A stretch of DNA of 64,000 bases from positions 1-64,000 of the forward strand of contig JAURDA010000004.1 of NCBI GenBank assembly GCA_030828165.1, given 5' to 3'. Shown piece by piece: positions 1 to 64,000 of the stretch; within the stretch, counting starts at the first letter, position 1; each line of letters starts with the position of its first letter. Source of the stretch: Candidatus Poseidonia sp. (lineage in GTDB: Archaea > Thermoplasmatota > Poseidoniia > Poseidoniales > Poseidoniaceae). The position numbers were made by a program, and so were the translations under genes. The notes beneath the pieces were generated by a model. It searched no databases and was not told the origin of the DNA. It saw nothing but the letters and a program-made list of their open reading frames with translations.

Positions 1-10
1 CATAGGGAGA

Positions 11-1090
11 TTGGCGGGTTGGGACATCATTCAGGTTGGCGCCATTCTTTCCCTCCAAGGAGGTGCCTGGGGCTTTGCCGTTGTTGCGGTTGTTGTCGTC
101 CTTGGTGTCGGTGCCATCGTCCAGGCCGAGCGCATGCGAGGCAGCATCAACCAAGTCAAGCTCGGGGCAAGCGTCGTCGTTGCGTTGCTCATTGCAACCA
201 CTCCGTACGCCGCTGTGATGTTGGTGCCAACCAACGCCTCGATGGCCATCACCGATGTGGACCTCAACGAAGACACCAACCAAATCACGTTCAAGATTCG
301 AGGAACCATGTCAAGCGTGGATGTCTCCATTGAAGCGGACGGTGTCGAGGTGTTCGCTGAATCGGCTTCCGTTTCCAACGATGTAAAAAATTTCAAGGTT
401 GACATTTCCGATATTTTCCAGGGGAATGCTCGAAATTACGAGGGCCAGGAACTGATCGATTACGTCATCAAAGCAAGCGGTTCGGACGGTTCAAACGAAG
501 AGGTGCTCATCAATCACGACTTGCTGGTTCGCGAGGCCATGAACGGCGGAGTTCGGTTTGCCCACGTCTTGGAAACCACTGGCGGTGGAGGTGGAGGCAA
601 TGGTGGTACTTCTTCACAGACTGAAGTCAAAGGCATTTCCATTGAGATTGCGGCCGGTTTGTATGCAGACAGCGAAACCAACCGGAACGGAGGCGGTCAC
701 AGCATTTCAAGCGATATCAACTATCCTTTCATGAGCGGTGATTACACGGTCGAGGTCAACATCAAGAAGGGCGGTAGCCAAGAGTGGTCCCACAGCACCA
801 TTTCGGTTGACGGCGACACGGCATCGTGGTCCAGTCCTTCGGGCGGTTCCTCCGGCGGTTCCATGCGAGGATGGTTGGCGCTTTCGGGAGACTCCCAGAG
901 TTCCACGGGGGTTGCCTACCTCTCCAAGGACGCATTCTACGAAACGAATGGTTGCTATGAATTTGAGGTGACCATCACCAACGAGGTGTACGCCGACGGA
1001 CCAACCCAAGTCTTCTCCAACAGTTGGAACATAGATTGGGATGAAGATCAAAACCACAAAGATGAAGATGCCACCTACGATACCTGTTGA
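11..1090 (+). CDS. Two-TM surface protein of unknown function, possibly 5'-truncated
   Basis: About 359 residues if the TTG at position 11 is used. No in-frame stop lies between the window edge and this codon, so the true start may be outside the window. Two hydrophobic segments (about residues 17-38 and 52-72) flank a short charged loop. They are followed by a long polar, beta-rich, presumably extracellular domain. A glycine run around residues 191-198 looks like a linker between two extracellular domains. The protein ends in an acidic stretch (Asp/Glu/His rich) and a cysteine. I recognise no family. The fold and composition match the many other envelope proteins in this window. The call as an exported or membrane protein is based on the hydrophobic segments only. 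Confidence 0.7.
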   Translation: MAGWDIIQVGAILSLQGGAWGFAVVAVVVVLGVGAIVQAERMRGSINQVKLGASVVVALLIATTPYAAVMLVPTNASMAITDVDLNEDTNQITFKIRGTMSSVDVSIEADGVEVFAESASVSNDVKNFKVDISDIFQGNARNYEGQELIDYVIKASGSDGSNEEVLINHDLLVREAMNGGVRFAHVLETTGGGGGGNGGTSSQTEVKGISIEIAAGLYADSETNRNGGGHSISSDINYPFMSGDYTVEVNIKKGGSQEWSHSTISVDGDTASWSSPSGGSSGGSMRGWLALSGDSQSSTGVAYLSKDAFYETNGCYEFEVTITNEVYADGPTQVFSNSWNIDWDEDQNHKDEDATYDTC

Positions 1091-1111
1091 AGGCGCCGAA
1101 CACATGATTTG

Positions 1112-1133
1112 GCGGGTTCACCCGTGTGCCGGG
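1112..1133. terminator. Possible hairpin after the first gene
   Basis: A short inverted repeat (CGGGT-TC-ACCCG) lies about 25 nt after the stop of the first gene, followed by a second partial copy of the CCGGGT arm. No clear T-run follows, so termination is only a guess. Confidence 0.2.
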
Positions 1134-1183
1134 TAAATGCTCAAACCTACTTTCCGCGTGCTGCACGGATGAAAAATTGACGC

Positions 1184-1372
1184 TTGTTTGTTGTGATGCA
1201 TCATGCCTTGTTGACCGATGTGAACCTCTCCGGGGCGGTTCTCGAATACGCAGATTTCACCGATGCGGAGTTCACCGGGGTGGTGCTCACGGACGTGTCG
1301 ATCAAGGATACGTTGTGCCCTTTGAGTGAAGAGATGCTCTGGAACGACGACCTCGACGGCGTCTGCCCCTGA
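1184..1372 (+). CDS. Small pentapeptide-repeat-like ORF
   Basis: An ORF of about 62 residues opens with TTG directly after an in-frame stop at 1178; an internal ATG at 1196 is an alternative start. Its centre has the five-residue periodicity of pentapeptide repeats (A/T-D-x-N/E-L/F, for example VNLSG, ADFTD, AEFTG), about five repeats. A right-handed quadrilateral beta-helix is the fold known for that family. There is no signal peptide. It may be a real micro-protein or the 3' remnant of a larger pentapeptide gene. It ends about 20 nt from the end of the convergent surface-protein gene. The repeat pattern supports coding, but the start is uncertain. Confidence 0.45.
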   Translation: MFVVMHHALLTDVNLSGAVLEYADFTDAEFTGVVLTDVSIKDTLCPLSEEMLWNDDLDGVCP

Positions 1373-1395
1373 CCGGTTCGGCGTCTTGAGGTTCG

Positions 1396-3144
1396 TCAAT
1401 CCGTTTCGTCTTCGCTTTGAAGGTCGTAGATGCTTCCACCTTCCGAAGAGGCATCGGTCTTTTCTTCGTCCTCAATCGGCGGGATTTGATCCACCGGTTC
1501 GCTGAAGTCTTCCCGATCCTTCCTCGATTGAGCCGAAATGTAGAGGGCAAGACCGCCAAAGCCGATGAGGGCGACGATGAGGATGATGAGAGGGAACTCT
1601 TCCACCTCTTCTTCATACGACCAAGTAACGGGTTCAGAAACGGCACCCACATCCTCGTGGACGGACTCCGCAATACCCTCTAGGGCGGTGGGCAGCAAAG
1701 GCTTGCACGTCAACGCACCTTCACCCGCCGTGTAGCCGTACCACGTGAAGGGAATATCTTTCGCTTCGCCGGCCCCCAAACTCACGACCATTTGCGTGGT
1801 GTCGGCAATGTCCTCTCCCTCGTAGCACCAGATGTTCACGCTCGAGGCAGCGGCGTTGCCGGTGTTTTCAACGGTCACGGTTCCGGAGACGCTCTTGTTG
1901 GCAACGCCAACCGTTGTTTCCGGGGCGACGGCCGTGACGGTGATGAAGGGCAAGTCGAGTTCGATGGTCCCGGTTGAGGTGATGGGAGCATCGATGGTTT
2001 TGGAGAACGTCCCCCAGCTGCTGGTGATGGAAAGGGTGATGGTTGCGTCTTCTTGGTGAACCACGCCGTTGCCGTCCATCCAAGCCACCATGCGCTTCTT
2101 TTCGTTGGTCTCGCCCGGTCCAACCAGCACGATGTCTCCGTTGGCATCCGTTAGGTCGTTCCAATCGTTAGCGTTGTAGCCGATGTTGTAAATGTCGAGG
2201 CTGCCGTTGGGAATGTTGGTGGTCAACGTCCGCTCGGAGAGAATTCGGACCCAAGCATCGGTTGTGCCCCCGGTGCCTTGGCTGTTGGTGTAGGTGATGG
2301 CCGCTTCGTCGTGCAGCACGATGTCCTCGTCGGTTCGAGAACCGCTGACGATGGAATTGAGAACGCTAACCGTTGAGGTACTAGCGGCGTGTATTGGGGC
2401 GCTTCCGGTTAGGCTGGTGCCGTCAAACGAACAGAGAGCGGCGCACGAGATGTTCCCGCCGAGGACGGTGGAACTCGTGACGGTCAAATCGCCGTGGGCG
2501 TGAAGGTCGAAACCCGATTGAAACCAGTACAGCGGTGCTTCGGTTGCGGGGATGTCTTGCGCAGGAATCGTCACCGTATCGCCTCCGCTGTGGATCGCCT
2601 TGGCCCACAGCACGTAGGTCGGCGTGAAATAGCCAGCTTCCACGGATATTTCCAAGTCGGTCCCGTTGAGCGGGACGTCGAATTCCACCGTATCGGTACC
2701 CGATGCGTTCACGGTGATGTTGCCGTAGGTGAAGTTGACCTTCGCACCGTCGGCAACCACGTGGTCGAGCTTGAGTTGCACAACGCCCGATTCGGCGATG
2801 TCCCCGAAATTCAGGGTGAGCACGGCAGGGACAAAGCCGTTGACTTCCACTCGGAGGCCGGCGTTGAGGTCGTCGCTGAGCAAGGCACCGTTGGTCAGCA
2901 CCAGTTGGGCACCTTCCTCAACGGTGATGGAGGAGCCTGTCGCCATGGTGATGTTTGCACTCACGGTCAACGTGCTTCCGCTTTCGACCGTTACGTGCCC
3001 GTCCATCGTGGTGTCTTCGGTCCAGGCTTCGTTGGCTTGAAGGGTGGCGTTGTCGCCGTTCGACGGTGGTCCGGCCGATACGGCCATGGACGACATCAGG
3101 AGCAGGGTCATCATCAACAAGGCTCGGCTAAGTTGGCTTCGCAT
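1396..3144 (-). CDS. Type I membrane surface protein with CARDB-like domain
   Basis: 582 residues from the ATG at 3144. The frame stays open further upstream, but that stretch is antisense to purD and has no protein-like character. Residues 1-23 form a clear signal peptide (Arg, then a Leu/Met-rich core, ending V-S-A-G). The body is beta-rich, with Ser/Thr and N-x-S/T sequons. Its first part resembles a short beta-helix (repeated value-like strands). Around residues 400-520 an Ig-like CARDB-type domain is visible (VTVENTGNAAASSVNIWC). A single TM (FPLIILIVALIGFGGLALYI) precedes a cytoplasmic tail of about 45 residues that is strongly acidic. It is divergent from purD with a gap of about 100 bp. 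An envelope protein; the ligand or role is unknown. Confidence 0.8.
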   Translation of the reverse strand: MRSQLSRALLMMTLLLMSSMAVSAGPPSNGDNATLQANEAWTEDTTMDGHVTVESGSTLTVSANITMATGSSITVEEGAQLVLTNGALLSDDLNAGLRVEVNGFVPAVLTLNFGDIAESGVVQLKLDHVVADGAKVNFTYGNITVNASGTDTVEFDVPLNGTDLEISVEAGYFTPTYVLWAKAIHSGGDTVTIPAQDIPATEAPLYWFQSGFDLHAHGDLTVTSSTVLGGNISCAALCSFDGTSLTGSAPIHAASTSTVSVLNSIVSGSRTDEDIVLHDEAAITYTNSQGTGGTTDAWVRILSERTLTTNIPNGSLDIYNIGYNANDWNDLTDANGDIVLVGPGETNEKKRMVAWMDGNGVVHQEDATITLSITSSWGTFSKTIDAPITSTGTIELDLPFITVTAVAPETTVGVANKSVSGTVTVENTGNAAASSVNIWCYEGEDIADTTQMVVSLGAGEAKDIPFTWYGYTAGEGALTCKPLLPTALEGIAESVHEDVGAVSEPVTWSYEEEVEEFPLIILIVALIGFGGLALYISAQSRKDREDFSEPVDQIPPIEDEEKTDASSEGGSIYDLQSEDETD

Positions 3145-3246
3145 GGTGAAAAGCAGAAGTGGCGGATGAATAAGCGTTCTTCCGTCCATGTACGGCAACG
3201 AGCGCATCGCGAAGGGATTATGCGTTGCCGATTGGTCCAACAAAAC

Positions 3247-4521
3247 ATGGAAGCAGCCTCGGTTTTGGTGGTTGGAAGCGGAGGTCGAGAACATGCTCTT
3301 TGCTTGGCCTTGCACGAATCCACGAGGGTTTCCGCCCTTCATTGCGTTCCCGGAAATGCCGGCACGGCCCTCCTCGCCACGAACCACGACGTTACGGTGA
3401 CGGAAAGCGAATTGATGCCGCTTATGCATTCGCTCGGCATTGATTTGGTCGTCGTTGGGCCCGAGGCTCCGCTTTGTGCTGGACTTGCGGACGCCTGCGC
3501 AGCGGCCGACATTCCGTGCTTTGGTCCCGTCGCCGCCCTCGCCCATTTGGAGGGCTCAAAGTTGCATGCCAAGGAAACGATGCAAGCCGCAGGCGTGCCC
3601 ACCGCTGATTACGTGCGTTTGGATGCTTCAAGCGACGTGGATGCAGCACTCGATGCTTACGCAGGTCAACCCTGGGTGGTCAAGAGGGATGTGCTCGCCG
3701 GTGGCAAAGGTGTGGTGGTGACGTCCGACCGCGAAGAGGCAAAGGCCTTCATCCACGCTTCCGTGGCTACCGATGGTTTTGTTTTGCTCGAAGCCTTCCT
3801 CCCGGGGGAGGAAGCCAGCATGCTCGTTGTGATGGACGGGACGGCTTTTCGTACCCTACCGGCCAGTCAAGACCACAAACGTGCGTATGACGGCGACCAA
3901 GGCCTCAACACGGGTGGCATGGGTGCATATTGCCCCGCCCCGGTGGTTTCACCGGCCGTTCATGCTCGCATCGTTGACCGCATCGTTGAGCCCATGCACC
4001 GTCATCTCGCTTCACAACCCGTGCCCTATCGTGGTGTGCTCTTCATCGGGTTGATGATCGATGCCGATGGGGATCCCTACGTGGTTGAATTCAACGTTCG
4101 TTTCGGTGACCCTGAATGTCAAGTGACGCTTCCCTTGCTCAAGACCGACGTGTTTTCGCTGCTGTACGGAGCCGCTACGGACGAACTTCACGATGTGGAA
4201 CTCAACGTGTCCGAAGAGACGGCGGTAACGGTGGTTCTGGCGTCGGAAGGGTATCCAGCTTCTCCGATCAAGGGTCGTCCGTTGACCGGCCTCGATGCGT
4301 GCTTGGCTCGTTCAGCGTACGGTGCTGCTTGGGTCAATTTTGCAGGTGTTGGGCGCGGTGAGGACGGGGAATATCTCGCCACGGGAGGCCGTGTTCTTTC
4401 AACAACTGCTCAAGCCGTTGACCTCCAATCTGCACGAACGAACGCTTACGAAATGATGGACCAAATCACCCTCGAAGGCGGCCATTTTCGCACCGATATC
4501 GGCCACCGAGCCTTGCCGTGA
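3247..4521 (+). CDS. purD: Phosphoribosylamine--glycine ligase (GAR synthetase)
   Basis: 424 residues, the normal length for PurD. It catalyses the ATP-dependent joining of glycine to 5-phosphoribosylamine in purine biosynthesis, in the cytoplasm. The N-terminal domain starts with VLVVGSGGREHAL, the family signature. The ATP-grasp nucleotide-binding stretch VVKRDVLAGGKGVVV lies near residue 145, and NVRFGDPECQ near residue 285 carries the metal-binding Glu/Asn region. The ATG at 3247 gives a start that fits the family. The same frame is open for 250 codons upstream, but only antisense to the neighbouring surface gene. There is no obvious Shine-Dalgarno, so it may be leaderless. It stands alone among envelope genes; no other purine gene is adjacent. 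Confidence 0.96.
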   Translation: MEAASVLVVGSGGREHALCLALHESTRVSALHCVPGNAGTALLATNHDVTVTESELMPLMHSLGIDLVVVGPEAPLCAGLADACAAADIPCFGPVAALAHLEGSKLHAKETMQAAGVPTADYVRLDASSDVDAALDAYAGQPWVVKRDVLAGGKGVVVTSDREEAKAFIHASVATDGFVLLEAFLPGEEASMLVVMDGTAFRTLPASQDHKRAYDGDQGLNTGGMGAYCPAPVVSPAVHARIVDRIVEPMHRHLASQPVPYRGVLFIGLMIDADGDPYVVEFNVRFGDPECQVTLPLLKTDVFSLLYGAATDELHDVELNVSEETAVTVVLASEGYPASPIKGRPLTGLDACLARSAYGAAWVNFAGVGRGEDGEYLATGGRVLSTTAQAVDLQSARTNAYEMMDQITLEGGHFRTDIGHRALP

Positions 4522-4547
4522 TTTCTTTAAGAATGAAGGCAACCTCG

Positions 4548-4596
4548 GGAACACCGTAAAGCGTGGACTGGGGCACAATGCCGGGTCTCGTGTTCC
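4548..4596 (+). promoter_or_regulatory. Nested inverted repeat between purD and aglB
   Basis: The 148-bp gap between purD and aglB holds a 7-bp perfect inverted repeat, GGAACAC (4548-4554) with GTGTTCC (4590-4596). It encloses a 4-bp stem, GGCA/TGCC (4572-4582). It could be a purD terminator structure or a folded leader of aglB. Nothing else recognisable is in the gap. Confidence 0.3.
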
Positions 4597-4669
4597 ATTA
4601 TCTTCAAAAGGGGTTCAGAAGTGGCCAACGACACCAGCCTTGAGGCTGAACCGAAATTGAGGGATAGAA

Positions 4670-7600
4670 ATGGAAGAACATACGGAAACGACGGCAAATC
4701 AGCCTGGCGCCATCATGGGGTTGCTGCTCGCACCCTTGGCCGTGCTGCTTGCCCTTGCCACCACCCGAGTCGTGGGCATTGAATACGACTTGACATTGAA
4801 CAACATGATGCCGATGCTCGTCGTCGCCATCGCCAGCATGCTGGCTCTTGTGCCACGCATCGTTCAGGACGCTCGACCCGAATTCGCCTCTTCCACCCTT
4901 TCCCTCGGCGTGCTCGCAATTGCGTTCTTCGGTGCTGAAGTGCTCCACTCCTTCTTGGGCGTCGACGCGCTTGCTGCGCTGATGTTCGCTGTCCTTGTGG
5001 CGTTGGGGTCCAACTTTGACCGCCGTGGCCGTCACGAATGGGTCGCTATGATGACCTTTTCCGGCGTTGGCTTCTGGTTGGCCCTCGCTGCTGCAGGCGA
5101 TGCCCTCGCGGCGCTGCCTTCAACCTACACGATGGAGAGCGGGCAGCTTGTCTCGACCATGAACCTTGAACGCCAAGCCACGGCTTACGTCTTCTTCGCT
5201 TACTGGACGATGTTCACGGTTGCGGGTGTGTTGGCGGGCGTGCTCGCTCGAGGCACGCTCAACCCCGCAGGCGCTGAAGGCTGGTTTGCCTTCCTCGGCC
5301 AACACGAGGGTTTCAACCGCGCCAACCTCCCGCTTGTCATCGCCCTCGTCGTTTGGGTGCTCGCCTTCGTTGGCTCGCTGTTCCACTTCAACTCGGTGGA
5401 CACCATTGACCAATTGGCCATCACCACCGAAGCAGGTTACCACGGCTACATCGGCTACTGGACGGCCTTTTTGACCGGTTTGGTCGCCATAATCGTTGCC
5501 GGTATGTGCGCCGAGCGCTGGTACACCCGCGCCATGCTCGTGGGTTCCATGTGGGGTCTTTACCAAGTCGCTGCTTGGTTTGAAGCCGGCATTTGGTACA
5601 ACGAAGACATGGACGGCACCTGGGGTGCGCTGATCTGGCTCGGTATCACGTTCTTCTTGGGCGTGGGCATTTACTCCATCGGCAATCACGAAAAGTACGG
5701 CGGCTGGGCGAACCTTGGCGAGCATGAGCCCTCACAGGCTCGGCTCTTCCTTCGTGCACACGGTGCAGGTTTGATGATCGCTCTCGCCTTTTTGGTCGGC
5801 CTCGCCATTCGAATTCAATGGTACGCCGTGCCCTCGATGAACGCCTTCGGCACCGGAAATTGGGACATGACGGGGGGTTCGGACCCGTGGTACATGAAGC
5901 GCGTGGTGGATTACATCCTGGCCAACAACGCTCACTTGGTGTACGACGCCGACCGGTTCTATCCAATGGGCGGCATCAACCCGCGTCCTCCCCTCTTCTC
6001 GTGGTCCATGGCCATCGGTGCGATGTTCTTGGAGCCTTTCCTCACCACGCCTGAAGATGCCGTTTGGTGGAGCATGCTCGCTCTGCCCGCTGTCTACGGT
6101 GCGCTGACCGTGTTCCCCATCGCCATCATCGCCAAAGATCACTTTGGAAAAGGTGCAGGTGTCATCGCAGCATGGCTCATCGCCTTCATGCCCGCTCACG
6201 TGACCCATTCAACATGGGCGCTCGCTGACCACGACTCCTTCGTGATGCTCTTCATCTCGATCGGCTTCTTGTATTGGCTGCGTGCGGTGAAGTACGCCGG
6301 CTCGGCTCGGATCACCAAAGTGACCACGGCTCACCCGAAGTCCTTCTTCCAGGCTTACCTCGACGTGCTGGCACACCGCCAAGCAGCCGTCGCCAACGCC
6401 GTCCTCGCCGGTGTTGCCTTCGGTATCGTCTCCCTGGGTTGGAAAGGGTTCGTTGTCGGGCCGTCGATTCTGTTCCTCGCCTATGCATTGCAAGTGGCCT
6501 TGAACATGTTCCGACGACGAGATTCAACGACGCTGAGTGCGCTTTTCCTTACGATGCTGTTGACGACCTTCTTGATGGCCCTGCCGTTCTACGGGCACCC
6601 GGATTTCAACCTGATTCTCAATCCCACCGGGTTGCAACCCTTCCTGTTCATCTCCGGATTCACGCTGGCCATCGCCTTTGTGACCACCGGATTCCGTGAC
6701 AAGCCTTGGTTGCTCGTGCTCGGCACGCTCGGTGGATTGGCTGCGGTGTTCTTCGTTCTGCTGTTCGTCCTCAAGACGTTGGAGCTCTCCAACGCATGGG
6801 ATGTCCTATTCACGGGAAGCGGCTACTTCACGAAGACCAAGATTTTCGGTACCGTTGCTGAAGCCAACGCCCCGAACCGAGCCCAACTCTTCGCCTCCTT
6901 CGGACCCATCACGTTCTTGCTCGCGCTCATCATCGGCGGCGGGCTTCTCTGGAAGGGTCTACGATACCGCAAAGGCACGGAACTCGTCTTCGGTGTGTGG
7001 GTCTTCGCAGCCACCTTCATGGCTTGGAACGCAGCTCGTTTCATGTTCAATGCAACCCCCATAATGGCCGTTCTTGGTGCAGCGGGTATCGTCGCCCTTT
7101 GGCAGTGGGCCAACTGGAGCGGCGTGGTTCGTTCGTGGAAGAAATTCGGTATTCGAACCCCAGCCGACCGCATCACGGGTGCACGAAAGGCTGTTTGGCG
7201 GACGCCGCAATTCTCGGCGATTTTTCTCGTGATGATCATGATTTTCAGCCAACAAGCCACCTACGGCTTGGACTCTGCTATCCCGGGAACCTCCAACCAA
7301 GAGGGCGAAATCGACGAGCGAATATACAACATCGTCCCCGATATCCTGCGTTTCGATGCCCTTGGCTTCTCGGTGCTCGACAGCAGCAACTACGACGGTC
7401 GATGGTACTTGGGCAGCTTCGGTTCCTCCTTCAACGACAACGGCTGGAATGCAGCGTACGAATGGCTTGCGAATCAAGATACGGAAATGAAGTATTCAGA
7501 AAAGCCGGCTTTCGTCTCGTGGTGGGACTACGGTTTCCAAGCCATGAGCACCGGTGAACATCCGTCGGTTTCGGACAACTTCCAGTCCGGTATCCCCGCA

Positions 7601-10600
7601 ACGGGGAACATGCTCTTGGCGCGCAACCAAGACGACCTCACAGCGATGTTCATCTGGCAACTCGCCGAGGGCGACCGAACCTACGCCACCGTTGACAAAT
7701 CGGACCACAAGTTCACCCAGACGTTCCAGAACACCGTGGATAAGTACCTCAACGATGCACAAATGGACGACTTCCTGACGATGCAAACCACGTTTGACGA
7801 GAGCATGATCGACTTCATCGAACTTCGTTCGTTCAGCGTCGTGAAAACCAACCGAAACATCGTGATGGCGGAGGGACATCCCTCCACCGCCGGTGTCTTC
7901 GACGCTGACTCCACGATTTATCGCATCTACAAAGACGGCGTGCCTCTCCCCTGTACCGAGGAATTCTCCTCCTCCTGTTTGGGTGACGCTTGGTCGTCGA
8001 TGAGCGAAGCCAACATCACCTTCACGAACAACATCCGCACCCCGGACGAAACCGTGATGGGACGAACGCACTCCATCATCGGCGATTACTGGTACACGGC
8101 CGACCTCATCGATGAATACCTCTCCGTCTCGACGCATATTCATCGAACAAACGCCCGCTTGGCCATGATGACGCAACTCTTGACGGATGCTTTTGATGCA
8201 CACCCGACCGCTACCATCCACGATCTCTACAACGACCTCATCAACTTGGAAGGCTTTTACCGCGTCCAAGACTACGAAGGTGCACCCGGAGAGACCATCA
8301 ACCGTGACCACGAGATTCGGTATTTCGCTATCGACGACCGACTCTACCCCCGTGCCGGCCGATACACGGCCGACTCCAACTACAACCGCGGCCAACCGAT
8401 GGGTATCTTCGGTGCTCCAACGATCCTCTCAGGACAAGACATCGGGACCTACATGGACGAGGTGTACGAGACCGTCCGCGGCGACTTCCAAGACGAGATG
8501 ACTCGAGAAGAAGTTGACGAGGCCATGCAGAAGGACTTCCTCAACCAACAAGCTGGGGCCGATATTGACCCGTTGCAGATTCAGGACGTCCGTGTGGACC
8601 ACAACCCCGCCTTCTTTGACACGATGGTCGCTCGGGCCTACGTTGGGTACGGGGCTTCAACGCTCGGCCTCAACACCGCAGCGAGCAACCCCCAACCCGC
8701 CCAACACTTCGGCCAGTCGGGTTCACCCGGCAGCATTTTGGCGAACTCCCTCCCGCTACCGGGGGCCATGATGAACCACTTCGTCATCTCCAACTGGTAC
8801 TCGGAGGACGAAACGGTCAGCATCCAATCCACGAACACCTTGGTGAAGATTCTGAAGTACTACCCCGGTGCAGAATTGACCGGTCAAGTGACGATGAGCG
8901 ATAACGGCGAGGGCCTTCCCGGTGTTCGTTTGCTCATCGAGCGGGATGCTTTCTCCGGTGACGGTTCGGTTGACAACGATGAGGACACCTACTGGATCCC
9001 CATCGGCTTTGTCGATGCGGATGACGACGGAAAGTACAGTTTCCTTGCACCTGCTGGACGCATTCGCGTGACCGCCTTTGCCGGTGATTACGACCCAAGC
9101 GAGGCTCAAGACAACCTCCGAGACGGCTCGTACGCAGAACGCTTGAGTGACATCTTGACCGAGACCAACGACGACCGACAAATCAACGAAATCACCGCTA
9201 TCCTCGGACAAGTCGCCAACATGAGTTGGCTTGGAGAAGCCCAACTCAACGTGACGGCTGACCAAGCCAATCGCGTGGTGACCATGGACCGCACGCTCGA
9301 TGTCGCTATCGAGAGCAGCGGTGTGTCCGGTACGGTGACCTGGAGCGGCGATGAAGCGTTCAACGGCGACCCGATCGCTGAAACCACGTTCATTCTCCGC
9401 AACATCTGGTCGATGACCGACAACTACACCGTCGTCACCACCAGCGGTTCGTTCACTTCGGAAGAATCCCGTATCCTCCAAGGCACGGGTGAAGCAACGC
9501 TCACCGAGAGCGGTTCGTTCGACAGCGAGGGCATTGCCCTCGCCAAGAACTTCATCGGAACCTTCACGCGTGACATCGGAACCGAACGTTCCTTCTTCGC
9601 CAACGGTACATGGAACGGAAACGGTTTGCTGGAAGCCTCATGGATTGGCGCCGAGAACATCACGGCTTGCGAGACCGACAACAGCTCAAACGCCGTGATG
9701 CCTGCGAACGAAACCCTCTGCGTCGTGGATGCGACCACCACGCCCCCAACCTACCGGTTGGAAGGAACGGTTGACGCTCAAGGGACGTTTACCTCCGAAG
9801 GGACCTCCACGCTGAGCCGAACGTACGGTGATGCCGACGCTGGTCAAGGCGAAACGATTGAAGGCGCAGGGCTGTTTGAAGGAACGGGAACGTTCAACGG
9901 GACCGGTCTGTTCATCGGTGTCGGATCCTTCTCTGGGCCGATGGTTGAACCCGGTTCGTTCTACAAGACGGGATTGCTGCCGGGCACCTACAACATGATC
10001 GCCCAGTTGGCCAACGGGAAGGAAGTCCTTCTTCCCGACCCCGTTGAAATCGGCGTCATTCCTTCGTTTGATTTGACGATGAACATGCCGGGAGCCATCT
10101 TCACCGATGTGCTCTCCAACATGGTTGGCGACGGTCTGGCAAACACCACCATCGAACTGATTGACCGTGACCTTGGTGAAGAGGCTGCGGTCAGCATCGT
10201 CACGGATGAGTTGGGCAACTTTTCCTACGGGCCCGTTGCAAAGGGCGACTACTACTACCGCGTGGACGTTGACGGCGACGGGTACTACGACCTCAACGAA
10301 TCGGTCATGGTTCTTGATGACACGACCAACATCACCCTCGCCATGGGCGTGCCCGATACCGTCGACGTCACCATGACGTTGGTTTCACCCGTCGACCCGT
10401 TGACGCAGGAGCCGCTCTTTGACGTGGCAAACCGAACCATCACGTTCGAAAACACCGAAGGCATTTTGGAACCCGTGAACATCACTTCCGACGAAAACGG
10501 GGAACTCTTTGTTGAGTTGCTCTACGGTATTTGGGACATCCGCGATGACACCAACACGGACTTTGTTCTGTTTGACCAAGTTGACCTTCCGCCGGGTACG

Positions 10601-13600
10601 GAAGACGTTGTGAAGGACGTGACCTATGCCCAAGCTGCGTACATCAACGGTAGCCTGCGCTCCTATCCGGGCGTTACTGTCGAGGAATACGATGCTTGGC
10701 TTGACGCAACGCTTGAGGAAGACAAGGTCAGAACCACCGAACCCGCTACGGCGTTGTCCGTCAACTTCGTGTCCGGTGCGTTGGCCTTCACCGCCGTTAC
10801 CAACCTCACGGGTGACTTCTCCGTCCGCGTCCCTTCAGGATTGACCTACCACATGACCACAGAGAGCGTCATGGCGAACCGTGGGTACGGCGAGTTGGTC
10901 GAAGTGGAGGCGGGTGTTGATCTCGACCTCGGCCCCCTCTTCCTCGAACCTTCTACCGCTGTGTCGGGTATCCTCTACCTCTATGACAACACCACGCGCT
11001 GGGACGCAACCCAACCGCTTTGGGAAGCGGTTGATGTGGTTGCTACCAACCAAGATGGATTGGAGTGGCGCACAACCGTTTCGGATACGGCGACGTTCTT
11101 CTTCGACCTTCTGGACGGTGATTGGGACTTGTCGGTTGACGACGAGCGACTCAACGTTTCGGTGATCGAAGATGTTTCGGTGAACCATTCGCTTTCAGAG
11201 AGCCTTTCCACCATGGATTTGATCGCTCACCCCGAGGCCATTGAACTCACCTTCAACATCTATCTCGATGCTGGCGGCGATGGCCTGCTCGAAAACGGAA
11301 CCTTGGTGTCTCCAGACTTCCACTTGAAGCCCATCGATGAAAACAAGGAAAGCTTGTACTTCACGGCGGACGATTACACTTCAAACGGCAACATCACCTT
11401 GGCTCTCACGCCAGGTGGCTACGACCTCGTGTTCAACCGAACAACGGCCGTTTCGGAGAATGCAACCGACTACGACTTGGTCGGCGTGCAGTTCTTTGAC
11501 GCCATCGTCGTCGGATTGGACGCTTTGGATGAGCCGTTTGATGTCGCCCTGAAGAACACCTATCTCGTGAACGGCACGCTGACGAACAGCACCGGTGACG
11601 GCATTGCGAACGACTTCCTGCTCTACAACGAGGCCGAAGACCAGTGGTTCAACATCGGTTCAGACGACAACGGAACCTTTGCCGCCTACGTCCCTGCAGG
11701 TGAATGGCTTGCCATCGTCGCGCCGTTCTCAAACGGGAACGATACCGAAACGCTTCGCTCGCCGATATCCGTTCAGCACGATTCCGCACGGCTTGACCTT
11801 GCGCTGACAACCCGTGTGAGCGTTGAAGTGACGCTGCAATTGAAAGCATGGCTGACCAACGACTCGCTCGCCGACATGACGGTGACCGCTGTCAGTCAGG
11901 ACGGCTACGGCAACATCACCTTTGACCGAACCGATGCAAACGGGAACGCAACCGAGATGATGATGCCGGGTACGTGGAGCCTTTACCTCAACCGGACCGT
12001 TGGCGCCCAATCTTGGTTCTTGGACACGAGTGACGCACCGTTCTCCACGGATGACGCCGTCAACAACAGCCTTGTTCTTGACCCCGTTTACGCTGAACTC
12101 GAAGTCGAAATCGGCGGGAAGGTCTACTGGGATCTTGACAACAACAGCCTCCCGAGTATAGGCGAAGGAATCGCTGAGTTCAACGTCACGTTGCAAGGCG
12201 TGAACCATTCGGATGTCACCATCGATACGGTGACCGACAGCGAAGGTGTTTGGCGTGCATTTGTGCCCATCAGGGATGTCTACAACGTGACCGTCGCCAA
12301 GGAAGGCTTTGAAACGGTCTACTACACCACGGAAAACGAATCTGGATTTGCCGTATACGACAGTCCGGATTCCCGTGACATCGAAGTCACGGCGGGTTTT
12401 GTCGAGGTGTTCGGTTACGTCACCGACCAGTTGGATGCCCAGCGTCTCGTTGACGCCGATATCGTGCTGTATCCCGTCGCGGGCGTTGAACGCGACCCCA
12501 TCGGTTTGGACGGTGCGATGAACGGCACGACCTTGGAATGGTCGGCGAGCATTCAACCCGGTGACTGGGTCGTGGTTGTTCGGGAAGCCAATCCCGGCGC
12601 GAACGGTGGCGGTGTTGCCATCGGCCTCTTGGAGGCCACCGTGTCCAACGGGGGCAACATCACCTTGGTCATGGCGCTTGGCGGTTACGTCGACCTCTCC
12701 ACGGCTTGGGCCGATATCGAACAAAACGAACATCACGCCGGTGCCGACGATGATGGAGCGAGCATGATTCAGGACGTTGTTGAACTCGAAGTCACCTTCG
12801 AGGACATGACTTGGGTGCTTCCGCTGCCATCCTCCGGAAAGTGGACGAAACTCCTCTTCCCAGAGGGTACCATCGCCTTTGACAGCGAGTTTACCACGGT
12901 TCAGCACGAGCGCCAATTGGAAATGGAATACTTCGGTGGCCAGACCACTTCGGTGGCTGCGGACTCGACCATTGCGGCGACCCTCAACTACAACCGACGG
13001 GTCAACTCCAACCTTGACGTGACCTTTGACGAGGCCTCGGTTGGAAGCGATGCAACGGTGATCGATGTTGAGGACGTTGAACTAGAAGCCATGGTCTCGT
13101 CCGGCAACGAATCGGTGTTCAACACCATCACGTTTGATTACACGGTCAACTACAACGGCACAGAAATCGTGGATGTCTTCACCGTGAGCGGTGAACTGGG
13201 TCTCGCCCAGGATTCCGAGGATTGGACCGTTCAAATCTGGAACAGTTCCAGCAATTCCTACGAGGACAGCGTTGAAATCGCTCTTGGAATCGGCGACAAC
13301 GAAACCGATGCAGCGCTCGCAGCGACGGTGACGGTTCAAGTGACCCTCCCCGACGTGGCCGACGCGTGGAGTCTCGAGAACGGTCACCGTGTCACGGTCC
13401 GTATGGAGACCGATTTGGGTGAGGCCACGCAAACCTCTGCGAAAATCTTCGTGCCGCAGACCTACGCCTTCAGCATTTCCGATGCTACCGATGAACTCGG
13501 CATGTCTGCGCTTGTCGAACGCCGCTTCTCCTTTGACATCACCAACGATGGAAACGGGCAAGACACGTTCACCATTGAACTCTTGGAAAGCGGTGTTCTC

Positions 13601-14245
13601 GAAGGCTGGTCCATCACCCCAATGACCTCAACCCTAACGCTGAGCAAAGGCGAGACCCGAACCCAGCAGTTCACGGTGTTTGCCCCCGAATCCTTCACTG
13701 AGGGCTCGTTTGATTTGACCGTTTACGTCAACAGTGTTGACGAAGCGGTTGCGCAGCAGACGGTTGTTGTCAACGTGCAGGCTGCTGTGATCAAGCTGGA
13801 GGTCAAAGAATCGAACATCGTCCTCAAATCCGACGACGTTGCGAATCAACCTGGCAGCATTCGTGTACCCGTCACCAACAACGGGTTCTTGGACGCTCCG
13901 TCGGTTCTCGTCTATCTTGAGCCCACTTCGCCCACAAGTCAAGCAGAACGTTCGGTGACCATCAGCGTCCCGGCCGGGGAAACCGTTGAGGCCGTGTTCG
14001 ACGACATGACCTTCATTCAGGGCAATCAGCGCTTCAACATCCGTATTGAGGTGGCCGGTGCTGAAACGACCAGCGTTGACTCCATTTCGTTGCCGTTCGG
14101 CGACACCTTCTCCTTGGAGTATTACACCCAGACCGAGAGCGATGGCGAGTCCATTTGGATGACGCTCCTCATCGTGGTTCTGGGCGTTCTCGTGGTGGTT
14201 GGTGGTGTGAAAACCGCTCGCAGCAGCCGTGGCGGGAAGTTCTGA
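4670..14245 (+). CDS. aglB: Giant AglB/STT3 oligosaccharyltransferase with extended extracellular tail
   Basis: 3191 residues, about three to four times a usual AglB. It should transfer a lipid-linked glycan to Asn in N-x-S/T sequons on the outer face of the membrane. Residues 1-365 are an extra region of about nine TM segments. The STT3 fold starts near residue 366. D405 (GSDPWYMKR) is in the place of the first metal-binding acidic motif, D520-H521-D522 (ADHD) is the second, and WWDYG at 951-955 is the family signature. Near residue 1397 the usual AglB end runs into a carboxypeptidase-regulatory-like domain. A chain of such beta domains then continues to about 2900, interrupted at about 1590-1765 by a Gly/Ser/Thr/Phe-rich repeat stretch. 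Residues 2937-3037 look like a NEW3/COG1470-type domain. A TM lies at about 3162-3183. The tail carries more than 35 N-x-S/T sequons. The frame is open throughout. Confidence 0.93.
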   Translation: MEEHTETTANQPGAIMGLLLAPLAVLLALATTRVVGIEYDLTLNNMMPMLVVAIASMLALVPRIVQDARPEFASSTLSLGVLAIAFFGAEVLHSFLGVDALAALMFAVLVALGSNFDRRGRHEWVAMMTFSGVGFWLALAAAGDALAALPSTYTMESGQLVSTMNLERQATAYVFFAYWTMFTVAGVLAGVLARGTLNPAGAEGWFAFLGQHEGFNRANLPLVIALVVWVLAFVGSLFHFNSVDTIDQLAITTEAGYHGYIGYWTAFLTGLVAIIVAGMCAERWYTRAMLVGSMWGLYQVAAWFEAGIWYNEDMDGTWGALIWLGITFFLGVGIYSIGNHEKYGGWANLGEHEPSQARLFLRAHGAGLMIALAFLVGLAIRIQWYAVPSMNAFGTGNWDMTGGSDPWYMKRVVDYILANNAHLVYDADRFYPMGGINPRPPLFSWSMAIGAMFLEPFLTTPEDAVWWSMLALPAVYGALTVFPIAIIAKDHFGKGAGVIAAWLIAFMPAHVTHSTWALADHDSFVMLFISIGFLYWLRAVKYAGSARITKVTTAHPKSFFQAYLDVLAHRQAAVANAVLAGVAFGIVSLGWKGFVVGPSILFLAYALQVALNMFRRRDSTTLSALFLTMLLTTFLMALPFYGHPDFNLILNPTGLQPFLFISGFTLAIAFVTTGFRDKPWLLVLGTLGGLAAVFFVLLFVLKTLELSNAWDVLFTGSGYFTKTKIFGTVAEANAPNRAQLFASFGPITFLLALIIGGGLLWKGLRYRKGTELVFGVWVFAATFMAWNAARFMFNATPIMAVLGAAGIVALWQWANWSGVVRSWKKFGIRTPADRITGARKAVWRTPQFSAIFLVMIMIFSQQATYGLDSAIPGTSNQEGEIDERIYNIVPDILRFDALGFSVLDSSNYDGRWYLGSFGSSFNDNGWNAAYEWLANQDTEMKYSEKPAFVSWWDYGFQAMSTGEHPSVSDNFQSGIPATGNMLLARNQDDLTAMFIWQLAEGDRTYATVDKSDHKFTQTFQNTVDKYLNDAQMDDFLTMQTTFDESMIDFIELRSFSVVKTNRNIVMAEGHPSTAGVFDADSTIYRIYKDGVPLPCTEEFSSSCLGDAWSSMSEANITFTNNIRTPDETVMGRTHSIIGDYWYTADLIDEYLSVSTHIHRTNARLAMMTQLLTDAFDAHPTATIHDLYNDLINLEGFYRVQDYEGAPGETINRDHEIRYFAIDDRLYPRAGRYTADSNYNRGQPMGIFGAPTILSGQDIGTYMDEVYETVRGDFQDEMTREEVDEAMQKDFLNQQAGADIDPLQIQDVRVDHNPAFFDTMVARAYVGYGASTLGLNTAASNPQPAQHFGQSGSPGSILANSLPLPGAMMNHFVISNWYSEDETVSIQSTNTLVKILKYYPGAELTGQVTMSDNGEGLPGVRLLIERDAFSGDGSVDNDEDTYWIPIGFVDADDDGKYSFLAPAGRIRVTAFAGDYDPSEAQDNLRDGSYAERLSDILTETNDDRQINEITAILGQVANMSWLGEAQLNVTADQANRVVTMDRTLDVAIESSGVSGTVTWSGDEAFNGDPIAETTFILRNIWSMTDNYTVVTTSGSFTSEESRILQGTGEATLTESGSFDSEGIALAKNFIGTFTRDIGTERSFFANGTWNGNGLLEASWIGAENITACETDNSSNAVMPANETLCVVDATTTPPTYRLEGTVDAQGTFTSEGTSTLSRTYGDADAGQGETIEGAGLFEGTGTFNGTGLFIGVGSFSGPMVEPGSFYKTGLLPGTYNMIAQLANGKEVLLPDPVEIGVIPSFDLTMNMPGAIFTDVLSNMVGDGLANTTIELIDRDLGEEAAVSIVTDELGNFSYGPVAKGDYYYRVDVDGDGYYDLNESVMVLDDTTNITLAMGVPDTVDVTMTLVSPVDPLTQEPLFDVANRTITFENTEGILEPVNITSDENGELFVELLYGIWDIRDDTNTDFVLFDQVDLPPGTEDVVKDVTYAQAAYINGSLRSYPGVTVEEYDAWLDATLEEDKVRTTEPATALSVNFVSGALAFTAVTNLTGDFSVRVPSGLTYHMTTESVMANRGYGELVEVEAGVDLDLGPLFLEPSTAVSGILYLYDNTTRWDATQPLWEAVDVVATNQDGLEWRTTVSDTATFFFDLLDGDWDLSVDDERLNVSVIEDVSVNHSLSESLSTMDLIAHPEAIELTFNIYLDAGGDGLLENGTLVSPDFHLKPIDENKESLYFTADDYTSNGNITLALTPGGYDLVFNRTTAVSENATDYDLVGVQFFDAIVVGLDALDEPFDVALKNTYLVNGTLTNSTGDGIANDFLLYNEAEDQWFNIGSDDNGTFAAYVPAGEWLAIVAPFSNGNDTETLRSPISVQHDSARLDLALTTRVSVEVTLQLKAWLTNDSLADMTVTAVSQDGYGNITFDRTDANGNATEMMMPGTWSLYLNRTVGAQSWFLDTSDAPFSTDDAVNNSLVLDPVYAELEVEIGGKVYWDLDNNSLPSIGEGIAEFNVTLQGVNHSDVTIDTVTDSEGVWRAFVPIRDVYNVTVAKEGFETVYYTTENESGFAVYDSPDSRDIEVTAGFVEVFGYVTDQLDAQRLVDADIVLYPVAGVERDPIGLDGAMNGTTLEWSASIQPGDWVVVVREANPGANGGGVAIGLLEATVSNGGNITLVMALGGYVDLSTAWADIEQNEHHAGADDDGASMIQDVVELEVTFEDMTWVLPLPSSGKWTKLLFPEGTIAFDSEFTTVQHERQLEMEYFGGQTTSVAADSTIAATLNYNRRVNSNLDVTFDEASVGSDATVIDVEDVELEAMVSSGNESVFNTITFDYTVNYNGTEIVDVFTVSGELGLAQDSEDWTVQIWNSSSNSYEDSVEIALGIGDNETDAALAATVTVQVTLPDVADAWSLENGHRVTVRMETDLGEATQTSAKIFVPQTYAFSISDATDELGMSALVERRFSFDITNDGNGQDTFTIELLESGVLEGWSITPMTSTLTLSKGETRTQQFTVFAPESFTEGSFDLTVYVNSVDEAVAQQTVVVNVQAAVIKLEVKESNIVLKSDDVANQPGSIRVPVTNNGFLDAPSVLVYLEPTSPTSQAERSVTISVPAGETVEAVFDDMTFIQGNQRFNIRIEVAGAETTSVDSISLPFGDTFSLEYYTQTESDGESIWMTLLIVVLGVLVVVGGVKTARSSRGGKF

Positions 14246-14298
14246 TTCAAGCCGTCCAACGAACAAGAGTTCTTGTGCTCGTTGGAGGGTCTTGGTCC

Positions 14299-15510
14299 AT
14301 GGAGGGTTTGCGGGACGTCGAGTACCTGCCTGAACCCAGCGACCGGAGCATCGTTTCCGCCGTCGAGCCGACCGTCATCGGTTTTCAGGACGAGTGGCGC
14401 TCAGAGATCATGGGCTGGGCTCCCCTCCCGGTCGAGCCGGTGGTGAGAACCCGTCGGCGGCAACGTTCCGTGGGTGGACTGGTCGTTTTCGCTCTGCTCG
14501 TTTCTGCAAGTCTCGTGATGTGGCAAAATCAATGGGTTGTGGTGGAACTTCCTCCACCGAACTCCGAATGGGCCTTCGTTGACTCTGGAATTCGTTCGCT
14601 CCAAGAATCCGGATTGACCGGCGAGGGCGTTCGCGTCTGCATGGTGGACACCGGGATTGATTTGTCCCACGAAGCGTTCTCAGGCAAAGAGGTCGTCTTC
14701 AAAGACTTCATCGGAGGTTCAACGACTCCGGTTGACTACGGTGCCGTCGCCCACGGCACCCTGATGGCGGGACTGATGATCGCTACCGGGCACCAAACCG
14801 GTTCAGCACCGAACGTGACCTTTGCGATGGCAGCCGCCCTGCAGGACAACGGTGAAGGTGAAAACACCGGTTTCGACAGCGACGTTGCCGACGCCATCCG
14901 CTGGTGCCAGTTTGATTTTGAAGCGGACATCATCTCCTTGTCGCTCGGCGGTACCGAGCGTGCACAAACCGGCGATGAAGGCTCTTCTGCGGCCGCCACG
15001 CGGCAAGCGACGGACGCCGGGATCTTCGTGGTCGCTGCCGCCGGGAACGACGGGCTTTCGGACGACGGGGACGTCGCATCGCCCGGTAGCGTACGCCTTG
15101 CGATTTCGGTGGGGGCAACGACACAATCCGGTGTTCTTTGGGAAAACTCCTCGGTCGGTGCACGGGAAGATCCCGATGCCACCTTACGGGAATCGCCTCA
15201 TGAAAAGCCCGAAATCGTGGCCCCTGGCCATCGCATCATCAGCACCGGCGAGGACGATCTTTGGTACTCCAGCAGCGGAACATCGGACTCCACCGTCTTC
15301 GTTGCTGGTGCATTGGCACTGATCCTTGAGTCCCAACCCAATCTGAAGCCTTTGGTTTCCCAGGACACGTCGTGCATTGATCGGGTGAAACTTGCGTTGG
15401 CCCAATCCGCACAACCGTTGTCAAGCGAGCGGCACGATGCCCGAGCGGGATACGGCTTCCTCGATGCGGACGGTTGGTTGGCCAATATCGGTGTTGTTTC
15501 GGAGTGCTGA
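14299..15510 (+). CDS. Membrane-anchored subtilisin-like serine protease (S8)
   Basis: 403 residues from the ATG at 14299; an in-frame GTG at 14275 is possible. A cytoplasmic N-terminal stretch of about 55 residues ends in RTRRRQR. One TM follows (GGLVVFALLVSASLVMW), then an extracellular S8 domain, so this is a type II (N-in) signal-anchor protein without a classical propeptide. Catalytic residues are in order: D117 (CMVDTGID), H152 (AHGTLMAG), oxyanion N250 (AAAGNDG) and S329 (SSGTSDSTVFVAG). The sequence after the serine departs from the usual GTSMAAPHVAG. It starts 53 bp after aglB in the same direction, probably co-transcribed. It may process exported or glycosylated envelope proteins, which is an inference. 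Confidence 0.9.
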   Translation: MEGLRDVEYLPEPSDRSIVSAVEPTVIGFQDEWRSEIMGWAPLPVEPVVRTRRRQRSVGGLVVFALLVSASLVMWQNQWVVVELPPPNSEWAFVDSGIRSLQESGLTGEGVRVCMVDTGIDLSHEAFSGKEVVFKDFIGGSTTPVDYGAVAHGTLMAGLMIATGHQTGSAPNVTFAMAAALQDNGEGENTGFDSDVADAIRWCQFDFEADIISLSLGGTERAQTGDEGSSAAATRQATDAGIFVVAAAGNDGLSDDGDVASPGSVRLAISVGATTQSGVLWENSSVGAREDPDATLRESPHEKPEIVAPGHRIISTGEDDLWYSSSGTSDSTVFVAGALALILESQPNLKPLVSQDTSCIDRVKLALAQSAQPLSSERHDARAGYGFLDADGWLANIGVVSEC

Positions 15511-15567
15511 GGCCATGTTATGGCCCAAAAACCTGGGCGTAGAGGTTCTATTTTCGTTCATCTTTTT
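15511..15567 (+). terminator. Hairpin and T-rich stretch after the protease gene
   Basis: GGCCAT-GTT-ATGGCC (15511-15525) starts immediately after the stop codon. It is followed after about 25 nt by T-rich runs (15550-15567) of the type that end archaeal transcripts. A second short inverted repeat, GTGGA-AG-TCCAC, lies at 15586-15597. Confidence 0.4.
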
Positions 15568-15604
15568 CCGCTTTGGGGCCATTATGTGGAAGTCCACGGA
15601 CTGA

Positions 15605-15650
15605 AAAAGGTAAAATAGGATGATATTTTTTTGAGTTTTTGATACTCTAA
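15605..15650 (+). promoter_or_regulatory. AT-rich promoter region of the beta-helix surface gene
   Basis: In a GC-rich sequence the stretch 15605-15645 is markedly AT-rich, with candidate TATA boxes TAAAATAGG (15611) and GATATTTTTTT (15622). It lies 60-100 bp upstream of the chosen start at 15714 and 40-75 bp upstream of the first possible TTG start at 15660. The exact TATA box cannot be fixed by eye. Confidence 0.4.
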
Positions 15651-15713
15651 GGCCGGCGATTGAGGCGCAGTATTATATTCGTGGCGTTCATGGAGCGTCT
15701 AGGTGCATCCGTC

Positions 15714-18700
15714 ATGTCACGCCGAAAGCAAGCAAAATCTCTGTCGCTCGTCCTTCTCTACATGGTCTCCATCATGGTGGGGATGGTCAGCCTTCCTACG
15801 GTGATGGCCAACAACGAAACCACGCAAGGCACCGTGACGGGTGTTGAAACATGGTCGGGTACCATGAATCTTCAAGGCGATGTTGAAGTCGCTGAAGGTG
15901 CGAAACTCATCATCAACGCCGGCACCACCGTGAACATTCCGTTCGGGAAGTTCATTGACGTCAAAGGCGCCATTTGTGTCGGCGATGCCGCCTGCGGTGC
16001 CAGTCAAGGTTCCGCATCCTCCAAGGCACGCTTCATGTGGTCACTTCCCACCGATTACACCAAAGTTGGTCGTTGCTATGTCAACGGATCGAGCACCTTC
16101 ACCAACGGAGATGCTGCTTGTGGCTCCGGTTTGGTGATTCGGGATACCATCGACCAGTCGATCACGTCCATCAACTTCGCTCACTTTGAGAACGCTTACG
16201 GCTACCCCATCTACGTGCAAACGCTTCAAGCCGTTCAGTACGGTGCGTTGGTGTTTGACGGTTCGAGCACCACGGCACGGGGACTCTCGTTTACCGACAT
16301 TAACACCTCCAACGTCATCGCCATTGATTTCGCATCGCCGACCATCAGCGAGTCCACGTTTGAACTCGGTATCGATGGACGAGGATACGATGCCGCTGCT
16401 GTGCGTGCCTATGGGGCAGGTGCAGGTATTCTGGCCACCTTTGAGGTCAAGGACTCAAGTTTCACCGGCAACGACGCCGATTGTGGCCAACAAGGCGGAG
16501 GTCGTGCGGTTCTCTTCATCGAAGATTCCTACATCGACATGGACAACCTCGACATCTCGCAAAACTCCTACGGTGTGCTGATGAAATCAAGCTCCGGTTC
16601 GCTAACCAACTCTGAAATCGACGTCAAGTGCAACGCCATTGACACGAACTCGTTGAAGACAACGGGTACGATTGAACACACCCTCACCATCACGAGCAAC
16701 ATCATCACCACGGCGGAAGGAGCAGGTTTGACGGCCTACGACGGTGCCAAGGTGTACGCTGAACGAAACACCATTTCCGGGGCCACCGAAGGTTCTGGCG
16801 TCGGTATTCGTTCCTCGGTCGTTGAACTCCACGACAACACCATCGGTCCCATTGGAGGCTGGAACGGCTTGTGGATTTACGGCACCTCCGATGTGGTTGC
16901 CGAAAACAACACGATTCAGGATACCGGAAAAGAACCCGTCCTCATTGGGGAATACCACTACCAGGACCAGGGCTGGCAAGTGCCTGCACCCACCGCCGCT
17001 CGTCTCTACCTCGCCAACAACGTCATCTCAAACAACTCCGGGACGTGCAACTCCCAAATGTACGGCGGCGACTTCCCTTGCCCTGCCGTGCACGTGTTCC
17101 GTTCATCGGCCAGCATTCTCGACAACACCATCTCTGGAAACAACGGCGACATCATCCGTGCCAAGGGCGCCCTCGTGAACGTCCAGCGCAACACCGCTGA
17201 CAGCCAAGGTGGATTTGCAGGCAACATCAGCCTTCACGACGATAACTACGGAAACAAGTACGGCTCCGTGGCCTATTTCTCCGGCAACACGTGGACCGGC
17301 GTTTCCCAAGTCTACAACATCACGGAATCCCGCGTGACCGTTCAGTCCGAGCAAATTCCTTCGCCGGGCTTCAACCAGTCCTATCCCGTCAACATTCGTT
17401 GGCTCGGCGCCGAGTGCCCGTACGTCCAGGACGAGTGCTTGCAACTGCCCGACACCGTTGCTCTCCCCCCCGCTCAGATGCCGTTGGCGCTTGAACTCGT
17501 GGAAAACGCAACGGTGTTCTCGTTCGCCGACCTGCAGAACTTTGACTCGACGATGATCCACGTTCAAAACCAAAACACCGCTTGGGGCTCTCAAGTCCGG
17601 GAAGGTGAACTGGTCCGGTACCAAGTCAAAGCGAAGAACTCCAACGTCGCCGGGGCAACGGTCGTCATCAAGGACGCAACCGGTCTGCCTCTCTACGAAC
17701 TCACAACCGACGCGCTGGGCTACACGCAAGAGGTCTCGCTCCCGTCCGATTTCCTGCTCGACCGGAATTGGAACCACGTTGTCGGCGACAAGAACGCCGC
17801 CATCCCCGGTACAAACGACGGAACAGGACAACCCATCGTCGTTGACGAGGATTCCTGCGCTGACGGGATTGACAACGACGGCGACACCTTCGTTGACGAA
17901 TTTGACCTTTCTTCGGGCGCCGGTGACAACTCAAACTGCGAGAACGGCAACCGTGAGATGCCGTTTTACACGGTTGAAGCCTTCAAGTTTGGAAGCGGTA
18001 CGAAAGAACTCTCCTACGTGTTGAGCGGTCCGGTGAACGACGTCATCAACCTCGACAACCTCCGGCCCGGCGTGACCGTGAATGAGCAGGACGGCACGTC
18101 GTTTGCGACCACCGTTCGCCTGACCGGCCAGGCTTGGGACGGCGCAAAATGGCCTTACGCCAACGACAACACCGCTGTTCAATCGCAATTCGGGAAGATT
18201 CAGCGGGTTGAGATTCAGCCGCCGGGTTCCACCGACTGGTACACCGCCTCCGACACGTCCGGCTCTGGCGGCGAAATCACGATGGCGAACCATCCGTTCA
18301 AGGACTGGCTCTTTGAGTGGGACATGTCGGCTCATCCCGAAGGCGAGGGCGACGTGACGTTCCGGATCCGTTCCTACGACGGTCTGGATTATTCACCGGT
18401 CGAAGTTCGGCAGTACAAGCTCAACTTGGTCGCACCCACCATTTTGGTGGATGTCCCGACGACTGGAAGCACGTTCAACACCGGCAAGGTGCTCTTCCAA
18501 GGTACGGCCTCCGACCCCTATCAGGGAACCTACGGCAGCGATGTGAAACAAATCTGGTTCCACATTTCCGGCTCGGGCGGTTTCGAGCAGCAATTCTTCC
18601 AGGCGGGCTCAACCAGTTGGTCCTATGAATGGGACGTTGGCGACCTCCCAAGCGGTGACTACACCGTTACGGTCTGGGCTGCCGACAGCGACTTCTGCAT

Positions 18701-20132
18701 TGACAACAACACCGGATGTCAGGTTGAAGTTCGAACCATCACGATCAACAACGAAAACATCCGTCCGAATCTCCAACTCTCGTGGATCGGCGCAGCCGAT
18801 CAGTCCTCTGGCGGCATTGACGGCGATACCGTTCGGGCTTCAACCGAGACCAAGATTGTCGGTGTAGCCCGTGACGTTGGTGGCTTTGTGACCCGTGTTG
18901 AAATCGAAATCACCGACCTCGCCAACGGCCTGTTGCTCAACGACGGTCCACTTCCGGTCACGTCGTTCAATGCCGACGGTTCGTGGGTGGCCAACTGGGA
19001 CACCTCCGATCTCGTTCACGACCGGGTGTATTCCGTGACGGTTCGAGCATACGACGGTGATGATTACTCCGACGATATCGTCTGGCGAATGACCATCAAC
19101 AACCCGCTTGATGCTGAAAACATCGATCCCGTGTTCAACGAAACGGGATGGGTGGGGACATGGACCATTTTCTGTGATGAAAATTCCAACTCCTTCGACC
19201 GCTGCGGTGGTGGAGTGACCTTTGACCTCGGTGATTTCTTCTCGGACCCCGACGGAACGGGGACCCCTGCCGACGACTTGGAGTTCTACATTTACGATGA
19301 CCCGGAAAATTCGCAAGACGACATGTACTTCGATTTCATCCGAATCTCTGCTGATGGATTGCTCACCTATGATCCTGTTTCCATGATGAGCGTGACCAGC
19401 AACATCCCCGATTGGTCCTTGGACGGCGTGATGATCTATGCTCAAGACGACCAAGAATCAAAGGCCTATTCCCTGAAGGTGAATTTCCTTGTGCTTGGGG
19501 TCTCCTTTAGCGTTGAACGAGCCGACTCCGGCGCCATCACCGTGAGCGATCCCGCTACGTTCCGGGGGACAGGACTTCCCGGAAGTACGGTGAACCTTCG
19601 GTTCGCAAGCGGGAACTCACTCCTGAACAGCACCAAGGTTCTCTCCGACGGGACGTGGAGCATGGACCTCTCGGCCAGCCAACTCGGGATTGAAGGGGAT
19701 TCTGCAGTGGTCTTCGAGATGGACGACCAATACTTCAGGTTCGCCGGTCAAGCCCAAACTGAAAAGGGCGAGTTCAGTATATCGGTTGCAGGCTCTGAAG
19801 ACGGCGGTTCGGGTGTTCTCGGTATCGTTCTCATCGTCCTTGCCGTTCTGGTGTTGCTCGGAGCAGGTGCGTTCTTCTTCATCGAATTTGAGGAAGTGGT
19901 TGACGAAGCAGAGTTGACCGGCGATGATGCCCAGGAGGCGGAGGACCCCTACGCTTGGGCCAAAGCCAAGCAAACGCCAAGTCTTCCCGAACAGTCCGCA
20001 GCGCCCATGGAAACCGCAGCAACGGTCGCTGAAACGCCGGCGCCCGCCGCATCGCAACATCCGGGTTGGTTGTGGGATGAAGCCACGAATCAGTGGGTTC
20101 CCGATCCCAACTACCAGCAACCGCCACAGTGA
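15714..20132 (+). CDS. Right-handed beta-helix surface protein with C-terminal TM and Trp-rich tail
   Basis: 1472 residues from the ATG at 15714, chosen because an AGGTG lies just upstream and a proper signal peptide follows (RRKQAKSLSLVLLYMVSIM). ATG 15690 and TTG 15660 are also in frame. Residues about 40-530 have the strand-and-turn pattern of a parallel beta-helix (many N-N-x-I, D-N-T-I turns), as in NosD/pectate-lyase-like proteins. Near residue 715 there is a Cys/Asp motif (SCADGIDNDGDTFVDEFD) resembling MopE-type metal-binding repeats. Several Ig/fibronectin-like domains follow to about 1350. A TM at about 1367-1390 precedes a cytoplasmic, Ala/Pro-rich tail ending in GWLWDEATNQWVPDPNY. 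The stop codon is followed directly by the next gene. An envelope protein; the ligand is unknown. Confidence 0.85.
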   Translation: MSRRKQAKSLSLVLLYMVSIMVGMVSLPTVMANNETTQGTVTGVETWSGTMNLQGDVEVAEGAKLIINAGTTVNIPFGKFIDVKGAICVGDAACGASQGSASSKARFMWSLPTDYTKVGRCYVNGSSTFTNGDAACGSGLVIRDTIDQSITSINFAHFENAYGYPIYVQTLQAVQYGALVFDGSSTTARGLSFTDINTSNVIAIDFASPTISESTFELGIDGRGYDAAAVRAYGAGAGILATFEVKDSSFTGNDADCGQQGGGRAVLFIEDSYIDMDNLDISQNSYGVLMKSSSGSLTNSEIDVKCNAIDTNSLKTTGTIEHTLTITSNIITTAEGAGLTAYDGAKVYAERNTISGATEGSGVGIRSSVVELHDNTIGPIGGWNGLWIYGTSDVVAENNTIQDTGKEPVLIGEYHYQDQGWQVPAPTAARLYLANNVISNNSGTCNSQMYGGDFPCPAVHVFRSSASILDNTISGNNGDIIRAKGALVNVQRNTADSQGGFAGNISLHDDNYGNKYGSVAYFSGNTWTGVSQVYNITESRVTVQSEQIPSPGFNQSYPVNIRWLGAECPYVQDECLQLPDTVALPPAQMPLALELVENATVFSFADLQNFDSTMIHVQNQNTAWGSQVREGELVRYQVKAKNSNVAGATVVIKDATGLPLYELTTDALGYTQEVSLPSDFLLDRNWNHVVGDKNAAIPGTNDGTGQPIVVDEDSCADGIDNDGDTFVDEFDLSSGAGDNSNCENGNREMPFYTVEAFKFGSGTKELSYVLSGPVNDVINLDNLRPGVTVNEQDGTSFATTVRLTGQAWDGAKWPYANDNTAVQSQFGKIQRVEIQPPGSTDWYTASDTSGSGGEITMANHPFKDWLFEWDMSAHPEGEGDVTFRIRSYDGLDYSPVEVRQYKLNLVAPTILVDVPTTGSTFNTGKVLFQGTASDPYQGTYGSDVKQIWFHISGSGGFEQQFFQAGSTSWSYEWDVGDLPSGDYTVTVWAADSDFCIDNNTGCQVEVRTITINNENIRPNLQLSWIGAADQSSGGIDGDTVRASTETKIVGVARDVGGFVTRVEIEITDLANGLLLNDGPLPVTSFNADGSWVANWDTSDLVHDRVYSVTVRAYDGDDYSDDIVWRMTINNPLDAENIDPVFNETGWVGTWTIFCDENSNSFDRCGGGVTFDLGDFFSDPDGTGTPADDLEFYIYDDPENSQDDMYFDFIRISADGLLTYDPVSMMSVTSNIPDWSLDGVMIYAQDDQESKAYSLKVNFLVLGVSFSVERADSGAITVSDPATFRGTGLPGSTVNLRFASGNSLLNSTKVLSDGTWSMDLSASQLGIEGDSAVVFEMDDQYFRFAGQAQTEKGEFSISVAGSEDGGSGVLGIVLIVLAVLVLLGAGAFFFIEFEEVVDEAELTGDDAQEAEDPYAWAKAKQTPSLPEQSAAPMETAATVAETPAPAASQHPGWLWDEATNQWVPDPNYQQPPQ

Positions 20133-20147
20133 TTGCCGAACGAGGGA

Positions 20148-22679
20148 ATGCTGATGGCTGTTCAAGGCAAGCCGGGTGTGCAAGAGAGAATTCTTCTGCA
20201 CCTGTTGGACTACTCGGATTTCAAGGACAGCATCGAGGTACCGTTCGCCCTCTCACAAATGGGTATTGCGAACGCCGTGGCCATCGCCCGTTCAAACGTG
20301 CCTCGAGCGATTGCAGGTTTGAAGGACCAAGGGATTTTGGTCGAACGTCAAGCCCACGTCAAGGGTGTTTCACGAAAACGCAAGGCATACTTTCTGACCG
20401 ATAGCGGCGTGTCCCTTGCTGCTGAAACATGGCAGCGGCTCACCGACGTTCCCGTGCGCTGTGTTTTCGAGGGCGAGTCACCCAAGGAAACCACGCTCGG
20501 TGGCGTGAAGTCGGTGCTTCCTTTTCCCATGCGACCCGTGGACGTCATTCGGTACATGGACGATAACCACACGCTGGACCTGCGAAGTTTGAGCGCTGAA
20601 TTGGTTGAGCGCGATTTGTCAAAGCACGTGGAAAAGCAACTGGTGACCTCCCTTGCCGACCTTCCACGTCTCCGTCACTTCTACGGGCGGGAAACCGAAC
20701 TCGACAACATGGTGAACCTCCTTGAGGCACGGGCGACGACCTTGCTCGTCCCCGGTATCGCTGGCATTGGGAAAACGACGGTGGCTTCGAAGTTGATCGA
20801 GCGATTCCTTCATCGACGAAATTTGCTCTACCATCGTTGTCAAGATTGGGAAGGTTCCCGCTCCTTTTTCGAATCCGTGGCGGACTGGCTCTCGAGCATG
20901 GGAAATTCGGATTTTTCGACCTACCTCGCCGCAACGCCGGTCCCTCAACCCGGTGACGCTGCGCGAGTGCTCGTGGAGGCTCTTCAGGGATCACCGGCCC
21001 TCATCGTCCTCGACGATTTTCACAAGGTCGCTGACCTTGTCCTTCACCAAACCTTCCAAGCGATGTCGTTGAACCTGCTCGGAAGCGAGGAAAAGATTGG
21101 TTTGGTGATGTTTTCGCGGTCCTTCAAACCCGTCGTCCCCACCAAGGACGCAGAAGGACGGATTGCGAGCTTGGTTTTGCCCCTCGACGGCCTTGATTCC
21201 GCCTCGGGGAGGAAACTTCTCACCAGTTTTGAGCAACTTGAGGATGAGCAATGGCTTCACATCCACGGCTTGTCGCGTGGTCACCCGCTGGTGTTGGAAC
21301 TCATCAACCGGGGGGCTTCGGCTGGAGCGTTCCACGAGACGTTGGAAAATTACGTCACGGTCGAGATTTTCTCCAAACTGAGTGCGGAACAGAAGCGCGT
21401 CCTCTCCGCTTTGGCGATTTTCCGAGAGCCGGTGTTGCTCGAAGCCCTGGCTCAACAACAATTGGATACGGACGTTCTCGACAGCCTCGTGGAGTCGGGT
21501 TTGGCTCGGCAAGCCGACGCAGAAACCTACGACGTCCACGATTTGATTCGAGAATTTTTGGTACGCAGCATGTCGTCAACGCTCAAGTCTGAATTCCACA
21601 GCAAATGCGCCGACTGGTACGGCAAGCAATCAGATAGCCACGAGATTCTCATCGAGTTGATTTACCACCTCATTCAATCCGGGCAGCACGACGAGGCTTC
21701 ACAATCCATCGTTACCGAAGGGCGCCACCTGGTCACGCAAGGGCACATGGAACTGCTCGGCCTCATTGAACAAGTCGATACGGCCGATATTGACCCGGCG
21801 ACGCAACTTTCGTTGGCTCAGCTTCAGGGAGAAATTTTGGCCTTGTTGGGACGTCACGACGAGGCGGAAGTGTTGCTTCAAACGGCGTTGGAGCGAGCCG
21901 AGAAAAACGCCGATGTCCTCGTCCAAGCCGAATTGCTCTCTTCGCTGGCGGACGTTAGCCGAAAGCAAGGGGACAGCGACCTCTCGCTCCAACGGCACAA
22001 AAAGGCGCTCAAGCACTACATCGCTCACGGCGATGCTCGTTGGGCTGCTCGAACCTACAACAACATCGGCTACCTTTTGCGTCGCAAAAACGAACGAAGC
22101 AAGGCGCTTGAGGCGTACGGTGAGGTGGAATCCATTCTTTCTTCGTCCGACGATGACGGTCTGATCAGCAGCCAAATCACGTTGGCGAGAGCCCTCATCG
22201 ACTTGGGTGAAGTTGACCGTGCACGTGACCACGCCATGGCCTCCCATGAGCGCACCTCCGAACTGGGAGATGCGGCCTTGCACGCACGAGCCCAGGCGGT
22301 GCTTGGACGCTATTACTCCCGGGTTGAGCAATCCGAACTCGCCCTGTTCCACTACAACGAGGCGCTTGCTGCCATGAACGAAGCCGGCGATGTTCAATCG
22401 CTGGTTGAGATCACGATGCTGCTGGGCGAGGTGCTCCACGATGCTGGGCGTGGCGATGAAGCCGTTGAGCATTATCGCCAGGCTCTTGTGTTGGCCGAGG
22501 CCAACGATTTGCGCATGCAGATTGGTGAGTTGCTCACCCGTCTGGGTGGCCTTTCACCCGAGCGTCACGAACGCATGGAGTATCTGCAACGGGCGCTCAA
22601 GGTGTTCCGAGAATTGGGTGCGCAGTCTCGAATGCGCGAAGTCCAATCGTTGGTGCATCGAGCCGTGATGGGGCGTTGA
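20148..22679 (+). CDS. STAND-type ATPase regulator: winged helix, NB-ARC-like NTPase, TPR repeats
   Basis: 843 residues from the ATG at 20148; ATG 20154 and TTG 20133 are in-frame alternatives, the TTG abutting the previous stop. Residues 5-85 resemble a MarR/ArsR-type winged helix (RAIAGLKDQGILVERQAHVKG, a recognition-helix-and-wing pattern). A P-loop (GIAGIGKTT, K209) and Walker B (ALIVLDDF, D289-D290) define the NTPase. It is followed by a winged-helix-like region ending in YDVHDLIREFLV. From about 560 to the end there are TPR-like helical pairs (LGRHDEAEVLLQTALERAE, YNNIGYLLRRKNERSKALE). The architecture is that of MalT/AfsR-like signal-dependent regulators. It probably shares a transcript with the beta-helix gene, but the controlled genes and ligand are unknown. 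Confidence 0.85.
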   Translation: MLMAVQGKPGVQERILLHLLDYSDFKDSIEVPFALSQMGIANAVAIARSNVPRAIAGLKDQGILVERQAHVKGVSRKRKAYFLTDSGVSLAAETWQRLTDVPVRCVFEGESPKETTLGGVKSVLPFPMRPVDVIRYMDDNHTLDLRSLSAELVERDLSKHVEKQLVTSLADLPRLRHFYGRETELDNMVNLLEARATTLLVPGIAGIGKTTVASKLIERFLHRRNLLYHRCQDWEGSRSFFESVADWLSSMGNSDFSTYLAATPVPQPGDAARVLVEALQGSPALIVLDDFHKVADLVLHQTFQAMSLNLLGSEEKIGLVMFSRSFKPVVPTKDAEGRIASLVLPLDGLDSASGRKLLTSFEQLEDEQWLHIHGLSRGHPLVLELINRGASAGAFHETLENYVTVEIFSKLSAEQKRVLSALAIFREPVLLEALAQQQLDTDVLDSLVESGLARQADAETYDVHDLIREFLVRSMSSTLKSEFHSKCADWYGKQSDSHEILIELIYHLIQSGQHDEASQSIVTEGRHLVTQGHMELLGLIEQVDTADIDPATQLSLAQLQGEILALLGRHDEAEVLLQTALERAEKNADVLVQAELLSSLADVSRKQGDSDLSLQRHKKALKHYIAHGDARWAARTYNNIGYLLRRKNERSKALEAYGEVESILSSSDDDGLISSQITLARALIDLGEVDRARDHAMASHERTSELGDAALHARAQAVLGRYYSRVEQSELALFHYNEALAAMNEAGDVQSLVEITMLLGEVLHDAGRGDEAVEHYRQALVLAEANDLRMQIGELLTRLGGLSPERHERMEYLQRALKVFRELGAQSRMREVQSLVHRAVMGR

Positions 22680-22686
22680 TTCACCC

Positions 22687-23166
22687 TCATTGAACCGCAG
22701 CAGGACGGTCAAGCGATAGGAACGTCACGCCGTCTTCGTGAACCACCCAAAGTCGTTCTACGCCTGCGAGAGGAACGCGTCCCTCGTGAAGGCCAGCGCC
22801 CGTTCCCGACAGCGCTGTCGTTGTGTCAAGCGGACCACCTTCGTCGATAAGCAGCAACGACGTGTCCCTGAGTTCAAGCCAAAATAAGGATTCGTCCGCT
22901 TCCGTGGGCCGCCATTTGATTTCCTCGGCATACGAAATATTTCCTCCAAACCGGCTGGCTTCATCCGCTCGCTCAACGGCGGCGGCGATGTCCTCCATGT
23001 TGGCTTGAATCGCTTCTTCGTTCCATCGCAACCGAGTGTTGGTTTCAATGTCCCAAGCCCAAACGCTGAACATGGACATCAACAGGACCCCGAGAAGGAA
23101 GGTGAAAATGTAACCCAACTCCGTAGCAGCAGCGCGAGTGTCCGCTCGAATGCTCGTCGACCTCAA
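22687..23166 (-). CDS. Small pilin-like membrane protein
   Basis: 159 residues. A short charged N-terminus (RSTSIRADTR) is followed by AAATELGYIFTFLLGVLLMSM, one hydrophobic helix with the small-residue/Glu pattern of archaeal type IV pilin-like (class III signal) sequences. The rest is a soluble domain of about 115 residues, presumably outside, with many Trp, Glu and Asp. It resembles the small members of haloarchaeal pilin-like gene clusters in size and layout, but I cannot assign a named family. Its start overlaps the stop of the 744-residue gene by 4 nt, so it is the last gene of a minus-strand operon. It converges with the STAND gene (7-bp gap). Confidence 0.75.
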   Translation of the reverse strand: MRSTSIRADTRAAATELGYIFTFLLGVLLMSMFSVWAWDIETNTRLRWNEEAIQANMEDIAAAVERADEASRFGGNISYAEEIKWRPTEADESLFWLELRDTSLLLIDEGGPLDTTTALSGTGAGLHEGRVPLAGVERLWVVHEDGVTFLSLDRPAAVQ

Positions 23167-25397
23167 ACCATCACCTCTCGTGTGGTGACATCAAGCGAGG
23201 CCAGTTGAAGCGTGAATTCGATGACCTCGCCGTTGGTGTGCCAGACCGCTTCTGCAGTCCCGTAACTCGGGTCCGGTACCCAGCCCACGTAATCCGTGAG
23301 CAGGTCCAATCGGCCAGGATACACCGTCCAATCCTCGCTTGCCTCGAGCCCGATGCCCGCACTGTCGGCGATGGCCGTTCCGTAGGGTTCTGACCAACCC
23401 CGCCTCACTTCGTAAGCGGGTGTTGAAGCCAGCGACATGCGATGGACGAGTTCAATGTCAAGCTCCAGTTCCCCTCCCCCGCTCTCGCTGTTGGCGGTTG
23501 GGTGGAGGGAGGGGACCGTCGCTGCGAAGCGAGGACCGGGTCCACCTCGGTCGGACGGTGGAACGATGACATAGGGGTTGAATTCCGGGTGATTGGTCAC
23601 GACCGCTCCTCCGCTGAACGCGACCTCCATGCCGGCGATCGAGGATTGGAACTGGTATGCCAGTCGGGAGAGGTGGAAGGACCATACCGTTCCGATGGAG
23701 GCGTGCGTGGCGATGCCGTCGCTTCCAATCACGTCGATAGCGACGCTTGCGGGGTGGCGTCCATCAATCCATGCGGCGTGAAGGTCAACTTCGCTTCTTC
23801 CGCCCATGCGCTCCCAAGGGAGGTCGGTGGTGATCCAACCGCTTGCTTGGGTGGCGACCGCCGTGCATCGGTCGGCGCCGTCGTGGGAGAGATGATTCAA
23901 TCCGTGGCCACCTGCTGTACGAAGGAGGCGAAGCGGGTGGCCTGCGGTGACGGAAAGAGCGGTTGTTCCCAGCGGGGCGGCGATGGTTTCCCGGTTGTTC
24001 GAATCAAGGAAAACGCCCGAGGCGTTTGCAGCCTCCGTGAGGTTCCATGTTGAGGTGTACCCGGCAAGTCGGTAGTGGAGAGTTTCAGCCGTGGTGTTCT
24101 GCTCGTTCACGTAGGTGAACACGCCTCCTGAACTTCCACCCGTGTCGTCGGCAGGAATCATGGTCGTCCCGACCGCATCGTTCGAGCTGTTCAACGAATT
24201 TGAAGCGGCCCATACGAGGGAGACGTCGCCGTCGGCGTCAAGCAAAAGAGCACCTTCGTCAGTGGCCGGCGGCCACGAGACATCCTCAACCCCGCCGGCT
24301 GCGACGGAGATGCCGCCGCCTCGCCACGTGACGGTCACCACCGCATCACCGGGATTGGCCAAGCGCAGCGTCCCGTTCATGAGGGGCGGGAGGAATTCGT
24401 GGCCGAGGTACATGCCGGTCATCGAAGGCCAAGCCGTTATTCCGTGGTCGTTTCCGGTGTTGGATTTAAGGAGGAGGCGTGAAGGGGAACTCGTCGTGAT
24501 GTGGGCGACGGTGTCGGCCTCAACGGTGAGTTCGTGGGTAAACGCCACGGCGGTTCGTGAAAGCCCACTCGGTAGGGCGTAGTGGATGCTGGTTTCCTCG
24601 CCGACCGTGATGTGAATCTGGTTGGCTTTTTGGCTGAGCAAGTGAAGGGCAGTGGTGCCTTCCTTCAGCGGGATGGACCAGGCGTGGCCTTTCTTGTCGG
24701 AGGGTTCTGGGGCGTTTGGTAGGACATAGGTCGCACCGCTGTCCCCTGTTTCACCAAACACCGTAAGGCCATGGCTCGATGTTAACACGGCCTCGCCGAT
24801 GCTGGAAAGGTCAAACGATGCCGTTTCATCCACGCGCAAGGCGACGTTTTCCGCCTCTTCGCCGTCCACGGTCAGAGCGACATCAATGGGTCCAAGCGGC
24901 ATGGCGAGGCCCGGCGTGACGGTGAAAACGACCCTGTCGAGGAGGCTCTCAAGGGTGTAGTAGTACGGCCGGTCCGGGCCGAGTCGCAAATCGGTGACAC
25001 AAACCGCCTCAACAAAACTCTCCGGGTGTCGGATTTCCAATTCGTCGTCAAAGTCCAGCGCACCACGTGCCCGCAGGGTCATGTCTTCCTGCCACGTTGC
25101 TGAATACCACATCCCGCCTCGCATGCTGTCCCACACCAGATTGCCGTCGACAGGAATCAGGGTTGCGTGGGTTGAATCTCCGGGCATACCGCGTTCGCTG
25201 AGGGTGGAGGTTTGGTGAGCGAGGAGCGTCATTTGGGAGGACATGTCGTGACGTTCAACCGATCCCTCCATCTCCTCAATGACGGGCATCATCGAGATCA
25301 TCATGAGGCCGATGATGGAGAGGACACCGCCGAACAGGAGAACCGTTGCCACGGCGGCGGAGACCGCTTCATCTTCACGACGAAGTTGGCCCCTCAA
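23163..25397 (-). CDS. Very large pilin-like surface protein
   Basis: 744 residues. The N-terminus RGQLRREDE-AVSAAVATVL carries the charged leader and AVS start of an archaeal pilin N-terminal helix (about residues 11-35), followed by a long stalk-like region (VIEEMEGSVERHDMSSQMT). The remaining 650 or so residues form a beta-rich extracellular domain with no second TM. Haloarchaeal clusters contain pilin-like proteins with this start, but this one is unusually long. The gene overlaps both neighbours by 4 nt (ATGA type), which indicates strict co-translation. It may be a tip or adhesin-like component of a pilus-like fibre, with the smaller proteins as partners; that role is an inference. Confidence 0.78.
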   Translation of the reverse strand: MRGQLRREDEAVSAAVATVLLFGGVLSIIGLMMISMMPVIEEMEGSVERHDMSSQMTLLAHQTSTLSERGMPGDSTHATLIPVDGNLVWDSMRGGMWYSATWQEDMTLRARGALDFDDELEIRHPESFVEAVCVTDLRLGPDRPYYYTLESLLDRVVFTVTPGLAMPLGPIDVALTVDGEEAENVALRVDETASFDLSSIGEAVLTSSHGLTVFGETGDSGATYVLPNAPEPSDKKGHAWSIPLKEGTTALHLLSQKANQIHITVGEETSIHYALPSGLSRTAVAFTHELTVEADTVAHITTSSPSRLLLKSNTGNDHGITAWPSMTGMYLGHEFLPPLMNGTLRLANPGDAVVTVTWRGGGISVAAGGVEDVSWPPATDEGALLLDADGDVSLVWAASNSLNSSNDAVGTTMIPADDTGGSSGGVFTYVNEQNTTAETLHYRLAGYTSTWNLTEAANASGVFLDSNNRETIAAPLGTTALSVTAGHPLRLLRTAGGHGLNHLSHDGADRCTAVATQASGWITTDLPWERMGGRSEVDLHAAWIDGRHPASVAIDVIGSDGIATHASIGTVWSFHLSRLAYQFQSSIAGMEVAFSGGAVVTNHPEFNPYVIVPPSDRGGPGPRFAATVPSLHPTANSESGGGELELDIELVHRMSLASTPAYEVRRGWSEPYGTAIADSAGIGLEASEDWTVYPGRLDLLTDYVGWVPDPSYGTAEAVWHTNGEVIEFTLQLASLDVTTREVMV

Positions 25398-26479
25398 CGA
25401 CTCACCTCGATGCGTTGCAGGTCGACTTCAAAATACAGCGGCAAGTTGTGAGACGAGACGCTGAAACCGTCAGCGCCGCTTGCTCGTTCGTACGGGGAGA
25501 ACCCGATGTAGGTGTCGAGCGTCCCTGCAGCTCGCTGAACGTTGTACTCCGAGAGCCAGTTATCGTGGTATTGAGGCGTCACCACGTCATGAAGAGCGTT
25601 GGTCACGGTGAATTGAACGTTGTAGGCGCGGCCGCTGAAAAGCGTCATGGGGCCTTGCGATACAAATTGCAAACCGATGTTCGAACCCGTTCCGATGCTT
25701 CCGTTGGTGAGGACATCCGTCAGGAGCATGGACAATCGCAACTCCTCGTTGGCCATGCGGTCAAACTCCACCAGTGGCATGGCGCTGACTTCCCATGCCC
25801 CGTTCGGGAAACGTTCTGCTCGGGCGTTGTTCATCAGCACAATTTGATGTTCACCCTGGCCGAGCGAGGTGTGAATTTCCAAGCCCGAGAGGGTCCATGA
25901 AACCTGCCGGTAAAGGGGCTCATCGTCCGCACCGTACACGGTGACGATCATCCAGTGGCTGGCGCTGGCGTTATGCGAGACCATCACTTCCTGATGGCTG
26001 GCAACCACCTCGCTCGTGAACGAGACACCGGGCGATTGAACGGTGATGCTTCGAGCGGTTTCATTGGCGACAAGGACGGCGATGGTGGTGTCGTTCACAT
26101 GACGTAACGAGATTCTTTCCGACGCAGTAAGGTCGGCTCCAATTGTCCAATGCTCGACGTTTTGAACCGGTCGAATCGACGTGGACTGGATGGCGAGCGT
26201 GTTTCTGAAACCCGTGCCGTCCGGGGCGTTTCCGGCCACTTCAATGCGGTCCTCGATTCGGTCGGCGAGCCCGGAGGCAGAATTCCAGTTCGTGTTGTCC
26301 TCAAAATCGGACAGGTACGGGTTGAGGAAAATCCAGACCCCGCCCATGATGGTGATGACCATGGCCAGCAACATCACGACGCCCAGAACTTCGCTCACCG
26401 CCCGTTCTTCACCCCGCAGGTGGCGGGTAGCGGACTGCGCCGTTTGCCGGTTCACGCTTTGGACACGATGAGGTATCAT
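25394..26479 (-). CDS. Archaeal type IV pilin-like protein
   Basis: 361 residues from ATG 26479. A basic leader of 26 residues ends in RGEER. It is followed by AVSEVLGVVMLLAMVITIMG, a textbook archaeal pilin N-terminal (class III signal) helix; prepilin peptidase would cut before A27. The C-terminal 310 residues are beta-rich and extracellular. It lies first of three genes linked by 4-nt overlaps, 32 bp downstream of the MBL-fold gene on the same strand. No prepilin peptidase, assembly ATPase (PilB/FlaI-like) or membrane platform gene is in the window, so assembly must rely on genes elsewhere. It could be an adhesion pilus or a pseudopilus-like complex. Confidence 0.82.
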   Translation of the reverse strand: MIPHRVQSVNRQTAQSATRHLRGEERAVSEVLGVVMLLAMVITIMGGVWIFLNPYLSDFEDNTNWNSASGLADRIEDRIEVAGNAPDGTGFRNTLAIQSTSIRPVQNVEHWTIGADLTASERISLRHVNDTTIAVLVANETARSITVQSPGVSFTSEVVASHQEVMVSHNASASHWMIVTVYGADDEPLYRQVSWTLSGLEIHTSLGQGEHQIVLMNNARAERFPNGAWEVSAMPLVEFDRMANEELRLSMLLTDVLTNGSIGTGSNIGLQFVSQGPMTLFSGRAYNVQFTVTNALHDVVTPQYHDNWLSEYNVQRAAGTLDTYIGFSPYERASGADGFSVSSHNLPLYFEVDLQRIEVSR

Positions 26480-26511
26480 TTAGCCATTCACCCCAAATCC
26501 TGCGATGAGGC

Positions 26512-27321
26512 TTAGTTGTGCAGGGGTGATTCGGCCTCGGTTTCGGATGGCTGCCCGATGTAATGGGAAAAATCAGGGCCGTCTTGTTCCGAGATTTTCA
26601 GGTCGCCAGTAAAGACGTCCGCAATGTGATAGAGCACGGTTGATTCTGCAATATGGGGACGGTTGTTTTTCTGGCTCAGGTGCGTCAGGACGATGGTTCG
26701 CGTGGCTTCCGTGCATACTTCGGCCAAGAATTGCCCGGTTTGGTCGTTCGACAAGTGGCCTCCACGGCCGGAGATGCGATCCTTCAAACTGTAGGGGTAG
26801 GGTCCACCAAGCAACTTCTTCTCGTCGTAATTGGCCTCGATGGAAATGTGTTCGCAACCTCGGACGTGGGTGACCAATTCATCGGTCCACGAACCGAGGT
26901 CGGTGATGATGGCGGCACGCTCACCGTTGTGGCTCGCGACGAAGGCCACGTTGTCCGAACCGGCATGGGGGACGGGAACGGGCAGAACGGCAAGGTCATC
27001 ACCGACCCGTATCAAATCGAGCGCAGCGAAGTGGGTGGTCAACGGAGGAAGCAGGTCGAGTTCAAGCGCTGTGCGCTCGTTGGCGAGGATTTGGGTGTTC
27101 CACCGTGTTTGCATGACGCGAGCGCCGCCCCCGTGGTCGCCGTGGTGATGGGAGATGAAGACGCAGTCAATGTCCTCGGGCGTGAGGTCAAGGCGAGCGA
27201 GCCGTTTCTGCAGTTGTGCGCCGCTAAAGCCCTGGTCGATGAGGACCCGAACCTTGGGGGTTTCCAGCAGCGTCGAGTTGCCCCGGCTCCCGGTTCCAAG
27301 GTGGGTGATGGTCATCGTCAT
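26512..27321 (-). CDS. Metallo-beta-lactamase-fold hydrolase (YycJ/WalJ-like)
   Basis: 269 residues from ATG 27321; ATG 27315 is in frame too, and the open stretch further upstream lacks protein character. The metal-binding motif SHHHGDHGG (HxHxDH) is near residue 55. A TDLGSW loop and a SIEANYD segment further on are the positions of later ligands, and THLSQKNN near residue 220 supplies another His. The pattern (ITHLGTGSRGNSTLLE at the start) matches the single-domain YycJ/WalJ-like MBL proteins, which act as phosphodiesterases or nucleases. It lies upstream of the pilin-like operon with a 32-bp gap and is divergent from the TSP3 protein gene. The link to pilins may be only positional. Confidence 0.85.
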   Translation of the reverse strand: MTMTITHLGTGSRGNSTLLETPKVRVLIDQGFSGAQLQKRLARLDLTPEDIDCVFISHHHGDHGGGARVMQTRWNTQILANERTALELDLLPPLTTHFAALDLIRVGDDLAVLPVPVPHAGSDNVAFVASHNGERAAIITDLGSWTDELVTHVRGCEHISIEANYDEKKLLGGPYPYSLKDRISGRGGHLSNDQTGQFLAEVCTEATRTIVLTHLSQKNNRPHIAESTVLYHIADVFTGDLKISEQDGPDFSHYIGQPSETEAESPLHN

Positions 27322-27508
27322 GCGAACAAGTACAAGCGGTCGCGGGAGATTCTTGAACACACCGACAGAACCCGACGGTATCGAGTGTTTTGGCGTGCTT
27401 TCGCACGACGTCAAGGCGTGCATGTATGAACAATGTTCCATCACCCTCATAAGCAATCTGAGCAAGGTATTCTTTGAGCGAAGCGTATGCTTTGCAGCAG
27501 GCGAGAAC

Positions 27509-30500
27509 ATGAGGCGCAGTCAAACCACGCTCCTGACCACCCTCGCTGTCGTCGCGAGTTTGCTCTTCATGTCGCAATTTCCTTCGATTTCAAACGTGGC
27601 CAACGTTCACCCCGACGACACCACGCAAACCCCTCCGCCCAACACGGATTCGGACGGAGATCTCATTCCCGACGTTCACGAAACGCTTTTCGAGGGTTGG
27701 ATGAACTGGACGGCACCCGACGGTCGTCCCGTTGCGGTGAAAGGTTTGGACAAGGACGACGCTTCCGATGCTGACACCGACCGAGACCTTGACGGTTTGA
27801 ACGCCACCGAGGAATTCTGTTGGCCCTATCCCGCCAACTGCACCGCTCCCGGCTTCCCTCGTGGTCTCACCGGTGAGCTGGATGAGAACAACGACCGAGT
27901 CTATCTTGACCCTCGCATGGCTGACACGGACGGCGATGGCATGCCCGACGGGTTTGAGGCGTACATGTGTCAGCGAATGGGCGGTTTTGACCTCGTGAAC
28001 TTGCGATTCATCTGCCCTTCTTTTGACCCGTTGAACGGCAGCGACGTGACCTTGGATTCGGACAACGACGGCTTCGATGTGGACAGGGACGGTTTCATGA
28101 GCGAAGCCGAACGTTACACCGCACCCGAAGAATACGCACACGGCATGCCGTCAAATTACACCACCGAACTTGACGGCTTGTGGTGCTTTGCAACGCTTCC
28201 CGACGGGGCTCTTCTCAAAAATTGGCCGTACATCCCTTCGGGTGCCAACGCCACGTTCCACAACCTGTTGCCCGCCTGCACCAACCGTGACGTCGCACAC
28301 GTCGGCGAGGATTTGTGGCTCGGTACCGACCCGTTGCTCGATGACTCTGACCGCTACTTGTGGGACGGATTTTCCATCAGGACGTTGTACCCCTCGTTCG
28401 GAGACGGTATTCCAGACGGTTGGGAAGTTCACTTTGGTCTTGACCCGCTGAACCGTTCAAACGCCCTTTCCGATCCCGATCGGGACGGATGGGACGCCAA
28501 TCGAGACGGTGGCATTTCCGAAGACCTTTCTCGGACCTACACGGCCCTCAAGGTCGGTGAAGCGCTCTCGACGCTTGAAGAATACACGGTTCACTATGAC
28601 AACGGAAACATGGTTTATCCGGGCTTGAAAACCACGTACGTTGGCGATGAGGAATCGTTTTCCACCTTCCCTCTGGTCTACGATGCGGAAGCTGATGCGC
28701 TTTCCGTGTTGCACCATGACGTGCGAGCGCTTGACGAGCACGACGGTACGGTCTACGTCATGACGCGATACGGTATCAGCACGGTCAACGAGGAGGAGTC
28801 CACCCAATCCCATCAATGGCTTCCGCAGGGCGTTGAGTTGACCGACGGTTTCCTCGCTCGCTCGAACAACCTGCCGTTCGGTTTGGTGATGGGCACCACC
28901 GCCGGTTTTGCCGTCGCCCCTTTGCTGGCTGACGGAAGCCTCGGTACGCCCGCCACCTGGGATTGGTCGTTAACGGGCCATGTGAACGCCATCGCCCCGC
29001 TTTCCGGGGACGGGACCTCGTTGTACGTCCTCGGTTTGGCCGATGCCGGTGAGGGCGCGTTGATTGAGCTCGGCAACGCTGCTGCGATTTCAGAGACCCA
29101 CGAACTAGGTATTGGGTTGGTCTCAACGCTTGCCGAAGCAAACGCTACGGTCACCGATATTGAACACGGCATGGCCGGAGGCTCAACCCTCACGCTCTTT
29201 GTTGGAACGGACCGCGGTCTCCTCGTCGTTGAAACCGCCTCAGCCCGGGACGAGGCGACCGGCGACTGGCGCTTCTCGTACACCCAAGACGATGTGGACC
29301 TTCCAGCGAACGTGGACGAGGTTCGAAGCCTCCCCCTTGGCTCGACCGGCAACCCTGCTGAAGTTCGTACCATGATTCTCGACGGCCCCACGTCCACCAA
29401 CGCCCAAGTGCTCTGGTTCGGCACCCCTGCCGGCTTGCACAAACTCAACCTTAACGACGATTCCATTGACCACAGCGGGCTGCTCCTCCATCCGGGCGTT
29501 GACGGTACGATGGCGCGTGAAACGAACAGCATTCAGAGCATCCACCCCACCGGTGACGAAATTTTGGTCGGTTCGGATTGGGGGCTTTGGGCGGTTGCTG
29601 GCGATTACGCCTCGGTCTACGGTCTTCAGGACCAAACCCGACTGCCGGGTGAAATCGTCGCCATCACGACCGCCGTCGGCGAAGGGAACGTGACCGTTTA
29701 CGGTGCAGCCTCCCCTGGCCAATACGCCAACCTCTTGCTCATGGACCCCGGGGCAAACGACTCCGATGCCGACGGGATGCCCGACGGTTGGGAGGTCGTC
29801 CACGGATTGGATCCCACCGATCCTTGGGACGCCCTTTACGACAACGACGGGGACGGCATTGACCTTGACCAATCCGGCGACATGAACCTCGAGCGACTCT
29901 GGACGAATCTCGACGAATTCAGGTACACCAAACTCACACCTGAAGGCTACGATTCAACCGACCCTCGTGTCGGCGATACCGACGGGGACGGTCTGGGAGA
30001 CGGCGCAGAATACTTCGGTTTCTTCTTTGAACAATCCACCCTTTGGTGCCATTACACCGTTCAGTTGGTTCACGTCTGCGATGACGCAGCGGGTCAAGCC
30101 GCCAACGCAACCTATCTTGCTGTTGCGAACGTTGACAGCGCCACCGATCCGACCAACGAGGACTCCGACGGCGACGGCATGCCCGACGGTTGGGAAATTG
30201 AACACCGACGATGGGTTGGAAGCACCTTCTCGGGCGGAAACAACTGGAGCCTTGATCCTCTGCGAGCCGAGGATGCAAACTGGGATGCTGACGGGGACGG
30301 TTTGCCGAACCTCTGCGAATATCAGTGGTCTGTCGTACGCCTCATGGGCTTGAACGGCGACCTTTTGGCGGATTACGGTGAATCGCCCGAAGCCGTTGAG
30401 TCCTGGGCGGTGGCCGACCCGAACCTCATCGATTCTGACGGGGATACACTTCCCGACGGATGGGAGTCCAAGGGCCTGTGTTCGTGGGACCCTACCCGCG

Positions 30501-33259
30501 TGGGCGTCAACCCCCTCAACGGTTCAGATGCCTTTGAAAATCCCGATGGGGACGGGTACGACATCGACCACGACGGTGTTTTGAGCCAGGATGAAGCCTT
30601 CGTGAACTATCTTGAATATCACGTCCGGACCGACCTTTTCAGCGGCAACATGACGTTGTCCGGTGTCCCTCTCCCCGAAGGCTTCAGCACCCAACTTTTC
30701 GACCGTATTGATGAACAGGGTCAACCCGACGCTACCTTCGCAGAGCGCGCCTCGGGGGCCGTCACCTCCGGCCAATCCGCCTACAGCGTCGGAGCAGCTG
30801 ACCCGCTGAGTTCGGACACCGACCAAGACGGCATGCCCGACGGATGGGAAATATGGCACGCTCGGTGGAACCTGCTTGACGATGCATGGACGCTGAATCC
30901 CTTGGATTCCACGGACCGTTGGGACGATGCTGACAGCGATGGCATGACGAACTGGGAAGAGTACAACGCCGTCTCACCGCTTCTAAGTGAGACGGATGCG
31001 AACCGCTCATCTCCGCAATGGTTTGTGACCACCATCGGGACGGCCTTTGCCCTGCAACAATGGCCAGGTATCCCAACGGAATCCTCGTTCGGTGATTTCC
31101 TCACGCAGGACCAGATTAACCTCACGGGTTGGACATCCGACCCCAACAACGTCGACACCGACGGCGACGGTATGCTGGACGGCGTTGAATTGCTCTTCAC
31201 CTCGTGGAACGTCTCCGCCGCAACATGGACGCTCAATCCGCTCGTTGCAGGTGACGGTGATTTCGACGGTGACGAAGACGGTCTCATCGACCGACAAGAG
31301 TTCGCTCTCGCCACCGAACAGCCTGACAACGGCGTTGACCATCCAAGCGATGCTCCGTTGATGCACGTGGACGGCGATTTCCAACAACCCACGGAAAAAG
31401 CCCAGCGCGTGTTCAACATCCTCATCTCGAAGGAGACTCGAGGGAAGCGTTTGCTGAACGACTTCAACGCTTGGCAACAGGGTGAACCTCCCAACGCCTT
31501 CATCGAAGTCGTCCTTGGAATGACCGACCCCACCATTCCGGACACGGATGGCGACGGGATGTACGACGGCTTTGAGTACTGGTTCACGTCGTGGGATTTG
31601 GACCAAAACCGTTGGTCCATCAACCCGCTGATCGACGGTGACGTTAATCTGGATTCGGATCAAGACAGTTTTGACTGCAACGCAGACGGTGAAATCGACG
31701 GAAACGAAACCTTCTCAAATCTGCGCGAGTGGGAATCCAGAACGTGGGGGAAATTCCTCAACCGGAACACAGTTCCCGCTTCCATGGGCATCATCGACTT
31801 TGGCGAGGATGCCATGCTCGCCTACCAGGAAGAGCTGGGCTACTCGCTGATTCAGGCCCAAGCAGCCCTCTACCAAGACTTCGTTGAGAAAGGGCAAGAG
31901 TCCGCCGACAGAATGGCAAAGATCAACTCGCTGGAAAGCGAGAATTTCAATCGAAGTCTTCGGGGCGTTGCTGACCCAACACACGCCGATTCCGACAGCG
32001 ACGGCATCCCGGACGGGTGGGAATATTGCTATGCGATTTTCGGGATGGATGACGCCACGACGCAGAACCATTGGGCAGCCAATCCGATCAACCCGTGGGA
32101 CGTGGCTTACGACGGCGACCACGACGGATGGTACGACCGAACGGCGTTTGACATTCCTGCTGTTCAAGGCACGTGGGACGATCGTACCTTTACGCCCTCC
32201 GGCATCACGATTCAGAACGGAATCGGCGACTTGCCGTTCACCAACGCCATGGAATACGATAATGAAACGCGCCCCGATCTCAACGACAGCGACGAGGACA
32301 GCCGCACCTTCATCACCGTTGTAGAGAACGGAGCGGTGGTCTCTCACGAACGGGATTACAACTACTCCGATGGCCGTGAAGTGTTCAAGTACGGCTCCAA
32401 TCCCAGCGACAACGATACCGACGGTGACATGCTCCCCGATTGGTATGAATACAAGCTCGGATGGAACGAAAGCAACGACAATTTCAGTTCCTACCTTGAA
32501 ATCCAGGTCGTTTGGATCGATGTCGCTACCGGTGGACCTTGCGGTACATCGACCACGTCGTGTCTCCCTCTGTCGCAGGACGGTGGAGGCGGTACCTTGA
32601 GTCGCCCCGACATCGATATGGCTTGGTTCACGATGAATCCTGCCGATCCAAACGATGCGAACGCTGACCCCGACCAAGATGGGAATTGGGATTGTTCAGG
32701 GGCGGGATGCACCTACGAACCCTACACCAACTTCCAGGAGTTTTACGCCATCACGCTCAACGTTTACGCTTCTCCAAACGCCGTGAGGTTGAGCGGGTTG
32801 ACCTACGACGGGTCGCCGGTGACGGAAGGCTGGCAGTTCCGTGCCGCTCTCCTCGGTCTTGGCCAGTCCAACGAGTTGGTTCTGAACTATTTGAAGCTGG
32901 ACAAATACGCCGGCCCAGACCGCCAATACGGCTACATCGTGGACGACAAAGATACGGATTTCTTGTCGGTTGATCCAAGCGATGACGTGGTGTTGATGGC
33001 CGGAAACCGAACCGACCAGTGGGACATCTACTATGCCGGATCGCCAAACACCGCTCCTGTGCGAAGCGTTGGCGAGCACGAGTTCGGTTGGTACCTGCTC
33101 GATTACGACGACGACCACTTGGCCGAAGGTTCAAACCCCATGAACTGGGATACGGACGGGGATTGGATGAACGATTGGTTCGAGGTTCGGGACGACGAAG
33201 AGGACGGTGTCCGGGGCGATTCCTCTCCGATTCGATACGACTCACGTCAAACCAGTTGA
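27509..33259 (+). CDS. Secreted thrombospondin-type-3 (calcium-binding) repeat protein
   Basis: 1916 residues from ATG 27509. The same frame is open further upstream but only antisense to the MBL gene. A signal peptide covers about residues 1-28 (MRRSQTTLLTTLAVVASLLF). About 13 Asp-rich motifs of the D-x-D-G-D-G-M-P-D-G-W-E type follow from residue 46 to the end, spaced roughly 50-250 residues apart. These are thrombospondin-3/EF-like calcium sites. Between about 400 and 740 lies a region with repeated Trp/Gly strands that may be a beta-propeller (GISTVNEEE, AGFAVAPLL, GLLVVETA, GLHKLNL). There is no C-terminal TM, GPI-like or PGF-CTERM sorting motif, so it is either released or held by another surface protein. 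The next gene starts 62 bp downstream. Confidence 0.88.
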   Translation: MRRSQTTLLTTLAVVASLLFMSQFPSISNVANVHPDDTTQTPPPNTDSDGDLIPDVHETLFEGWMNWTAPDGRPVAVKGLDKDDASDADTDRDLDGLNATEEFCWPYPANCTAPGFPRGLTGELDENNDRVYLDPRMADTDGDGMPDGFEAYMCQRMGGFDLVNLRFICPSFDPLNGSDVTLDSDNDGFDVDRDGFMSEAERYTAPEEYAHGMPSNYTTELDGLWCFATLPDGALLKNWPYIPSGANATFHNLLPACTNRDVAHVGEDLWLGTDPLLDDSDRYLWDGFSIRTLYPSFGDGIPDGWEVHFGLDPLNRSNALSDPDRDGWDANRDGGISEDLSRTYTALKVGEALSTLEEYTVHYDNGNMVYPGLKTTYVGDEESFSTFPLVYDAEADALSVLHHDVRALDEHDGTVYVMTRYGISTVNEEESTQSHQWLPQGVELTDGFLARSNNLPFGLVMGTTAGFAVAPLLADGSLGTPATWDWSLTGHVNAIAPLSGDGTSLYVLGLADAGEGALIELGNAAAISETHELGIGLVSTLAEANATVTDIEHGMAGGSTLTLFVGTDRGLLVVETASARDEATGDWRFSYTQDDVDLPANVDEVRSLPLGSTGNPAEVRTMILDGPTSTNAQVLWFGTPAGLHKLNLNDDSIDHSGLLLHPGVDGTMARETNSIQSIHPTGDEILVGSDWGLWAVAGDYASVYGLQDQTRLPGEIVAITTAVGEGNVTVYGAASPGQYANLLLMDPGANDSDADGMPDGWEVVHGLDPTDPWDALYDNDGDGIDLDQSGDMNLERLWTNLDEFRYTKLTPEGYDSTDPRVGDTDGDGLGDGAEYFGFFFEQSTLWCHYTVQLVHVCDDAAGQAANATYLAVANVDSATDPTNEDSDGDGMPDGWEIEHRRWVGSTFSGGNNWSLDPLRAEDANWDADGDGLPNLCEYQWSVVRLMGLNGDLLADYGESPEAVESWAVADPNLIDSDGDTLPDGWESKGLCSWDPTRVGVNPLNGSDAFENPDGDGYDIDHDGVLSQDEAFVNYLEYHVRTDLFSGNMTLSGVPLPEGFSTQLFDRIDEQGQPDATFAERASGAVTSGQSAYSVGAADPLSSDTDQDGMPDGWEIWHARWNLLDDAWTLNPLDSTDRWDDADSDGMTNWEEYNAVSPLLSETDANRSSPQWFVTTIGTAFALQQWPGIPTESSFGDFLTQDQINLTGWTSDPNNVDTDGDGMLDGVELLFTSWNVSAATWTLNPLVAGDGDFDGDEDGLIDRQEFALATEQPDNGVDHPSDAPLMHVDGDFQQPTEKAQRVFNILISKETRGKRLLNDFNAWQQGEPPNAFIEVVLGMTDPTIPDTDGDGMYDGFEYWFTSWDLDQNRWSINPLIDGDVNLDSDQDSFDCNADGEIDGNETFSNLREWESRTWGKFLNRNTVPASMGIIDFGEDAMLAYQEELGYSLIQAQAALYQDFVEKGQESADRMAKINSLESENFNRSLRGVADPTHADSDSDGIPDGWEYCYAIFGMDDATTQNHWAANPINPWDVAYDGDHDGWYDRTAFDIPAVQGTWDDRTFTPSGITIQNGIGDLPFTNAMEYDNETRPDLNDSDEDSRTFITVVENGAVVSHERDYNYSDGREVFKYGSNPSDNDTDGDMLPDWYEYKLGWNESNDNFSSYLEIQVVWIDVATGGPCGTSTTSCLPLSQDGGGGTLSRPDIDMAWFTMNPADPNDANADPDQDGNWDCSGAGCTYEPYTNFQEFYAITLNVYASPNAVRLSGLTYDGSPVTEGWQFRAALLGLGQSNELVLNYLKLDKYAGPDRQYGYIVDDKDTDFLSVDPSDDVVLMAGNRTDQWDIYYAGSPNTAPVRSVGEHEFGWYLLDYDDDHLAEGSNPMNWDTDGDWMNDWFEVRDDEEDGVRGDSSPIRYDSRQTS

Positions 33260-33274
33260 TGTCGGCCCCCATCT

Positions 33275-33306
33275 GACCTTGAACCGCATGGTTCAAATCG
33301 TAGGTC
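33275..33306 (+). terminator. Hairpin between the two giant surface genes
   Basis: TTGAACC (33279-33285), loop GCAT, GGTTCAA (33290-33296) is a perfect 7-bp stem. Flanking GACC (33275-33278) and GGTC (33303-33306) can extend it past a 6-nt bulge. It sits in the 62-bp gap and could terminate, attenuate or stabilise the transcript. There is no T-run. Confidence 0.4.
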
Positions 33307-33321
33307 GGCTGTCTTCTAGCC

Positions 33322-36300
33322 ATGCAGAGCGGCGGACAGCATACAATCGGCACTCGCGGCGTCTTTTTACTCCTCGTCGGCCTTATGTTTCTCACGCCGC
33401 TGAGCCCTCTTGCCAACATGACGGCGCTGGACGCCGAAGCGGCTCCCGGGACACGGCACGTCTACCTCTTCAAGGACGGGTCAACCGAACACATCGCCCT
33501 CTACCAAGGCGCCAACCCCGACCTCGGCGCCATGGTCGAACTCCCTCGAGGTGCCTTGGTGACCGACGTGACCATGACCCTTTCAGGCGCTTCCGCCACG
33601 GGATGGTCGCAAGTCGTTGCCGATGACCGTGTCCACTGGGTTCGCGGCGCTGAATCCGGAACGGACGACCGCAGCGGCGATTTGACGCTTGCCCTCTCCA
33701 ACGTGAGCCGCAACTTCCTGCCGCACGGAAACGATGCTTACATTCATCCCAATTCCGATGCATGGTTGGACAACGGTTCCTATGCCTTGCGCCAACCGCA
33801 CACCTCCAACGCAACGGAGACCCTCTTCTCCCAGCAGCTGACCAAGACCTCTTCGTCCTTTATGGCCCAAAGCCAAGGGGCCATTCTGAAGCATCACGAT
33901 TGGTTGTTCCTCTCCACATGGTCGTCCTCGACCTTCCACAACGTGGTGGAGCGCCTGTACCCCAACAACGCCACCCGTGAGTCGGTCATCACGCTTGAGC
34001 AGGCTTCGTGCACCTTGCCTCAGAAGCATTCCTCCTCGTACTACGCCTATTACGGGTTCCGTGATTGGACCGTGACCGACGACGAACGCTTGTTCGGTAT
34101 CCTTTCGGGCTACCGCTACTCCTACGGTTCCACGGCTCCCGTCAACTACCATCGAGTGATGGAAATGGACATCTCACGTGACGACACGTGGACCTGCATT
34201 GATTCCTATGACATCTCTCCATCGGTTGGCGAGTACACCGGAATCGCTTACGATCGGGACACTGGAAAGGTTTGGGTGGCGCACAACGCCATGAATCGGC
34301 TCTACGCTTACGATTTCGCTGGAGACGGAACGTCCACCTACACCCGCAGTCAAGAATTCTACACCTACACCTCGTCCTCCAGTTCAACCTGGGAATGTGG
34401 CGGTAGCACGTCGAACAACCAGAAGCAAATGCTACGCGGCTTGGAAGTCAACGGATCGACCTTCTACATGCGATGCCAGAAGGACTACTACTACAATGAC
34501 CGGGACCAACTTGAGGCCTGGTCGGTTTCGGGTTCCTCCTCTGCTCTGATTCCCGAGTCAACCGTCCGCCAAATCTCTCGACTTGGGTACGGCTTGCAAT
34601 TTGACGGCGAGCGCTTTGTTACCGTTGATTGTGGCTACTCAACGTGGTCCGGCGCTACGCTCTACTACCGTGAATTCGGAACCGGATGGCTCTACGAAAC
34701 AACACCGTCGCCGGGCACGACCACTTGGTACGGCGATGTGATTCAAACGGGCGACCCTGTTTTGGCTGCGAACGTTCAGACCTACTGGTCCGCCGCATCC
34801 ATTGGTGACCGCGTTGACTACTGGGTCTCCGCTGACAATGGAACGCACTGGGAACAAGTGGAATCGAACTCGACCATTCACTTTGACTACCCCGGAACTG
34901 AATTGGTCTGGAAGGCCCAACTCATCGGCTCCACGGCGGTCTCTTGGTGGGTTGACATGGATTACGCCACGGCCTATTCTTCGCAAGGCGATTGGACCTC
35001 TCCGTACTTCAACACCGGCACCAAGGTTGGAAAGGTTCGTCCGCAATGGACCGCCGATGTTCCCGCTGGAACCACGCTGACCGTCCAAGTCTCAAACGAC
35101 AACGGAACCACCTGGCTGGACGCCACGAACAATGCAGAAACGAGCTTTTCAACCGAAGCCGCTGGAAACACGCTTCGCTATGCCGTGGTGATGGGAACCA
35201 ACGACGCCACCAAGACGCCCAAACTCGACCGCTTTGTCTTGGAATACGAGGAAGGTTACCCGGACCGGCCCATGCTCGATATTGGCGGTGACGGGACGTA
35301 CGATTGGGAATCCGATATTTTCCTCAACGAGTCTTCCGTCGTCGCCTCCGATGACTCGCCGGTCGGTGAGATCGTCAAGCGAGCTCCAACCCTCGTGGAC
35401 GCCTTCAACGACCACATCCCCGAAAACGGAGACGGCATGGTGACCGTTCCAATTGGCGTGAAAGCAGCGAGTGCAGGCCGTGTGAAGATCTCCAACATCG
35501 ACATCACCTATGCCATGCAGACTCGCGCCGTGGATGCGTCCTTCGAGGGCGGCCTCGCTGCCCCGGACGGGATCTACAGGAACTTCATCACACGGGTTGC
35601 TCCGGGTGACGAAGTCGACCGTGTTACCAAGGCGGTCATCGCCATCGACCACACGTATGGCGAGAACCCTTCGTTCAACTGGGAGCGAGGCGATGTTTGC
35701 TCGGTCAATTCGGACGGCGGTGGCATTGTCGTCTTCGACGTCACCAACTGCACCTCAACCGTCGATGCCAACGATGTCGTCTCCATTTGGATGCCAACCA
35801 AGGTGAACTGGAGTTGGAACGACGAGGCAAGTACCGAAGCCATCATTTCGGTCGAGGACGACTTGGGACCATCGGTGACCCAGTGGATGACCTCGGACAT
35901 GGAATTGGTCGTTGAAAACGACATCCAGCTTGACGGCCTGCGTGTCTGGGAAGAAACCGGTCGGCAACTCTATCCGATGGATTGGGTGCGTGGAGGATTC
36001 AACCTCAGTTTCAGCGGCTCGATCCACTTCCAGGACTCACAACTCATGCCTCCAGCAGGGAGTTTCTCTCTGCGCGTCATCGGTCAGAACGTCACCTTCG
36101 ACGGCGACCCGATGGGTGAACCCATGGTGCTCTATGAAGAGGTGAACCCGGCCTTCGGTGCCTACAACATGACCTTCACCTCTCCCATTGAATCCGCTCC
36201 TGGAGGAATGATCTTCTACGTCCAAGCCGTCGACCTCGAAAACGGTTCAACCTTCACCAACCCCAACTACAACAGCATCCGTTTGATTCTCGACGGCAAT

Positions 36301-38769
36301 TCACCGCTCGTGCTGAGCGCCACCCCGCTTGACGGTACTGAACGCCATGCTGGCGCAGCCGGCGTCGGTCAACCCGTCTCCATCGTGGTCCAAGATTCGG
36401 TTGACCCTCCGCGGCAGTTGAACCTTCACTACTGGGTTGGGTGCAAAGCCAGCGAAGCCATCGGCTGTACGGATTACAACTTTGACGGGCTCCCCAACGA
36501 AGACGAGTACGAACTGGTCACCCTTTCCTCGCCTGAAACGCGAGCCGGTGGCCTCAACATCTTCGAAGGGCTCATTGACGATTCCATGCTCCTGCATCGA
36601 CAGCGGGTTTCGTTTTACGTCTCGGGTGAAGACGAGCAAAACAATCAGATCGCCATGGGCCAAGGACCCGTATGTCCCGCCTCGACCATCACCTGCGGCA
36701 ACCGCCCGGGTGAAGTGCTCCCCGATTGGGATGCAGATTTGGTCACCTACCACATTCGTCAAGAATTTGAACCTGAAGTTGACCTTGGGAACACGTCGAT
36801 CCTCGGTCACGATGACTACGCCCCCCTTCACCCCGGCATCCCCTACACTGCGCAGATCAAGTTGAGCGACACGAACGGATGGCAGGACATTCAGTATGTC
36901 CAAGTCGCCCTTGGAGGTGACTTCGATGACGACGAATCCTCGTTGTTCATTTCCCTCGCCGAAGGTCAAGACGGTCATCCAAAAGCGGTCATGACTCCGG
37001 GTTCGAGCAACATCGCTGTTTCCAACCTGTATTCGACGGTTTCACTGGAGGAAGGTGACGATTCCGTGGTGGTCATTCAAGCACGCTTCCAACTAACCTG
37101 GATGTTCCCCGAATCCTTTGACACAAACGGCGTGAGTCACTTCCTCCCCCGGGTCAAAGTCACCGACATGCCGTGCAACGACAACGAGGTGACGCCTTGT
37201 TTCGAGGTCATGGAAGGCATGGGCGACGATTGGTGGAGCCTTGACAACGATTTCCGCTTTGATACGGAAGCAGGTCACATTCGTGCCATCGAACTGAGGA
37301 ACAGCGAGAACCACTACAACGAAGAAAATTTCGAAACGATCATCGGTGCTGGCCAAGCCCTCCGGGTTTCCGGGCGGGTGCTGTTCTCGGAAGACGAAAC
37401 TCCGGCTCCTCCCGGTGCCTTTGACGTCGTGTTTGGGGATTTCCAAAACAACTGGAGAACCTCCACTCGCGAGGACGGTGACTTCAGTCTTGATTTGCTT
37501 GTTCCTTCGGTGCGTTCGGGCCGTTTGGACCTCCGTTTGAGCATGGACGATTTGCCCGGTTTGGCCGTTGACGAAAGCGAATTTTCGCCTCGGGTCCGCC
37601 TCGCCGTTGACAGTTCACGGCCCACCATCGACAGCATCTCCCTTGGCGGCGTGCCCGTTGGCTCCCCGTTATCGATTGGGGCTGCTGAGAACCTCGAGGT
37701 CATTCTTGTTACCAACGATGAAAACGGGTTTGACTTTGAGGAGGCCGCTGTGCTTCACTATCGCGTGAAGGCCGGTGAAGCCGAAATTTCTCGAGGCAGC
37801 GTTCTGCTCCCCGACATCACCAGTTTCGGTCAGGAATACTTCTGGAGCGGCAGATTGGATTTGACGGATGCGGGTGCAACGACGCTGTTGCCGTCGTACA
37901 CCGTTGACGTTTGGGTTTCGGGCTCGGACAAGGCAGGAAACCCCTTCAACACCGTCGACAATTCGATGATGGAACCGTTTGCTTCATGGCCGCTCGCTCT
38001 GCTGGGTCCCCGCATCGATTTGCAGCATGAAGCGTCCAGTCTTCAATGGGACATTCCGTCTCCGTACGAAGGCGAAACCGCAACGTTGTTCGTTGAAACC
38101 GAGAATCTGGGCGGTAGCGGTCAAGTTGAGTACGCTCTGCAAACCTTGGTCGAGGGTGGATTCTGGTCTACCGTTGAAATTGCAGGCGTTGAAGCGACGG
38201 CTGGAGCGACCCTCACGGCTGCCTTGCCGGTAACGCCTGTGGAAAGCGCCGGCTCCACCATTGAGTACCGGGTTTTGGTCTTGGTTGACGGCGTTGAAAT
38301 GGACCGTGCCACCGTTGCCTCGTTGTTCATCAAGGAAGAAACGGTTCGTGACGGCGAAGCGCTCACGCAACAACTCTCCAGCGATGTGTTCAGCGTGACG
38401 TTGTTCGTCATCGCCCTCGCCTCGGTTTCGTTCGGGATGTACGCTCTCGTGCTTCGTCGGCGCTTGCTCGCCCCTGAAACCGAGGAAGAACTCGCCGATC
38501 AAACCGATGTGGTCGTCGAGGAAATGGTCTCGGGCAAGACCGTCCCAACGCTTCAGGCTCCGCCCGTACCGCCTGCACCGTCAGGCCAAGTGCCGCCACC
38601 GCCTCCCGGTGCCAAAGCACCGCCTGCTCCTCAACAAGCACCGGCTGCGCCCGGTCCTGACCGAAGTTCACCTCCTCCGGTTCCTCCAACCGGCCTTCCC
38701 GAGGGTTGGACCCAAGCACAGTGGGACTCGTACGGCTGGAAGTACATCGACGCCCTCGCCAAGAAATGA
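33322..38769 (+). CDS. Giant type I membrane surface protein with proline-rich tail
   Basis: 1815 residues from ATG 33322. The signal peptide (TRGVFLLLVGLMFLTPLSPL) is followed by long beta-rich extracellular domains. Early Tyr/Ser/Trp-rich blocks around residues 230-500 look like a propeller or jelly-roll region. The later part has fibronectin/Ig-like modules with Asp-rich loops. One TM (VTLFVIALASVSFGMYALVL, about 1690-1712) precedes a cytoplasmic tail of about 100 residues. The tail has an acidic part, a Pro-rich part (PPPPPGAKAPPAPQQ) and a terminal LPEGWTQAQWDSYGWKYID motif. The gene follows the TSP3 protein gene by 62 bp and precedes a small helical protein by 13 bp. It may anchor the otherwise unanchored TSP3 protein, which is a guess from position. 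No enzyme motif is seen. Confidence 0.85.
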   Translation: MQSGGQHTIGTRGVFLLLVGLMFLTPLSPLANMTALDAEAAPGTRHVYLFKDGSTEHIALYQGANPDLGAMVELPRGALVTDVTMTLSGASATGWSQVVADDRVHWVRGAESGTDDRSGDLTLALSNVSRNFLPHGNDAYIHPNSDAWLDNGSYALRQPHTSNATETLFSQQLTKTSSSFMAQSQGAILKHHDWLFLSTWSSSTFHNVVERLYPNNATRESVITLEQASCTLPQKHSSSYYAYYGFRDWTVTDDERLFGILSGYRYSYGSTAPVNYHRVMEMDISRDDTWTCIDSYDISPSVGEYTGIAYDRDTGKVWVAHNAMNRLYAYDFAGDGTSTYTRSQEFYTYTSSSSSTWECGGSTSNNQKQMLRGLEVNGSTFYMRCQKDYYYNDRDQLEAWSVSGSSSALIPESTVRQISRLGYGLQFDGERFVTVDCGYSTWSGATLYYREFGTGWLYETTPSPGTTTWYGDVIQTGDPVLAANVQTYWSAASIGDRVDYWVSADNGTHWEQVESNSTIHFDYPGTELVWKAQLIGSTAVSWWVDMDYATAYSSQGDWTSPYFNTGTKVGKVRPQWTADVPAGTTLTVQVSNDNGTTWLDATNNAETSFSTEAAGNTLRYAVVMGTNDATKTPKLDRFVLEYEEGYPDRPMLDIGGDGTYDWESDIFLNESSVVASDDSPVGEIVKRAPTLVDAFNDHIPENGDGMVTVPIGVKAASAGRVKISNIDITYAMQTRAVDASFEGGLAAPDGIYRNFITRVAPGDEVDRVTKAVIAIDHTYGENPSFNWERGDVCSVNSDGGGIVVFDVTNCTSTVDANDVVSIWMPTKVNWSWNDEASTEAIISVEDDLGPSVTQWMTSDMELVVENDIQLDGLRVWEETGRQLYPMDWVRGGFNLSFSGSIHFQDSQLMPPAGSFSLRVIGQNVTFDGDPMGEPMVLYEEVNPAFGAYNMTFTSPIESAPGGMIFYVQAVDLENGSTFTNPNYNSIRLILDGNSPLVLSATPLDGTERHAGAAGVGQPVSIVVQDSVDPPRQLNLHYWVGCKASEAIGCTDYNFDGLPNEDEYELVTLSSPETRAGGLNIFEGLIDDSMLLHRQRVSFYVSGEDEQNNQIAMGQGPVCPASTITCGNRPGEVLPDWDADLVTYHIRQEFEPEVDLGNTSILGHDDYAPLHPGIPYTAQIKLSDTNGWQDIQYVQVALGGDFDDDESSLFISLAEGQDGHPKAVMTPGSSNIAVSNLYSTVSLEEGDDSVVVIQARFQLTWMFPESFDTNGVSHFLPRVKVTDMPCNDNEVTPCFEVMEGMGDDWWSLDNDFRFDTEAGHIRAIELRNSENHYNEENFETIIGAGQALRVSGRVLFSEDETPAPPGAFDVVFGDFQNNWRTSTREDGDFSLDLLVPSVRSGRLDLRLSMDDLPGLAVDESEFSPRVRLAVDSSRPTIDSISLGGVPVGSPLSIGAAENLEVILVTNDENGFDFEEAAVLHYRVKAGEAEISRGSVLLPDITSFGQEYFWSGRLDLTDAGATTLLPSYTVDVWVSGSDKAGNPFNTVDNSMMEPFASWPLALLGPRIDLQHEASSLQWDIPSPYEGETATLFVETENLGGSGQVEYALQTLVEGGFWSTVEIAGVEATAGATLTAALPVTPVESAGSTIEYRVLVLVDGVEMDRATVASLFIKEETVRDGEALTQQLSSDVFSVTLFVIALASVSFGMYALVLRRRLLAPETEEELADQTDVVVEEMVSGKTVPTLQAPPVPPAPSGQVPPPPPGAKAPPAPQQAPAAPGPDRSSPPPVPPTGLPEGWTQAQWDSYGWKYIDALAKK

Positions 38770-38782
38770 GGATTGATTCAGC

Positions 38783-39223
38783 GTGGTTGACACCCCTGTT
38801 GACGGCATGGTCACCTTGCAGGAGCGTACCGTGAACTTGGTGAATCAACTCAACATGCCGCTGGTTGAAGTGTCCTTGGTTCTTGCCCGCCACATCAATC
38901 GGCTCATGCAAACGTTGACCGAGCATCTTGACGCCACCAATCAGTCAGCGAGCGAACGCGTTACACGTCCGTGGCCTCTAGATGTTGAGGCGGCGGCTTC
39001 TTCGTCGAATTTCTCGCTTGACAAGGTCATGGACATCGTCGACCAGCAACGAATGGACATTCTGGATACGCTTATTCGCGTCACCTTGGTTGAAATCAAC
39101 GCCTCGGTCATCGACGCCCTGCTCGCTCTCCGGGCTTGGGAACACCTCGCTCGTACGCAGCTGGCGCTTGCAACCGGACCGGGGCAGTTGTTCTCTCCGT
39201 TGGAGATTCCAGAAGACTGGTGA
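38783..39223 (+). CDS. Small helical protein of unknown function
   Basis: 146 residues from a GTG at 38783, 13 bp after the stop of the giant surface protein. The sequence is almost all amphipathic helix (LQERTVNLVNQLNMPLVEV, DKVMDIVDQQRMDILDTLI), with no signal peptide, no convincing TM and no cysteines. It therefore appears cytoplasmic or peripheral and may form a helical bundle or coiled-coil dimer. I recognise no family. The tight spacing suggests co-translation with the giant surface protein, whose cytoplasmic tail it could contact; this is speculation. The metalloprotease gene starts 38 bp downstream. Confidence 0.7.
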   Translation: MVDTPVDGMVTLQERTVNLVNQLNMPLVEVSLVLARHINRLMQTLTEHLDATNQSASERVTRPWPLDVEAAASSSNFSLDKVMDIVDQQRMDILDTLIRVTLVEINASVIDALLALRAWEHLARTQLALATGPGQLFSPLEIPEDW

Positions 39224-39260
39224 ACAAGGACTTCAAAAACGAGGGCGGCGAGGTCGTGTC

Positions 39261-40049
39261 ATGACCCATGCCCGTGGAACGGCCCTCGTGCTCGTGACGC
39301 TGGTGTTGTTGGTGCCGGCCTCAGGCTGCTTGGGCGAAGATGGGCTGCAGGTTTTCCCCGAAAAGAAAGGCGTTCCCGGCGGCCTTACTTTGGCGTGTTT
39401 GCGGGACGCTTCGTTCACGTCGATGGTGATTGAAATCGACCACGCCCCCGGTTACCGGCCGTACACGAGTTCCACGGACCTTTTGGTGGAGCGGTTGGAA
39501 CAAGTTTGTGAAAAACCCGGAGGCATCCGCATTCAATACAACGAGGTGGCGTTTGGAGAACAGGCTTCATGGAGCGCCCAAGATGTTCGCGACGAAGGTT
39601 GGGAGAACAAGGACGCCTCTCCCATGGACGGGAACACGCTTCAATGGCAGATCCTCTTCCCAGAGGGGACCTACGAAGACGAGAGTGTTCTCGGTGTCGC
39701 CGTCGATGCATCGACCATGGCGCTTTTCAGCGATGCGATTGAGGAGGCTGACGGCCTGTTTGGCCGACCTTCCGTTGAAGACGTTGAGAACAGCGTCATC
39801 GTCCACGAGGCAGGCCACCTGCTCGGTTTGGTTAACCTCGTCTACACCTCTCCCGTGAATCACGAAGATCCGGATCACCCGGGGCACTCAAGCAACGACG
39901 ATTCGGTGATGTATTGGGCCATTGAATCCACGGGACTGGTGAATTTCATCACGGGCGACCTTCCAACGGCGTTTGATGACGATGATTTGGCGGATCTTGC
40001 AGGTTTGGCGAGCGGGGACATCCCGGTTCGAGATCAACTCTGGCCTTGA
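39261..40049 (+). CDS. Lipoprotein zinc metalloprotease (metzincin-like)
   Basis: 262 residues from ATG 39261; the longer open frame upstream overlaps the preceding gene and is not used. A short hydrophobic leader ends in a lipobox-like VPASGCLG, so the protein is probably lipid-anchored outside the cell. The zinc site is HEAGHLLGLVN (H182, E183, H186). The eleventh position is Asn, not the His or Asp of classical metzincins. A downstream His cluster (NHEDPDHPGH, residues 200-209) and SVMYW, which looks like the Met-turn, could supply the third ligand. This layout resembles a family of archaeal and bacterial membrane metalloproteases with HExxHxxGLVN. It ends 16 nt inside the convergent small membrane protein gene. 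Confidence 0.8.
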   Translation: MTHARGTALVLVTLVLLVPASGCLGEDGLQVFPEKKGVPGGLTLACLRDASFTSMVIEIDHAPGYRPYTSSTDLLVERLEQVCEKPGGIRIQYNEVAFGEQASWSAQDVRDEGWENKDASPMDGNTLQWQILFPEGTYEDESVLGVAVDASTMALFSDAIEEADGLFGRPSVEDVENSVIVHEAGHLLGLVNLVYTSPVNHEDPDHPGHSSNDDSVMYWAIESTGLVNFITGDLPTAFDDDDLADLAGLASGDIPVRDQLWP

Positions 40050-40369
40050 CCCATCCCTGCCACGGCGTCCCGCCAGGCATCGAAGATGGACCAGACGTAG
40101 AGCAGAACCCAGAGAACGATGGTGAGCGCCAACGGAATTTGCAACAAACTCCAGTCCGTTGCTCGCTGATGTTGTCGGTTGAAATGTTGGCCGAGGAACA
40201 GGAACGGCACCGCGGCGAGAAGGGCTGCAATCAGCGGTCTCAGGGCGCCCCACATGCCTACGCCAAAGGTGATTTCACGCCAAATCTCTCGAAGAATTCG
40301 GGTGCCGAGAAACCCTCCCTCGTTGGCGTTGGAATCCGGGCTGAGTTGGACCACCAATTCCTCTTCCAT
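40034..40369 (-). CDS. Small two-TM membrane protein
   Basis: 111 residues from ATG 40369. A soluble N-terminus of about 40 residues is followed by two hydrophobic segments (LRPLIAALLAAVPFLFLG and IPLALTIVLWVLLYVWSIF). The sequence ends in DAWRDAVAGMGQG. The WSIFDAWRDA ending recalls small archaeal membrane proteins of unknown role. The gene converges with the metalloprotease (16-nt overlap of stop regions) and is divergent from the pyroglutamyl-peptidase fusion with a gap of about 90 bp. No function can be assigned. Confidence 0.7.
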   Translation of the reverse strand: MEEELVVQLSPDSNANEGGFLGTRILREIWREITFGVGMWGALRPLIAALLAAVPFLFLGQHFNRQHQRATDWSLLQIPLALTIVLWVLLYVWSIFDAWRDAVAGMGQGQS

Positions 40370-40455
40370 GGACTGTGCTCGTCGTGCTCATTTGTGAACT
40401 TGGCGCATGGAAGCGGGGGGATTGGATGAAAAACCCCTGCCTTGATGGCCGTTCA

Positions 40456-41532
40456 ATGTCGGTCAAATCCGTTCTTGTCACGGGTTTTGAACCGTTTGGG
40501 GGTCACACCAAGAACGTCAGCGCTGAAGTGGCGAGACGGTTGAGCGACCTCACGGAAATTGTGCATCCGTGGACGGGAACATCGGTTCCAGTTTCGGTAA
40601 CCATGGATGTCTTGAGCGTTGACCGAAAAGGTGCATGCAAAACAGCTGCGCGTATACGAAACGGGGAGACGTACGATGCCATCCTGCACCTCGGCCTTTG
40701 TGAGCGGTGCGAACATCCGCAAATCGAACGCTTGGCCAGAGATCGAATGGACATGCGAATACCGGACAACCTCGGTCGTCAAGTCCGTGAAACGCCGTTG
40801 GACGGAGAGGGGGATAGGGGCATTTGGGTTGACCCTTCTCGTTGGCCAGCCAACGCCTTCAACGTGCCTTTTCACCTGTCGACCAACGCAGGAGCCTACT
40901 TGTGCAACGAGACGTTCTTTGAAACGCTCAAATCGCTCGGTGAAACCACCCAAAAGCCTCTGCCCCCGCCTTGCGTATTTGTTCATCTCCCCGATGCTCA
41001 CCGTTTGCCGGTCGAAGCAAGCACGGCGTTCTCACAACACGTGCTGGCCTTCCTTCTTCATCCAACGCCGAATGTCCCTGTCCATGTCGTTGCTGGCTAC
41101 CTTTCGGATGGCATGGGCAAGCACCTCATTGCGAAACGAAGTCCGGGTGAATTTGACGCCGGGTCATGGGAATTTCCCGGCGGGAAAATTGAGGCAGGTG
41201 AGTCGTGGGCAGCGTCCGTTGAGCGTGAACTTCGTGAAGAATTGAGACTTGATGTCACTGGCCGTCACCTTCTCGGCACGGTGGTGCGAGATGTCGGCAC
41301 GACCACCTATGCGGTGCATCTTGTTCGTTGCGATTGGTCCGGGGCGTTGGACCGGCTCGCCCTCGATGTCCACGATGCCGTTGCGTGGGTGAATCTCACG
41401 GACAGCGACCGACCTTGGGCGGGTCGGGATGCCGAATTTCATTCGCTGATCTGCGACTTGACTCACAACCAGGTTGAGGCGTCTCCGTCCTCGGTCATCG
41501 CTCGTTCATCGTTGATGGAACGCGGGACCTGA
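40456..41532 (+). CDS. Pyroglutamyl peptidase I (C15) fused to a Nudix hydrolase
   Basis: 358 residues from ATG 40456 (SVKSVLVTGFEPFGG, the usual C15 start); ATG 40426 is in frame. Residues 1-205 are a pyroglutamyl peptidase: GFEPFGG at the start, catalytic C150 in NAGAYLCNETFF and H177 in FVHLPDAHR. The Glu loop (CERCEHPQIERLARDRMDM) is divergent from the canonical GGRxxIxxERxAxN. Residues about 215-340 are a Nudix domain of MutT type. Its box begins at G243 and has E249, R257, E258, E261 and E262 in the exact Gx5Ex7RExxEE spacing. The first domain would remove N-terminal pyroglutamate; the second would clean damaged nucleotides or hydrolyse another diphosphate. The 3' end overlaps the antisense UPF0201 gene by 70 bp. 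Confidence 0.88.
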   Translation: MSVKSVLVTGFEPFGGHTKNVSAEVARRLSDLTEIVHPWTGTSVPVSVTMDVLSVDRKGACKTAARIRNGETYDAILHLGLCERCEHPQIERLARDRMDMRIPDNLGRQVRETPLDGEGDRGIWVDPSRWPANAFNVPFHLSTNAGAYLCNETFFETLKSLGETTQKPLPPPCVFVHLPDAHRLPVEASTAFSQHVLAFLLHPTPNVPVHVVAGYLSDGMGKHLIAKRSPGEFDAGSWEFPGGKIEAGESWAASVERELREELRLDVTGRHLLGTVVRDVGTTTYAVHLVRCDWSGALDRLALDVHDAVAWVNLTDSDRPWAGRDAEFHSLICDLTHNQVEASPSSVIARSSLMERGT

Positions 41533-41978
41533 CTTCGGCCGGGATGCCAAGTTGCCGCTTGGAGCCACTCGTCCAGTCCGTTGCCCTCAATGGCGACGGT
41601 GAACACGCCGCCGAGCGGTGCTTCCCCCGGAATGGGGAAGGCAATTTTTCCAGCCAGAGCCGCAAGCCGAGAGATGGTGAATTCGGTTTTGTCCCCTTGC
41701 AGTCCTCCCGCTATGGCGTCCAGAGCCGTATCGAGGATTCGCTGTTCGTGGAGCAAATGGAGGAAGGTTTTGAGAGAGACGCTCTCGAAGGACCAATCCA
41801 CGTTTGAGGCCTTTCCAAAGACGGGTTCGGGTGTTTCTTGCCCTCCGCCTGCTTCGGGGAACACGTTGAGAAGGGCGGTCGTCACTTGAATCGGAGAGTC
41901 GGCTCCCCGAAGTTGCGTTGAAACCACGACGGAAAATCCCTCCCCAACCCCGCTGAGACGGAGCCGTTGGTCAACCAT
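41463..41978 (-). CDS. UPF0201 family protein
   Basis: 171 residues, somewhat longer than the usual 135-150. The conserved block is clear: HEQRILDTALDAIAGGLQG, then TEFTISRLAALAGKIAF and a PLGGVFTVAIEG segment. These match the archaeal UPF0201 pattern (RQRILDTAR...G..G...F.LNKQAA..G.V.F...PLGPI). The biochemical role is not known; an RNA- or nucleotide-linked function has been suggested for the family because of its fold and conservation in archaea. The last 30 or so residues after DEWLQAATW are an extra tail. They run antisense to the tail of the Nudix fusion gene. The gene is divergent from the glycosyltransferase (65-bp gap). Confidence 0.85.
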   Translation of the reverse strand: MVDQRLRLSGVGEGFSVVVSTQLRGADSPIQVTTALLNVFPEAGGGQETPEPVFGKASNVDWSFESVSLKTFLHLLHEQRILDTALDAIAGGLQGDKTEFTISRLAALAGKIAFPIPGEAPLGGVFTVAIEGNGLDEWLQAATWHPGRSQVPRSINDERAMTEDGDASTWL

Positions 41979-42043
41979 GCTCCCGGGAGAGGGCCGTAGG
42001 CCAAGAAGGTAGGGGTCAAGGGAAAAACGAGCGAAGGGGTGAA

Positions 42044-43105
42044 GTGAACATTGCCTACCCCGATGGCATGAATGACGAGCGGAGCCCTTCGGTGGCGACC
42101 GTCATTCCCGTTTACAACGAGGCGGAGCACATTGAGGCCTGCCTCCACGGACTTCTCCATCAAACACTTGCTCCATCAGAACACATGATTCTCGTTCTTG
42201 ATGGCGGCTCAAGCGACGGAACCGTCGCCAAGGTGGAGGCCTTCATCGCCTGTTTTTGCGGGCCCGAATATCCGACCCTTCAACTCATGAACAACCCCGG
42301 AAGGACCGTCCCGCATGCACGAAACCTTGCCCTTGAGCATCTTCCCCAATCGGTGCGGTTCCTCGTTGAGATGATCGGACACGCAGAAGTTCAACCCGAC
42401 CATCTCGAGAAACGTTTGGAGAGTTGGAGTCAGTGCACATCCATGGCGTCACGTCCGCTCGCCGGCGTTGGTGTTCGCGTGGTGGCCTCCGAGGCAGAGG
42501 AAGGTCCGGTTTCCCGATGGATTGAGTCGGTCCTCGCCTCCAAGATCGGGCAAAGCGGCGGTCAATTCAGTCCGTTTTCTCGAACGGAGCCAACCGATGT
42601 TCCGGCGTTCGTGATGCACGATCGCACCGCGCTCGAGGCCGTGAACGGATGGGATGCATCGTTTATCACCAGCCAGGACAGCGAACTTTCCATGCGACTC
42701 GTGAAAGCCGGCTACGGTCTTTACCGAACGCCTGAGCCGGCCGTCGCTATGCACAAGCGGTCGACGCTTGGCCAATGGTGGCGTATGGGTCACCGGTACG
42801 GTTTTTGGCGAACCAAGGTGCTGATGCGTCACCCACGGCGTGCACGATGGCAGGAGTTCCTTCCTTGGTTTGGCTTTCTTGCGACGTTGGGCTTGCTTCT
42901 CAACGGTGCTGTGTTTTGGTGGGCGCTCCCTGCCGCTTACGGCGGCGTCCTGTTCGTTCTTGCCTTCGTCAACGCGTTTGCACACCGTTCCCTCGCAAGT
43001 CTGTTTGGCGTGCCGCTCTGCTTCGTCATGCTGCACACGAGTTTTTCCATCGGTTTGGTGGACGGTCTTCTCCGCAAAGGGCGTCTGCCTCGTGACCGTG
43101 GTTGA
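42044..43105 (+). CDS. Family 2 glycosyltransferase (ExoA-like), membrane-anchored
   Basis: 353 residues from GTG 42044; ATG 42068 is an alternative, and neither has an ideal ribosome site. The GT-A nucleotide-binding start TVIPVYNEAEHIEACLHGLL and VLDGGSSDGT are standard GT2. Further on, GWDASFITSQDSELSMRLV gives the acceptor-side ED/QD motif, and GQWWRMGHRYGFWRTKVL follows. The metal-binding position usually read as DxD or DAH in ExoA-type proteins is here EMIGHAEVQPDHLE, so the first Asp appears replaced. The C-terminus has two to three TM segments. It may build the glycan used by AglB or another envelope polysaccharide, on the inner face of the membrane. It is not adjacent to other glycan genes. 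Confidence 0.85.
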   Translation: MNIAYPDGMNDERSPSVATVIPVYNEAEHIEACLHGLLHQTLAPSEHMILVLDGGSSDGTVAKVEAFIACFCGPEYPTLQLMNNPGRTVPHARNLALEHLPQSVRFLVEMIGHAEVQPDHLEKRLESWSQCTSMASRPLAGVGVRVVASEAEEGPVSRWIESVLASKIGQSGGQFSPFSRTEPTDVPAFVMHDRTALEAVNGWDASFITSQDSELSMRLVKAGYGLYRTPEPAVAMHKRSTLGQWWRMGHRYGFWRTKVLMRHPRRARWQEFLPWFGFLATLGLLLNGAVFWWALPAAYGGVLFVLAFVNAFAHRSLASLFGVPLCFVMLHTSFSIGLVDGLLRKGRLPRDRG

Positions 43106-43141
43106 GAACAACCACCCAATAGATACATCAGCGACGGGACC

Positions 43142-44095
43142 ATGAACAGGGTGAACATCATGAGTGAAACACGACGCATGACCTCTCGCGGTTTGAGCGT
43201 CTTGCCCCTACTCTTGATGGGCGTGACCCATCTCTCTCTCCCACCTCTCCAATCGATGTTTGACCTTGAACCCCGGCTGATGTACGGGTACTACGGCGTT
43301 GCCCTCGTTCTTGGCGTTGTGCTTTTCCGACGGTCTGGCGTTGTCAAAGACCACGAATACAACCGATCGAAAGCCATGAAAAAAATCCGGCATGTCTACG
43401 AGGCTGAAGCCCGAGGTGTATGGGAAACCAACGCCCCCCTCGATCCCAACATGGATGCGAAAACACAGGCGAACATGTCGAAGTCTGTTGGCGAATTCTC
43501 GGGTGAGGGTGCCGAAATTGAACTCCCGGACGATGAGCAGGTGGAGGTGAGGATGTTGTCGGAAGCGGCTCACGTTGTCAAGGCAAATGCCCGTGTTTCC
43601 GGAGAAGCCTCCTTTGACGATGACCCCACGGGAGGAACGGTTGGGGCAACCCGAAACGTGGGCCCCATGGACCGCTTTTTGGATGCTTTGTTCGGCTTTT
43701 TCGGTCGCGATAGCCGTGCTGAACGCGAAGCTCAAAGGCGACGACGTCTTGAACAGGCGGCCTCAAATTCACCCGTGCTTGCTCAACGGCCGGTCGCCCC
43801 TCTGCGCTTCAACAAAACCGATGACTCAAGTGAGGTCAACATGGTATCGATGAGCGATGAAGGCGGTGTTGAGACGGTCATCTCTTCAACGGGCATGGAA
43901 AAAGAGGTCCCGATGCTTGGTGGGCAGGAGCCTCAACCCAGCCAAATGCAAGAATCCTTGGAGAGCATGGCCATGATGGGTCAAGCCCCGTCCTCTTCCA
44001 ACACCTTTGCGACAGCAGGCCCTCAATGCCGCGGCTGCAGTTCGCCGGTCTCTCCAACCGAACGGTTCTGCCCGCATTGCGGGTTGGACCTCTGA
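43142..44095 (+). CDS. Membrane protein with C-terminal zinc ribbon
   Basis: 317 residues. Two hydrophobic segments at about 17-37 and 47-62 form a hairpin, followed by a long polar, low-complexity cytoplasmic part (Met/Ser/Glu/Gln rich). The last 25 residues are a zinc ribbon (CRGCSSPVSPTERFCPHCG, four cysteines as two CxxC pairs). Such membrane-tethered zinc-ribbon proteins are common in archaea but rarely characterised. A short SD-like region precedes ATG 43142; ATG 43160 (MSETRR) is also possible. It lies 36 bp after the glycosyltransferase and 56 bp before dnaJ, all on the same strand. Confidence 0.75.
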   Translation: MNRVNIMSETRRMTSRGLSVLPLLLMGVTHLSLPPLQSMFDLEPRLMYGYYGVALVLGVVLFRRSGVVKDHEYNRSKAMKKIRHVYEAEARGVWETNAPLDPNMDAKTQANMSKSVGEFSGEGAEIELPDDEQVEVRMLSEAAHVVKANARVSGEASFDDDPTGGTVGATRNVGPMDRFLDALFGFFGRDSRAEREAQRRRRLEQAASNSPVLAQRPVAPLRFNKTDDSSEVNMVSMSDEGGVETVISSTGMEKEVPMLGGQEPQPSQMQESLESMAMMGQAPSSSNTFATAGPQCRGCSSPVSPTERFCPHCGLDL

Positions 44096-44151
44096 AGCGA
44101 AGCGTGAGGTTGAAAGCGGGCCCCTCGTCGTAGCAAGCGGAGACGAAGGCG

Positions 44152-45276
44152 ATGGCTGACAAACGGGACTATTACGAGGTCTTGGGCGTTGAGAAATCTG
44201 CCTCGCAAGCGGATCTCAAGAATGCCTTTCGTCGCCTCGCCCGAAAGTACCATCCTGACCGAAGCACCGAAGAGGACGCCGAAGATCGGTTCAAGGAAAT
44301 TCAAGAAGCCTATGCGGTGCTTTCGGACGATGAAAAGCGAAGTCAGTACGACCGGTTCGGTCATGGTGGGCCCCAAGGGAATCCCTTTGGTGGATTTGGG
44401 GGAGGCTTCAACATCAACCTTGACGAAATTCTCGGGGGGGATTTTTTCTCCTCCTTTTTCGGCGGTGGCTCCGGTCGCCGCCGCCGGAGCCGACGTGGTT
44501 CTGACATCTTGCTTCGCCACTCAATCAACCTTGAAGACGTGCTCAACGGAACGGAACAAGAGGTTGTTCTCGACCTACCGGAACCTTGCACCTCATGCGA
44601 AGGCACGGGGGCTGAAGGCGGAGATTTGGTGACCTGCTCAGCATGTTCAGGCCAAGGTCAGGTGCGTGTTCGCCAGCAGGTTGGTCCCTTCATTCAGGAA
44701 TCTGTTCAGGCCTGTGACCCGTGCTCCGGGCGAGGCCGAGTCTCGGACCGTCCATGCGAGGATTGCAACGGGCGAGGTCAGGAATTGAAGTCGAACACGC
44801 TTCGGTTCCACGTCCCAGAAGGCGCAGAATCCGGCACGCGTCTGCGGATGCGAGGGAAGGGTGAACCTGCTCCGCAAGGGTCGGGTGAACCCGGTGACTT
44901 GTTCATCGAGTTGGAAGTGGATCCTCATCCTTGGTTTGAGCGAAACGGTTCCGACCTCATCATGTCGCTTCCGCTTGGCTACGCCGATCTTCTGCTCGGT
45001 ACGACGGTGACCTTGGACCATATCGATGGAAAACCGCTTGTGATCAAAATTCCTGCACACTCCAATTCTGGGGAGACCGTTGAAATCCGAAAACGGGGCT
45101 TGCCTCGTCAACGGGGTTCCGGGCGTGGCGATGTGGTTGTTCTGCTCAAATTGTACATGCCAAAAAAGGCCAGCAAGGCCACAAGGAAGGCGTTGGAGTC
45201 GGTTCGAGATGACCTTGCCCCGAAGGACGTCACGCAGAGCATCCTCGACGATGCAGAAGAACGTCGAACCTCATGA
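44152..45276 (+). CDS. dnaJ: Chaperone protein DnaJ
   Basis: 374 residues, normal for a type I DnaJ. It stimulates the DnaK ATPase and holds unfolded substrates in the cytoplasm. The J domain is at residues 1-70 with HPD at 34-36 (KYHPDRS). It is followed by a Gly/Phe-rich linker (GGFGGGFNINLDE, FFGGGSGRRRR). Four CxxCxGxG zinc repeats span about 146-210, and the beta-sandwich substrate domains run to the end. A GGAGA element lies 12 nt before the ATG. No dnaK or grpE is adjacent in the window, unlike the common dnaK-dnaJ arrangement. It converges with the next surface gene, with a 3-bp gap between stops. Confidence 0.97.
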   Translation: MADKRDYYEVLGVEKSASQADLKNAFRRLARKYHPDRSTEEDAEDRFKEIQEAYAVLSDDEKRSQYDRFGHGGPQGNPFGGFGGGFNINLDEILGGDFFSSFFGGGSGRRRRSRRGSDILLRHSINLEDVLNGTEQEVVLDLPEPCTSCEGTGAEGGDLVTCSACSGQGQVRVRQQVGPFIQESVQACDPCSGRGRVSDRPCEDCNGRGQELKSNTLRFHVPEGAESGTRLRMRGKGEPAPQGSGEPGDLFIELEVDPHPWFERNGSDLIMSLPLGYADLLLGTTVTLDHIDGKPLVIKIPAHSNSGETVEIRKRGLPRQRGSGRGDVVVLLKLYMPKKASKATRKALESVRDDLAPKDVTQSILDDAEERRTS

Positions 45277-45279
45277 GTT

Positions 45280-47493
45280 CTAATCGGCACGTTCGACGGT
45301 TTCTGGCATTCGGGCAGCGAACGGTTCTCCGCCGACTCGGCCGTTGAGTTCAACATCAACGCGTTGTCCAGGCCCTTCAAGCTCAACGACCACGTAGGCT
45401 CGGTGGCCTTCGTGAAGTTGGTCTAAGAAAAGTTCCTCGCCCTGGTGCAAGAAACGAGGTTCCACGTGGACGACTTCAAAGGCCTGGCCTTCGGGCGCGT
45501 CAAACCGCAAGGCAGCGAGTTCCCACGCATCGGAAAGGATGTGCACGCCGACGACCAAGACCCAATTGCCTTCGGTTTTTGCGAGCCGTGGGTCCACCTG
45601 CCACACCGCCAGTGCGACGGATTCAGTGCGGTGTTCAACCCGTTCGTTCCCCCATGCATCCATGCCTTCCTGCCAGTCAAGTTGAGCCACCGCTTCAAGC
45701 ACGTTTGAGAGGTCCGTTCGGGCTTCCTTCACGCTCGTCTCACCGCTGTCAAGGCGGGCGGTGTACCACGCCAGCCGTTGTTTCTGTTCGGCCAGCACAC
45801 GGGCAAACCGCCGGTTCCGTCGAAGTGTAACGGTCAAGTACATAACGGGAAGAAGGAACAGGAATCCGAGGAACCAGCGAGCAACGCCACCCCAAAACAC
45901 CGCATCATCGCTGGGAGGGAACCACGGTTCTTCGCCCTCATCGATCAGAGAGTAGGCTGTCTGCACCGTGTAGGTGCGTGATTCAACATCTTCTCCCCAG
46001 AGATGAGGTGTCGCTTCGGAGGCGTTTTGGAAGCGAAACTGGACATAATGCGTGCCCCGACCGACTTGAAGGCCGATGCTCAACGTATCGCCGACGGGCC
46101 GTGTAATGTCCGTGAGGAGCACCTCGCCCGTCTTTTGGTCGATGTCCCAGAGTTGCGCTTCCAAGCCCGCCACGTCCCCATCGATGCTAAACTGAACATA
46201 GTGGATGGAATCCAGCCAACCGTCCACTTCAAGCCGGTACGTGTCAGCAGTATCGTGAACGGAGAGGGTGAATTCCCCGGTGGTGGTGCTCGTTAAGTTG
46301 AGAAGGGGCCAACTGCTGTTGTTGGCTTCAAGGCTTGAAGGACGATAGGCCGGGGCTTCCAAGCCGTCGTGGTCAGCGAACGACACGCTCAGGAGTTCAA
46401 GGGAAAAGACGGATGTGTTGAGGACATTGAGGCGACCAACGGTGGTGTTCGGGTACGGGCGGACCGTCAGGGATTCTCCGGAACCCACGACGGAGGGGGT
46501 GCCCGTGACCCAAGAACCGCTCATGAGTTGGTCGATTTGAACCGTGGCTCCGGAGAGTCGTGATTGGAGGTGGAGCGTGTCAACATCGGGCCAAGAAAAG
46601 AGGACCTCTCGGGAACCGTGTCCGAGGACTTCCGCACCGTATCGCAGGTCGTCGTCGACAAGATTCAGCGTTTCTGATGCCGGATGGAGCATCACGTGCG
46701 CCGCCCACACAGCTCCCTGTTCGTGCGAGGAAAGGCGAGCGATGAAACGGCCATCCTCTTCCGCCGTCCACCATGCAGCGTTGGGTGGTTGTCCTGAGAG
46801 TTCGCTAAAACCGGCAACGGCTTCGTGAACGTTCTCGTGAGTTTGCTCGGTCGTGTTGGATTGATGGTACATTCGTACGTCGACGGCTCGGGTGGCTGCC
46901 AACCACTGCCACTCCAGCGAATCGCCGGCTTGGACATCCATCACGATGTATTCGTCGTTGGCCGAATCCAAGTGACCTGCGAGGCGGAATTCCATGTCTT
47001 GGGAGGACATGATGCGAGAGGCGAGGGTCCCCGTCTTGGCGTCAAGGCACGCTTCGACCGGATCGCAAATGCCCACAGAGGTTGTGGTAGCGATTTCGCC
47101 GGGTGCCGGGCGAACGGTAGGATGCGCTTCATCGATTGGCGAAACCACCATCAACGAAACCGTTTCTTCGGTGGAACTCGTCACGCTGATCGTCACCTCC
47201 GTTGCGTCTGAAGCGATGATGGCCAACGTGTTCAACGCTCCTTCTTCCGTGGTGATGTCGCTTCCAGCCACCTCCACGGCGCAGGCGTTGCAATCCCAAG
47301 AAAGGAGGGCGAGTTCCCCGGTGTTGAAGGACATGCGCTGTTCATGGGGTGCCTCCGGCGAGACGTTCACCACGGTGATGCGACCGGGATCTTCCGCAGT
47401 TCCTTGAGCCAGCGCATGGGTCATCGGAAGAAAGCAGAAGGAAAGGAACAACAGGAGCAATGAGCAACGCGCAACACCCGAAGCCCACCTCAT
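45280..47493 (-). CDS. Type I membrane protein with large extracellular and cytoplasmic domains
   Basis: 737 residues. The signal peptide is VARCSLLLLFLSFCFLPMTH. About 500 extracellular residues are beta-rich with repeated jelly-roll-like strands. A Cys pair (CNACAVEV) lies near 55, and a second pair of cysteines lies near 145-150. The TM is at about 534-556 (ARWFLGFLFLLPVMYLTVTL). The cytoplasmic part is about 180 residues: first a helical stretch (VLAEQKQRLAWYTARLDSGE, then EARTDLSNVLEAVAQLDWQEG) and then a compact beta domain. That is larger than the tails of the other surface proteins here and looks folded, so it could be a receptor. No kinase, HAMP or cyclase motif is seen. It is divergent from arcS. 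Confidence 0.78.
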   Translation of the reverse strand: MRWASGVARCSLLLLFLSFCFLPMTHALAQGTAEDPGRITVVNVSPEAPHEQRMSFNTGELALLSWDCNACAVEVAGSDITTEEGALNTLAIIASDATEVTISVTSSTEETVSLMVVSPIDEAHPTVRPAPGEIATTTSVGICDPVEACLDAKTGTLASRIMSSQDMEFRLAGHLDSANDEYIVMDVQAGDSLEWQWLAATRAVDVRMYHQSNTTEQTHENVHEAVAGFSELSGQPPNAAWWTAEEDGRFIARLSSHEQGAVWAAHVMLHPASETLNLVDDDLRYGAEVLGHGSREVLFSWPDVDTLHLQSRLSGATVQIDQLMSGSWVTGTPSVVGSGESLTVRPYPNTTVGRLNVLNTSVFSLELLSVSFADHDGLEAPAYRPSSLEANNSSWPLLNLTSTTTGEFTLSVHDTADTYRLEVDGWLDSIHYVQFSIDGDVAGLEAQLWDIDQKTGEVLLTDITRPVGDTLSIGLQVGRGTHYVQFRFQNASEATPHLWGEDVESRTYTVQTAYSLIDEGEEPWFPPSDDAVFWGGVARWFLGFLFLLPVMYLTVTLRRNRRFARVLAEQKQRLAWYTARLDSGETSVKEARTDLSNVLEAVAQLDWQEGMDAWGNERVEHRTESVALAVWQVDPRLAKTEGNWVLVVGVHILSDAWELAALRFDAPEGQAFEVVHVEPRFLHQGEELFLDQLHEGHRAYVVVELEGPGQRVDVELNGRVGGEPFAARMPETVERAD

Positions 47494-47514
47494 GTCTTTG
47501 CGTGGGGGAGGAGT

Positions 47515-47553
47515 CTTTCAAATCCACCCCTTTCAAGGGTTCAAACCTTTCAA
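47515..47553. promoter_or_regulatory. Three CTTTCAA repeats between divergent genes
   Basis: CTTTCAA occurs at 47515, 47530 and 47547 (spacings 15 and 17 nt) within the 84-bp gap between the minus-strand surface gene and arcS. The second and third copies are extended to CCTTTCAAG. This layout would suit an operator for one or both divergent promoters. Confidence 0.35.
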
Positions 47554-47577
47554 GAAGCGAAGGTCTCAGCACGGTTC

Positions 47578-49359
47578 ATGGCGGATGTCTTGGGGCGCAC
47601 GGTGTTGTCACGACACCGCTACGCTCGAGTTTGGGGTCTTGGGGACCGGAAACAACCAAGCTCACAAACGCCGGGCGTGGTGCTTCTCGAGGGCGACCCT
47701 TCGTTGCCCTTGAACTACGCACCGTTTGAATCAAGCACCACTCCAACTCTTCCTGCGAACCTTAACCTCCGTTCACGTGGTCCGTTTTCGCCGCCACAAT
47801 TTTCCGAAAACCTCCCGAATTACAGCGTCTCCATCGGTCACGTCTTGCCTCCTTCGCTTGAGGACGCCAACGCTGGTGAACCTCAGGGTACAAGTGAACT
47901 CTTGCCCGTCTCTTGGCAGCGTATGCACCACGACGCCTCCCTCACCGACGCCGCTCTTTCTCCCGAAATTGTGGTTTTGACCGATGCCGTCCAACTCGCC
48001 AGCCAACCAGGAAAACTCCCTTCGGCCATCATCGCTCTCAAACATCGTTTCCCCGGAGCGTTGTTGTGGACTCCGGGCATCGGCGGTCCGGACAACCTTG
48101 CTGCGTTGGTTCACATGGGTGTGGATTTGGTTGACCTTGCCCGCTGTCACCAAGCGGTGGCGGTTGGCCTGGTTCTTACTCAAAACGGCCCCCGTCCCCC
48201 CCTCGAACATGAAGATACGAACCTCGAGACGCAAGCCTACCACATGATGAAGGCCATCGATGAAGTTCGTTCTTCCATCGCCCAGGGAAGCATCCAAACG
48301 CTGGCCGTTCGCTCATCGCTATCCAGCCCACGCTTGGTTGAGCACCTGCGCAAGCACCAAGCCCAATGCTCTGGCCAAGCCGGCTTGCTCGCCTCCCATG
48401 TCGATGCATCCCACGTTCTCGAGTGTTTCTCCCCCCACATGCTCGACGATCCGGTGGTTACCGACTGGGAACGTTTCATCACCGAGGCGTACGTTCCGCC
48501 AACGCCGGTTCAAGATGTGATGATCTTCTTGCCGTGTTCGGCAAGAAAGCCGTACCGCCTCTCCAAATCCCACACGCAGTTTTTGCGAGCCATCCAATCC
48601 ACGGGTTGTCACGAGGTGATGATGACCTCCCCGCTCGGACTCGTTCCTCGTGACTTGGAGGATGTTTGGCCAGCCGCCAATTACGATGTTCCGGTGACCG
48701 GAGACTGGTCGATGGATGAACTTGACAGGGTGCGACGCATGCTGGCTGCCCTTGTCAAGAAAGGGGGCTACAAACGCATCATCAACCACACCGGAATGGC
48801 ATTGGATTTCTTGGACATCGATGTTGTCAACACCCGGGACGGGGACGGAGCCACGCATTACGACGCATTGCAACGGCTCTCTTCCGCCGTTAGAGAAGCA
48901 GTGGAAACGTTTGAACTTCGCAACCAAAAAAACAGTCTCCGCTTGCTTGAACACTTCAAGAGCATCGCTCGGAAAACCACGGGCACCGATGCATGGCTTG
49001 AGGGTGCAAAGGTCAAAGGAAAATTGCCCCGATGGAAACTTGAGAAAGACGGGGTTCAACTCGCCGTTTGGTCGATTGACCGCAACGGTTTCTCTCTTTC
49101 CCGATCATCCATTGATGTTCTTCACGAACACGGTGCACTCCACGAAGTGCATCTGCACTCGGATGTGGAATGGAAAGGGGACGTCTTTTTCCAACATGTG
49201 TCGTCCTTTGATGCTGAAATCCGGGCGGGCGATGATGTCCGAGTGTTGCAAAACGGTGAATGCATTGGCCTTGCAAGGTCACTTGCGCCGGGTTGGGAAT
49301 GGTCAGGGACGCCGGGGATGCTGGCCAAAGCCCATCAACGGAAGAAAAAATCCTCCTGA
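47578..49359 (+). CDS. arcS: Archaeosine synthase ArcS
   Basis: 593 residues, the usual length for ArcS (TgtA2). It converts preQ0 at position 15 of archaeal tRNA towards archaeosine. The N-terminal half is a transglycosylase-like barrel (DAVQLASQPGKLPSAIIALK, GIGGPDNLAALVHMGVDLV). The hallmark motif PCSARKPYRLSKSH begins at P319 with C320, as in the family's PCSxxKPYxxSxSH. HTGMALDF follows, and a PUA domain covers about residues 500-590 (LAVWSIDRNGFSLSRSSIDV, VRVLQNGECIGLARSL). The ATG at 47578 fits the family start only loosely. It is followed by rps15 after 70 bp on the same strand. The enzyme confirms an archaeal origin. Confidence 0.92.
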   Translation: MADVLGRTVLSRHRYARVWGLGDRKQPSSQTPGVVLLEGDPSLPLNYAPFESSTTPTLPANLNLRSRGPFSPPQFSENLPNYSVSIGHVLPPSLEDANAGEPQGTSELLPVSWQRMHHDASLTDAALSPEIVVLTDAVQLASQPGKLPSAIIALKHRFPGALLWTPGIGGPDNLAALVHMGVDLVDLARCHQAVAVGLVLTQNGPRPPLEHEDTNLETQAYHMMKAIDEVRSSIAQGSIQTLAVRSSLSSPRLVEHLRKHQAQCSGQAGLLASHVDASHVLECFSPHMLDDPVVTDWERFITEAYVPPTPVQDVMIFLPCSARKPYRLSKSHTQFLRAIQSTGCHEVMMTSPLGLVPRDLEDVWPAANYDVPVTGDWSMDELDRVRRMLAALVKKGGYKRIINHTGMALDFLDIDVVNTRDGDGATHYDALQRLSSAVREAVETFELRNQKNSLRLLEHFKSIARKTTGTDAWLEGAKVKGKLPRWKLEKDGVQLAVWSIDRNGFSLSRSSIDVLHEHGALHEVHLHSDVEWKGDVFFQHVSSFDAEIRAGDDVRVLQNGECIGLARSLAPGWEWSGTPGMLAKAHQRKKKSS

Positions 49360-49429
49360 AAGCAACGCCGCTCGTTTGCGGAGTGATTAAGAAGGGGAGA
49401 TAGGTCGGAAGTTCGCTTGGTGATGCTAA

Positions 49430-49888
49430 ATGGCACGTATGTACAAGTCCCGACGAGGCCAAAGCGGCTCCTCCCGTCCCCACGTTTCCGAGGCACCTTC
49501 GTGGTCCAACACCGATAAGGATGCCATTCAGTCCCTCATTCTCGAAATGGGGAAATCCGGAATGTCTTCAGCAGAGATCGGAACGGTCCTGCGGGACAAG
49601 CACGCTGTCCCCAACGTCCGCCTTGTGCTCGGCAAGCGAATCGGCCAAGTCTTGGCTGAAAACGACATGGGGGGTTCCTACCCAGAGGACATGATGAACC
49701 TCATGCGTCAAGCCGTCGGTATCATCAACCATCTTGGCTCGGGCAACCACAAGGACATTCACAACAAGCGAGCGCTTGAGATCACCGAATCCAAGATTCG
49801 AAAACTCGCCAACTACTACAAGGGCGAAGGGCGCCTCCCAAGCGAGTGGCGCTACAAGCGGGACGAACTCCGCTTGATGGTTGAGTGA
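49430..49888 (+). CDS. rps15: 30S ribosomal protein S15
   Basis: 152 residues, the archaeal/eukaryotic S15P/S13e type, which is longer at the N-terminus than bacterial S15. It binds 16S rRNA in the central domain of the small subunit. The N-terminal half (MARMYKSRRGQSGSSRPH) and the C-terminal helices (NKRALEITESKIRKLANYYK, LPSEWRYKRDELRLMVE) match the family. A GGTGAT element lies about 6 nt before the ATG. It sits directly before a RecJ/Cdc45-like gene, an order known in other euryarchaea, which helps identify that neighbour. Confidence 0.97.
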   Translation: MARMYKSRRGQSGSSRPHVSEAPSWSNTDKDAIQSLILEMGKSGMSSAEIGTVLRDKHAVPNVRLVLGKRIGQVLAENDMGGSYPEDMMNLMRQAVGIINHLGSGNHKDIHNKRALEITESKIRKLANYYKGEGRLPSEWRYKRDELRLMVE

Positions 49889-49934
49889 CCCCGGCACCTC
49901 GCCAAGGACACGTTGATGAGGGGCGACACGCCCC

Positions 49935-50873
49935 GTGGATTTGTTCACCATGAGAGATTTGTTCTCTGCACCGTTCATTCAACCCGTTTCGGGATTGCTC
50001 CAGCGGTACCTCGAACGACTCCAAGCGGCTGATACCGTCCAGTTGAGCGCGCCTGCGACCTTGGAGGGTGTGCTTGCGCTTGGGCAACTTGAGGGGGCGT
50101 TCTTGGATTGTGGAGTCAAGTACAGCCGCCGCTTCACTGCACCTCGTGAACACGTTCCCAGAGATGAATGGGGCTTGCCCGAACCCCCTCCTCAAGGCCT
50201 GGGGGTCTTTCTTAACGTTGAAGACGAAACTTGGTCGGCAAGCGAACTTCCTGAGGAGGCGTTGGTGAACATTGCTCCTGTTCAAACCAACGTGGTCTTC
50301 GGTTCCAAAAACAAGGCCCACGCTGGGGCCCTCGACCCCGTTCTTCAAGCAGCAGCCTTGGCTGCGGCTTTGGCTCCAAACGGACGAAGGGTGCGTTCGT
50401 TGCGCCCTTTCATTTCGCTGGGCTTGTGGATGCGTGGTTCCCTTGATACGAGTTACGATCCCATTCACTCAGCCACGGTTGCGCATCTCCAAGACGAGGG
50501 AAGCATCCGAACCGTCCCTCTTCCAGAAGTGGGCGATCCGGTGGTGGACATGATGCCGGGGATGTCGTCTCGCCAACTCAAACGCTTGAGCAAAGCATGG
50601 GAGGGAATGGACGTGGACCAGCGAACGATGGCTTTGAGTGAGTTGGTTTTGCCTTGTTTGACCCATCCGGCCCTTTCCACCCCTCGTCTTGAGGAATTGG
50701 TGTGGCACCGAATGGTCCTCAAGGGTCACCCGCAAGATGTGGTCAGTCAGGCCCACAAGGTGCAAAAATCGTGGCCAAAAGAACTCGACAAGGCCCGCCT
50801 GTTCGCCTCAAAAACACTTGATTCCTGGCTGCAAACCGGCATGTTGATTCCGTCAGAACAAGCGACGGATTGA
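49935..50873 (+). CDS. Probable inactive RecJ/Cdc45-like protein
   Basis: 312 residues from GTG 49935; ATG 49950 is in frame. The position right after rps15 is where many euryarchaea carry a RecJ-like (GAN/Cdc45-related) gene. At residues about 15-55, VSGLLQRYLERLQAADTVQL is followed by SAPATLEGVLALGQLEGAFL and DCGVKYSRRF. This lines up with the start of DHH-family RecJ proteins (a helix, a beta strand, S-H-x-D-x-D-G, a helix, and an A-G-x-x-F/Y segment). However, the S-H-x-D-x-D-G catalytic residues are replaced (S-A-P-A-T-L-E-G). No later DHH triplet is visible. The family assignment is therefore an inference from context and weak pattern, not a clear match. If right, it would be a structural replisome subunit (CMG-like), not a nuclease. 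Confidence 0.45.
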   Translation: MDLFTMRDLFSAPFIQPVSGLLQRYLERLQAADTVQLSAPATLEGVLALGQLEGAFLDCGVKYSRRFTAPREHVPRDEWGLPEPPPQGLGVFLNVEDETWSASELPEEALVNIAPVQTNVVFGSKNKAHAGALDPVLQAAALAAALAPNGRRVRSLRPFISLGLWMRGSLDTSYDPIHSATVAHLQDEGSIRTVPLPEVGDPVVDMMPGMSSRQLKRLSKAWEGMDVDQRTMALSELVLPCLTHPALSTPRLEELVWHRMVLKGHPQDVVSQAHKVQKSWPKELDKARLFASKTLDSWLQTGMLIPSEQATD

Positions 50874-50898
50874 AGCCACCTTGGGCCTTGGGAGGTTC

Positions 50899-51249
50899 AT
50901 GGCGATTGAACGGTTGTTGACAGGAAGCATCCAAAACCAAATTCAAGAGTTGATGTCAACCGAAGATTTGGTCATCGAGGCGTTCCGTGATTTGGTCAAG
51001 GATGAACTCAAGGCACACATCAGGGCAAAGGTTGACGATGACCCCGATCTGAAAGCCGAAATCAAGGAGGCCGTTGCCTATTATTTCCACTCCAAGGCCC
51101 GTAGCATTTACGCGGAGTTGAAAGCCACCAGGGCCGCAACCCGGCTCGGCTTGCGCCTGCTTCCCGATGAATTGCAAGGCGAGGTCGGCGAGGCTTTGGT
51201 CACGCTGTTCGAAAAAGAACTCGGGGCTCTCCTCGAAAAAGCACTTTGA
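50899..51249 (+). CDS. Small helical conserved-looking protein
   Basis: 116 residues from ATG 50899, preceded by GGGAGG at a good distance. Entirely helical and charged (IEAFRDLVKDELKAHIRAKV, DDDPDLKAEIKEAVAYYF, LFEKELGALLEKAL), with no cysteine, TM or signal. It is likely cytoplasmic. It lies 25 bp after the RecJ/Cdc45-like gene and overlaps the open frame (not the chosen start) of the next gene. The gene order rps15, RecJ-like, this gene is consistent with a translation/replication operon, so a role near these processes is possible. I do not recognise the family. Confidence 0.7.
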   Translation: MAIERLLTGSIQNQIQELMSTEDLVIEAFRDLVKDELKAHIRAKVDDDPDLKAEIKEAVAYYFHSKARSIYAELKATRAATRLGLRLLPDELQGEVGEALVTLFEKELGALLEKAL

Positions 51250-51281
51250 GGCTCATCGGCTCACCGCGAGGCGTTCATGTT

Positions 51282-53333
51282 ATGTGCAGGTCGTCCGTGG
51301 AACGGCTGAAAGCCATGCGTGGTGCCGTCCTTCTCAGTTCGCTGTTTGTTTTGACAGCGTTGCTGCCGTTGGTGCAGACGGTCCAAGCGGCTGAAACGGA
51401 GGACGTCCGGGTCTGTTGCGATGCATCCGAGGTGGAACTCTACCTTTTGGGCAACGATGCCAACAAAAAACTCACGCCGTTCGCCTCGGAACTCGCAGAA
51501 GAGGCCCAGTCCCTGTCGCTCGAAACCTCAATTTCCTCCCAAGAAAGCCTCGGGCGCTGGGTTCTCCCGGACACTTGGGGTGGCGTCATCCCCACGTCTA
51601 CCTGGCAGTTTCAGATGAATTACGAGGTCACGAACGCTGCAGGGGTCCAAATCAACGCCACGGCCACGGTCAACATCGGCTCCAAGAGCTTCAGCGCTCA
51701 AACCGACCCGGGCTCTTCCTTCCTTGCGCAAGGAACCGGCGTTCTGAGTTTTGACATTGAAGTGGACGAGTTAACCACTTCAGGTTCTTCCAACATCGAG
51801 TTGGAATTCACGGCACAGGCCGTTGTGTTCAGCGTGCCGGGTGCCGATGCCAAGTTGGAGTTCTTGTGGGGCGGTGAAGACGACGCCTCGTCCATCGAGG
51901 CCACGATTCCTCTCATGGATATCATGATGCTCAAACCCGAAATCGAGGGCTCGGACGTCTACTTGGCGGTCCTCCTCGATTCACCATGGGGTCTCTCGAC
52001 CCTCGCCCTCGCCGAATCCATCAACCTCCGCGTGAACGGGAATACGGTCAGCGGTGACCCGATTGAAACGGGTTCAAACGACGCCGTCCGCGTGACGTGG
52101 ACGTGGATGGGTGCCGCTGGAGGTGAAGAAACGATCAACGTTGAAGTCGAATTGCTTTTCCAGCAAGGCAAACCTTCGTTGCAAGGGTCGACCACCTATG
52201 ACATCGAGACGTTTGATTCCGGTGGAGGAACGGGCACCTATTATCCGCCCGATGAACCGCTCCGAACCGACGGAAGCGGGAGCGAGTTGGACGTTGAGAT
52301 GGACATCGCTCTGAGCAACGATGGGAACGGTTTGATCCTTGAACGTGTCACCAGTTTGACGATCGATGATGAGTTGGCTTTCTGGATGCGTTGGGGAATG
52401 GACCACATCGGGGATGACAACCCAGCTCTCTCCTCCATGCTTCGTGCGTTTTCAGCCGGTCCGGTGACCGACGATGACCGGGTCAGCCGCTTCATCGAGG
52501 ACGTTGAACTTGCTGAGTTTGAGCGCCAGATGATTTCGTTGGGCCCAATGTATCTCAACGCCGGTTTGGGGCTTGAGACCGAAGAATTGCTCGGCGATTT
52601 CCGAGAGTTCAACGAAGTTCGAATCGAGGTTGACCTCAACGGGGAAAACGCCGTCATCAATCACCCCGTTACGTTGCGATTCTCCACGACACAACTCATT
52701 ACGGACGGCGTACGGTTTGACCTGTTGCGAAATTTCGTGGTGGTCCAACCCGCCCCGCTTTGGAGCGGCATGGACATCGACGTCACGGCAACTTCCGATT
52801 CCATGACGGCATTGAGCAGCAGTATTCTTCGAGAATCGGATGCGTTTGAGTTCTCGGTTGTTCGTCTTCCTTGGGGCGACCGCATCTCCTTGAGCGGAGA
52901 AGGCCTCGAGCAAGATGAGAAATTCACCTTGGCCACTCTTCCAACCTCGTCCATCGCCTTCGCACCGCTGGCCCTAACGGCTCTGACGGTTGCCGCCCTG
53001 TTCGCCTCCTTCATCATCGGATTGCGCTTGACGCGACAGCGCCGCCGAACCTACCTCTACCTCGAACTCGTGCTCGTTCCGGTGGCCCTCATGGTGACCT
53101 TCTTCGGTTACCCTCCGCTGTTTATCGGCATTGCGTTGGGCGTTGTTTCCTTTGTTTGGTGGGTCACGGCCATCGCGAGCCCTCGGGTGATTGGTGGGCG
53201 CCCTTCCCGCGCTCAGGTGCACCCGACGGTCCCGTGTCCGGCATGCCAGACCATGAACGCCGTTACCACAACGGAGCGGCCACACCGCTTTGCTTGCGTG
53301 GGATGCCAGCGCACCATCAAATTGGTCGCTTGA
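51282..53333 (+). CDS. Surface protein with C-terminal TM segments and zinc ribbon
   Basis: 683 residues from ATG 51282; ATG 51315 gives a cleaner signal peptide (MRGAVLLSSLFVLTALLPLV) and may be the real start. Extracellular beta-rich domains run to about residue 555. They include a Cys pair (VRVCCDASEVEL) just after the signal and repeated VxVELxFQ strands. Two to three TM segments lie between about 557 and 645 (FAPLALTALTVAALFASFII, LYLELVLVPVALMVTFFGYP, FIGIALGVVSFVWWVTAIAS). The last 30 residues are a zinc ribbon (CPACQTMN...CVGCQRTIK). The protein is therefore a membrane protein with a cytoplasmic metal-binding tail. The gene runs directly into the convergent CBS gene (adjacent stops). 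Confidence 0.78.
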   Translation: MCRSSVERLKAMRGAVLLSSLFVLTALLPLVQTVQAAETEDVRVCCDASEVELYLLGNDANKKLTPFASELAEEAQSLSLETSISSQESLGRWVLPDTWGGVIPTSTWQFQMNYEVTNAAGVQINATATVNIGSKSFSAQTDPGSSFLAQGTGVLSFDIEVDELTTSGSSNIELEFTAQAVVFSVPGADAKLEFLWGGEDDASSIEATIPLMDIMMLKPEIEGSDVYLAVLLDSPWGLSTLALAESINLRVNGNTVSGDPIETGSNDAVRVTWTWMGAAGGEETINVEVELLFQQGKPSLQGSTTYDIETFDSGGGTGTYYPPDEPLRTDGSGSELDVEMDIALSNDGNGLILERVTSLTIDDELAFWMRWGMDHIGDDNPALSSMLRAFSAGPVTDDDRVSRFIEDVELAEFERQMISLGPMYLNAGLGLETEELLGDFREFNEVRIEVDLNGENAVINHPVTLRFSTTQLITDGVRFDLLRNFVVVQPAPLWSGMDIDVTATSDSMTALSSSILRESDAFEFSVVRLPWGDRISLSGEGLEQDEKFTLATLPTSSIAFAPLALTALTVAALFASFIIGLRLTRQRRRTYLYLELVLVPVALMVTFFGYPPLFIGIALGVVSFVWWVTAIASPRVIGGRPSRAQVHPTVPCPACQTMNAVTTTERPHRFACVGCQRTIKLVA

Positions 53334-53744
53334 TCACAATTTCAAATCTTTGAGATTCTTGACAAGTTGAACCGCTTCCTGATAGTCACCCGGTGAAAAG
53401 TAGCCGACGAATTCGTCGTTGTCATCCACCGCCACGACCGCCTGTGGACTCCGTTCCTGTACGTCCGCAAGAACGGTCTTCAGATCGTCGTCCAAACGGA
53501 CGGTCATCAAATCCATCTCCATGTGCTCGTGACATCGATCAGCGGTGGCATCAACGCCATCGGCAAGCGCTTTCACCAGTTGGCGTTGCCCAAGAACTCC
53601 TTGGACTCGGTTTTCATCGTTCAGGACGACCAAAATCCCGCCGGGGACGGTCAGCAAACGCTTCGCCGCCTCCTGGACCGTATCGTCGCTTCCGATGGTC
53701 ATGTGTTCGTCGTCAAGCGTGAGGTCCCGCACGGTCTTGCCCAT
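53334..53744 (-). CDS. CBS-pair domain protein
   Basis: 136 residues from ATG 53744. A longer version from ATG 53804 would overlap the end of gltX by 23 nt; neither start has a strong ribosome site. Two CBS motifs are visible: TIGSDDTVQEAAKRLLTVPG with VVLNDENRVQGVLGQRQLVK, and VRLDDDLKTVLADVQERSPQ with AVDDNDEFVGYFSPGDYQE. Such stand-alone CBS pairs bind adenine nucleotides (AMP, ATP, SAM) and act as energy or metabolite sensors. No attached enzyme domain is present. It lies at the end of the minus-strand group with gltX, rnhB and a surface protein. Confidence 0.85.
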   Translation of the reverse strand: MGKTVRDLTLDDEHMTIGSDDTVQEAAKRLLTVPGGILVVLNDENRVQGVLGQRQLVKALADGVDATADRCHEHMEMDLMTVRLDDDLKTVLADVQERSPQAVVAVDDNDEFVGYFSPGDYQEAVQLVKNLKDLKL

Positions 53745-53781
53745 GGTACGCCACAGGCGTTGGGCTCTTTGTAGATTGGGC

Positions 53782-55518
53782 TCAGGGTTCGTCCGTTGTT
53801 TCATGGCACAACATGAGGCATCCGTCGTCCATGACACGGGCGTAGCCGATTCGCTCCAACTGAACGATGGTTCCCGCTTTGTGGTTGTGGTGTTCAAGTT
53901 GGCCGCTGATGCGTTGAATCTGGTTGTTCTTGGTTTCCAAGAGAATCCCTTCGCTTGCGTGCGAGGCGGGCAACCAGTGAACAATAGGATGCGAATCTTG
54001 CCGCTCAATGGACGTGATACGGGCTTCGTTATCGTGGAGTTCAACATCGGCAAATTCCTTCAAACGGACGTCCATTTTTGCAACGTCATCGGCTTCAAGC
54101 CAAATCGTACCTTCGTTCAGCGTCCACGTTCTCCACCCCATGTCGTCATGGTTTGGGTGAACGGGGACCTTGACGTCAAGGGGGTGTTCTCCTTCGAGGT
54201 TGAACGCAGCGGCATCCCTTACGAACGAAAGTCGAGGAGCTTTGTCGTCCACCGCCTTCGTGTTGTGTGCGTAAAGCGTCGCCAACGGTACGGAAATGTC
54301 CTTTTGCGTAATGCCGAGTTCAAGCCAAAATTGCTCGAGGGCTTTGGCTTGAATGCCCCGGTCCCTCAGTGCCGAGAGCGTGGGCAGTCTCGGATCATTC
54401 CACCCATCGTAAAGACCCGATTCGATGTCCTTGCGCATCTGCGAGGTGGAAAAACCGCCCCATTCGTGAACTTTGACCCTTCCCCAGTACAAGGTTTCGG
54501 GATACTTCCACCCGAAGTGCTCGTAGAGCAGGGTTTGCTTTCGGGTGGAATCCATCAAATCCTTGCCTCGCACGATGTGCGTAACGCCCTGGAGATGGTC
54601 CTCCACCGCACTTTGGAAATCCAAGAGGGGCCACACGGTGTAGGTTGAACCCACTTCTGGCCGTGGATGGGGGTGGGCTTTCGTGTCTTGGATTCTTAAG
54701 GCGGGCCAATCCCTTAACGCCGGGTTTTTCAGTTCCATATCCGTCTTCACCCGAACCACGGCGTCCCCGGGCTTGTACGTGCCTTTGAGCATGCCTTTCC
54801 AGAGGGTGAGGTTGTCCGACGGGATCTGGTCTCGACACGGACAATTTGTCTTCGCTTGCCGGTGTTCTTTGAATTCCTCAGCCGAGCAACGGCAAACGTA
54901 CCCGAACCCGTTCTCCAACATCTGCTCAGCGTGTTGGTAGTAGTGGTCCATTCGGTCGGAGGCGATGATCACTCGGTCCGGTGCCCGGCCCGTTAACCAC
55001 GTCGCTTCTTCCACAATCTGTTCGTAGGCTTCCAGCATGGGGGGCTTTACTTTCGTGTCCGTGTCGTCAAAGCGGAGGATGAAGACACCATCGTACATGT
55101 TTCGGTAGGTGCTGTTGATGACAAGACCGCGAGCATGACCGAAGGACAACGGACCGTTTGGATTGGGTGCAAAACGCAGAACGACCTTCCCTTGGGTGGC
55201 GTCGGTGAGTTCGGTCAAGCCCTCCTTCCGTGGCTTTGTTTCCCGCTTTTCGAGAAGGTGAGGGGCTTCGTTTTCAAGTATGGAACGAAGATGGTCCAAG
55301 CCTTTTGTTTCGGCGAGTTGGTTGGCCTGTGCCACCCGTTGAGCGACCAAGCCGTTGACGGCCTTCCCGTGGGGACGAAGGTCGCTTCGTGTTGCCATGA
55401 TCCGTCCAATCACGGAACCCACGGCCGCCTTCCCTTCATACTCCAGAGCGTTTTGGAGAGCTAGGTGATGGATGAGGTTCTCCGTTGCTTCATCGGGTTT
55501 CCAATTCATGCCGCTCAT
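53782..55518 (-). CDS. gltX: Glutamyl-tRNA synthetase (archaeal type)
   Basis: 578 residues from ATG 55518; TTG 55542 and ATG 55509 are in-frame alternatives. It charges tRNA with glutamate, and in archaea that often includes tRNA-Gln (non-discriminating). The class I signature FAPNPNGPLSFGHARGL holds the HIGH equivalent (SFGH). The second signature is in GGFSTSQMRKDI (KMSKS region, divergent). A CRCSAEEF...CPCR cluster is visible near residue 215. The C-terminal beta-barrel anticodon domains (VPVHPNHDDMGWRTWTLNEG) make it archaeal/eukaryotic GlnRS-like, not bacterial. The start lies 21-24 nt after the rnhB stop, so it is translated with rnhB. The length is normal. Confidence 0.96.
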   Translation of the reverse strand: MSGMNWKPDEATENLIHHLALQNALEYEGKAAVGSVIGRIMATRSDLRPHGKAVNGLVAQRVAQANQLAETKGLDHLRSILENEAPHLLEKRETKPRKEGLTELTDATQGKVVLRFAPNPNGPLSFGHARGLVINSTYRNMYDGVFILRFDDTDTKVKPPMLEAYEQIVEEATWLTGRAPDRVIIASDRMDHYYQHAEQMLENGFGYVCRCSAEEFKEHRQAKTNCPCRDQIPSDNLTLWKGMLKGTYKPGDAVVRVKTDMELKNPALRDWPALRIQDTKAHPHPRPEVGSTYTVWPLLDFQSAVEDHLQGVTHIVRGKDLMDSTRKQTLLYEHFGWKYPETLYWGRVKVHEWGGFSTSQMRKDIESGLYDGWNDPRLPTLSALRDRGIQAKALEQFWLELGITQKDISVPLATLYAHNTKAVDDKAPRLSFVRDAAAFNLEGEHPLDVKVPVHPNHDDMGWRTWTLNEGTIWLEADDVAKMDVRLKEFADVELHDNEARITSIERQDSHPIVHWLPASHASEGILLETKNNQIQRISGQLEHHNHKAGTIVQLERIGYARVMDDGCLMLCHETTDEP

Positions 55519-55538
55519 TCCTGCGTGGTGCCGCCCCT

Positions 55539-56282
55539 TCAAGTAATGCGTGGACGGGTGTCGTCAAACAGCGTTCGCTGCACGGTCAGAGGTTTTCCTC
55601 GAACGGGAACATCACCTGCTCGGTTCGTTTCCCAAAACCGCTTGACCGTTGCCCACCCCCAACGGAGATCAACGTCAAGACCGGTTTGAGGGCAGAGGTC
55701 GGGAAGCACCCGTTGCGTTGCGGGGTCGCTTGGATATCCTGAGCCGATGGCGAAACCAAGCCGCTGTTCAATGGCGCTGACAGCACGTTCTCTCGCCTCT
55801 TTTGCGAGAATGCTGGCCATGCTGACGACCGGATGCTGTTCGTCGGCCTTGTGCTCTGCTCGAAGGGTTGAGTTCGGCCAAGGCCAATTCGGCAGACCGT
55901 CCATGATGCGGCGTGCGAAGCGTTCAGTGTTCACGTCGCATGCATCCGCCATGACCGAGACATCGGCCCGGTGGGGCAACAAAAGCAGAGCTTCTTGGAA
56001 GCCCTCAACTTCGAGCAGATTGAGACTCGTGTCTTGCATAGCGAGGTCAATTCGTTCAGCAGGAAGAGTGATGACTCCACCAAACCAACGGCGCTCTTCG
56101 CTTTTCTCGTTGAACCAAGCCTCAAGTTCTCGCCTCTTCTTGGGGGATAGGTCTTTGGAATCGCGAACACCTTGTTCCTTTAACAACGCAAGATCACCCT
56201 CGGGAATGGCACACACGCCGACGATGAGGGGCCCGAGAACCGGACCTCTGCCGGCTTCGTCAACGCCAACATGCCAGTTCAT
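55539..56282 (-). CDS. rnhB: Ribonuclease HII
   Basis: 247 residues from ATG 56282; a TTG at 56288 is in frame. It cleaves RNA in RNA/DNA hybrids, including single misincorporated ribonucleotides. Motifs: GVDEAGRGPVLGPLIVG at the start (catalytic Asp-Glu), VRDSKDLSPKKRRE, VMADACDVN with the third Asp, and AEHKADEQHPVVSMASILAK with the fourth acidic residue and the conserved Ala/Lys. The C-terminal part (GSGYPSDPATQRVL...) is standard. The start overlaps the end of the upstream surface gene, and the stop is close to the gltX start, so the genes are likely co-transcribed. Confidence 0.96.
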   Translation of the reverse strand: MNWHVGVDEAGRGPVLGPLIVGVCAIPEGDLALLKEQGVRDSKDLSPKKRRELEAWFNEKSEERRWFGGVITLPAERIDLAMQDTSLNLLEVEGFQEALLLLPHRADVSVMADACDVNTERFARRIMDGLPNWPWPNSTLRAEHKADEQHPVVSMASILAKEARERAVSAIEQRLGFAIGSGYPSDPATQRVLPDLCPQTGLDVDLRWGWATVKRFWETNRAGDVPVRGKPLTVQRTLFDDTRPRIT

Positions 56283-56284
56283 GC

Positions 56285-58705
56285 TCAAAACTCCAGATCA
56301 TCCTCAGGTTGTTGCTTGGAGGGGGCCATCGCCTCTTGGAGCGGTTGAACATCGGACAACACGGTGGTCGGGACTGGCTCGCTTGCAGAGGTGGGCGAGA
56401 GGGGATGACCTGGGTTTTGAAGCGATGACAACCCATCGTTTGCCTTGGTTTTGCTGATGTCTTCGGTTCGTTTGTCCAGCACCAAGGTTGCGGCACTCAC
56501 AAGCGCATCGTCAACCGGGGACTGAGGTTGGCTTGCCTGCCCGTGGGCATGACGAAACATCGCTTCGTAGGTCTCTTTTGGAACCGCTTGTAAGGGCTCG
56601 CGAGGAGGCTCAGGATCTTCAACGGGCGTTGGTTCTTTTTGGTAGCGAGCCATCCAGTCGTCCTCCGCACTTTTTTCCTGGTAGGGCAACACGTTTTGCT
56701 GTTCCAGTCGACGGTCACGGTCAATCACCGCCTTGTAAATCACGAGGCTCGCGAACACGATGGCAAGCAACACGCCTGACCATGCTTTGAGATAGAGCAC
56801 GGCGGTGCTGGCCATGCCGCCCCAATCGATGCCTGCGTCCTCTTCGTCGACCGGTTGCCAGGCTTGCCCCAGATAGTCGCCGGTCGAGGTGTGAATAAAC
56901 GGCAATTCTGGAGCGTAGCGCGACCGAATGCTGGTGGTGATGGTGACCGTGCCGTTGTTGACCTGGTCTTGAGGGAGTTGAACCCAAGCACGGATGGTGA
57001 AGTTGGAGTTGAGAGGAACATCGTTGATTTCGAAGGAACGTGGGAACTCAACATCCTCCTCGTAAACAGCGTTTTCAGGAGGGATGAACCCCATATCGAC
57101 CACGTGGCTTGATTGCAATTGGACGATGAGGCCATCCACGGCATTTCCATCGTTTCTCGCCTCCATGGCGATGGTGAGGCGACCCCTTGCATTGACCTGC
57201 TCAGCAACGTTTCTGAAGGTCCAATTGATTTCTGGTCCGACGACCAACGGAACGCTGACCGTGTCAAGGACGGTTCCAGCATCACCAAGAACCTCGATGG
57301 AGGCAAGGCCGGTCATGAAGGCAACGCTCCCTTCATCGGCGCCCACGCTGAGAGGGGCGAAGGTTTTGGTTTGGCCTTGCTGAACGAGCATGGTATTGGC
57401 AGGGAGCGCGACCTCAAACCCGTCCGTGACTTCACCGAGGCGCAGGAGATAGGTGTTGTACGAATTGCCCGTGTTGAGCACGCTAATGCTAACTGAACAT
57501 GGTTGAGTGGACAGAATGTTGTTGCACCCGTTTTCGCTGTAGCTTGCCGATGCCGATGCTGTGCGGTTGATGGTGGCCGTCATCGGGGCCGTTCGCAACA
57601 AGGTACTCGCTCCGTTGGCAAAAACTTGCAGTTGAATGCTGAGGCCACCTTCGAATTCATTCGGTGCTTGGAAACCGATCTCAACGGTTCGGCTCTCGTT
57701 GGGTTGGAGGACGATGTCTTCCAGACCGCCGAAGAGGGCGACGACCCATCCTTCCTCCGTAAACCGGTCGGACGGTGATGAGCCCGGGAGGAGTCCTCCG
57801 TTTTCATCCAGCGGTTGAAGGGTGATGTTCAGCGTGTTGGGTGTGTTCCCAACGTTACGAACGACCGCATACAGGCGTCCGTCCTGGTTGGGTGCGACTT
57901 CCAAAAGCGGGTCGTAGGCGTCGATTGTCGCGTTCTTCTTTTCATTCATCATCAAATCAACGGACCATTGAACCGCCGCTCTGTCAAGCGAGGAAGTGGC
58001 CGTGAGCGTAAATCGCGGGCCGGTTTCAAAGAGAGGCATGCCGTTTTGAATGGCGGGGACATCCACCCAGAAATAGGCGTAGACGAGTTGTCCTGGCTGC
58101 ACAAGGAGGTGGGCCGTTCCGTCGACGATGTTTTGCATGTCCCAGCCCCATGCCCAACCGGAATTGGAGGAGAGGGAGAAGGACACGTTGTCAGCCATGG
58201 TTCCGTTGTTGGAGAGGTTCATCGCAACGGAGGTTCGTACCTTTTCATCAACCGTCAGTTGACTGACGCCTTGGGCTCCAAAGTTGAGGTTGGACCAAGG
58301 GGCAACGATGACGTTCATGCTGATGGTTTTCGATTCGGCCCCCTCAAGGTCGCTTGAGACGCTGAACGAGACCGTGTGGTTTTGGAACGCTGCGGTTGCG
58401 TTGGCTTTAATGGAGAACGTGAGCTGTCGCAGGTGATTGGGGACAACGATTTCGGAGAGCGGCAGGCCCAAGACCGTGAGCGGTTCGGGCACGCTCAACA
58501 CCTCCACGGTCAAGGCTTGGTTCGCGTTTGCTTTGTTTTGGACCGTGATGTAGGTCGAGACGGTTTCGTTTTGATGCACGATGACCTCGCTCGGGGCGAT
58601 GGCGCCGATAACGTCTTCATCACGTCCATCCGGAAGACTTTCTGCCCCAAAGACTGGGCTCATGGTCGGGAGCGCCAAGAGGACCAAGACCGCTACCCAG
58701 CGCAT
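56285..58705 (-). CDS. Type I membrane surface protein with NEW3/COG1470-like repeats
   Basis: 806 residues from ATG 58705 (MRWVAVLVLLALPTMSPVFG, signal peptide). The frame is open 11 residues further upstream. About five or six Ig-like domains of the archaeal NEW3/COG1470 kind follow, recognisable by N-N-G/N-x-x-N-T turns (LSNNGTMADNVSFSLSSNSG, VRNVGNTPNTLNITLQPLD, VLNTGNSYNTYLLRLGE, ARNDGNAVDGLIVQLQSS). One disulfide-like Cys pair lies near residue 405-415. The TM is at about 632-656 (YLKAWSGVLLAIVFASLVIY). The cytoplasmic tail of about 150 residues is Pro/Glu/Gln-rich without a recognisable domain. It ends in the TGA that overlaps the rnhB start region. It heads the minus-strand group with rnhB, gltX and the CBS protein. 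Confidence 0.83.
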   Translation of the reverse strand: MRWVAVLVLLALPTMSPVFGAESLPDGRDEDVIGAIAPSEVIVHQNETVSTYITVQNKANANQALTVEVLSVPEPLTVLGLPLSEIVVPNHLRQLTFSIKANATAAFQNHTVSFSVSSDLEGAESKTISMNVIVAPWSNLNFGAQGVSQLTVDEKVRTSVAMNLSNNGTMADNVSFSLSSNSGWAWGWDMQNIVDGTAHLLVQPGQLVYAYFWVDVPAIQNGMPLFETGPRFTLTATSSLDRAAVQWSVDLMMNEKKNATIDAYDPLLEVAPNQDGRLYAVVRNVGNTPNTLNITLQPLDENGGLLPGSSPSDRFTEEGWVVALFGGLEDIVLQPNESRTVEIGFQAPNEFEGGLSIQLQVFANGASTLLRTAPMTATINRTASASASYSENGCNNILSTQPCSVSISVLNTGNSYNTYLLRLGEVTDGFEVALPANTMLVQQGQTKTFAPLSVGADEGSVAFMTGLASIEVLGDAGTVLDTVSVPLVVGPEINWTFRNVAEQVNARGRLTIAMEARNDGNAVDGLIVQLQSSHVVDMGFIPPENAVYEEDVEFPRSFEINDVPLNSNFTIRAWVQLPQDQVNNGTVTITTSIRSRYAPELPFIHTSTGDYLGQAWQPVDEEDAGIDWGGMASTAVLYLKAWSGVLLAIVFASLVIYKAVIDRDRRLEQQNVLPYQEKSAEDDWMARYQKEPTPVEDPEPPREPLQAVPKETYEAMFRHAHGQASQPQSPVDDALVSAATLVLDKRTEDISKTKANDGLSSLQNPGHPLSPTSASEPVPTTVLSDVQPLQEAMAPSKQQPEDDLEF

Positions 58706-58801
58706 GAAGTCGGCTAAGGCAGGCCCCCTATGAAACACTCCCCTTCATGCTGGATTTGGCCGTAGCGTAGGTTTCTTCAATCATGTTGAACAGGCCTGCT
58801 C

Positions 58802-59227
58802 ATGCCTCCGTTCTGGCCGTTCAAAAAGAAGGATGTCGTTGCTGAAGTGGATGAAGCGCCGCCTGCGCCCATGGTCTACAAGCGGGGCGAAGACCCGCAT
58901 GCCCGCCCGGAGGTGACCTCCGATGCCGAGGCGTACAAGGATGCGCTCGCTCTTTTTGGCGATGGTTCTCAGACCGTCAAAGCGGCAACGGACCAATCGG
59001 TTCACTTCGACGGTATAACGGCCTCGGATGAACCAGGGTCACCCTCGGAGGGAGAATCACCAAGCACGGTTGATTCCTCGGACAATGCAGAAAACAGTCC
59101 TGTTGAAGAGGACGTGACCTGGATTCACCACACCGATGGTTACCACTACAAACAACGTGCGGACGGTTCGTTTGAGCCGACACCGTACACGTTGGGCGAG
59201 GACGGCTCGTATCAGCCGTATTCCTGA
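58802..59227 (+). CDS. Small acidic soluble protein with aromatic C-terminus
   Basis: 141 residues from ATG 58802. The N-terminus is basic and aromatic (PPFWPFKKKDVVAEVDE), the middle is acidic and Ser/Pro-rich (disordered), and the end has Trp/His/Tyr clusters (DVTWIHHTDGYHYKQRADGS, FEPTPYTLGEDGSYQPYS). No TM or signal is seen, so it is likely cytoplasmic. The aromatic C-terminal part resembles the tails of the large surface proteins in this window. It is divergent from the NEW3 surface gene (96-bp gap) and its stop overlaps the SRAP gene by 16 nt. No function can be assigned. Confidence 0.6.
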   Translation: MPPFWPFKKKDVVAEVDEAPPAPMVYKRGEDPHARPEVTSDAEAYKDALALFGDGSQTVKAATDQSVHFDGITASDEPGSPSEGESPSTVDSSDNAENSPVEEDVTWIHHTDGYHYKQRADGSFEPTPYTLGEDGSYQPYS

Positions 59228-59895
59228 TCAAACAACGTTGGAATCGGTTTGACCAATCCAGGATGGTTCGCCGTCACGCGGTTCACTTCCTTGGAAACGG
59301 GATGGCGAGCGATGGTTGAGTTCGGTGTTTCGTGGGGTGAGTCACCTTCGCTTAGCCACGCACCGAGGTGGTCGGTTGTCATCAACACCGGCATCCGGTT
59401 GTGAACCGGTGCACAATCGGCGTTCGCACTCCGCGTCAACATGGCAAACGATTCGAGGGTTGTACCCTCTGATGTCCATGTGTCCCATATTGCCGCAAAA
59501 AGGCAAGGATTCTCGTCGTTTCGCCGGTGAAAAAAGGGAATCTTTCCCTGCGGTGTCGTCATCCACTCGTACCATCCATCAGCGACGACGACCCCCCGTC
59601 GTCGCTCAAAGGCCGAACGAAACATCGGCTTTTCATGAACGGATTCAAGGCGTGCGTTGATGGGTTCACGATGACTTTGTTTCGCCCAAGATGCCCGAAA
59701 TCCCCACCGCATCATGCGGAGGTGCCTTGGCACTTGACCTTCGCCATGAACACCGTGCTGCGTCATGACGGGGACCATGGTGGTGGGAGCGACGTTCCAT
59801 GAGGGTTCGAACGGTGTCAAATCAGATAGGGGTTCAGATGCAAACTGCGCTGCGATGTCATCAAGCGGGGTCGCAAGAGCGAATCGACCGCACAT
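59212..59895 (-). CDS. SRAP domain protein (HMCES/YedK family)
   Basis: 227 residues from ATG 59895, normal for the family. SRAP proteins form a covalent link through Cys2 with abasic sites in single-stranded DNA and protect them. Here C2 is present (MCGRFALATP). N and R follow in INARLESV, the active-site Glu in DGWYEWM and the His in VHNRMPVLM, so the full catalytic set is visible. WNVAPT, where the conserved Asn binds DNA, is also present. It follows pheT by 9 bp on the same strand, so it is probably co-transcribed with it. The stop overlaps the small acidic protein gene on the other strand. Confidence 0.93.
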   Translation of the reverse strand: MCGRFALATPLDDIAAQFASEPLSDLTPFEPSWNVAPTTMVPVMTQHGVHGEGQVPRHLRMMRWGFRASWAKQSHREPINARLESVHEKPMFRSAFERRRGVVVADGWYEWMTTPQGKIPFFHRRNDENPCLFAAIWDTWTSEGTTLESFAMLTRSANADCAPVHNRMPVLMTTDHLGAWLSEGDSPHETPNSTIARHPVSKEVNRVTANHPGLVKPIPTLFDQEYG

Positions 59896-59904
59896 GGTCT
59901 TCCC

Positions 59905-61653
59905 TCAAACGGGGTCCTCGATCAAACCAGCAAGCGTTGTCACGTCAAACTCGGCCCCGTTCAAGGGCACACGCAGGTCGTAGAGCACAGCGACGGCGGG
60001 ATCAAGTTCTCCAAAGCAACCCACCCATGTTCCGTTGACCAGAACCTTGGCGGCCCGGCCAGCGAGCCACGGCCCCTCTCCGTCCGGCAAGGCTTCCACC
60101 GACCAATCGGTCACGCCCAAGTCGGTGCAGAGGGCCTGGATTCGTCCACGAACCGCTGCAAACCCTCCCGCCCGCTCGGCGGTCAAGAACGCAAGACGTT
60201 CCGTGTTGGCGTGGTTGCGCACCACCGTTCCCAATTCGTACACCGATTGGGGCAGGTCGTGATGCCGATTCGCACCGAGGAGTCGAAGCAAACCTGGGAG
60301 AAGGTGTTGCCTCAAAACGGTGTGATCCACCGTGATGGGGTTGGTGATTTTTGTAACCGCGTGTTGAGGCTCCCAGCGCATGTTGGTGAACTGGTCCCGT
60401 TCGTTTGAGAGGGTGAGGGATTGGATTTGCATCATTCCCAGTCCTTGCATCGCGTCTCTCAAACGCCGGCGAAGGTGATGGTCAGGTCGGGCAGTGGCCG
60501 TAAATTGGGCTTTGGGGTGGTCCACCCCCAAGTCTTCGTAACCGTGGCCAATGGCCAATTCTTCGACGAGGTCCACGGGATGGAGAAGATCAAATCGCCA
60601 TCGAGGCATGGTGAAAACAAGTTCGGAGGTTCCAGCGCTCGCAACCGCCATTTTTGTGCTCTTCTCGGGAGCGTCATCGTCAACGGGCTGGCGTCCTTCG
60701 AGCCGACCGCCCATACGATTGATGGCGCGGTGCAATTCCTCGTCGGTGAAACTTCGCCCGAGCAGGCTGGTGACCAACTCTTCGGGAACGAGGTGGCGTT
60801 GGCCTTCGCCAACGGGCAGGGTTCGTTGCTCACCGGAGCACGTTGTGACGTCAACGGTCTGTACCGCCCCTCCCCGTTCCATCAGTTGGAGACAGATGAG
60901 CATCAAGGAGGATTCGCAAGCACGCTCGTCCCATCCGGTCACGTCGATGAAGAAATCACGCGTGGTGTGCGTCACGGTCGTGTGGTCCCCGTTGATGATG
61001 GGTGGGAAGGAGAGGACGTCGTCGTTGTCGTCCAAGATCAGCGGATAAGCCTCGGCTCCCTCCAACAAATGTGCGTATTCCGTTCCTTTGGGGTGTTGTT
61101 CCAAAATCTGTTTGACCGTCATCGGCTTGTCGCAGGCGAGCGGGACAAAGGCAACGGTTTCAGGAACGGTGACAACGCGAAACGGAGGGCGAAGTTTGGC
61201 CAAGTCATGGACACCAATGGAGACCCGTCGTCGCCCTCGCCCGATGGCGAAATGCAATTTCTCCTGATGATCCATCAAGCCCTTGATGAAGAGGTCAAGT
61301 TCATCGGCATCCTCCGGCAAATCGACGCCTCGAACGACGGCACAATGAACCACCGGGCGAACGGTGCTGAGGCTCGGATCCACACTGACGGTGATGCCGC
61401 TTGGAGTAGTGGGCATGTCGGGTTGGGCTGGTGCGTGGTGCAGGAACGGAGCCATGGCAAAGGCCAAGGTTTCGCCGCTCAACAAGTCTGGACGGTCGGG
61501 AAAAATTTCGATATCGAGGGTTTCCTCGGTGCATGCATCAATGTCCGTTCCCAGCAACGGCAACTCTTCGTGTGTTTGGCTTACGTCGTGGGCGAGCCCA
61601 CGCTTTTTCATCAACGAGCGGAGGAGCGATTGCGGGATGGATATGGTGGGCAT
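59905..61653 (-). CDS. pheT: Phenylalanyl-tRNA synthetase beta subunit
   Basis: 582 residues from ATG 61653; the frame is open 8 residues upstream. The length and domain order are those of the archaeal/eukaryotic type, shorter than bacterial PheT. The N-terminal domain has EIFPDRPDLLSGETLAFA. The B3/B4 part follows, then a B5 DNA-binding-like domain (LLGRSFTDEELHRAINRMGG). The class II-like core carries MPRWRFDLLHPVDLVEELAI and a C-terminal YELGTV segment. It forms a heterotetramer with PheS, whose gene is not in this window. The gene starts 8 bp after the GXGXG protein on the same strand and is followed by the SRAP gene. Confidence 0.95.
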   Translation of the reverse strand: MPTISIPQSLLRSLMKKRGLAHDVSQTHEELPLLGTDIDACTEETLDIEIFPDRPDLLSGETLAFAMAPFLHHAPAQPDMPTTPSGITVSVDPSLSTVRPVVHCAVVRGVDLPEDADELDLFIKGLMDHQEKLHFAIGRGRRRVSIGVHDLAKLRPPFRVVTVPETVAFVPLACDKPMTVKQILEQHPKGTEYAHLLEGAEAYPLILDDNDDVLSFPPIINGDHTTVTHTTRDFFIDVTGWDERACESSLMLICLQLMERGGAVQTVDVTTCSGEQRTLPVGEGQRHLVPEELVTSLLGRSFTDEELHRAINRMGGRLEGRQPVDDDAPEKSTKMAVASAGTSELVFTMPRWRFDLLHPVDLVEELAIGHGYEDLGVDHPKAQFTATARPDHHLRRRLRDAMQGLGMMQIQSLTLSNERDQFTNMRWEPQHAVTKITNPITVDHTVLRQHLLPGLLRLLGANRHHDLPQSVYELGTVVRNHANTERLAFLTAERAGGFAAVRGRIQALCTDLGVTDWSVEALPDGEGPWLAGRAAKVLVNGTWVGCFGELDPAVAVLYDLRVPLNGAEFDVTTLAGLIEDPV

Positions 61654-61661
61654 GTGTTCAC

Positions 61662-63239
61662 CTACCGTGCGAACCAATGGGGAAGAGGGCGGCCGTAGCC
61701 CGCCAGACGAAGGCCGCTGACGGCAGCCGTCTCCTGGTCAAGAGCTCTGAGGTGCTTTCGGTCCAACAGGTCAATGCTGCTCAGTCCGATACGGCGAAGG
61801 TGGTGCGCAAGGTCGTCTTGGGTTCCCTGAAGCCAGTACGCGATGTCCTCGCCGTCCGCCATGGGTGCAACGCACGCAACGAGGTCAACGCCCGAGGCCA
61901 TCAAAACAGCCAAGTCGTGACCGGATGCCGCAAAGCCCAGTAGGAAGCCTGCTTGCGTGGTGGTTCCTTGCAAATGTTCTTTCTTTGAGCGGCCCATCAT
62001 GGGGAGAGCCGCTGCTTCGGAAAGTCCAGAACCGTCTTCGATTCGAGCCAGGGCAACATCGACGCCGTGGTAGGCGGCTCGTGCGTGCAAGGCTTGGATG
62101 CGGCTAATGCCTTGGATGAGAATGACCGGCACGTTGGTTGGAGCAATGGAGCGCAAGGCGACAAGCAATCCGTCAAGTTGCTCGGCGTTCATGGGCGGAA
62201 GTTCGTCGAGGTCAACGGCAAAGCCGCCGGCGTCGGGGAGCCAAGAAGCCACATCAAGGAGGTTGGATTGACCGATCAACATCACGTCGACGGCGCGTGG
62301 TTCAGCCTCGACAAGGGCAGGGTGGCGATTGAGAATTGAGGTCACGTCGGCGGGGGTGTTCCCGTCCGGCGACATGGTGCTTCCACTGACCACGTTGGCC
62401 AGGAGCGGGACCGGGAGTGCCAGGGACTTCACGTCGTCGCGAGTCCCAATCAAAGCCACCGTGTCAACGGTTTGGTAGGTCCTCAAGGGAGGATTTTCCT
62501 CGTTGATGAGGCCGATTTGAGAGAGGTCGCCCGAAGACACCACGAACCCTCCGTGCTCGACATGGAGTTTTTCTTGGGCCATCAAACAGACCGCATCGGA
62601 CGGGACATGCAAGGATTCGTCGTCCAGCATGGCGTTGATTTCCTTCACTTCATCCGCTTCCAAGGGGCGGAGCATGGCACCGGGTGCAGGAGGTGGACAA
62701 CGACCGTTGACAACGATGCGACCCCCGCTCATGCCTGCTCCGGGATCGGGCCCAACATCGCCGTGAACCACGATGAGCCCTCCTTCCATGCCACCACCAA
62801 CGCGGGCTCCGCTTGCACCTCGGATGACCAAGATGCCGCCTCGCATGGCCGCACCGGCGTCGTCGCCGGTTCCGTCGAGGACCGTGATGCTGCCGTCGGC
62901 CATGCCGTAACCGGTAAAATGCCCAGCCATCTGTTCACAGACCACGGTCGTCCCGAGATTGCCAGCGCCCAAGAACGACCCCGCATCGCCTTGAATCGTG
63001 AACGAGCCGCCCTGTCCAAAGGCAGCAACCCACGACCCGAGAACGCCGAGTGCTCGAAGCCGAGCGCCTTCGGGGAGCGCAGGGCACAACCCCAACTCGC
63101 CGTTCTTTGGAACGGGGTCACCCGCATTGGTCCAACCGATGCGGAGGATGGCGTTTTGTTCGGCTGCCGCCTTCAGGCGGGGGCCGAGTTTCTCGTTGAT
63201 GTTCAACGACCTTGCGACCACCTCGTGGATATCCGCCAT
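61662..63239 (-). CDS. GXGXG (glutamate-synthase domain 3-like) protein with degenerate barrel
   Basis: 525 residues from ATG 63239. Residues about 60-195 are a GXGXG parallel beta-solenoid: [60 protein letters not shown]. This motif is found as GltB domain 3 and in FwdC. From about 260 to the end is a region with the rhythm of a TIM barrel ([40 protein letters not shown]). Its C-terminal part, VACVAPM...[17 protein letters not shown], resembles the GltB FMN-domain end (the helix before the LGFRSLDEL-like segment). The FMN-site and Fe-S cysteines are not visible. The domain order is reversed compared with GltB. The gene lies right before pheT. The substrate is unknown. Confidence 0.65.
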
Positions 63240-63329
63240 GACCTTTGGTTTCAACCATCACCCAAATAGCCTGCTATCCATCACTTCCCGTCGGTCGCTG
63301 TTTTCACATCGCTGCGGCCTTTGCAGAGG

Positions 63330-63350
63330 CGAAGAAGCCTTTATTGACGG
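63330..63350 (+). promoter_or_regulatory. Possible TATA element upstream of gap
   Basis: A TTTATT run lies near 63340 in the 139-bp divergent gap between the GXGXG gene and gap, about 35-40 nt before the chosen ATG at 63379. Its position suits an archaeal promoter with a short leader, but the single motif is weak. Confidence 0.25.
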
Positions 63351-63378
63351 GCTCAATGAGCAGAGCATGGAGAAGGTC

Positions 63379-64000
63379 ATGACCGTTAAAGTCGCCATCA
63401 ACGGATACGGGACAATTGGAAAACGCGTTGCAGATGCTGTTGATGCGCAAGACGACATGGTCGTCATTGGCGTCACCAAAACACGCCCCTCGTTTGGCTG
63501 CGATTTGGCGGTTCGCAAAGGGTTTCCCCTGTATTGCACCTTCAATGACGCCGACCGAATTGCTGCTTTTGGCGAGGCAGGCTACGAGTGTCACGGTGGC
63601 CTTAGCGATCTCCTCGCTGTTGCCGACGTGGTGGTGGATTGTTCTCCCGGCAAGGTCGGTGCAGCGAACAAAGAAGCCTACCTCGCTGCCGGTGTGAAGT
63701 ACATCTTCCAGGGTGGGGAAAAACACGCCATGGCGGGGATGTCCTACACCTCTTCGGCCAACCATCTCGAAAACCTCAACGCTACCGGAACCCGAGTGGT
63801 TTCCTGCAACACCACCGGACTTTCCCGCACCCTCGTCCCGCTGTACAATCTCTGCGGGAGTCTGAAGGTTGAATGCACGATGATTCGACGGGCTGCTGAC
63901 CCGGGAGATTCTGCGAAAGGCCCGATCAACGCCATCAAACCCGTGCTCAAAGTCCCCTCGCATCACGGACCGGATGTGATGACCGTCAAACCGGAGATTC
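63379..64000 (+). CDS. gap: Type II glyceraldehyde-3-phosphate dehydrogenase (partial)
   Basis: The first 207 or so residues of an expected 335-340, cut by the window end. ATG 63379 is chosen because a GGAGAAGGT lies directly upstream and archaeal GAPDHs begin this way ([19 protein letters not shown]). ATG 63367 is also in frame. The NAD(P)-binding start GYGTIGKRV and the catalytic C143 in SCNTTGLSR are in place, as is [12 protein letters not shown]. The type II (archaeal) enzyme works in glycolysis/gluconeogenesis, oxidising glyceraldehyde-3-phosphate with phosphate and NAD(P). It is divergent from the GXGXG gene. Confidence 0.95.

Follow-up and report, generated by a model that had tools for sequence, protein, structure and literature searches.

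An AglB of 3191 residues with a long, sequon-dense C-terminal arm in Candidatus Poseidonia sp.

The archaeal oligosaccharyltransferases (OSTs) of the AglB type that have been compared in the literature measure 754-1054 residues, Haloferax volcanii AglB being 1054 residues long (PMC5131992). The enzyme of Archaeoglobus fulgidus (GT66; PDB 7e9s, 3waj, 5gmy), with 875 residues, carries an STT3 core, two acidic motifs, a TIXE-type motif and a WWDYG motif. Longer forms are encoded in the Thermoplasmatota, where records named Aciduliprofundum, DHVE2, Methanomassiliicoccus and Thermoplasmatales give AglBs of 2,047-2,409 residues when the contig permits. In the open-access literature, AglBs of at least 2,000 residues have apparently gone unremarked, and no paper joining "Poseidoniales" and "AglB" was found, which is weak evidence, since subscription literature lies outside this search.

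Here we describe an AglB of Candidatus Poseidonia sp. (order Poseidoniales) encoded within the window, that is, the whole stretch of 64,000 nucleotides analysed (contig JAURDA010000004.1, assembly GCA_030828165.1). The relatives, two families within the order and a sister order with smaller genomes, form a pattern consistent with Poseidoniales. A preliminary description of this DNA had pointed out a 3191-residue AglB of unusual length at 4670-14245, in which an STT3 core with D405, D520-H521-D522 and WWDYG (951-955) is fused in frame to carboxypeptidase-regulatory-like and NEW3-like domains and a last transmembrane (TM) helix. The frame is indeed intact, the motifs lie at these very residues and are invariant in 26 orthologs, the predicted fold resembles that of Archaeoglobus AglB, and the domain chain is found again, its last members being NEW3/CARDB-like. 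The "1700-residue extracellular extension" stands as a long arm, but its size has to be corrected to about 1,760 residues (aa 1397-3156). The phylum-wide origin, an order-specific ten-helix module, an apparently order-specific Gly-rich insertion and the sequon density of the arm had been missed. The gene is built as follows:

4670..14245, + strand: aglB, one frame of 3191 residues with an ATG start and no internal stop; order-wide orthologs are equally long.
4670..5734, + strand: order-specific N-terminal membrane module, aa 1-355 (AlphaFold2 helices at 13-338).
5735..7309, + strand: STT3 transmembrane core, aa 356-880 (PF02516; best Foldseek match AglB 7e9s, E 3.1e-10).
5882..5884, + strand: D405, catalytic Asp of external loop 1, aligned with GGNDPWYYYR of A. 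fulgidus AglB; invariant in 26 orthologs.
6227..6235, + strand: D520-H521-D522, second acidic motif (external loop 2); invariant in 26 orthologs.
6851..6862, + strand: TVAE 728-731, TIXE-type motif of external loop 5 (ortholog alignment).
7310..8836, + strand: C-terminal globular (catalytic) domain, aa 881-1389, with WWDYG 951-955 invariant in 26 orthologs.
8858..9304, + strand: junction motif YYPGAELTG and first arm domain (CarboxypepD_reg), aa 1397-1545 (motif scan, alignment).
9449..9934, + strand: Gly-rich long-strand insertion, aa 1594-1755 (AlphaFold2 strands of up to 26 residues).
10070..12709, + strand: sequon-dense arm section, aa 1801-2680 (31 N-X-S/T against 8 reversed).
13421..14119, + strand: last beta-sandwich domains (NEW3/NPCBM_assoc-, CARDB- and choice_anch_T-like family matches), aa 2918-3150.
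14138..14227, + strand: C-terminal TM helix, aa 3157-3186, followed by a short basic tail (hydropathy).

Assignment to AglB relies on family, motif and fold. The STT3 domain is matched at aa 392-661 (Pfam PF02516, E 2.5e-14, 54 bits for a cut-off of 24.5) and archaeo_STT3 at aa 369-1037 (NCBIfam TIGR04154, E 7.5e-49). With 166.8 bits, the latter match, to a haloarchaeal-type model, is far below the cut-off of 450 of this archaeosortase-system AglB subfamily. The best structural match of the core and its best PDB sequence match are both A. fulgidus AglB, with which it shares the motifs named above. Indeed, an AlphaFold2 model of aa 2-1200, built on a 26-sequence alignment, finds 7e9s first in Foldseek, and its significant hits are solely OST-type; the model has low confidence at the WWDYG stretch, perhaps because it ends at 1200, inside the domain. 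The TIXE-type motif, whose role in external loop 5 is taken from PMC8342417, reads TIAE in most AglBs of the order and of the phylum, and its Glu is invariant. A clear DK/MI motif (DXXKXXX[MI]) was not seen in the aligned region; order-only segments of the globular domain fall within aa 1044-1155. This frame is the single STT3 match in its genome, which is 84% complete. Elsewhere in the phylum, one STT3 frame of 1896 residues (L098; genome G257, family f17) has no recognisable WWDYG and sits on a very long tree branch.

Two observations that could have undone the preliminary description, a frame split in related genomes and a tail missing in all relatives, were not made. Among the 58 genomes of the order with a match, own genome included, 42 have an open frame of 3,006-3,324 residues, and the tail occurs throughout the order and, in a shorter version, across the phylum. 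When 20 shorter frames of the order were re-read, most were found to hit a contig end, and we therefore rule out an assembly artefact. Breaks inside a contig occur in five genomes (G060, G014, G055, G148, G009), where a second long frame overlaps the break; their positions differ, as would be expected of sporadic sequencing errors. In one of these, the single-contig genome G060, aglB (L083) is read as two overlapping frames of 1603 and 1646 residues, through a frameshift or a sequencing error.

Full-length AglBs measure about 3,124-3,335 residues within the order, and 2,293-2,375 in 15 of the 18 genomes of the sister order (f3) that have a match. In the rest of the phylum they mostly measure 2,079-2,744 residues, with some families at about 1,170-1,430. 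Since some members retain merely 300-500 residues of arm, the long arm is unnecessary for the enzyme as such. In a tree of the catalytic core, which is rooted at midpoint only and has several weak inner forks, the order is grouped and adjoins the sister order. Short-arm forms are nested among long ones, hence the long arm is likely old and has been shortened in places. The long AglBs of the phylum thus look vertically inherited, and the core tree is consistent with such descent. Altogether, we regard the protein as a genuine enlarged form of a known enzyme family, of long standing and well maintained; what is new in it is the N-terminal module confined to the order and the density of sequons in the arm.

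The late position of the first catalytic Asp, residue 405, is due to an additional membrane domain of about 355 residues located ahead of STT3. This domain is predicted to form ten helices with the N-terminus inside, and its Lys and Arg residues are confined to alternate loops, those expected to face the inside. A. fulgidus AglB is devoid of such a module, and no homologous one was detected in the other Thermoplasmatota AglBs, which are about 1,000 residues shorter. A search of 116 phylum genomes gave matches in 23, every one of which belongs to this order. Pfam holds no family for aa 1-355, and comparisons with known families, with the STT3 core as a possible duplicate and with the N-terminal helices of families f13 and f20 gave no match. 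In the latter two families, the AglBs L102 (f13) and L101 (f20) have a hydrophobic N-terminal extension of their own, about 250 residues long, before STT3; no kinship to the ten-helix module is detectable, so that N-terminal membrane modules have apparently been added to AglB at least twice. The module would enlarge the membrane part of the enzyme.

On the other side of the catalytic domain, AglB and arm form one piece. The junction fits a consensus, [YF][YF]xGAx[VLI]xG, found in nearly all phylum AglBs read, including the short forms, and the AglBs of Aciduliprofundum, DHVE2, Methanomassiliicoccus and the Thermoplasmatales MAGs have the same junction motif and the same type of arm. CarboxypepD_reg is matched in three stretches of the protein, and in the arms of 26/26 orthologs; choice_anch_T is matched at aa 2918-3028 (Pfam/NCBIfam). 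The AlphaFold2 model of aa 1390-2589 (pLDDT 85.8) is nearly all beta, and over this range the predicted fold shows a chain of transthyretin-like/Ig-like beta-sandwiches. Judged by strand pattern and homologous segments, the arm would count approximately 14 domains. The Gly-rich insertion, with C1667, C1684 and Gly residues invariant in 26 orthologs, appears to be specific to the order: it is mostly unaligned in two outgroup profiles from outside the class and was not detected in the shorter AglBs of the phylum. The long Thermoplasmatota AglBs scanned for a C-terminal TM helix have one like the Poseidonia protein (f3, f24, f27, f26, f11, f7, f8), whereas A. fulgidus AglB has neither a multi-domain arm nor a TM helix of this kind. 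Two EF-hand-like calcium sites also occur in the arm, DADDDG at aa 1449-1454 (nt 9014-9031) and DVDGDG at aa 1866-1871 (nt 10265-10282); D1866, D1868 and D1870 of the latter are invariant in 26 orthologs.

The arm stands out by its glycosylation sequons. N-X-S/T motifs were counted against reversed S/T-X-N motifs as a control, as well as against residue shuffles. At aa 1801-2680 there are 31 sequons for 8 reversed motifs; shuffles give a mean of 8.0 (sd 2.6), and none out of 5000 reaches 31. Over 26 orthologs, the same section has 723 forward and 230 reversed motifs, forward exceeding reversed in 25/26, whereas the globular catalytic domain has 43 and 126, forward exceeding reversed in 0/26. 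Pooling does not give independent counts, since the orthologs are kin; the protein's own count together with the 25/26 consistency is the safer evidence. In about 345 kb of the same genome, sampled with crude ORF calling, cytosolic ORFs have 170 sequons for 172 reversed motifs and exported ORFs 244 for 198; no other stretch of 880 residues reaches 31 sequons, the next having 26. At nineteen alignment columns of the arm, half or more of the orthologs have a sequon, most strongly so at N1527, N1743, N2209 and N2858. Composition and beta-strand preference can also raise sequon numbers, a point which the reversed and shuffled controls answer in part. We take the pattern as a sequence signature of selection that would favour glycosylation along the arm and disfavour it at the active site. 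In other clades the arms reach 5-6.7 sequons per 100 residues, and the densest ones observed (L101, L102) have 99 in about 1,490 residues. In the sister order the density is only about 0.9-2.2 per 100 residues, and forward and reversed motifs differ little; heavy glycosylation is thus not constant across the family.

The best-supported reading, to which as a whole we give an even chance, is that the protein is a functional single-subunit archaeal OST whose chain extends into a long extracellular arm, anchored twice, to the catalytic domain at 1397 and in the membrane at 3157-3186, and that this structural arm is glycosylated in cis. Glycosylation and function of the arm are what we infer from these sequence features. 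The arm would probably be N-glycosylated while leaving the translocon, by its own active site or by that of a neighbouring copy, and, once coated with sugar, it would shield the enzyme and help build the outer coat. Extended to the whole phylum, the proposal would make the OST itself a main surface glycoprotein that glycosylates its own arm, catalyst and cell coat being one molecule; we put this forward as a speculation, with perhaps one chance in four. An oligosaccharyltransferase gene is reported among the highly transcribed genes of Marine Group II (PMC9723583).

Other roles can be envisaged for the arm. It might act as a guide on the translocon side, holding or docking nascent chains and keeping their sequons near the active site, in the manner of the lumenal domains that eukaryotic OST subunits possess, or of NOMO, a subunit of the BOS complex of the eukaryotic multipass translocon. 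By analogy, NOMO is built alike, with tandem prealbumin-like domains followed by one C-terminal TM helix, but it is a separate protein, unfused to STT3. The direct joining of the arm to the catalytic domain, and to the membrane at both ends, would suit such a role. Moreover, NOMO2 is the first PDB hit of arm profiles from three clades, this order (E 1.9e-6), the sister order (E 3.6e-12) and the Thermoplasmatales/DHVE2/Methanomassiliicoccales group (E 3.2e-30), and when 145 phylum genomes are scanned for NOMO_5th at E<=1e-3, all matches lie inside AglB frames (5/5). However, the repeat profile of an unrelated CarboxypepD_reg surface protein of 2682 residues likewise finds NOMO2 first (E 2.1e-16), and this protein scores 23.7 bits with NOMO_5th. 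A specific homology to NOMO is therefore not upheld, and the similarity reflects a common domain type only. About half of the 12 NOMO1-like_9th matches in phylum genomes are in AglB, and in the own genome the NOMO Pfam match is below cut-off. Single-sequence PDB searches did not find NOMO with one arm, nor with two controls, and so do not decide the matter. The best 50 Foldseek matches of the arm are mainly pilins, adhesins and macroglobulins, with one S-layer entry (7ptp) and no NOMO; finally, the arm shows lower conservation in 26 orthologs, which speaks against a precise docking surface. The translocon-side guide is improbable, at some one chance in five, and nothing specific here supports the substrate guide of the preliminary description.

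Equally improbable in our view is a fused surface protein, in which AglB and a coat- or S-layer-like arm would be synthesised as a single precursor and the arm then cut free by a protease, possibly the one encoded next door. The genes concerned are:

2494..4521, + strand: upstream neighbour, ORF with purD (TIGR00877, E 1.6e-128), syntenic in the order.
14155..15510, + strand: downstream ORF with a membrane-anchored S8 subtilase (PF00082, E 3.2e-36), whose true start is probably after 14245.
15660..20132, + strand: next gene, a 1490-residue beta-helix surface protein (PF13229, PF17957), syntenic in the order.

Both families of the order keep this succession of genes as far as the contigs allow, and it was not found in the sister order or beyond. 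The subtilase lies within about 100 bases after aglB at most loci, which suggests that the two may be co-transcribed, without implying action on AglB. At its C-terminus the beta-helix protein has a TM helix, and acidic residues, Ala and Pro abound in its cytoplasmic tail. Two further giant ORFs of the window, at 27155-33259 (2034 residues) and 33322-38769 (1815 residues), probably encode surface proteins; the former has very weak family matches only (short Ca-binding repeat, E 1.7e-5). Release of the arm would agree with its adhesin-like domain chain, with the presence, throughout the order, of the subtilase and its Asp/His/Ser motifs immediately after aglB, and with the detection of PTO0786, the STT3 protein of Picrophilus, in a secretome obtained from culture (PMC8345856). 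Yet cytosolic proteins such as EF-1-alpha are also in that secretome, so that lysis is likely, the arm retains its own TM anchor, and outside the order long arms occur without a subtilase neighbour. The subtilase was dropped as a candidate arm protease, its neighbourhood being restricted to the order. The rigid spacer and the S-layer-like element of the preliminary description would be possible roles. A mainly mechanical spacer, whose length and not its sugar would matter for placing the catalytic domain in a thick envelope, agrees with the narrow lengths kept in the order and the sister order while arm identity drops to 22-30%, but it leaves the sequon enrichment unexplained and, with both ends in the same membrane, the arm would be a loop, which makes this the least probable view, at about one chance in ten.

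Characterised AglBs have about 750-1,050 residues, against about 3,190 for this one, the sole OST detected in an apparently marine lineage, and across most of the phylum the enzyme has at least 2,000 residues. Self-glycosylation of the arm, if it occurs, would tie the OST to the surface coat within a single chain. This bears on surface protection in archaea without a conventional wall, and on the accessory parts of OSTs outside eukaryotes.
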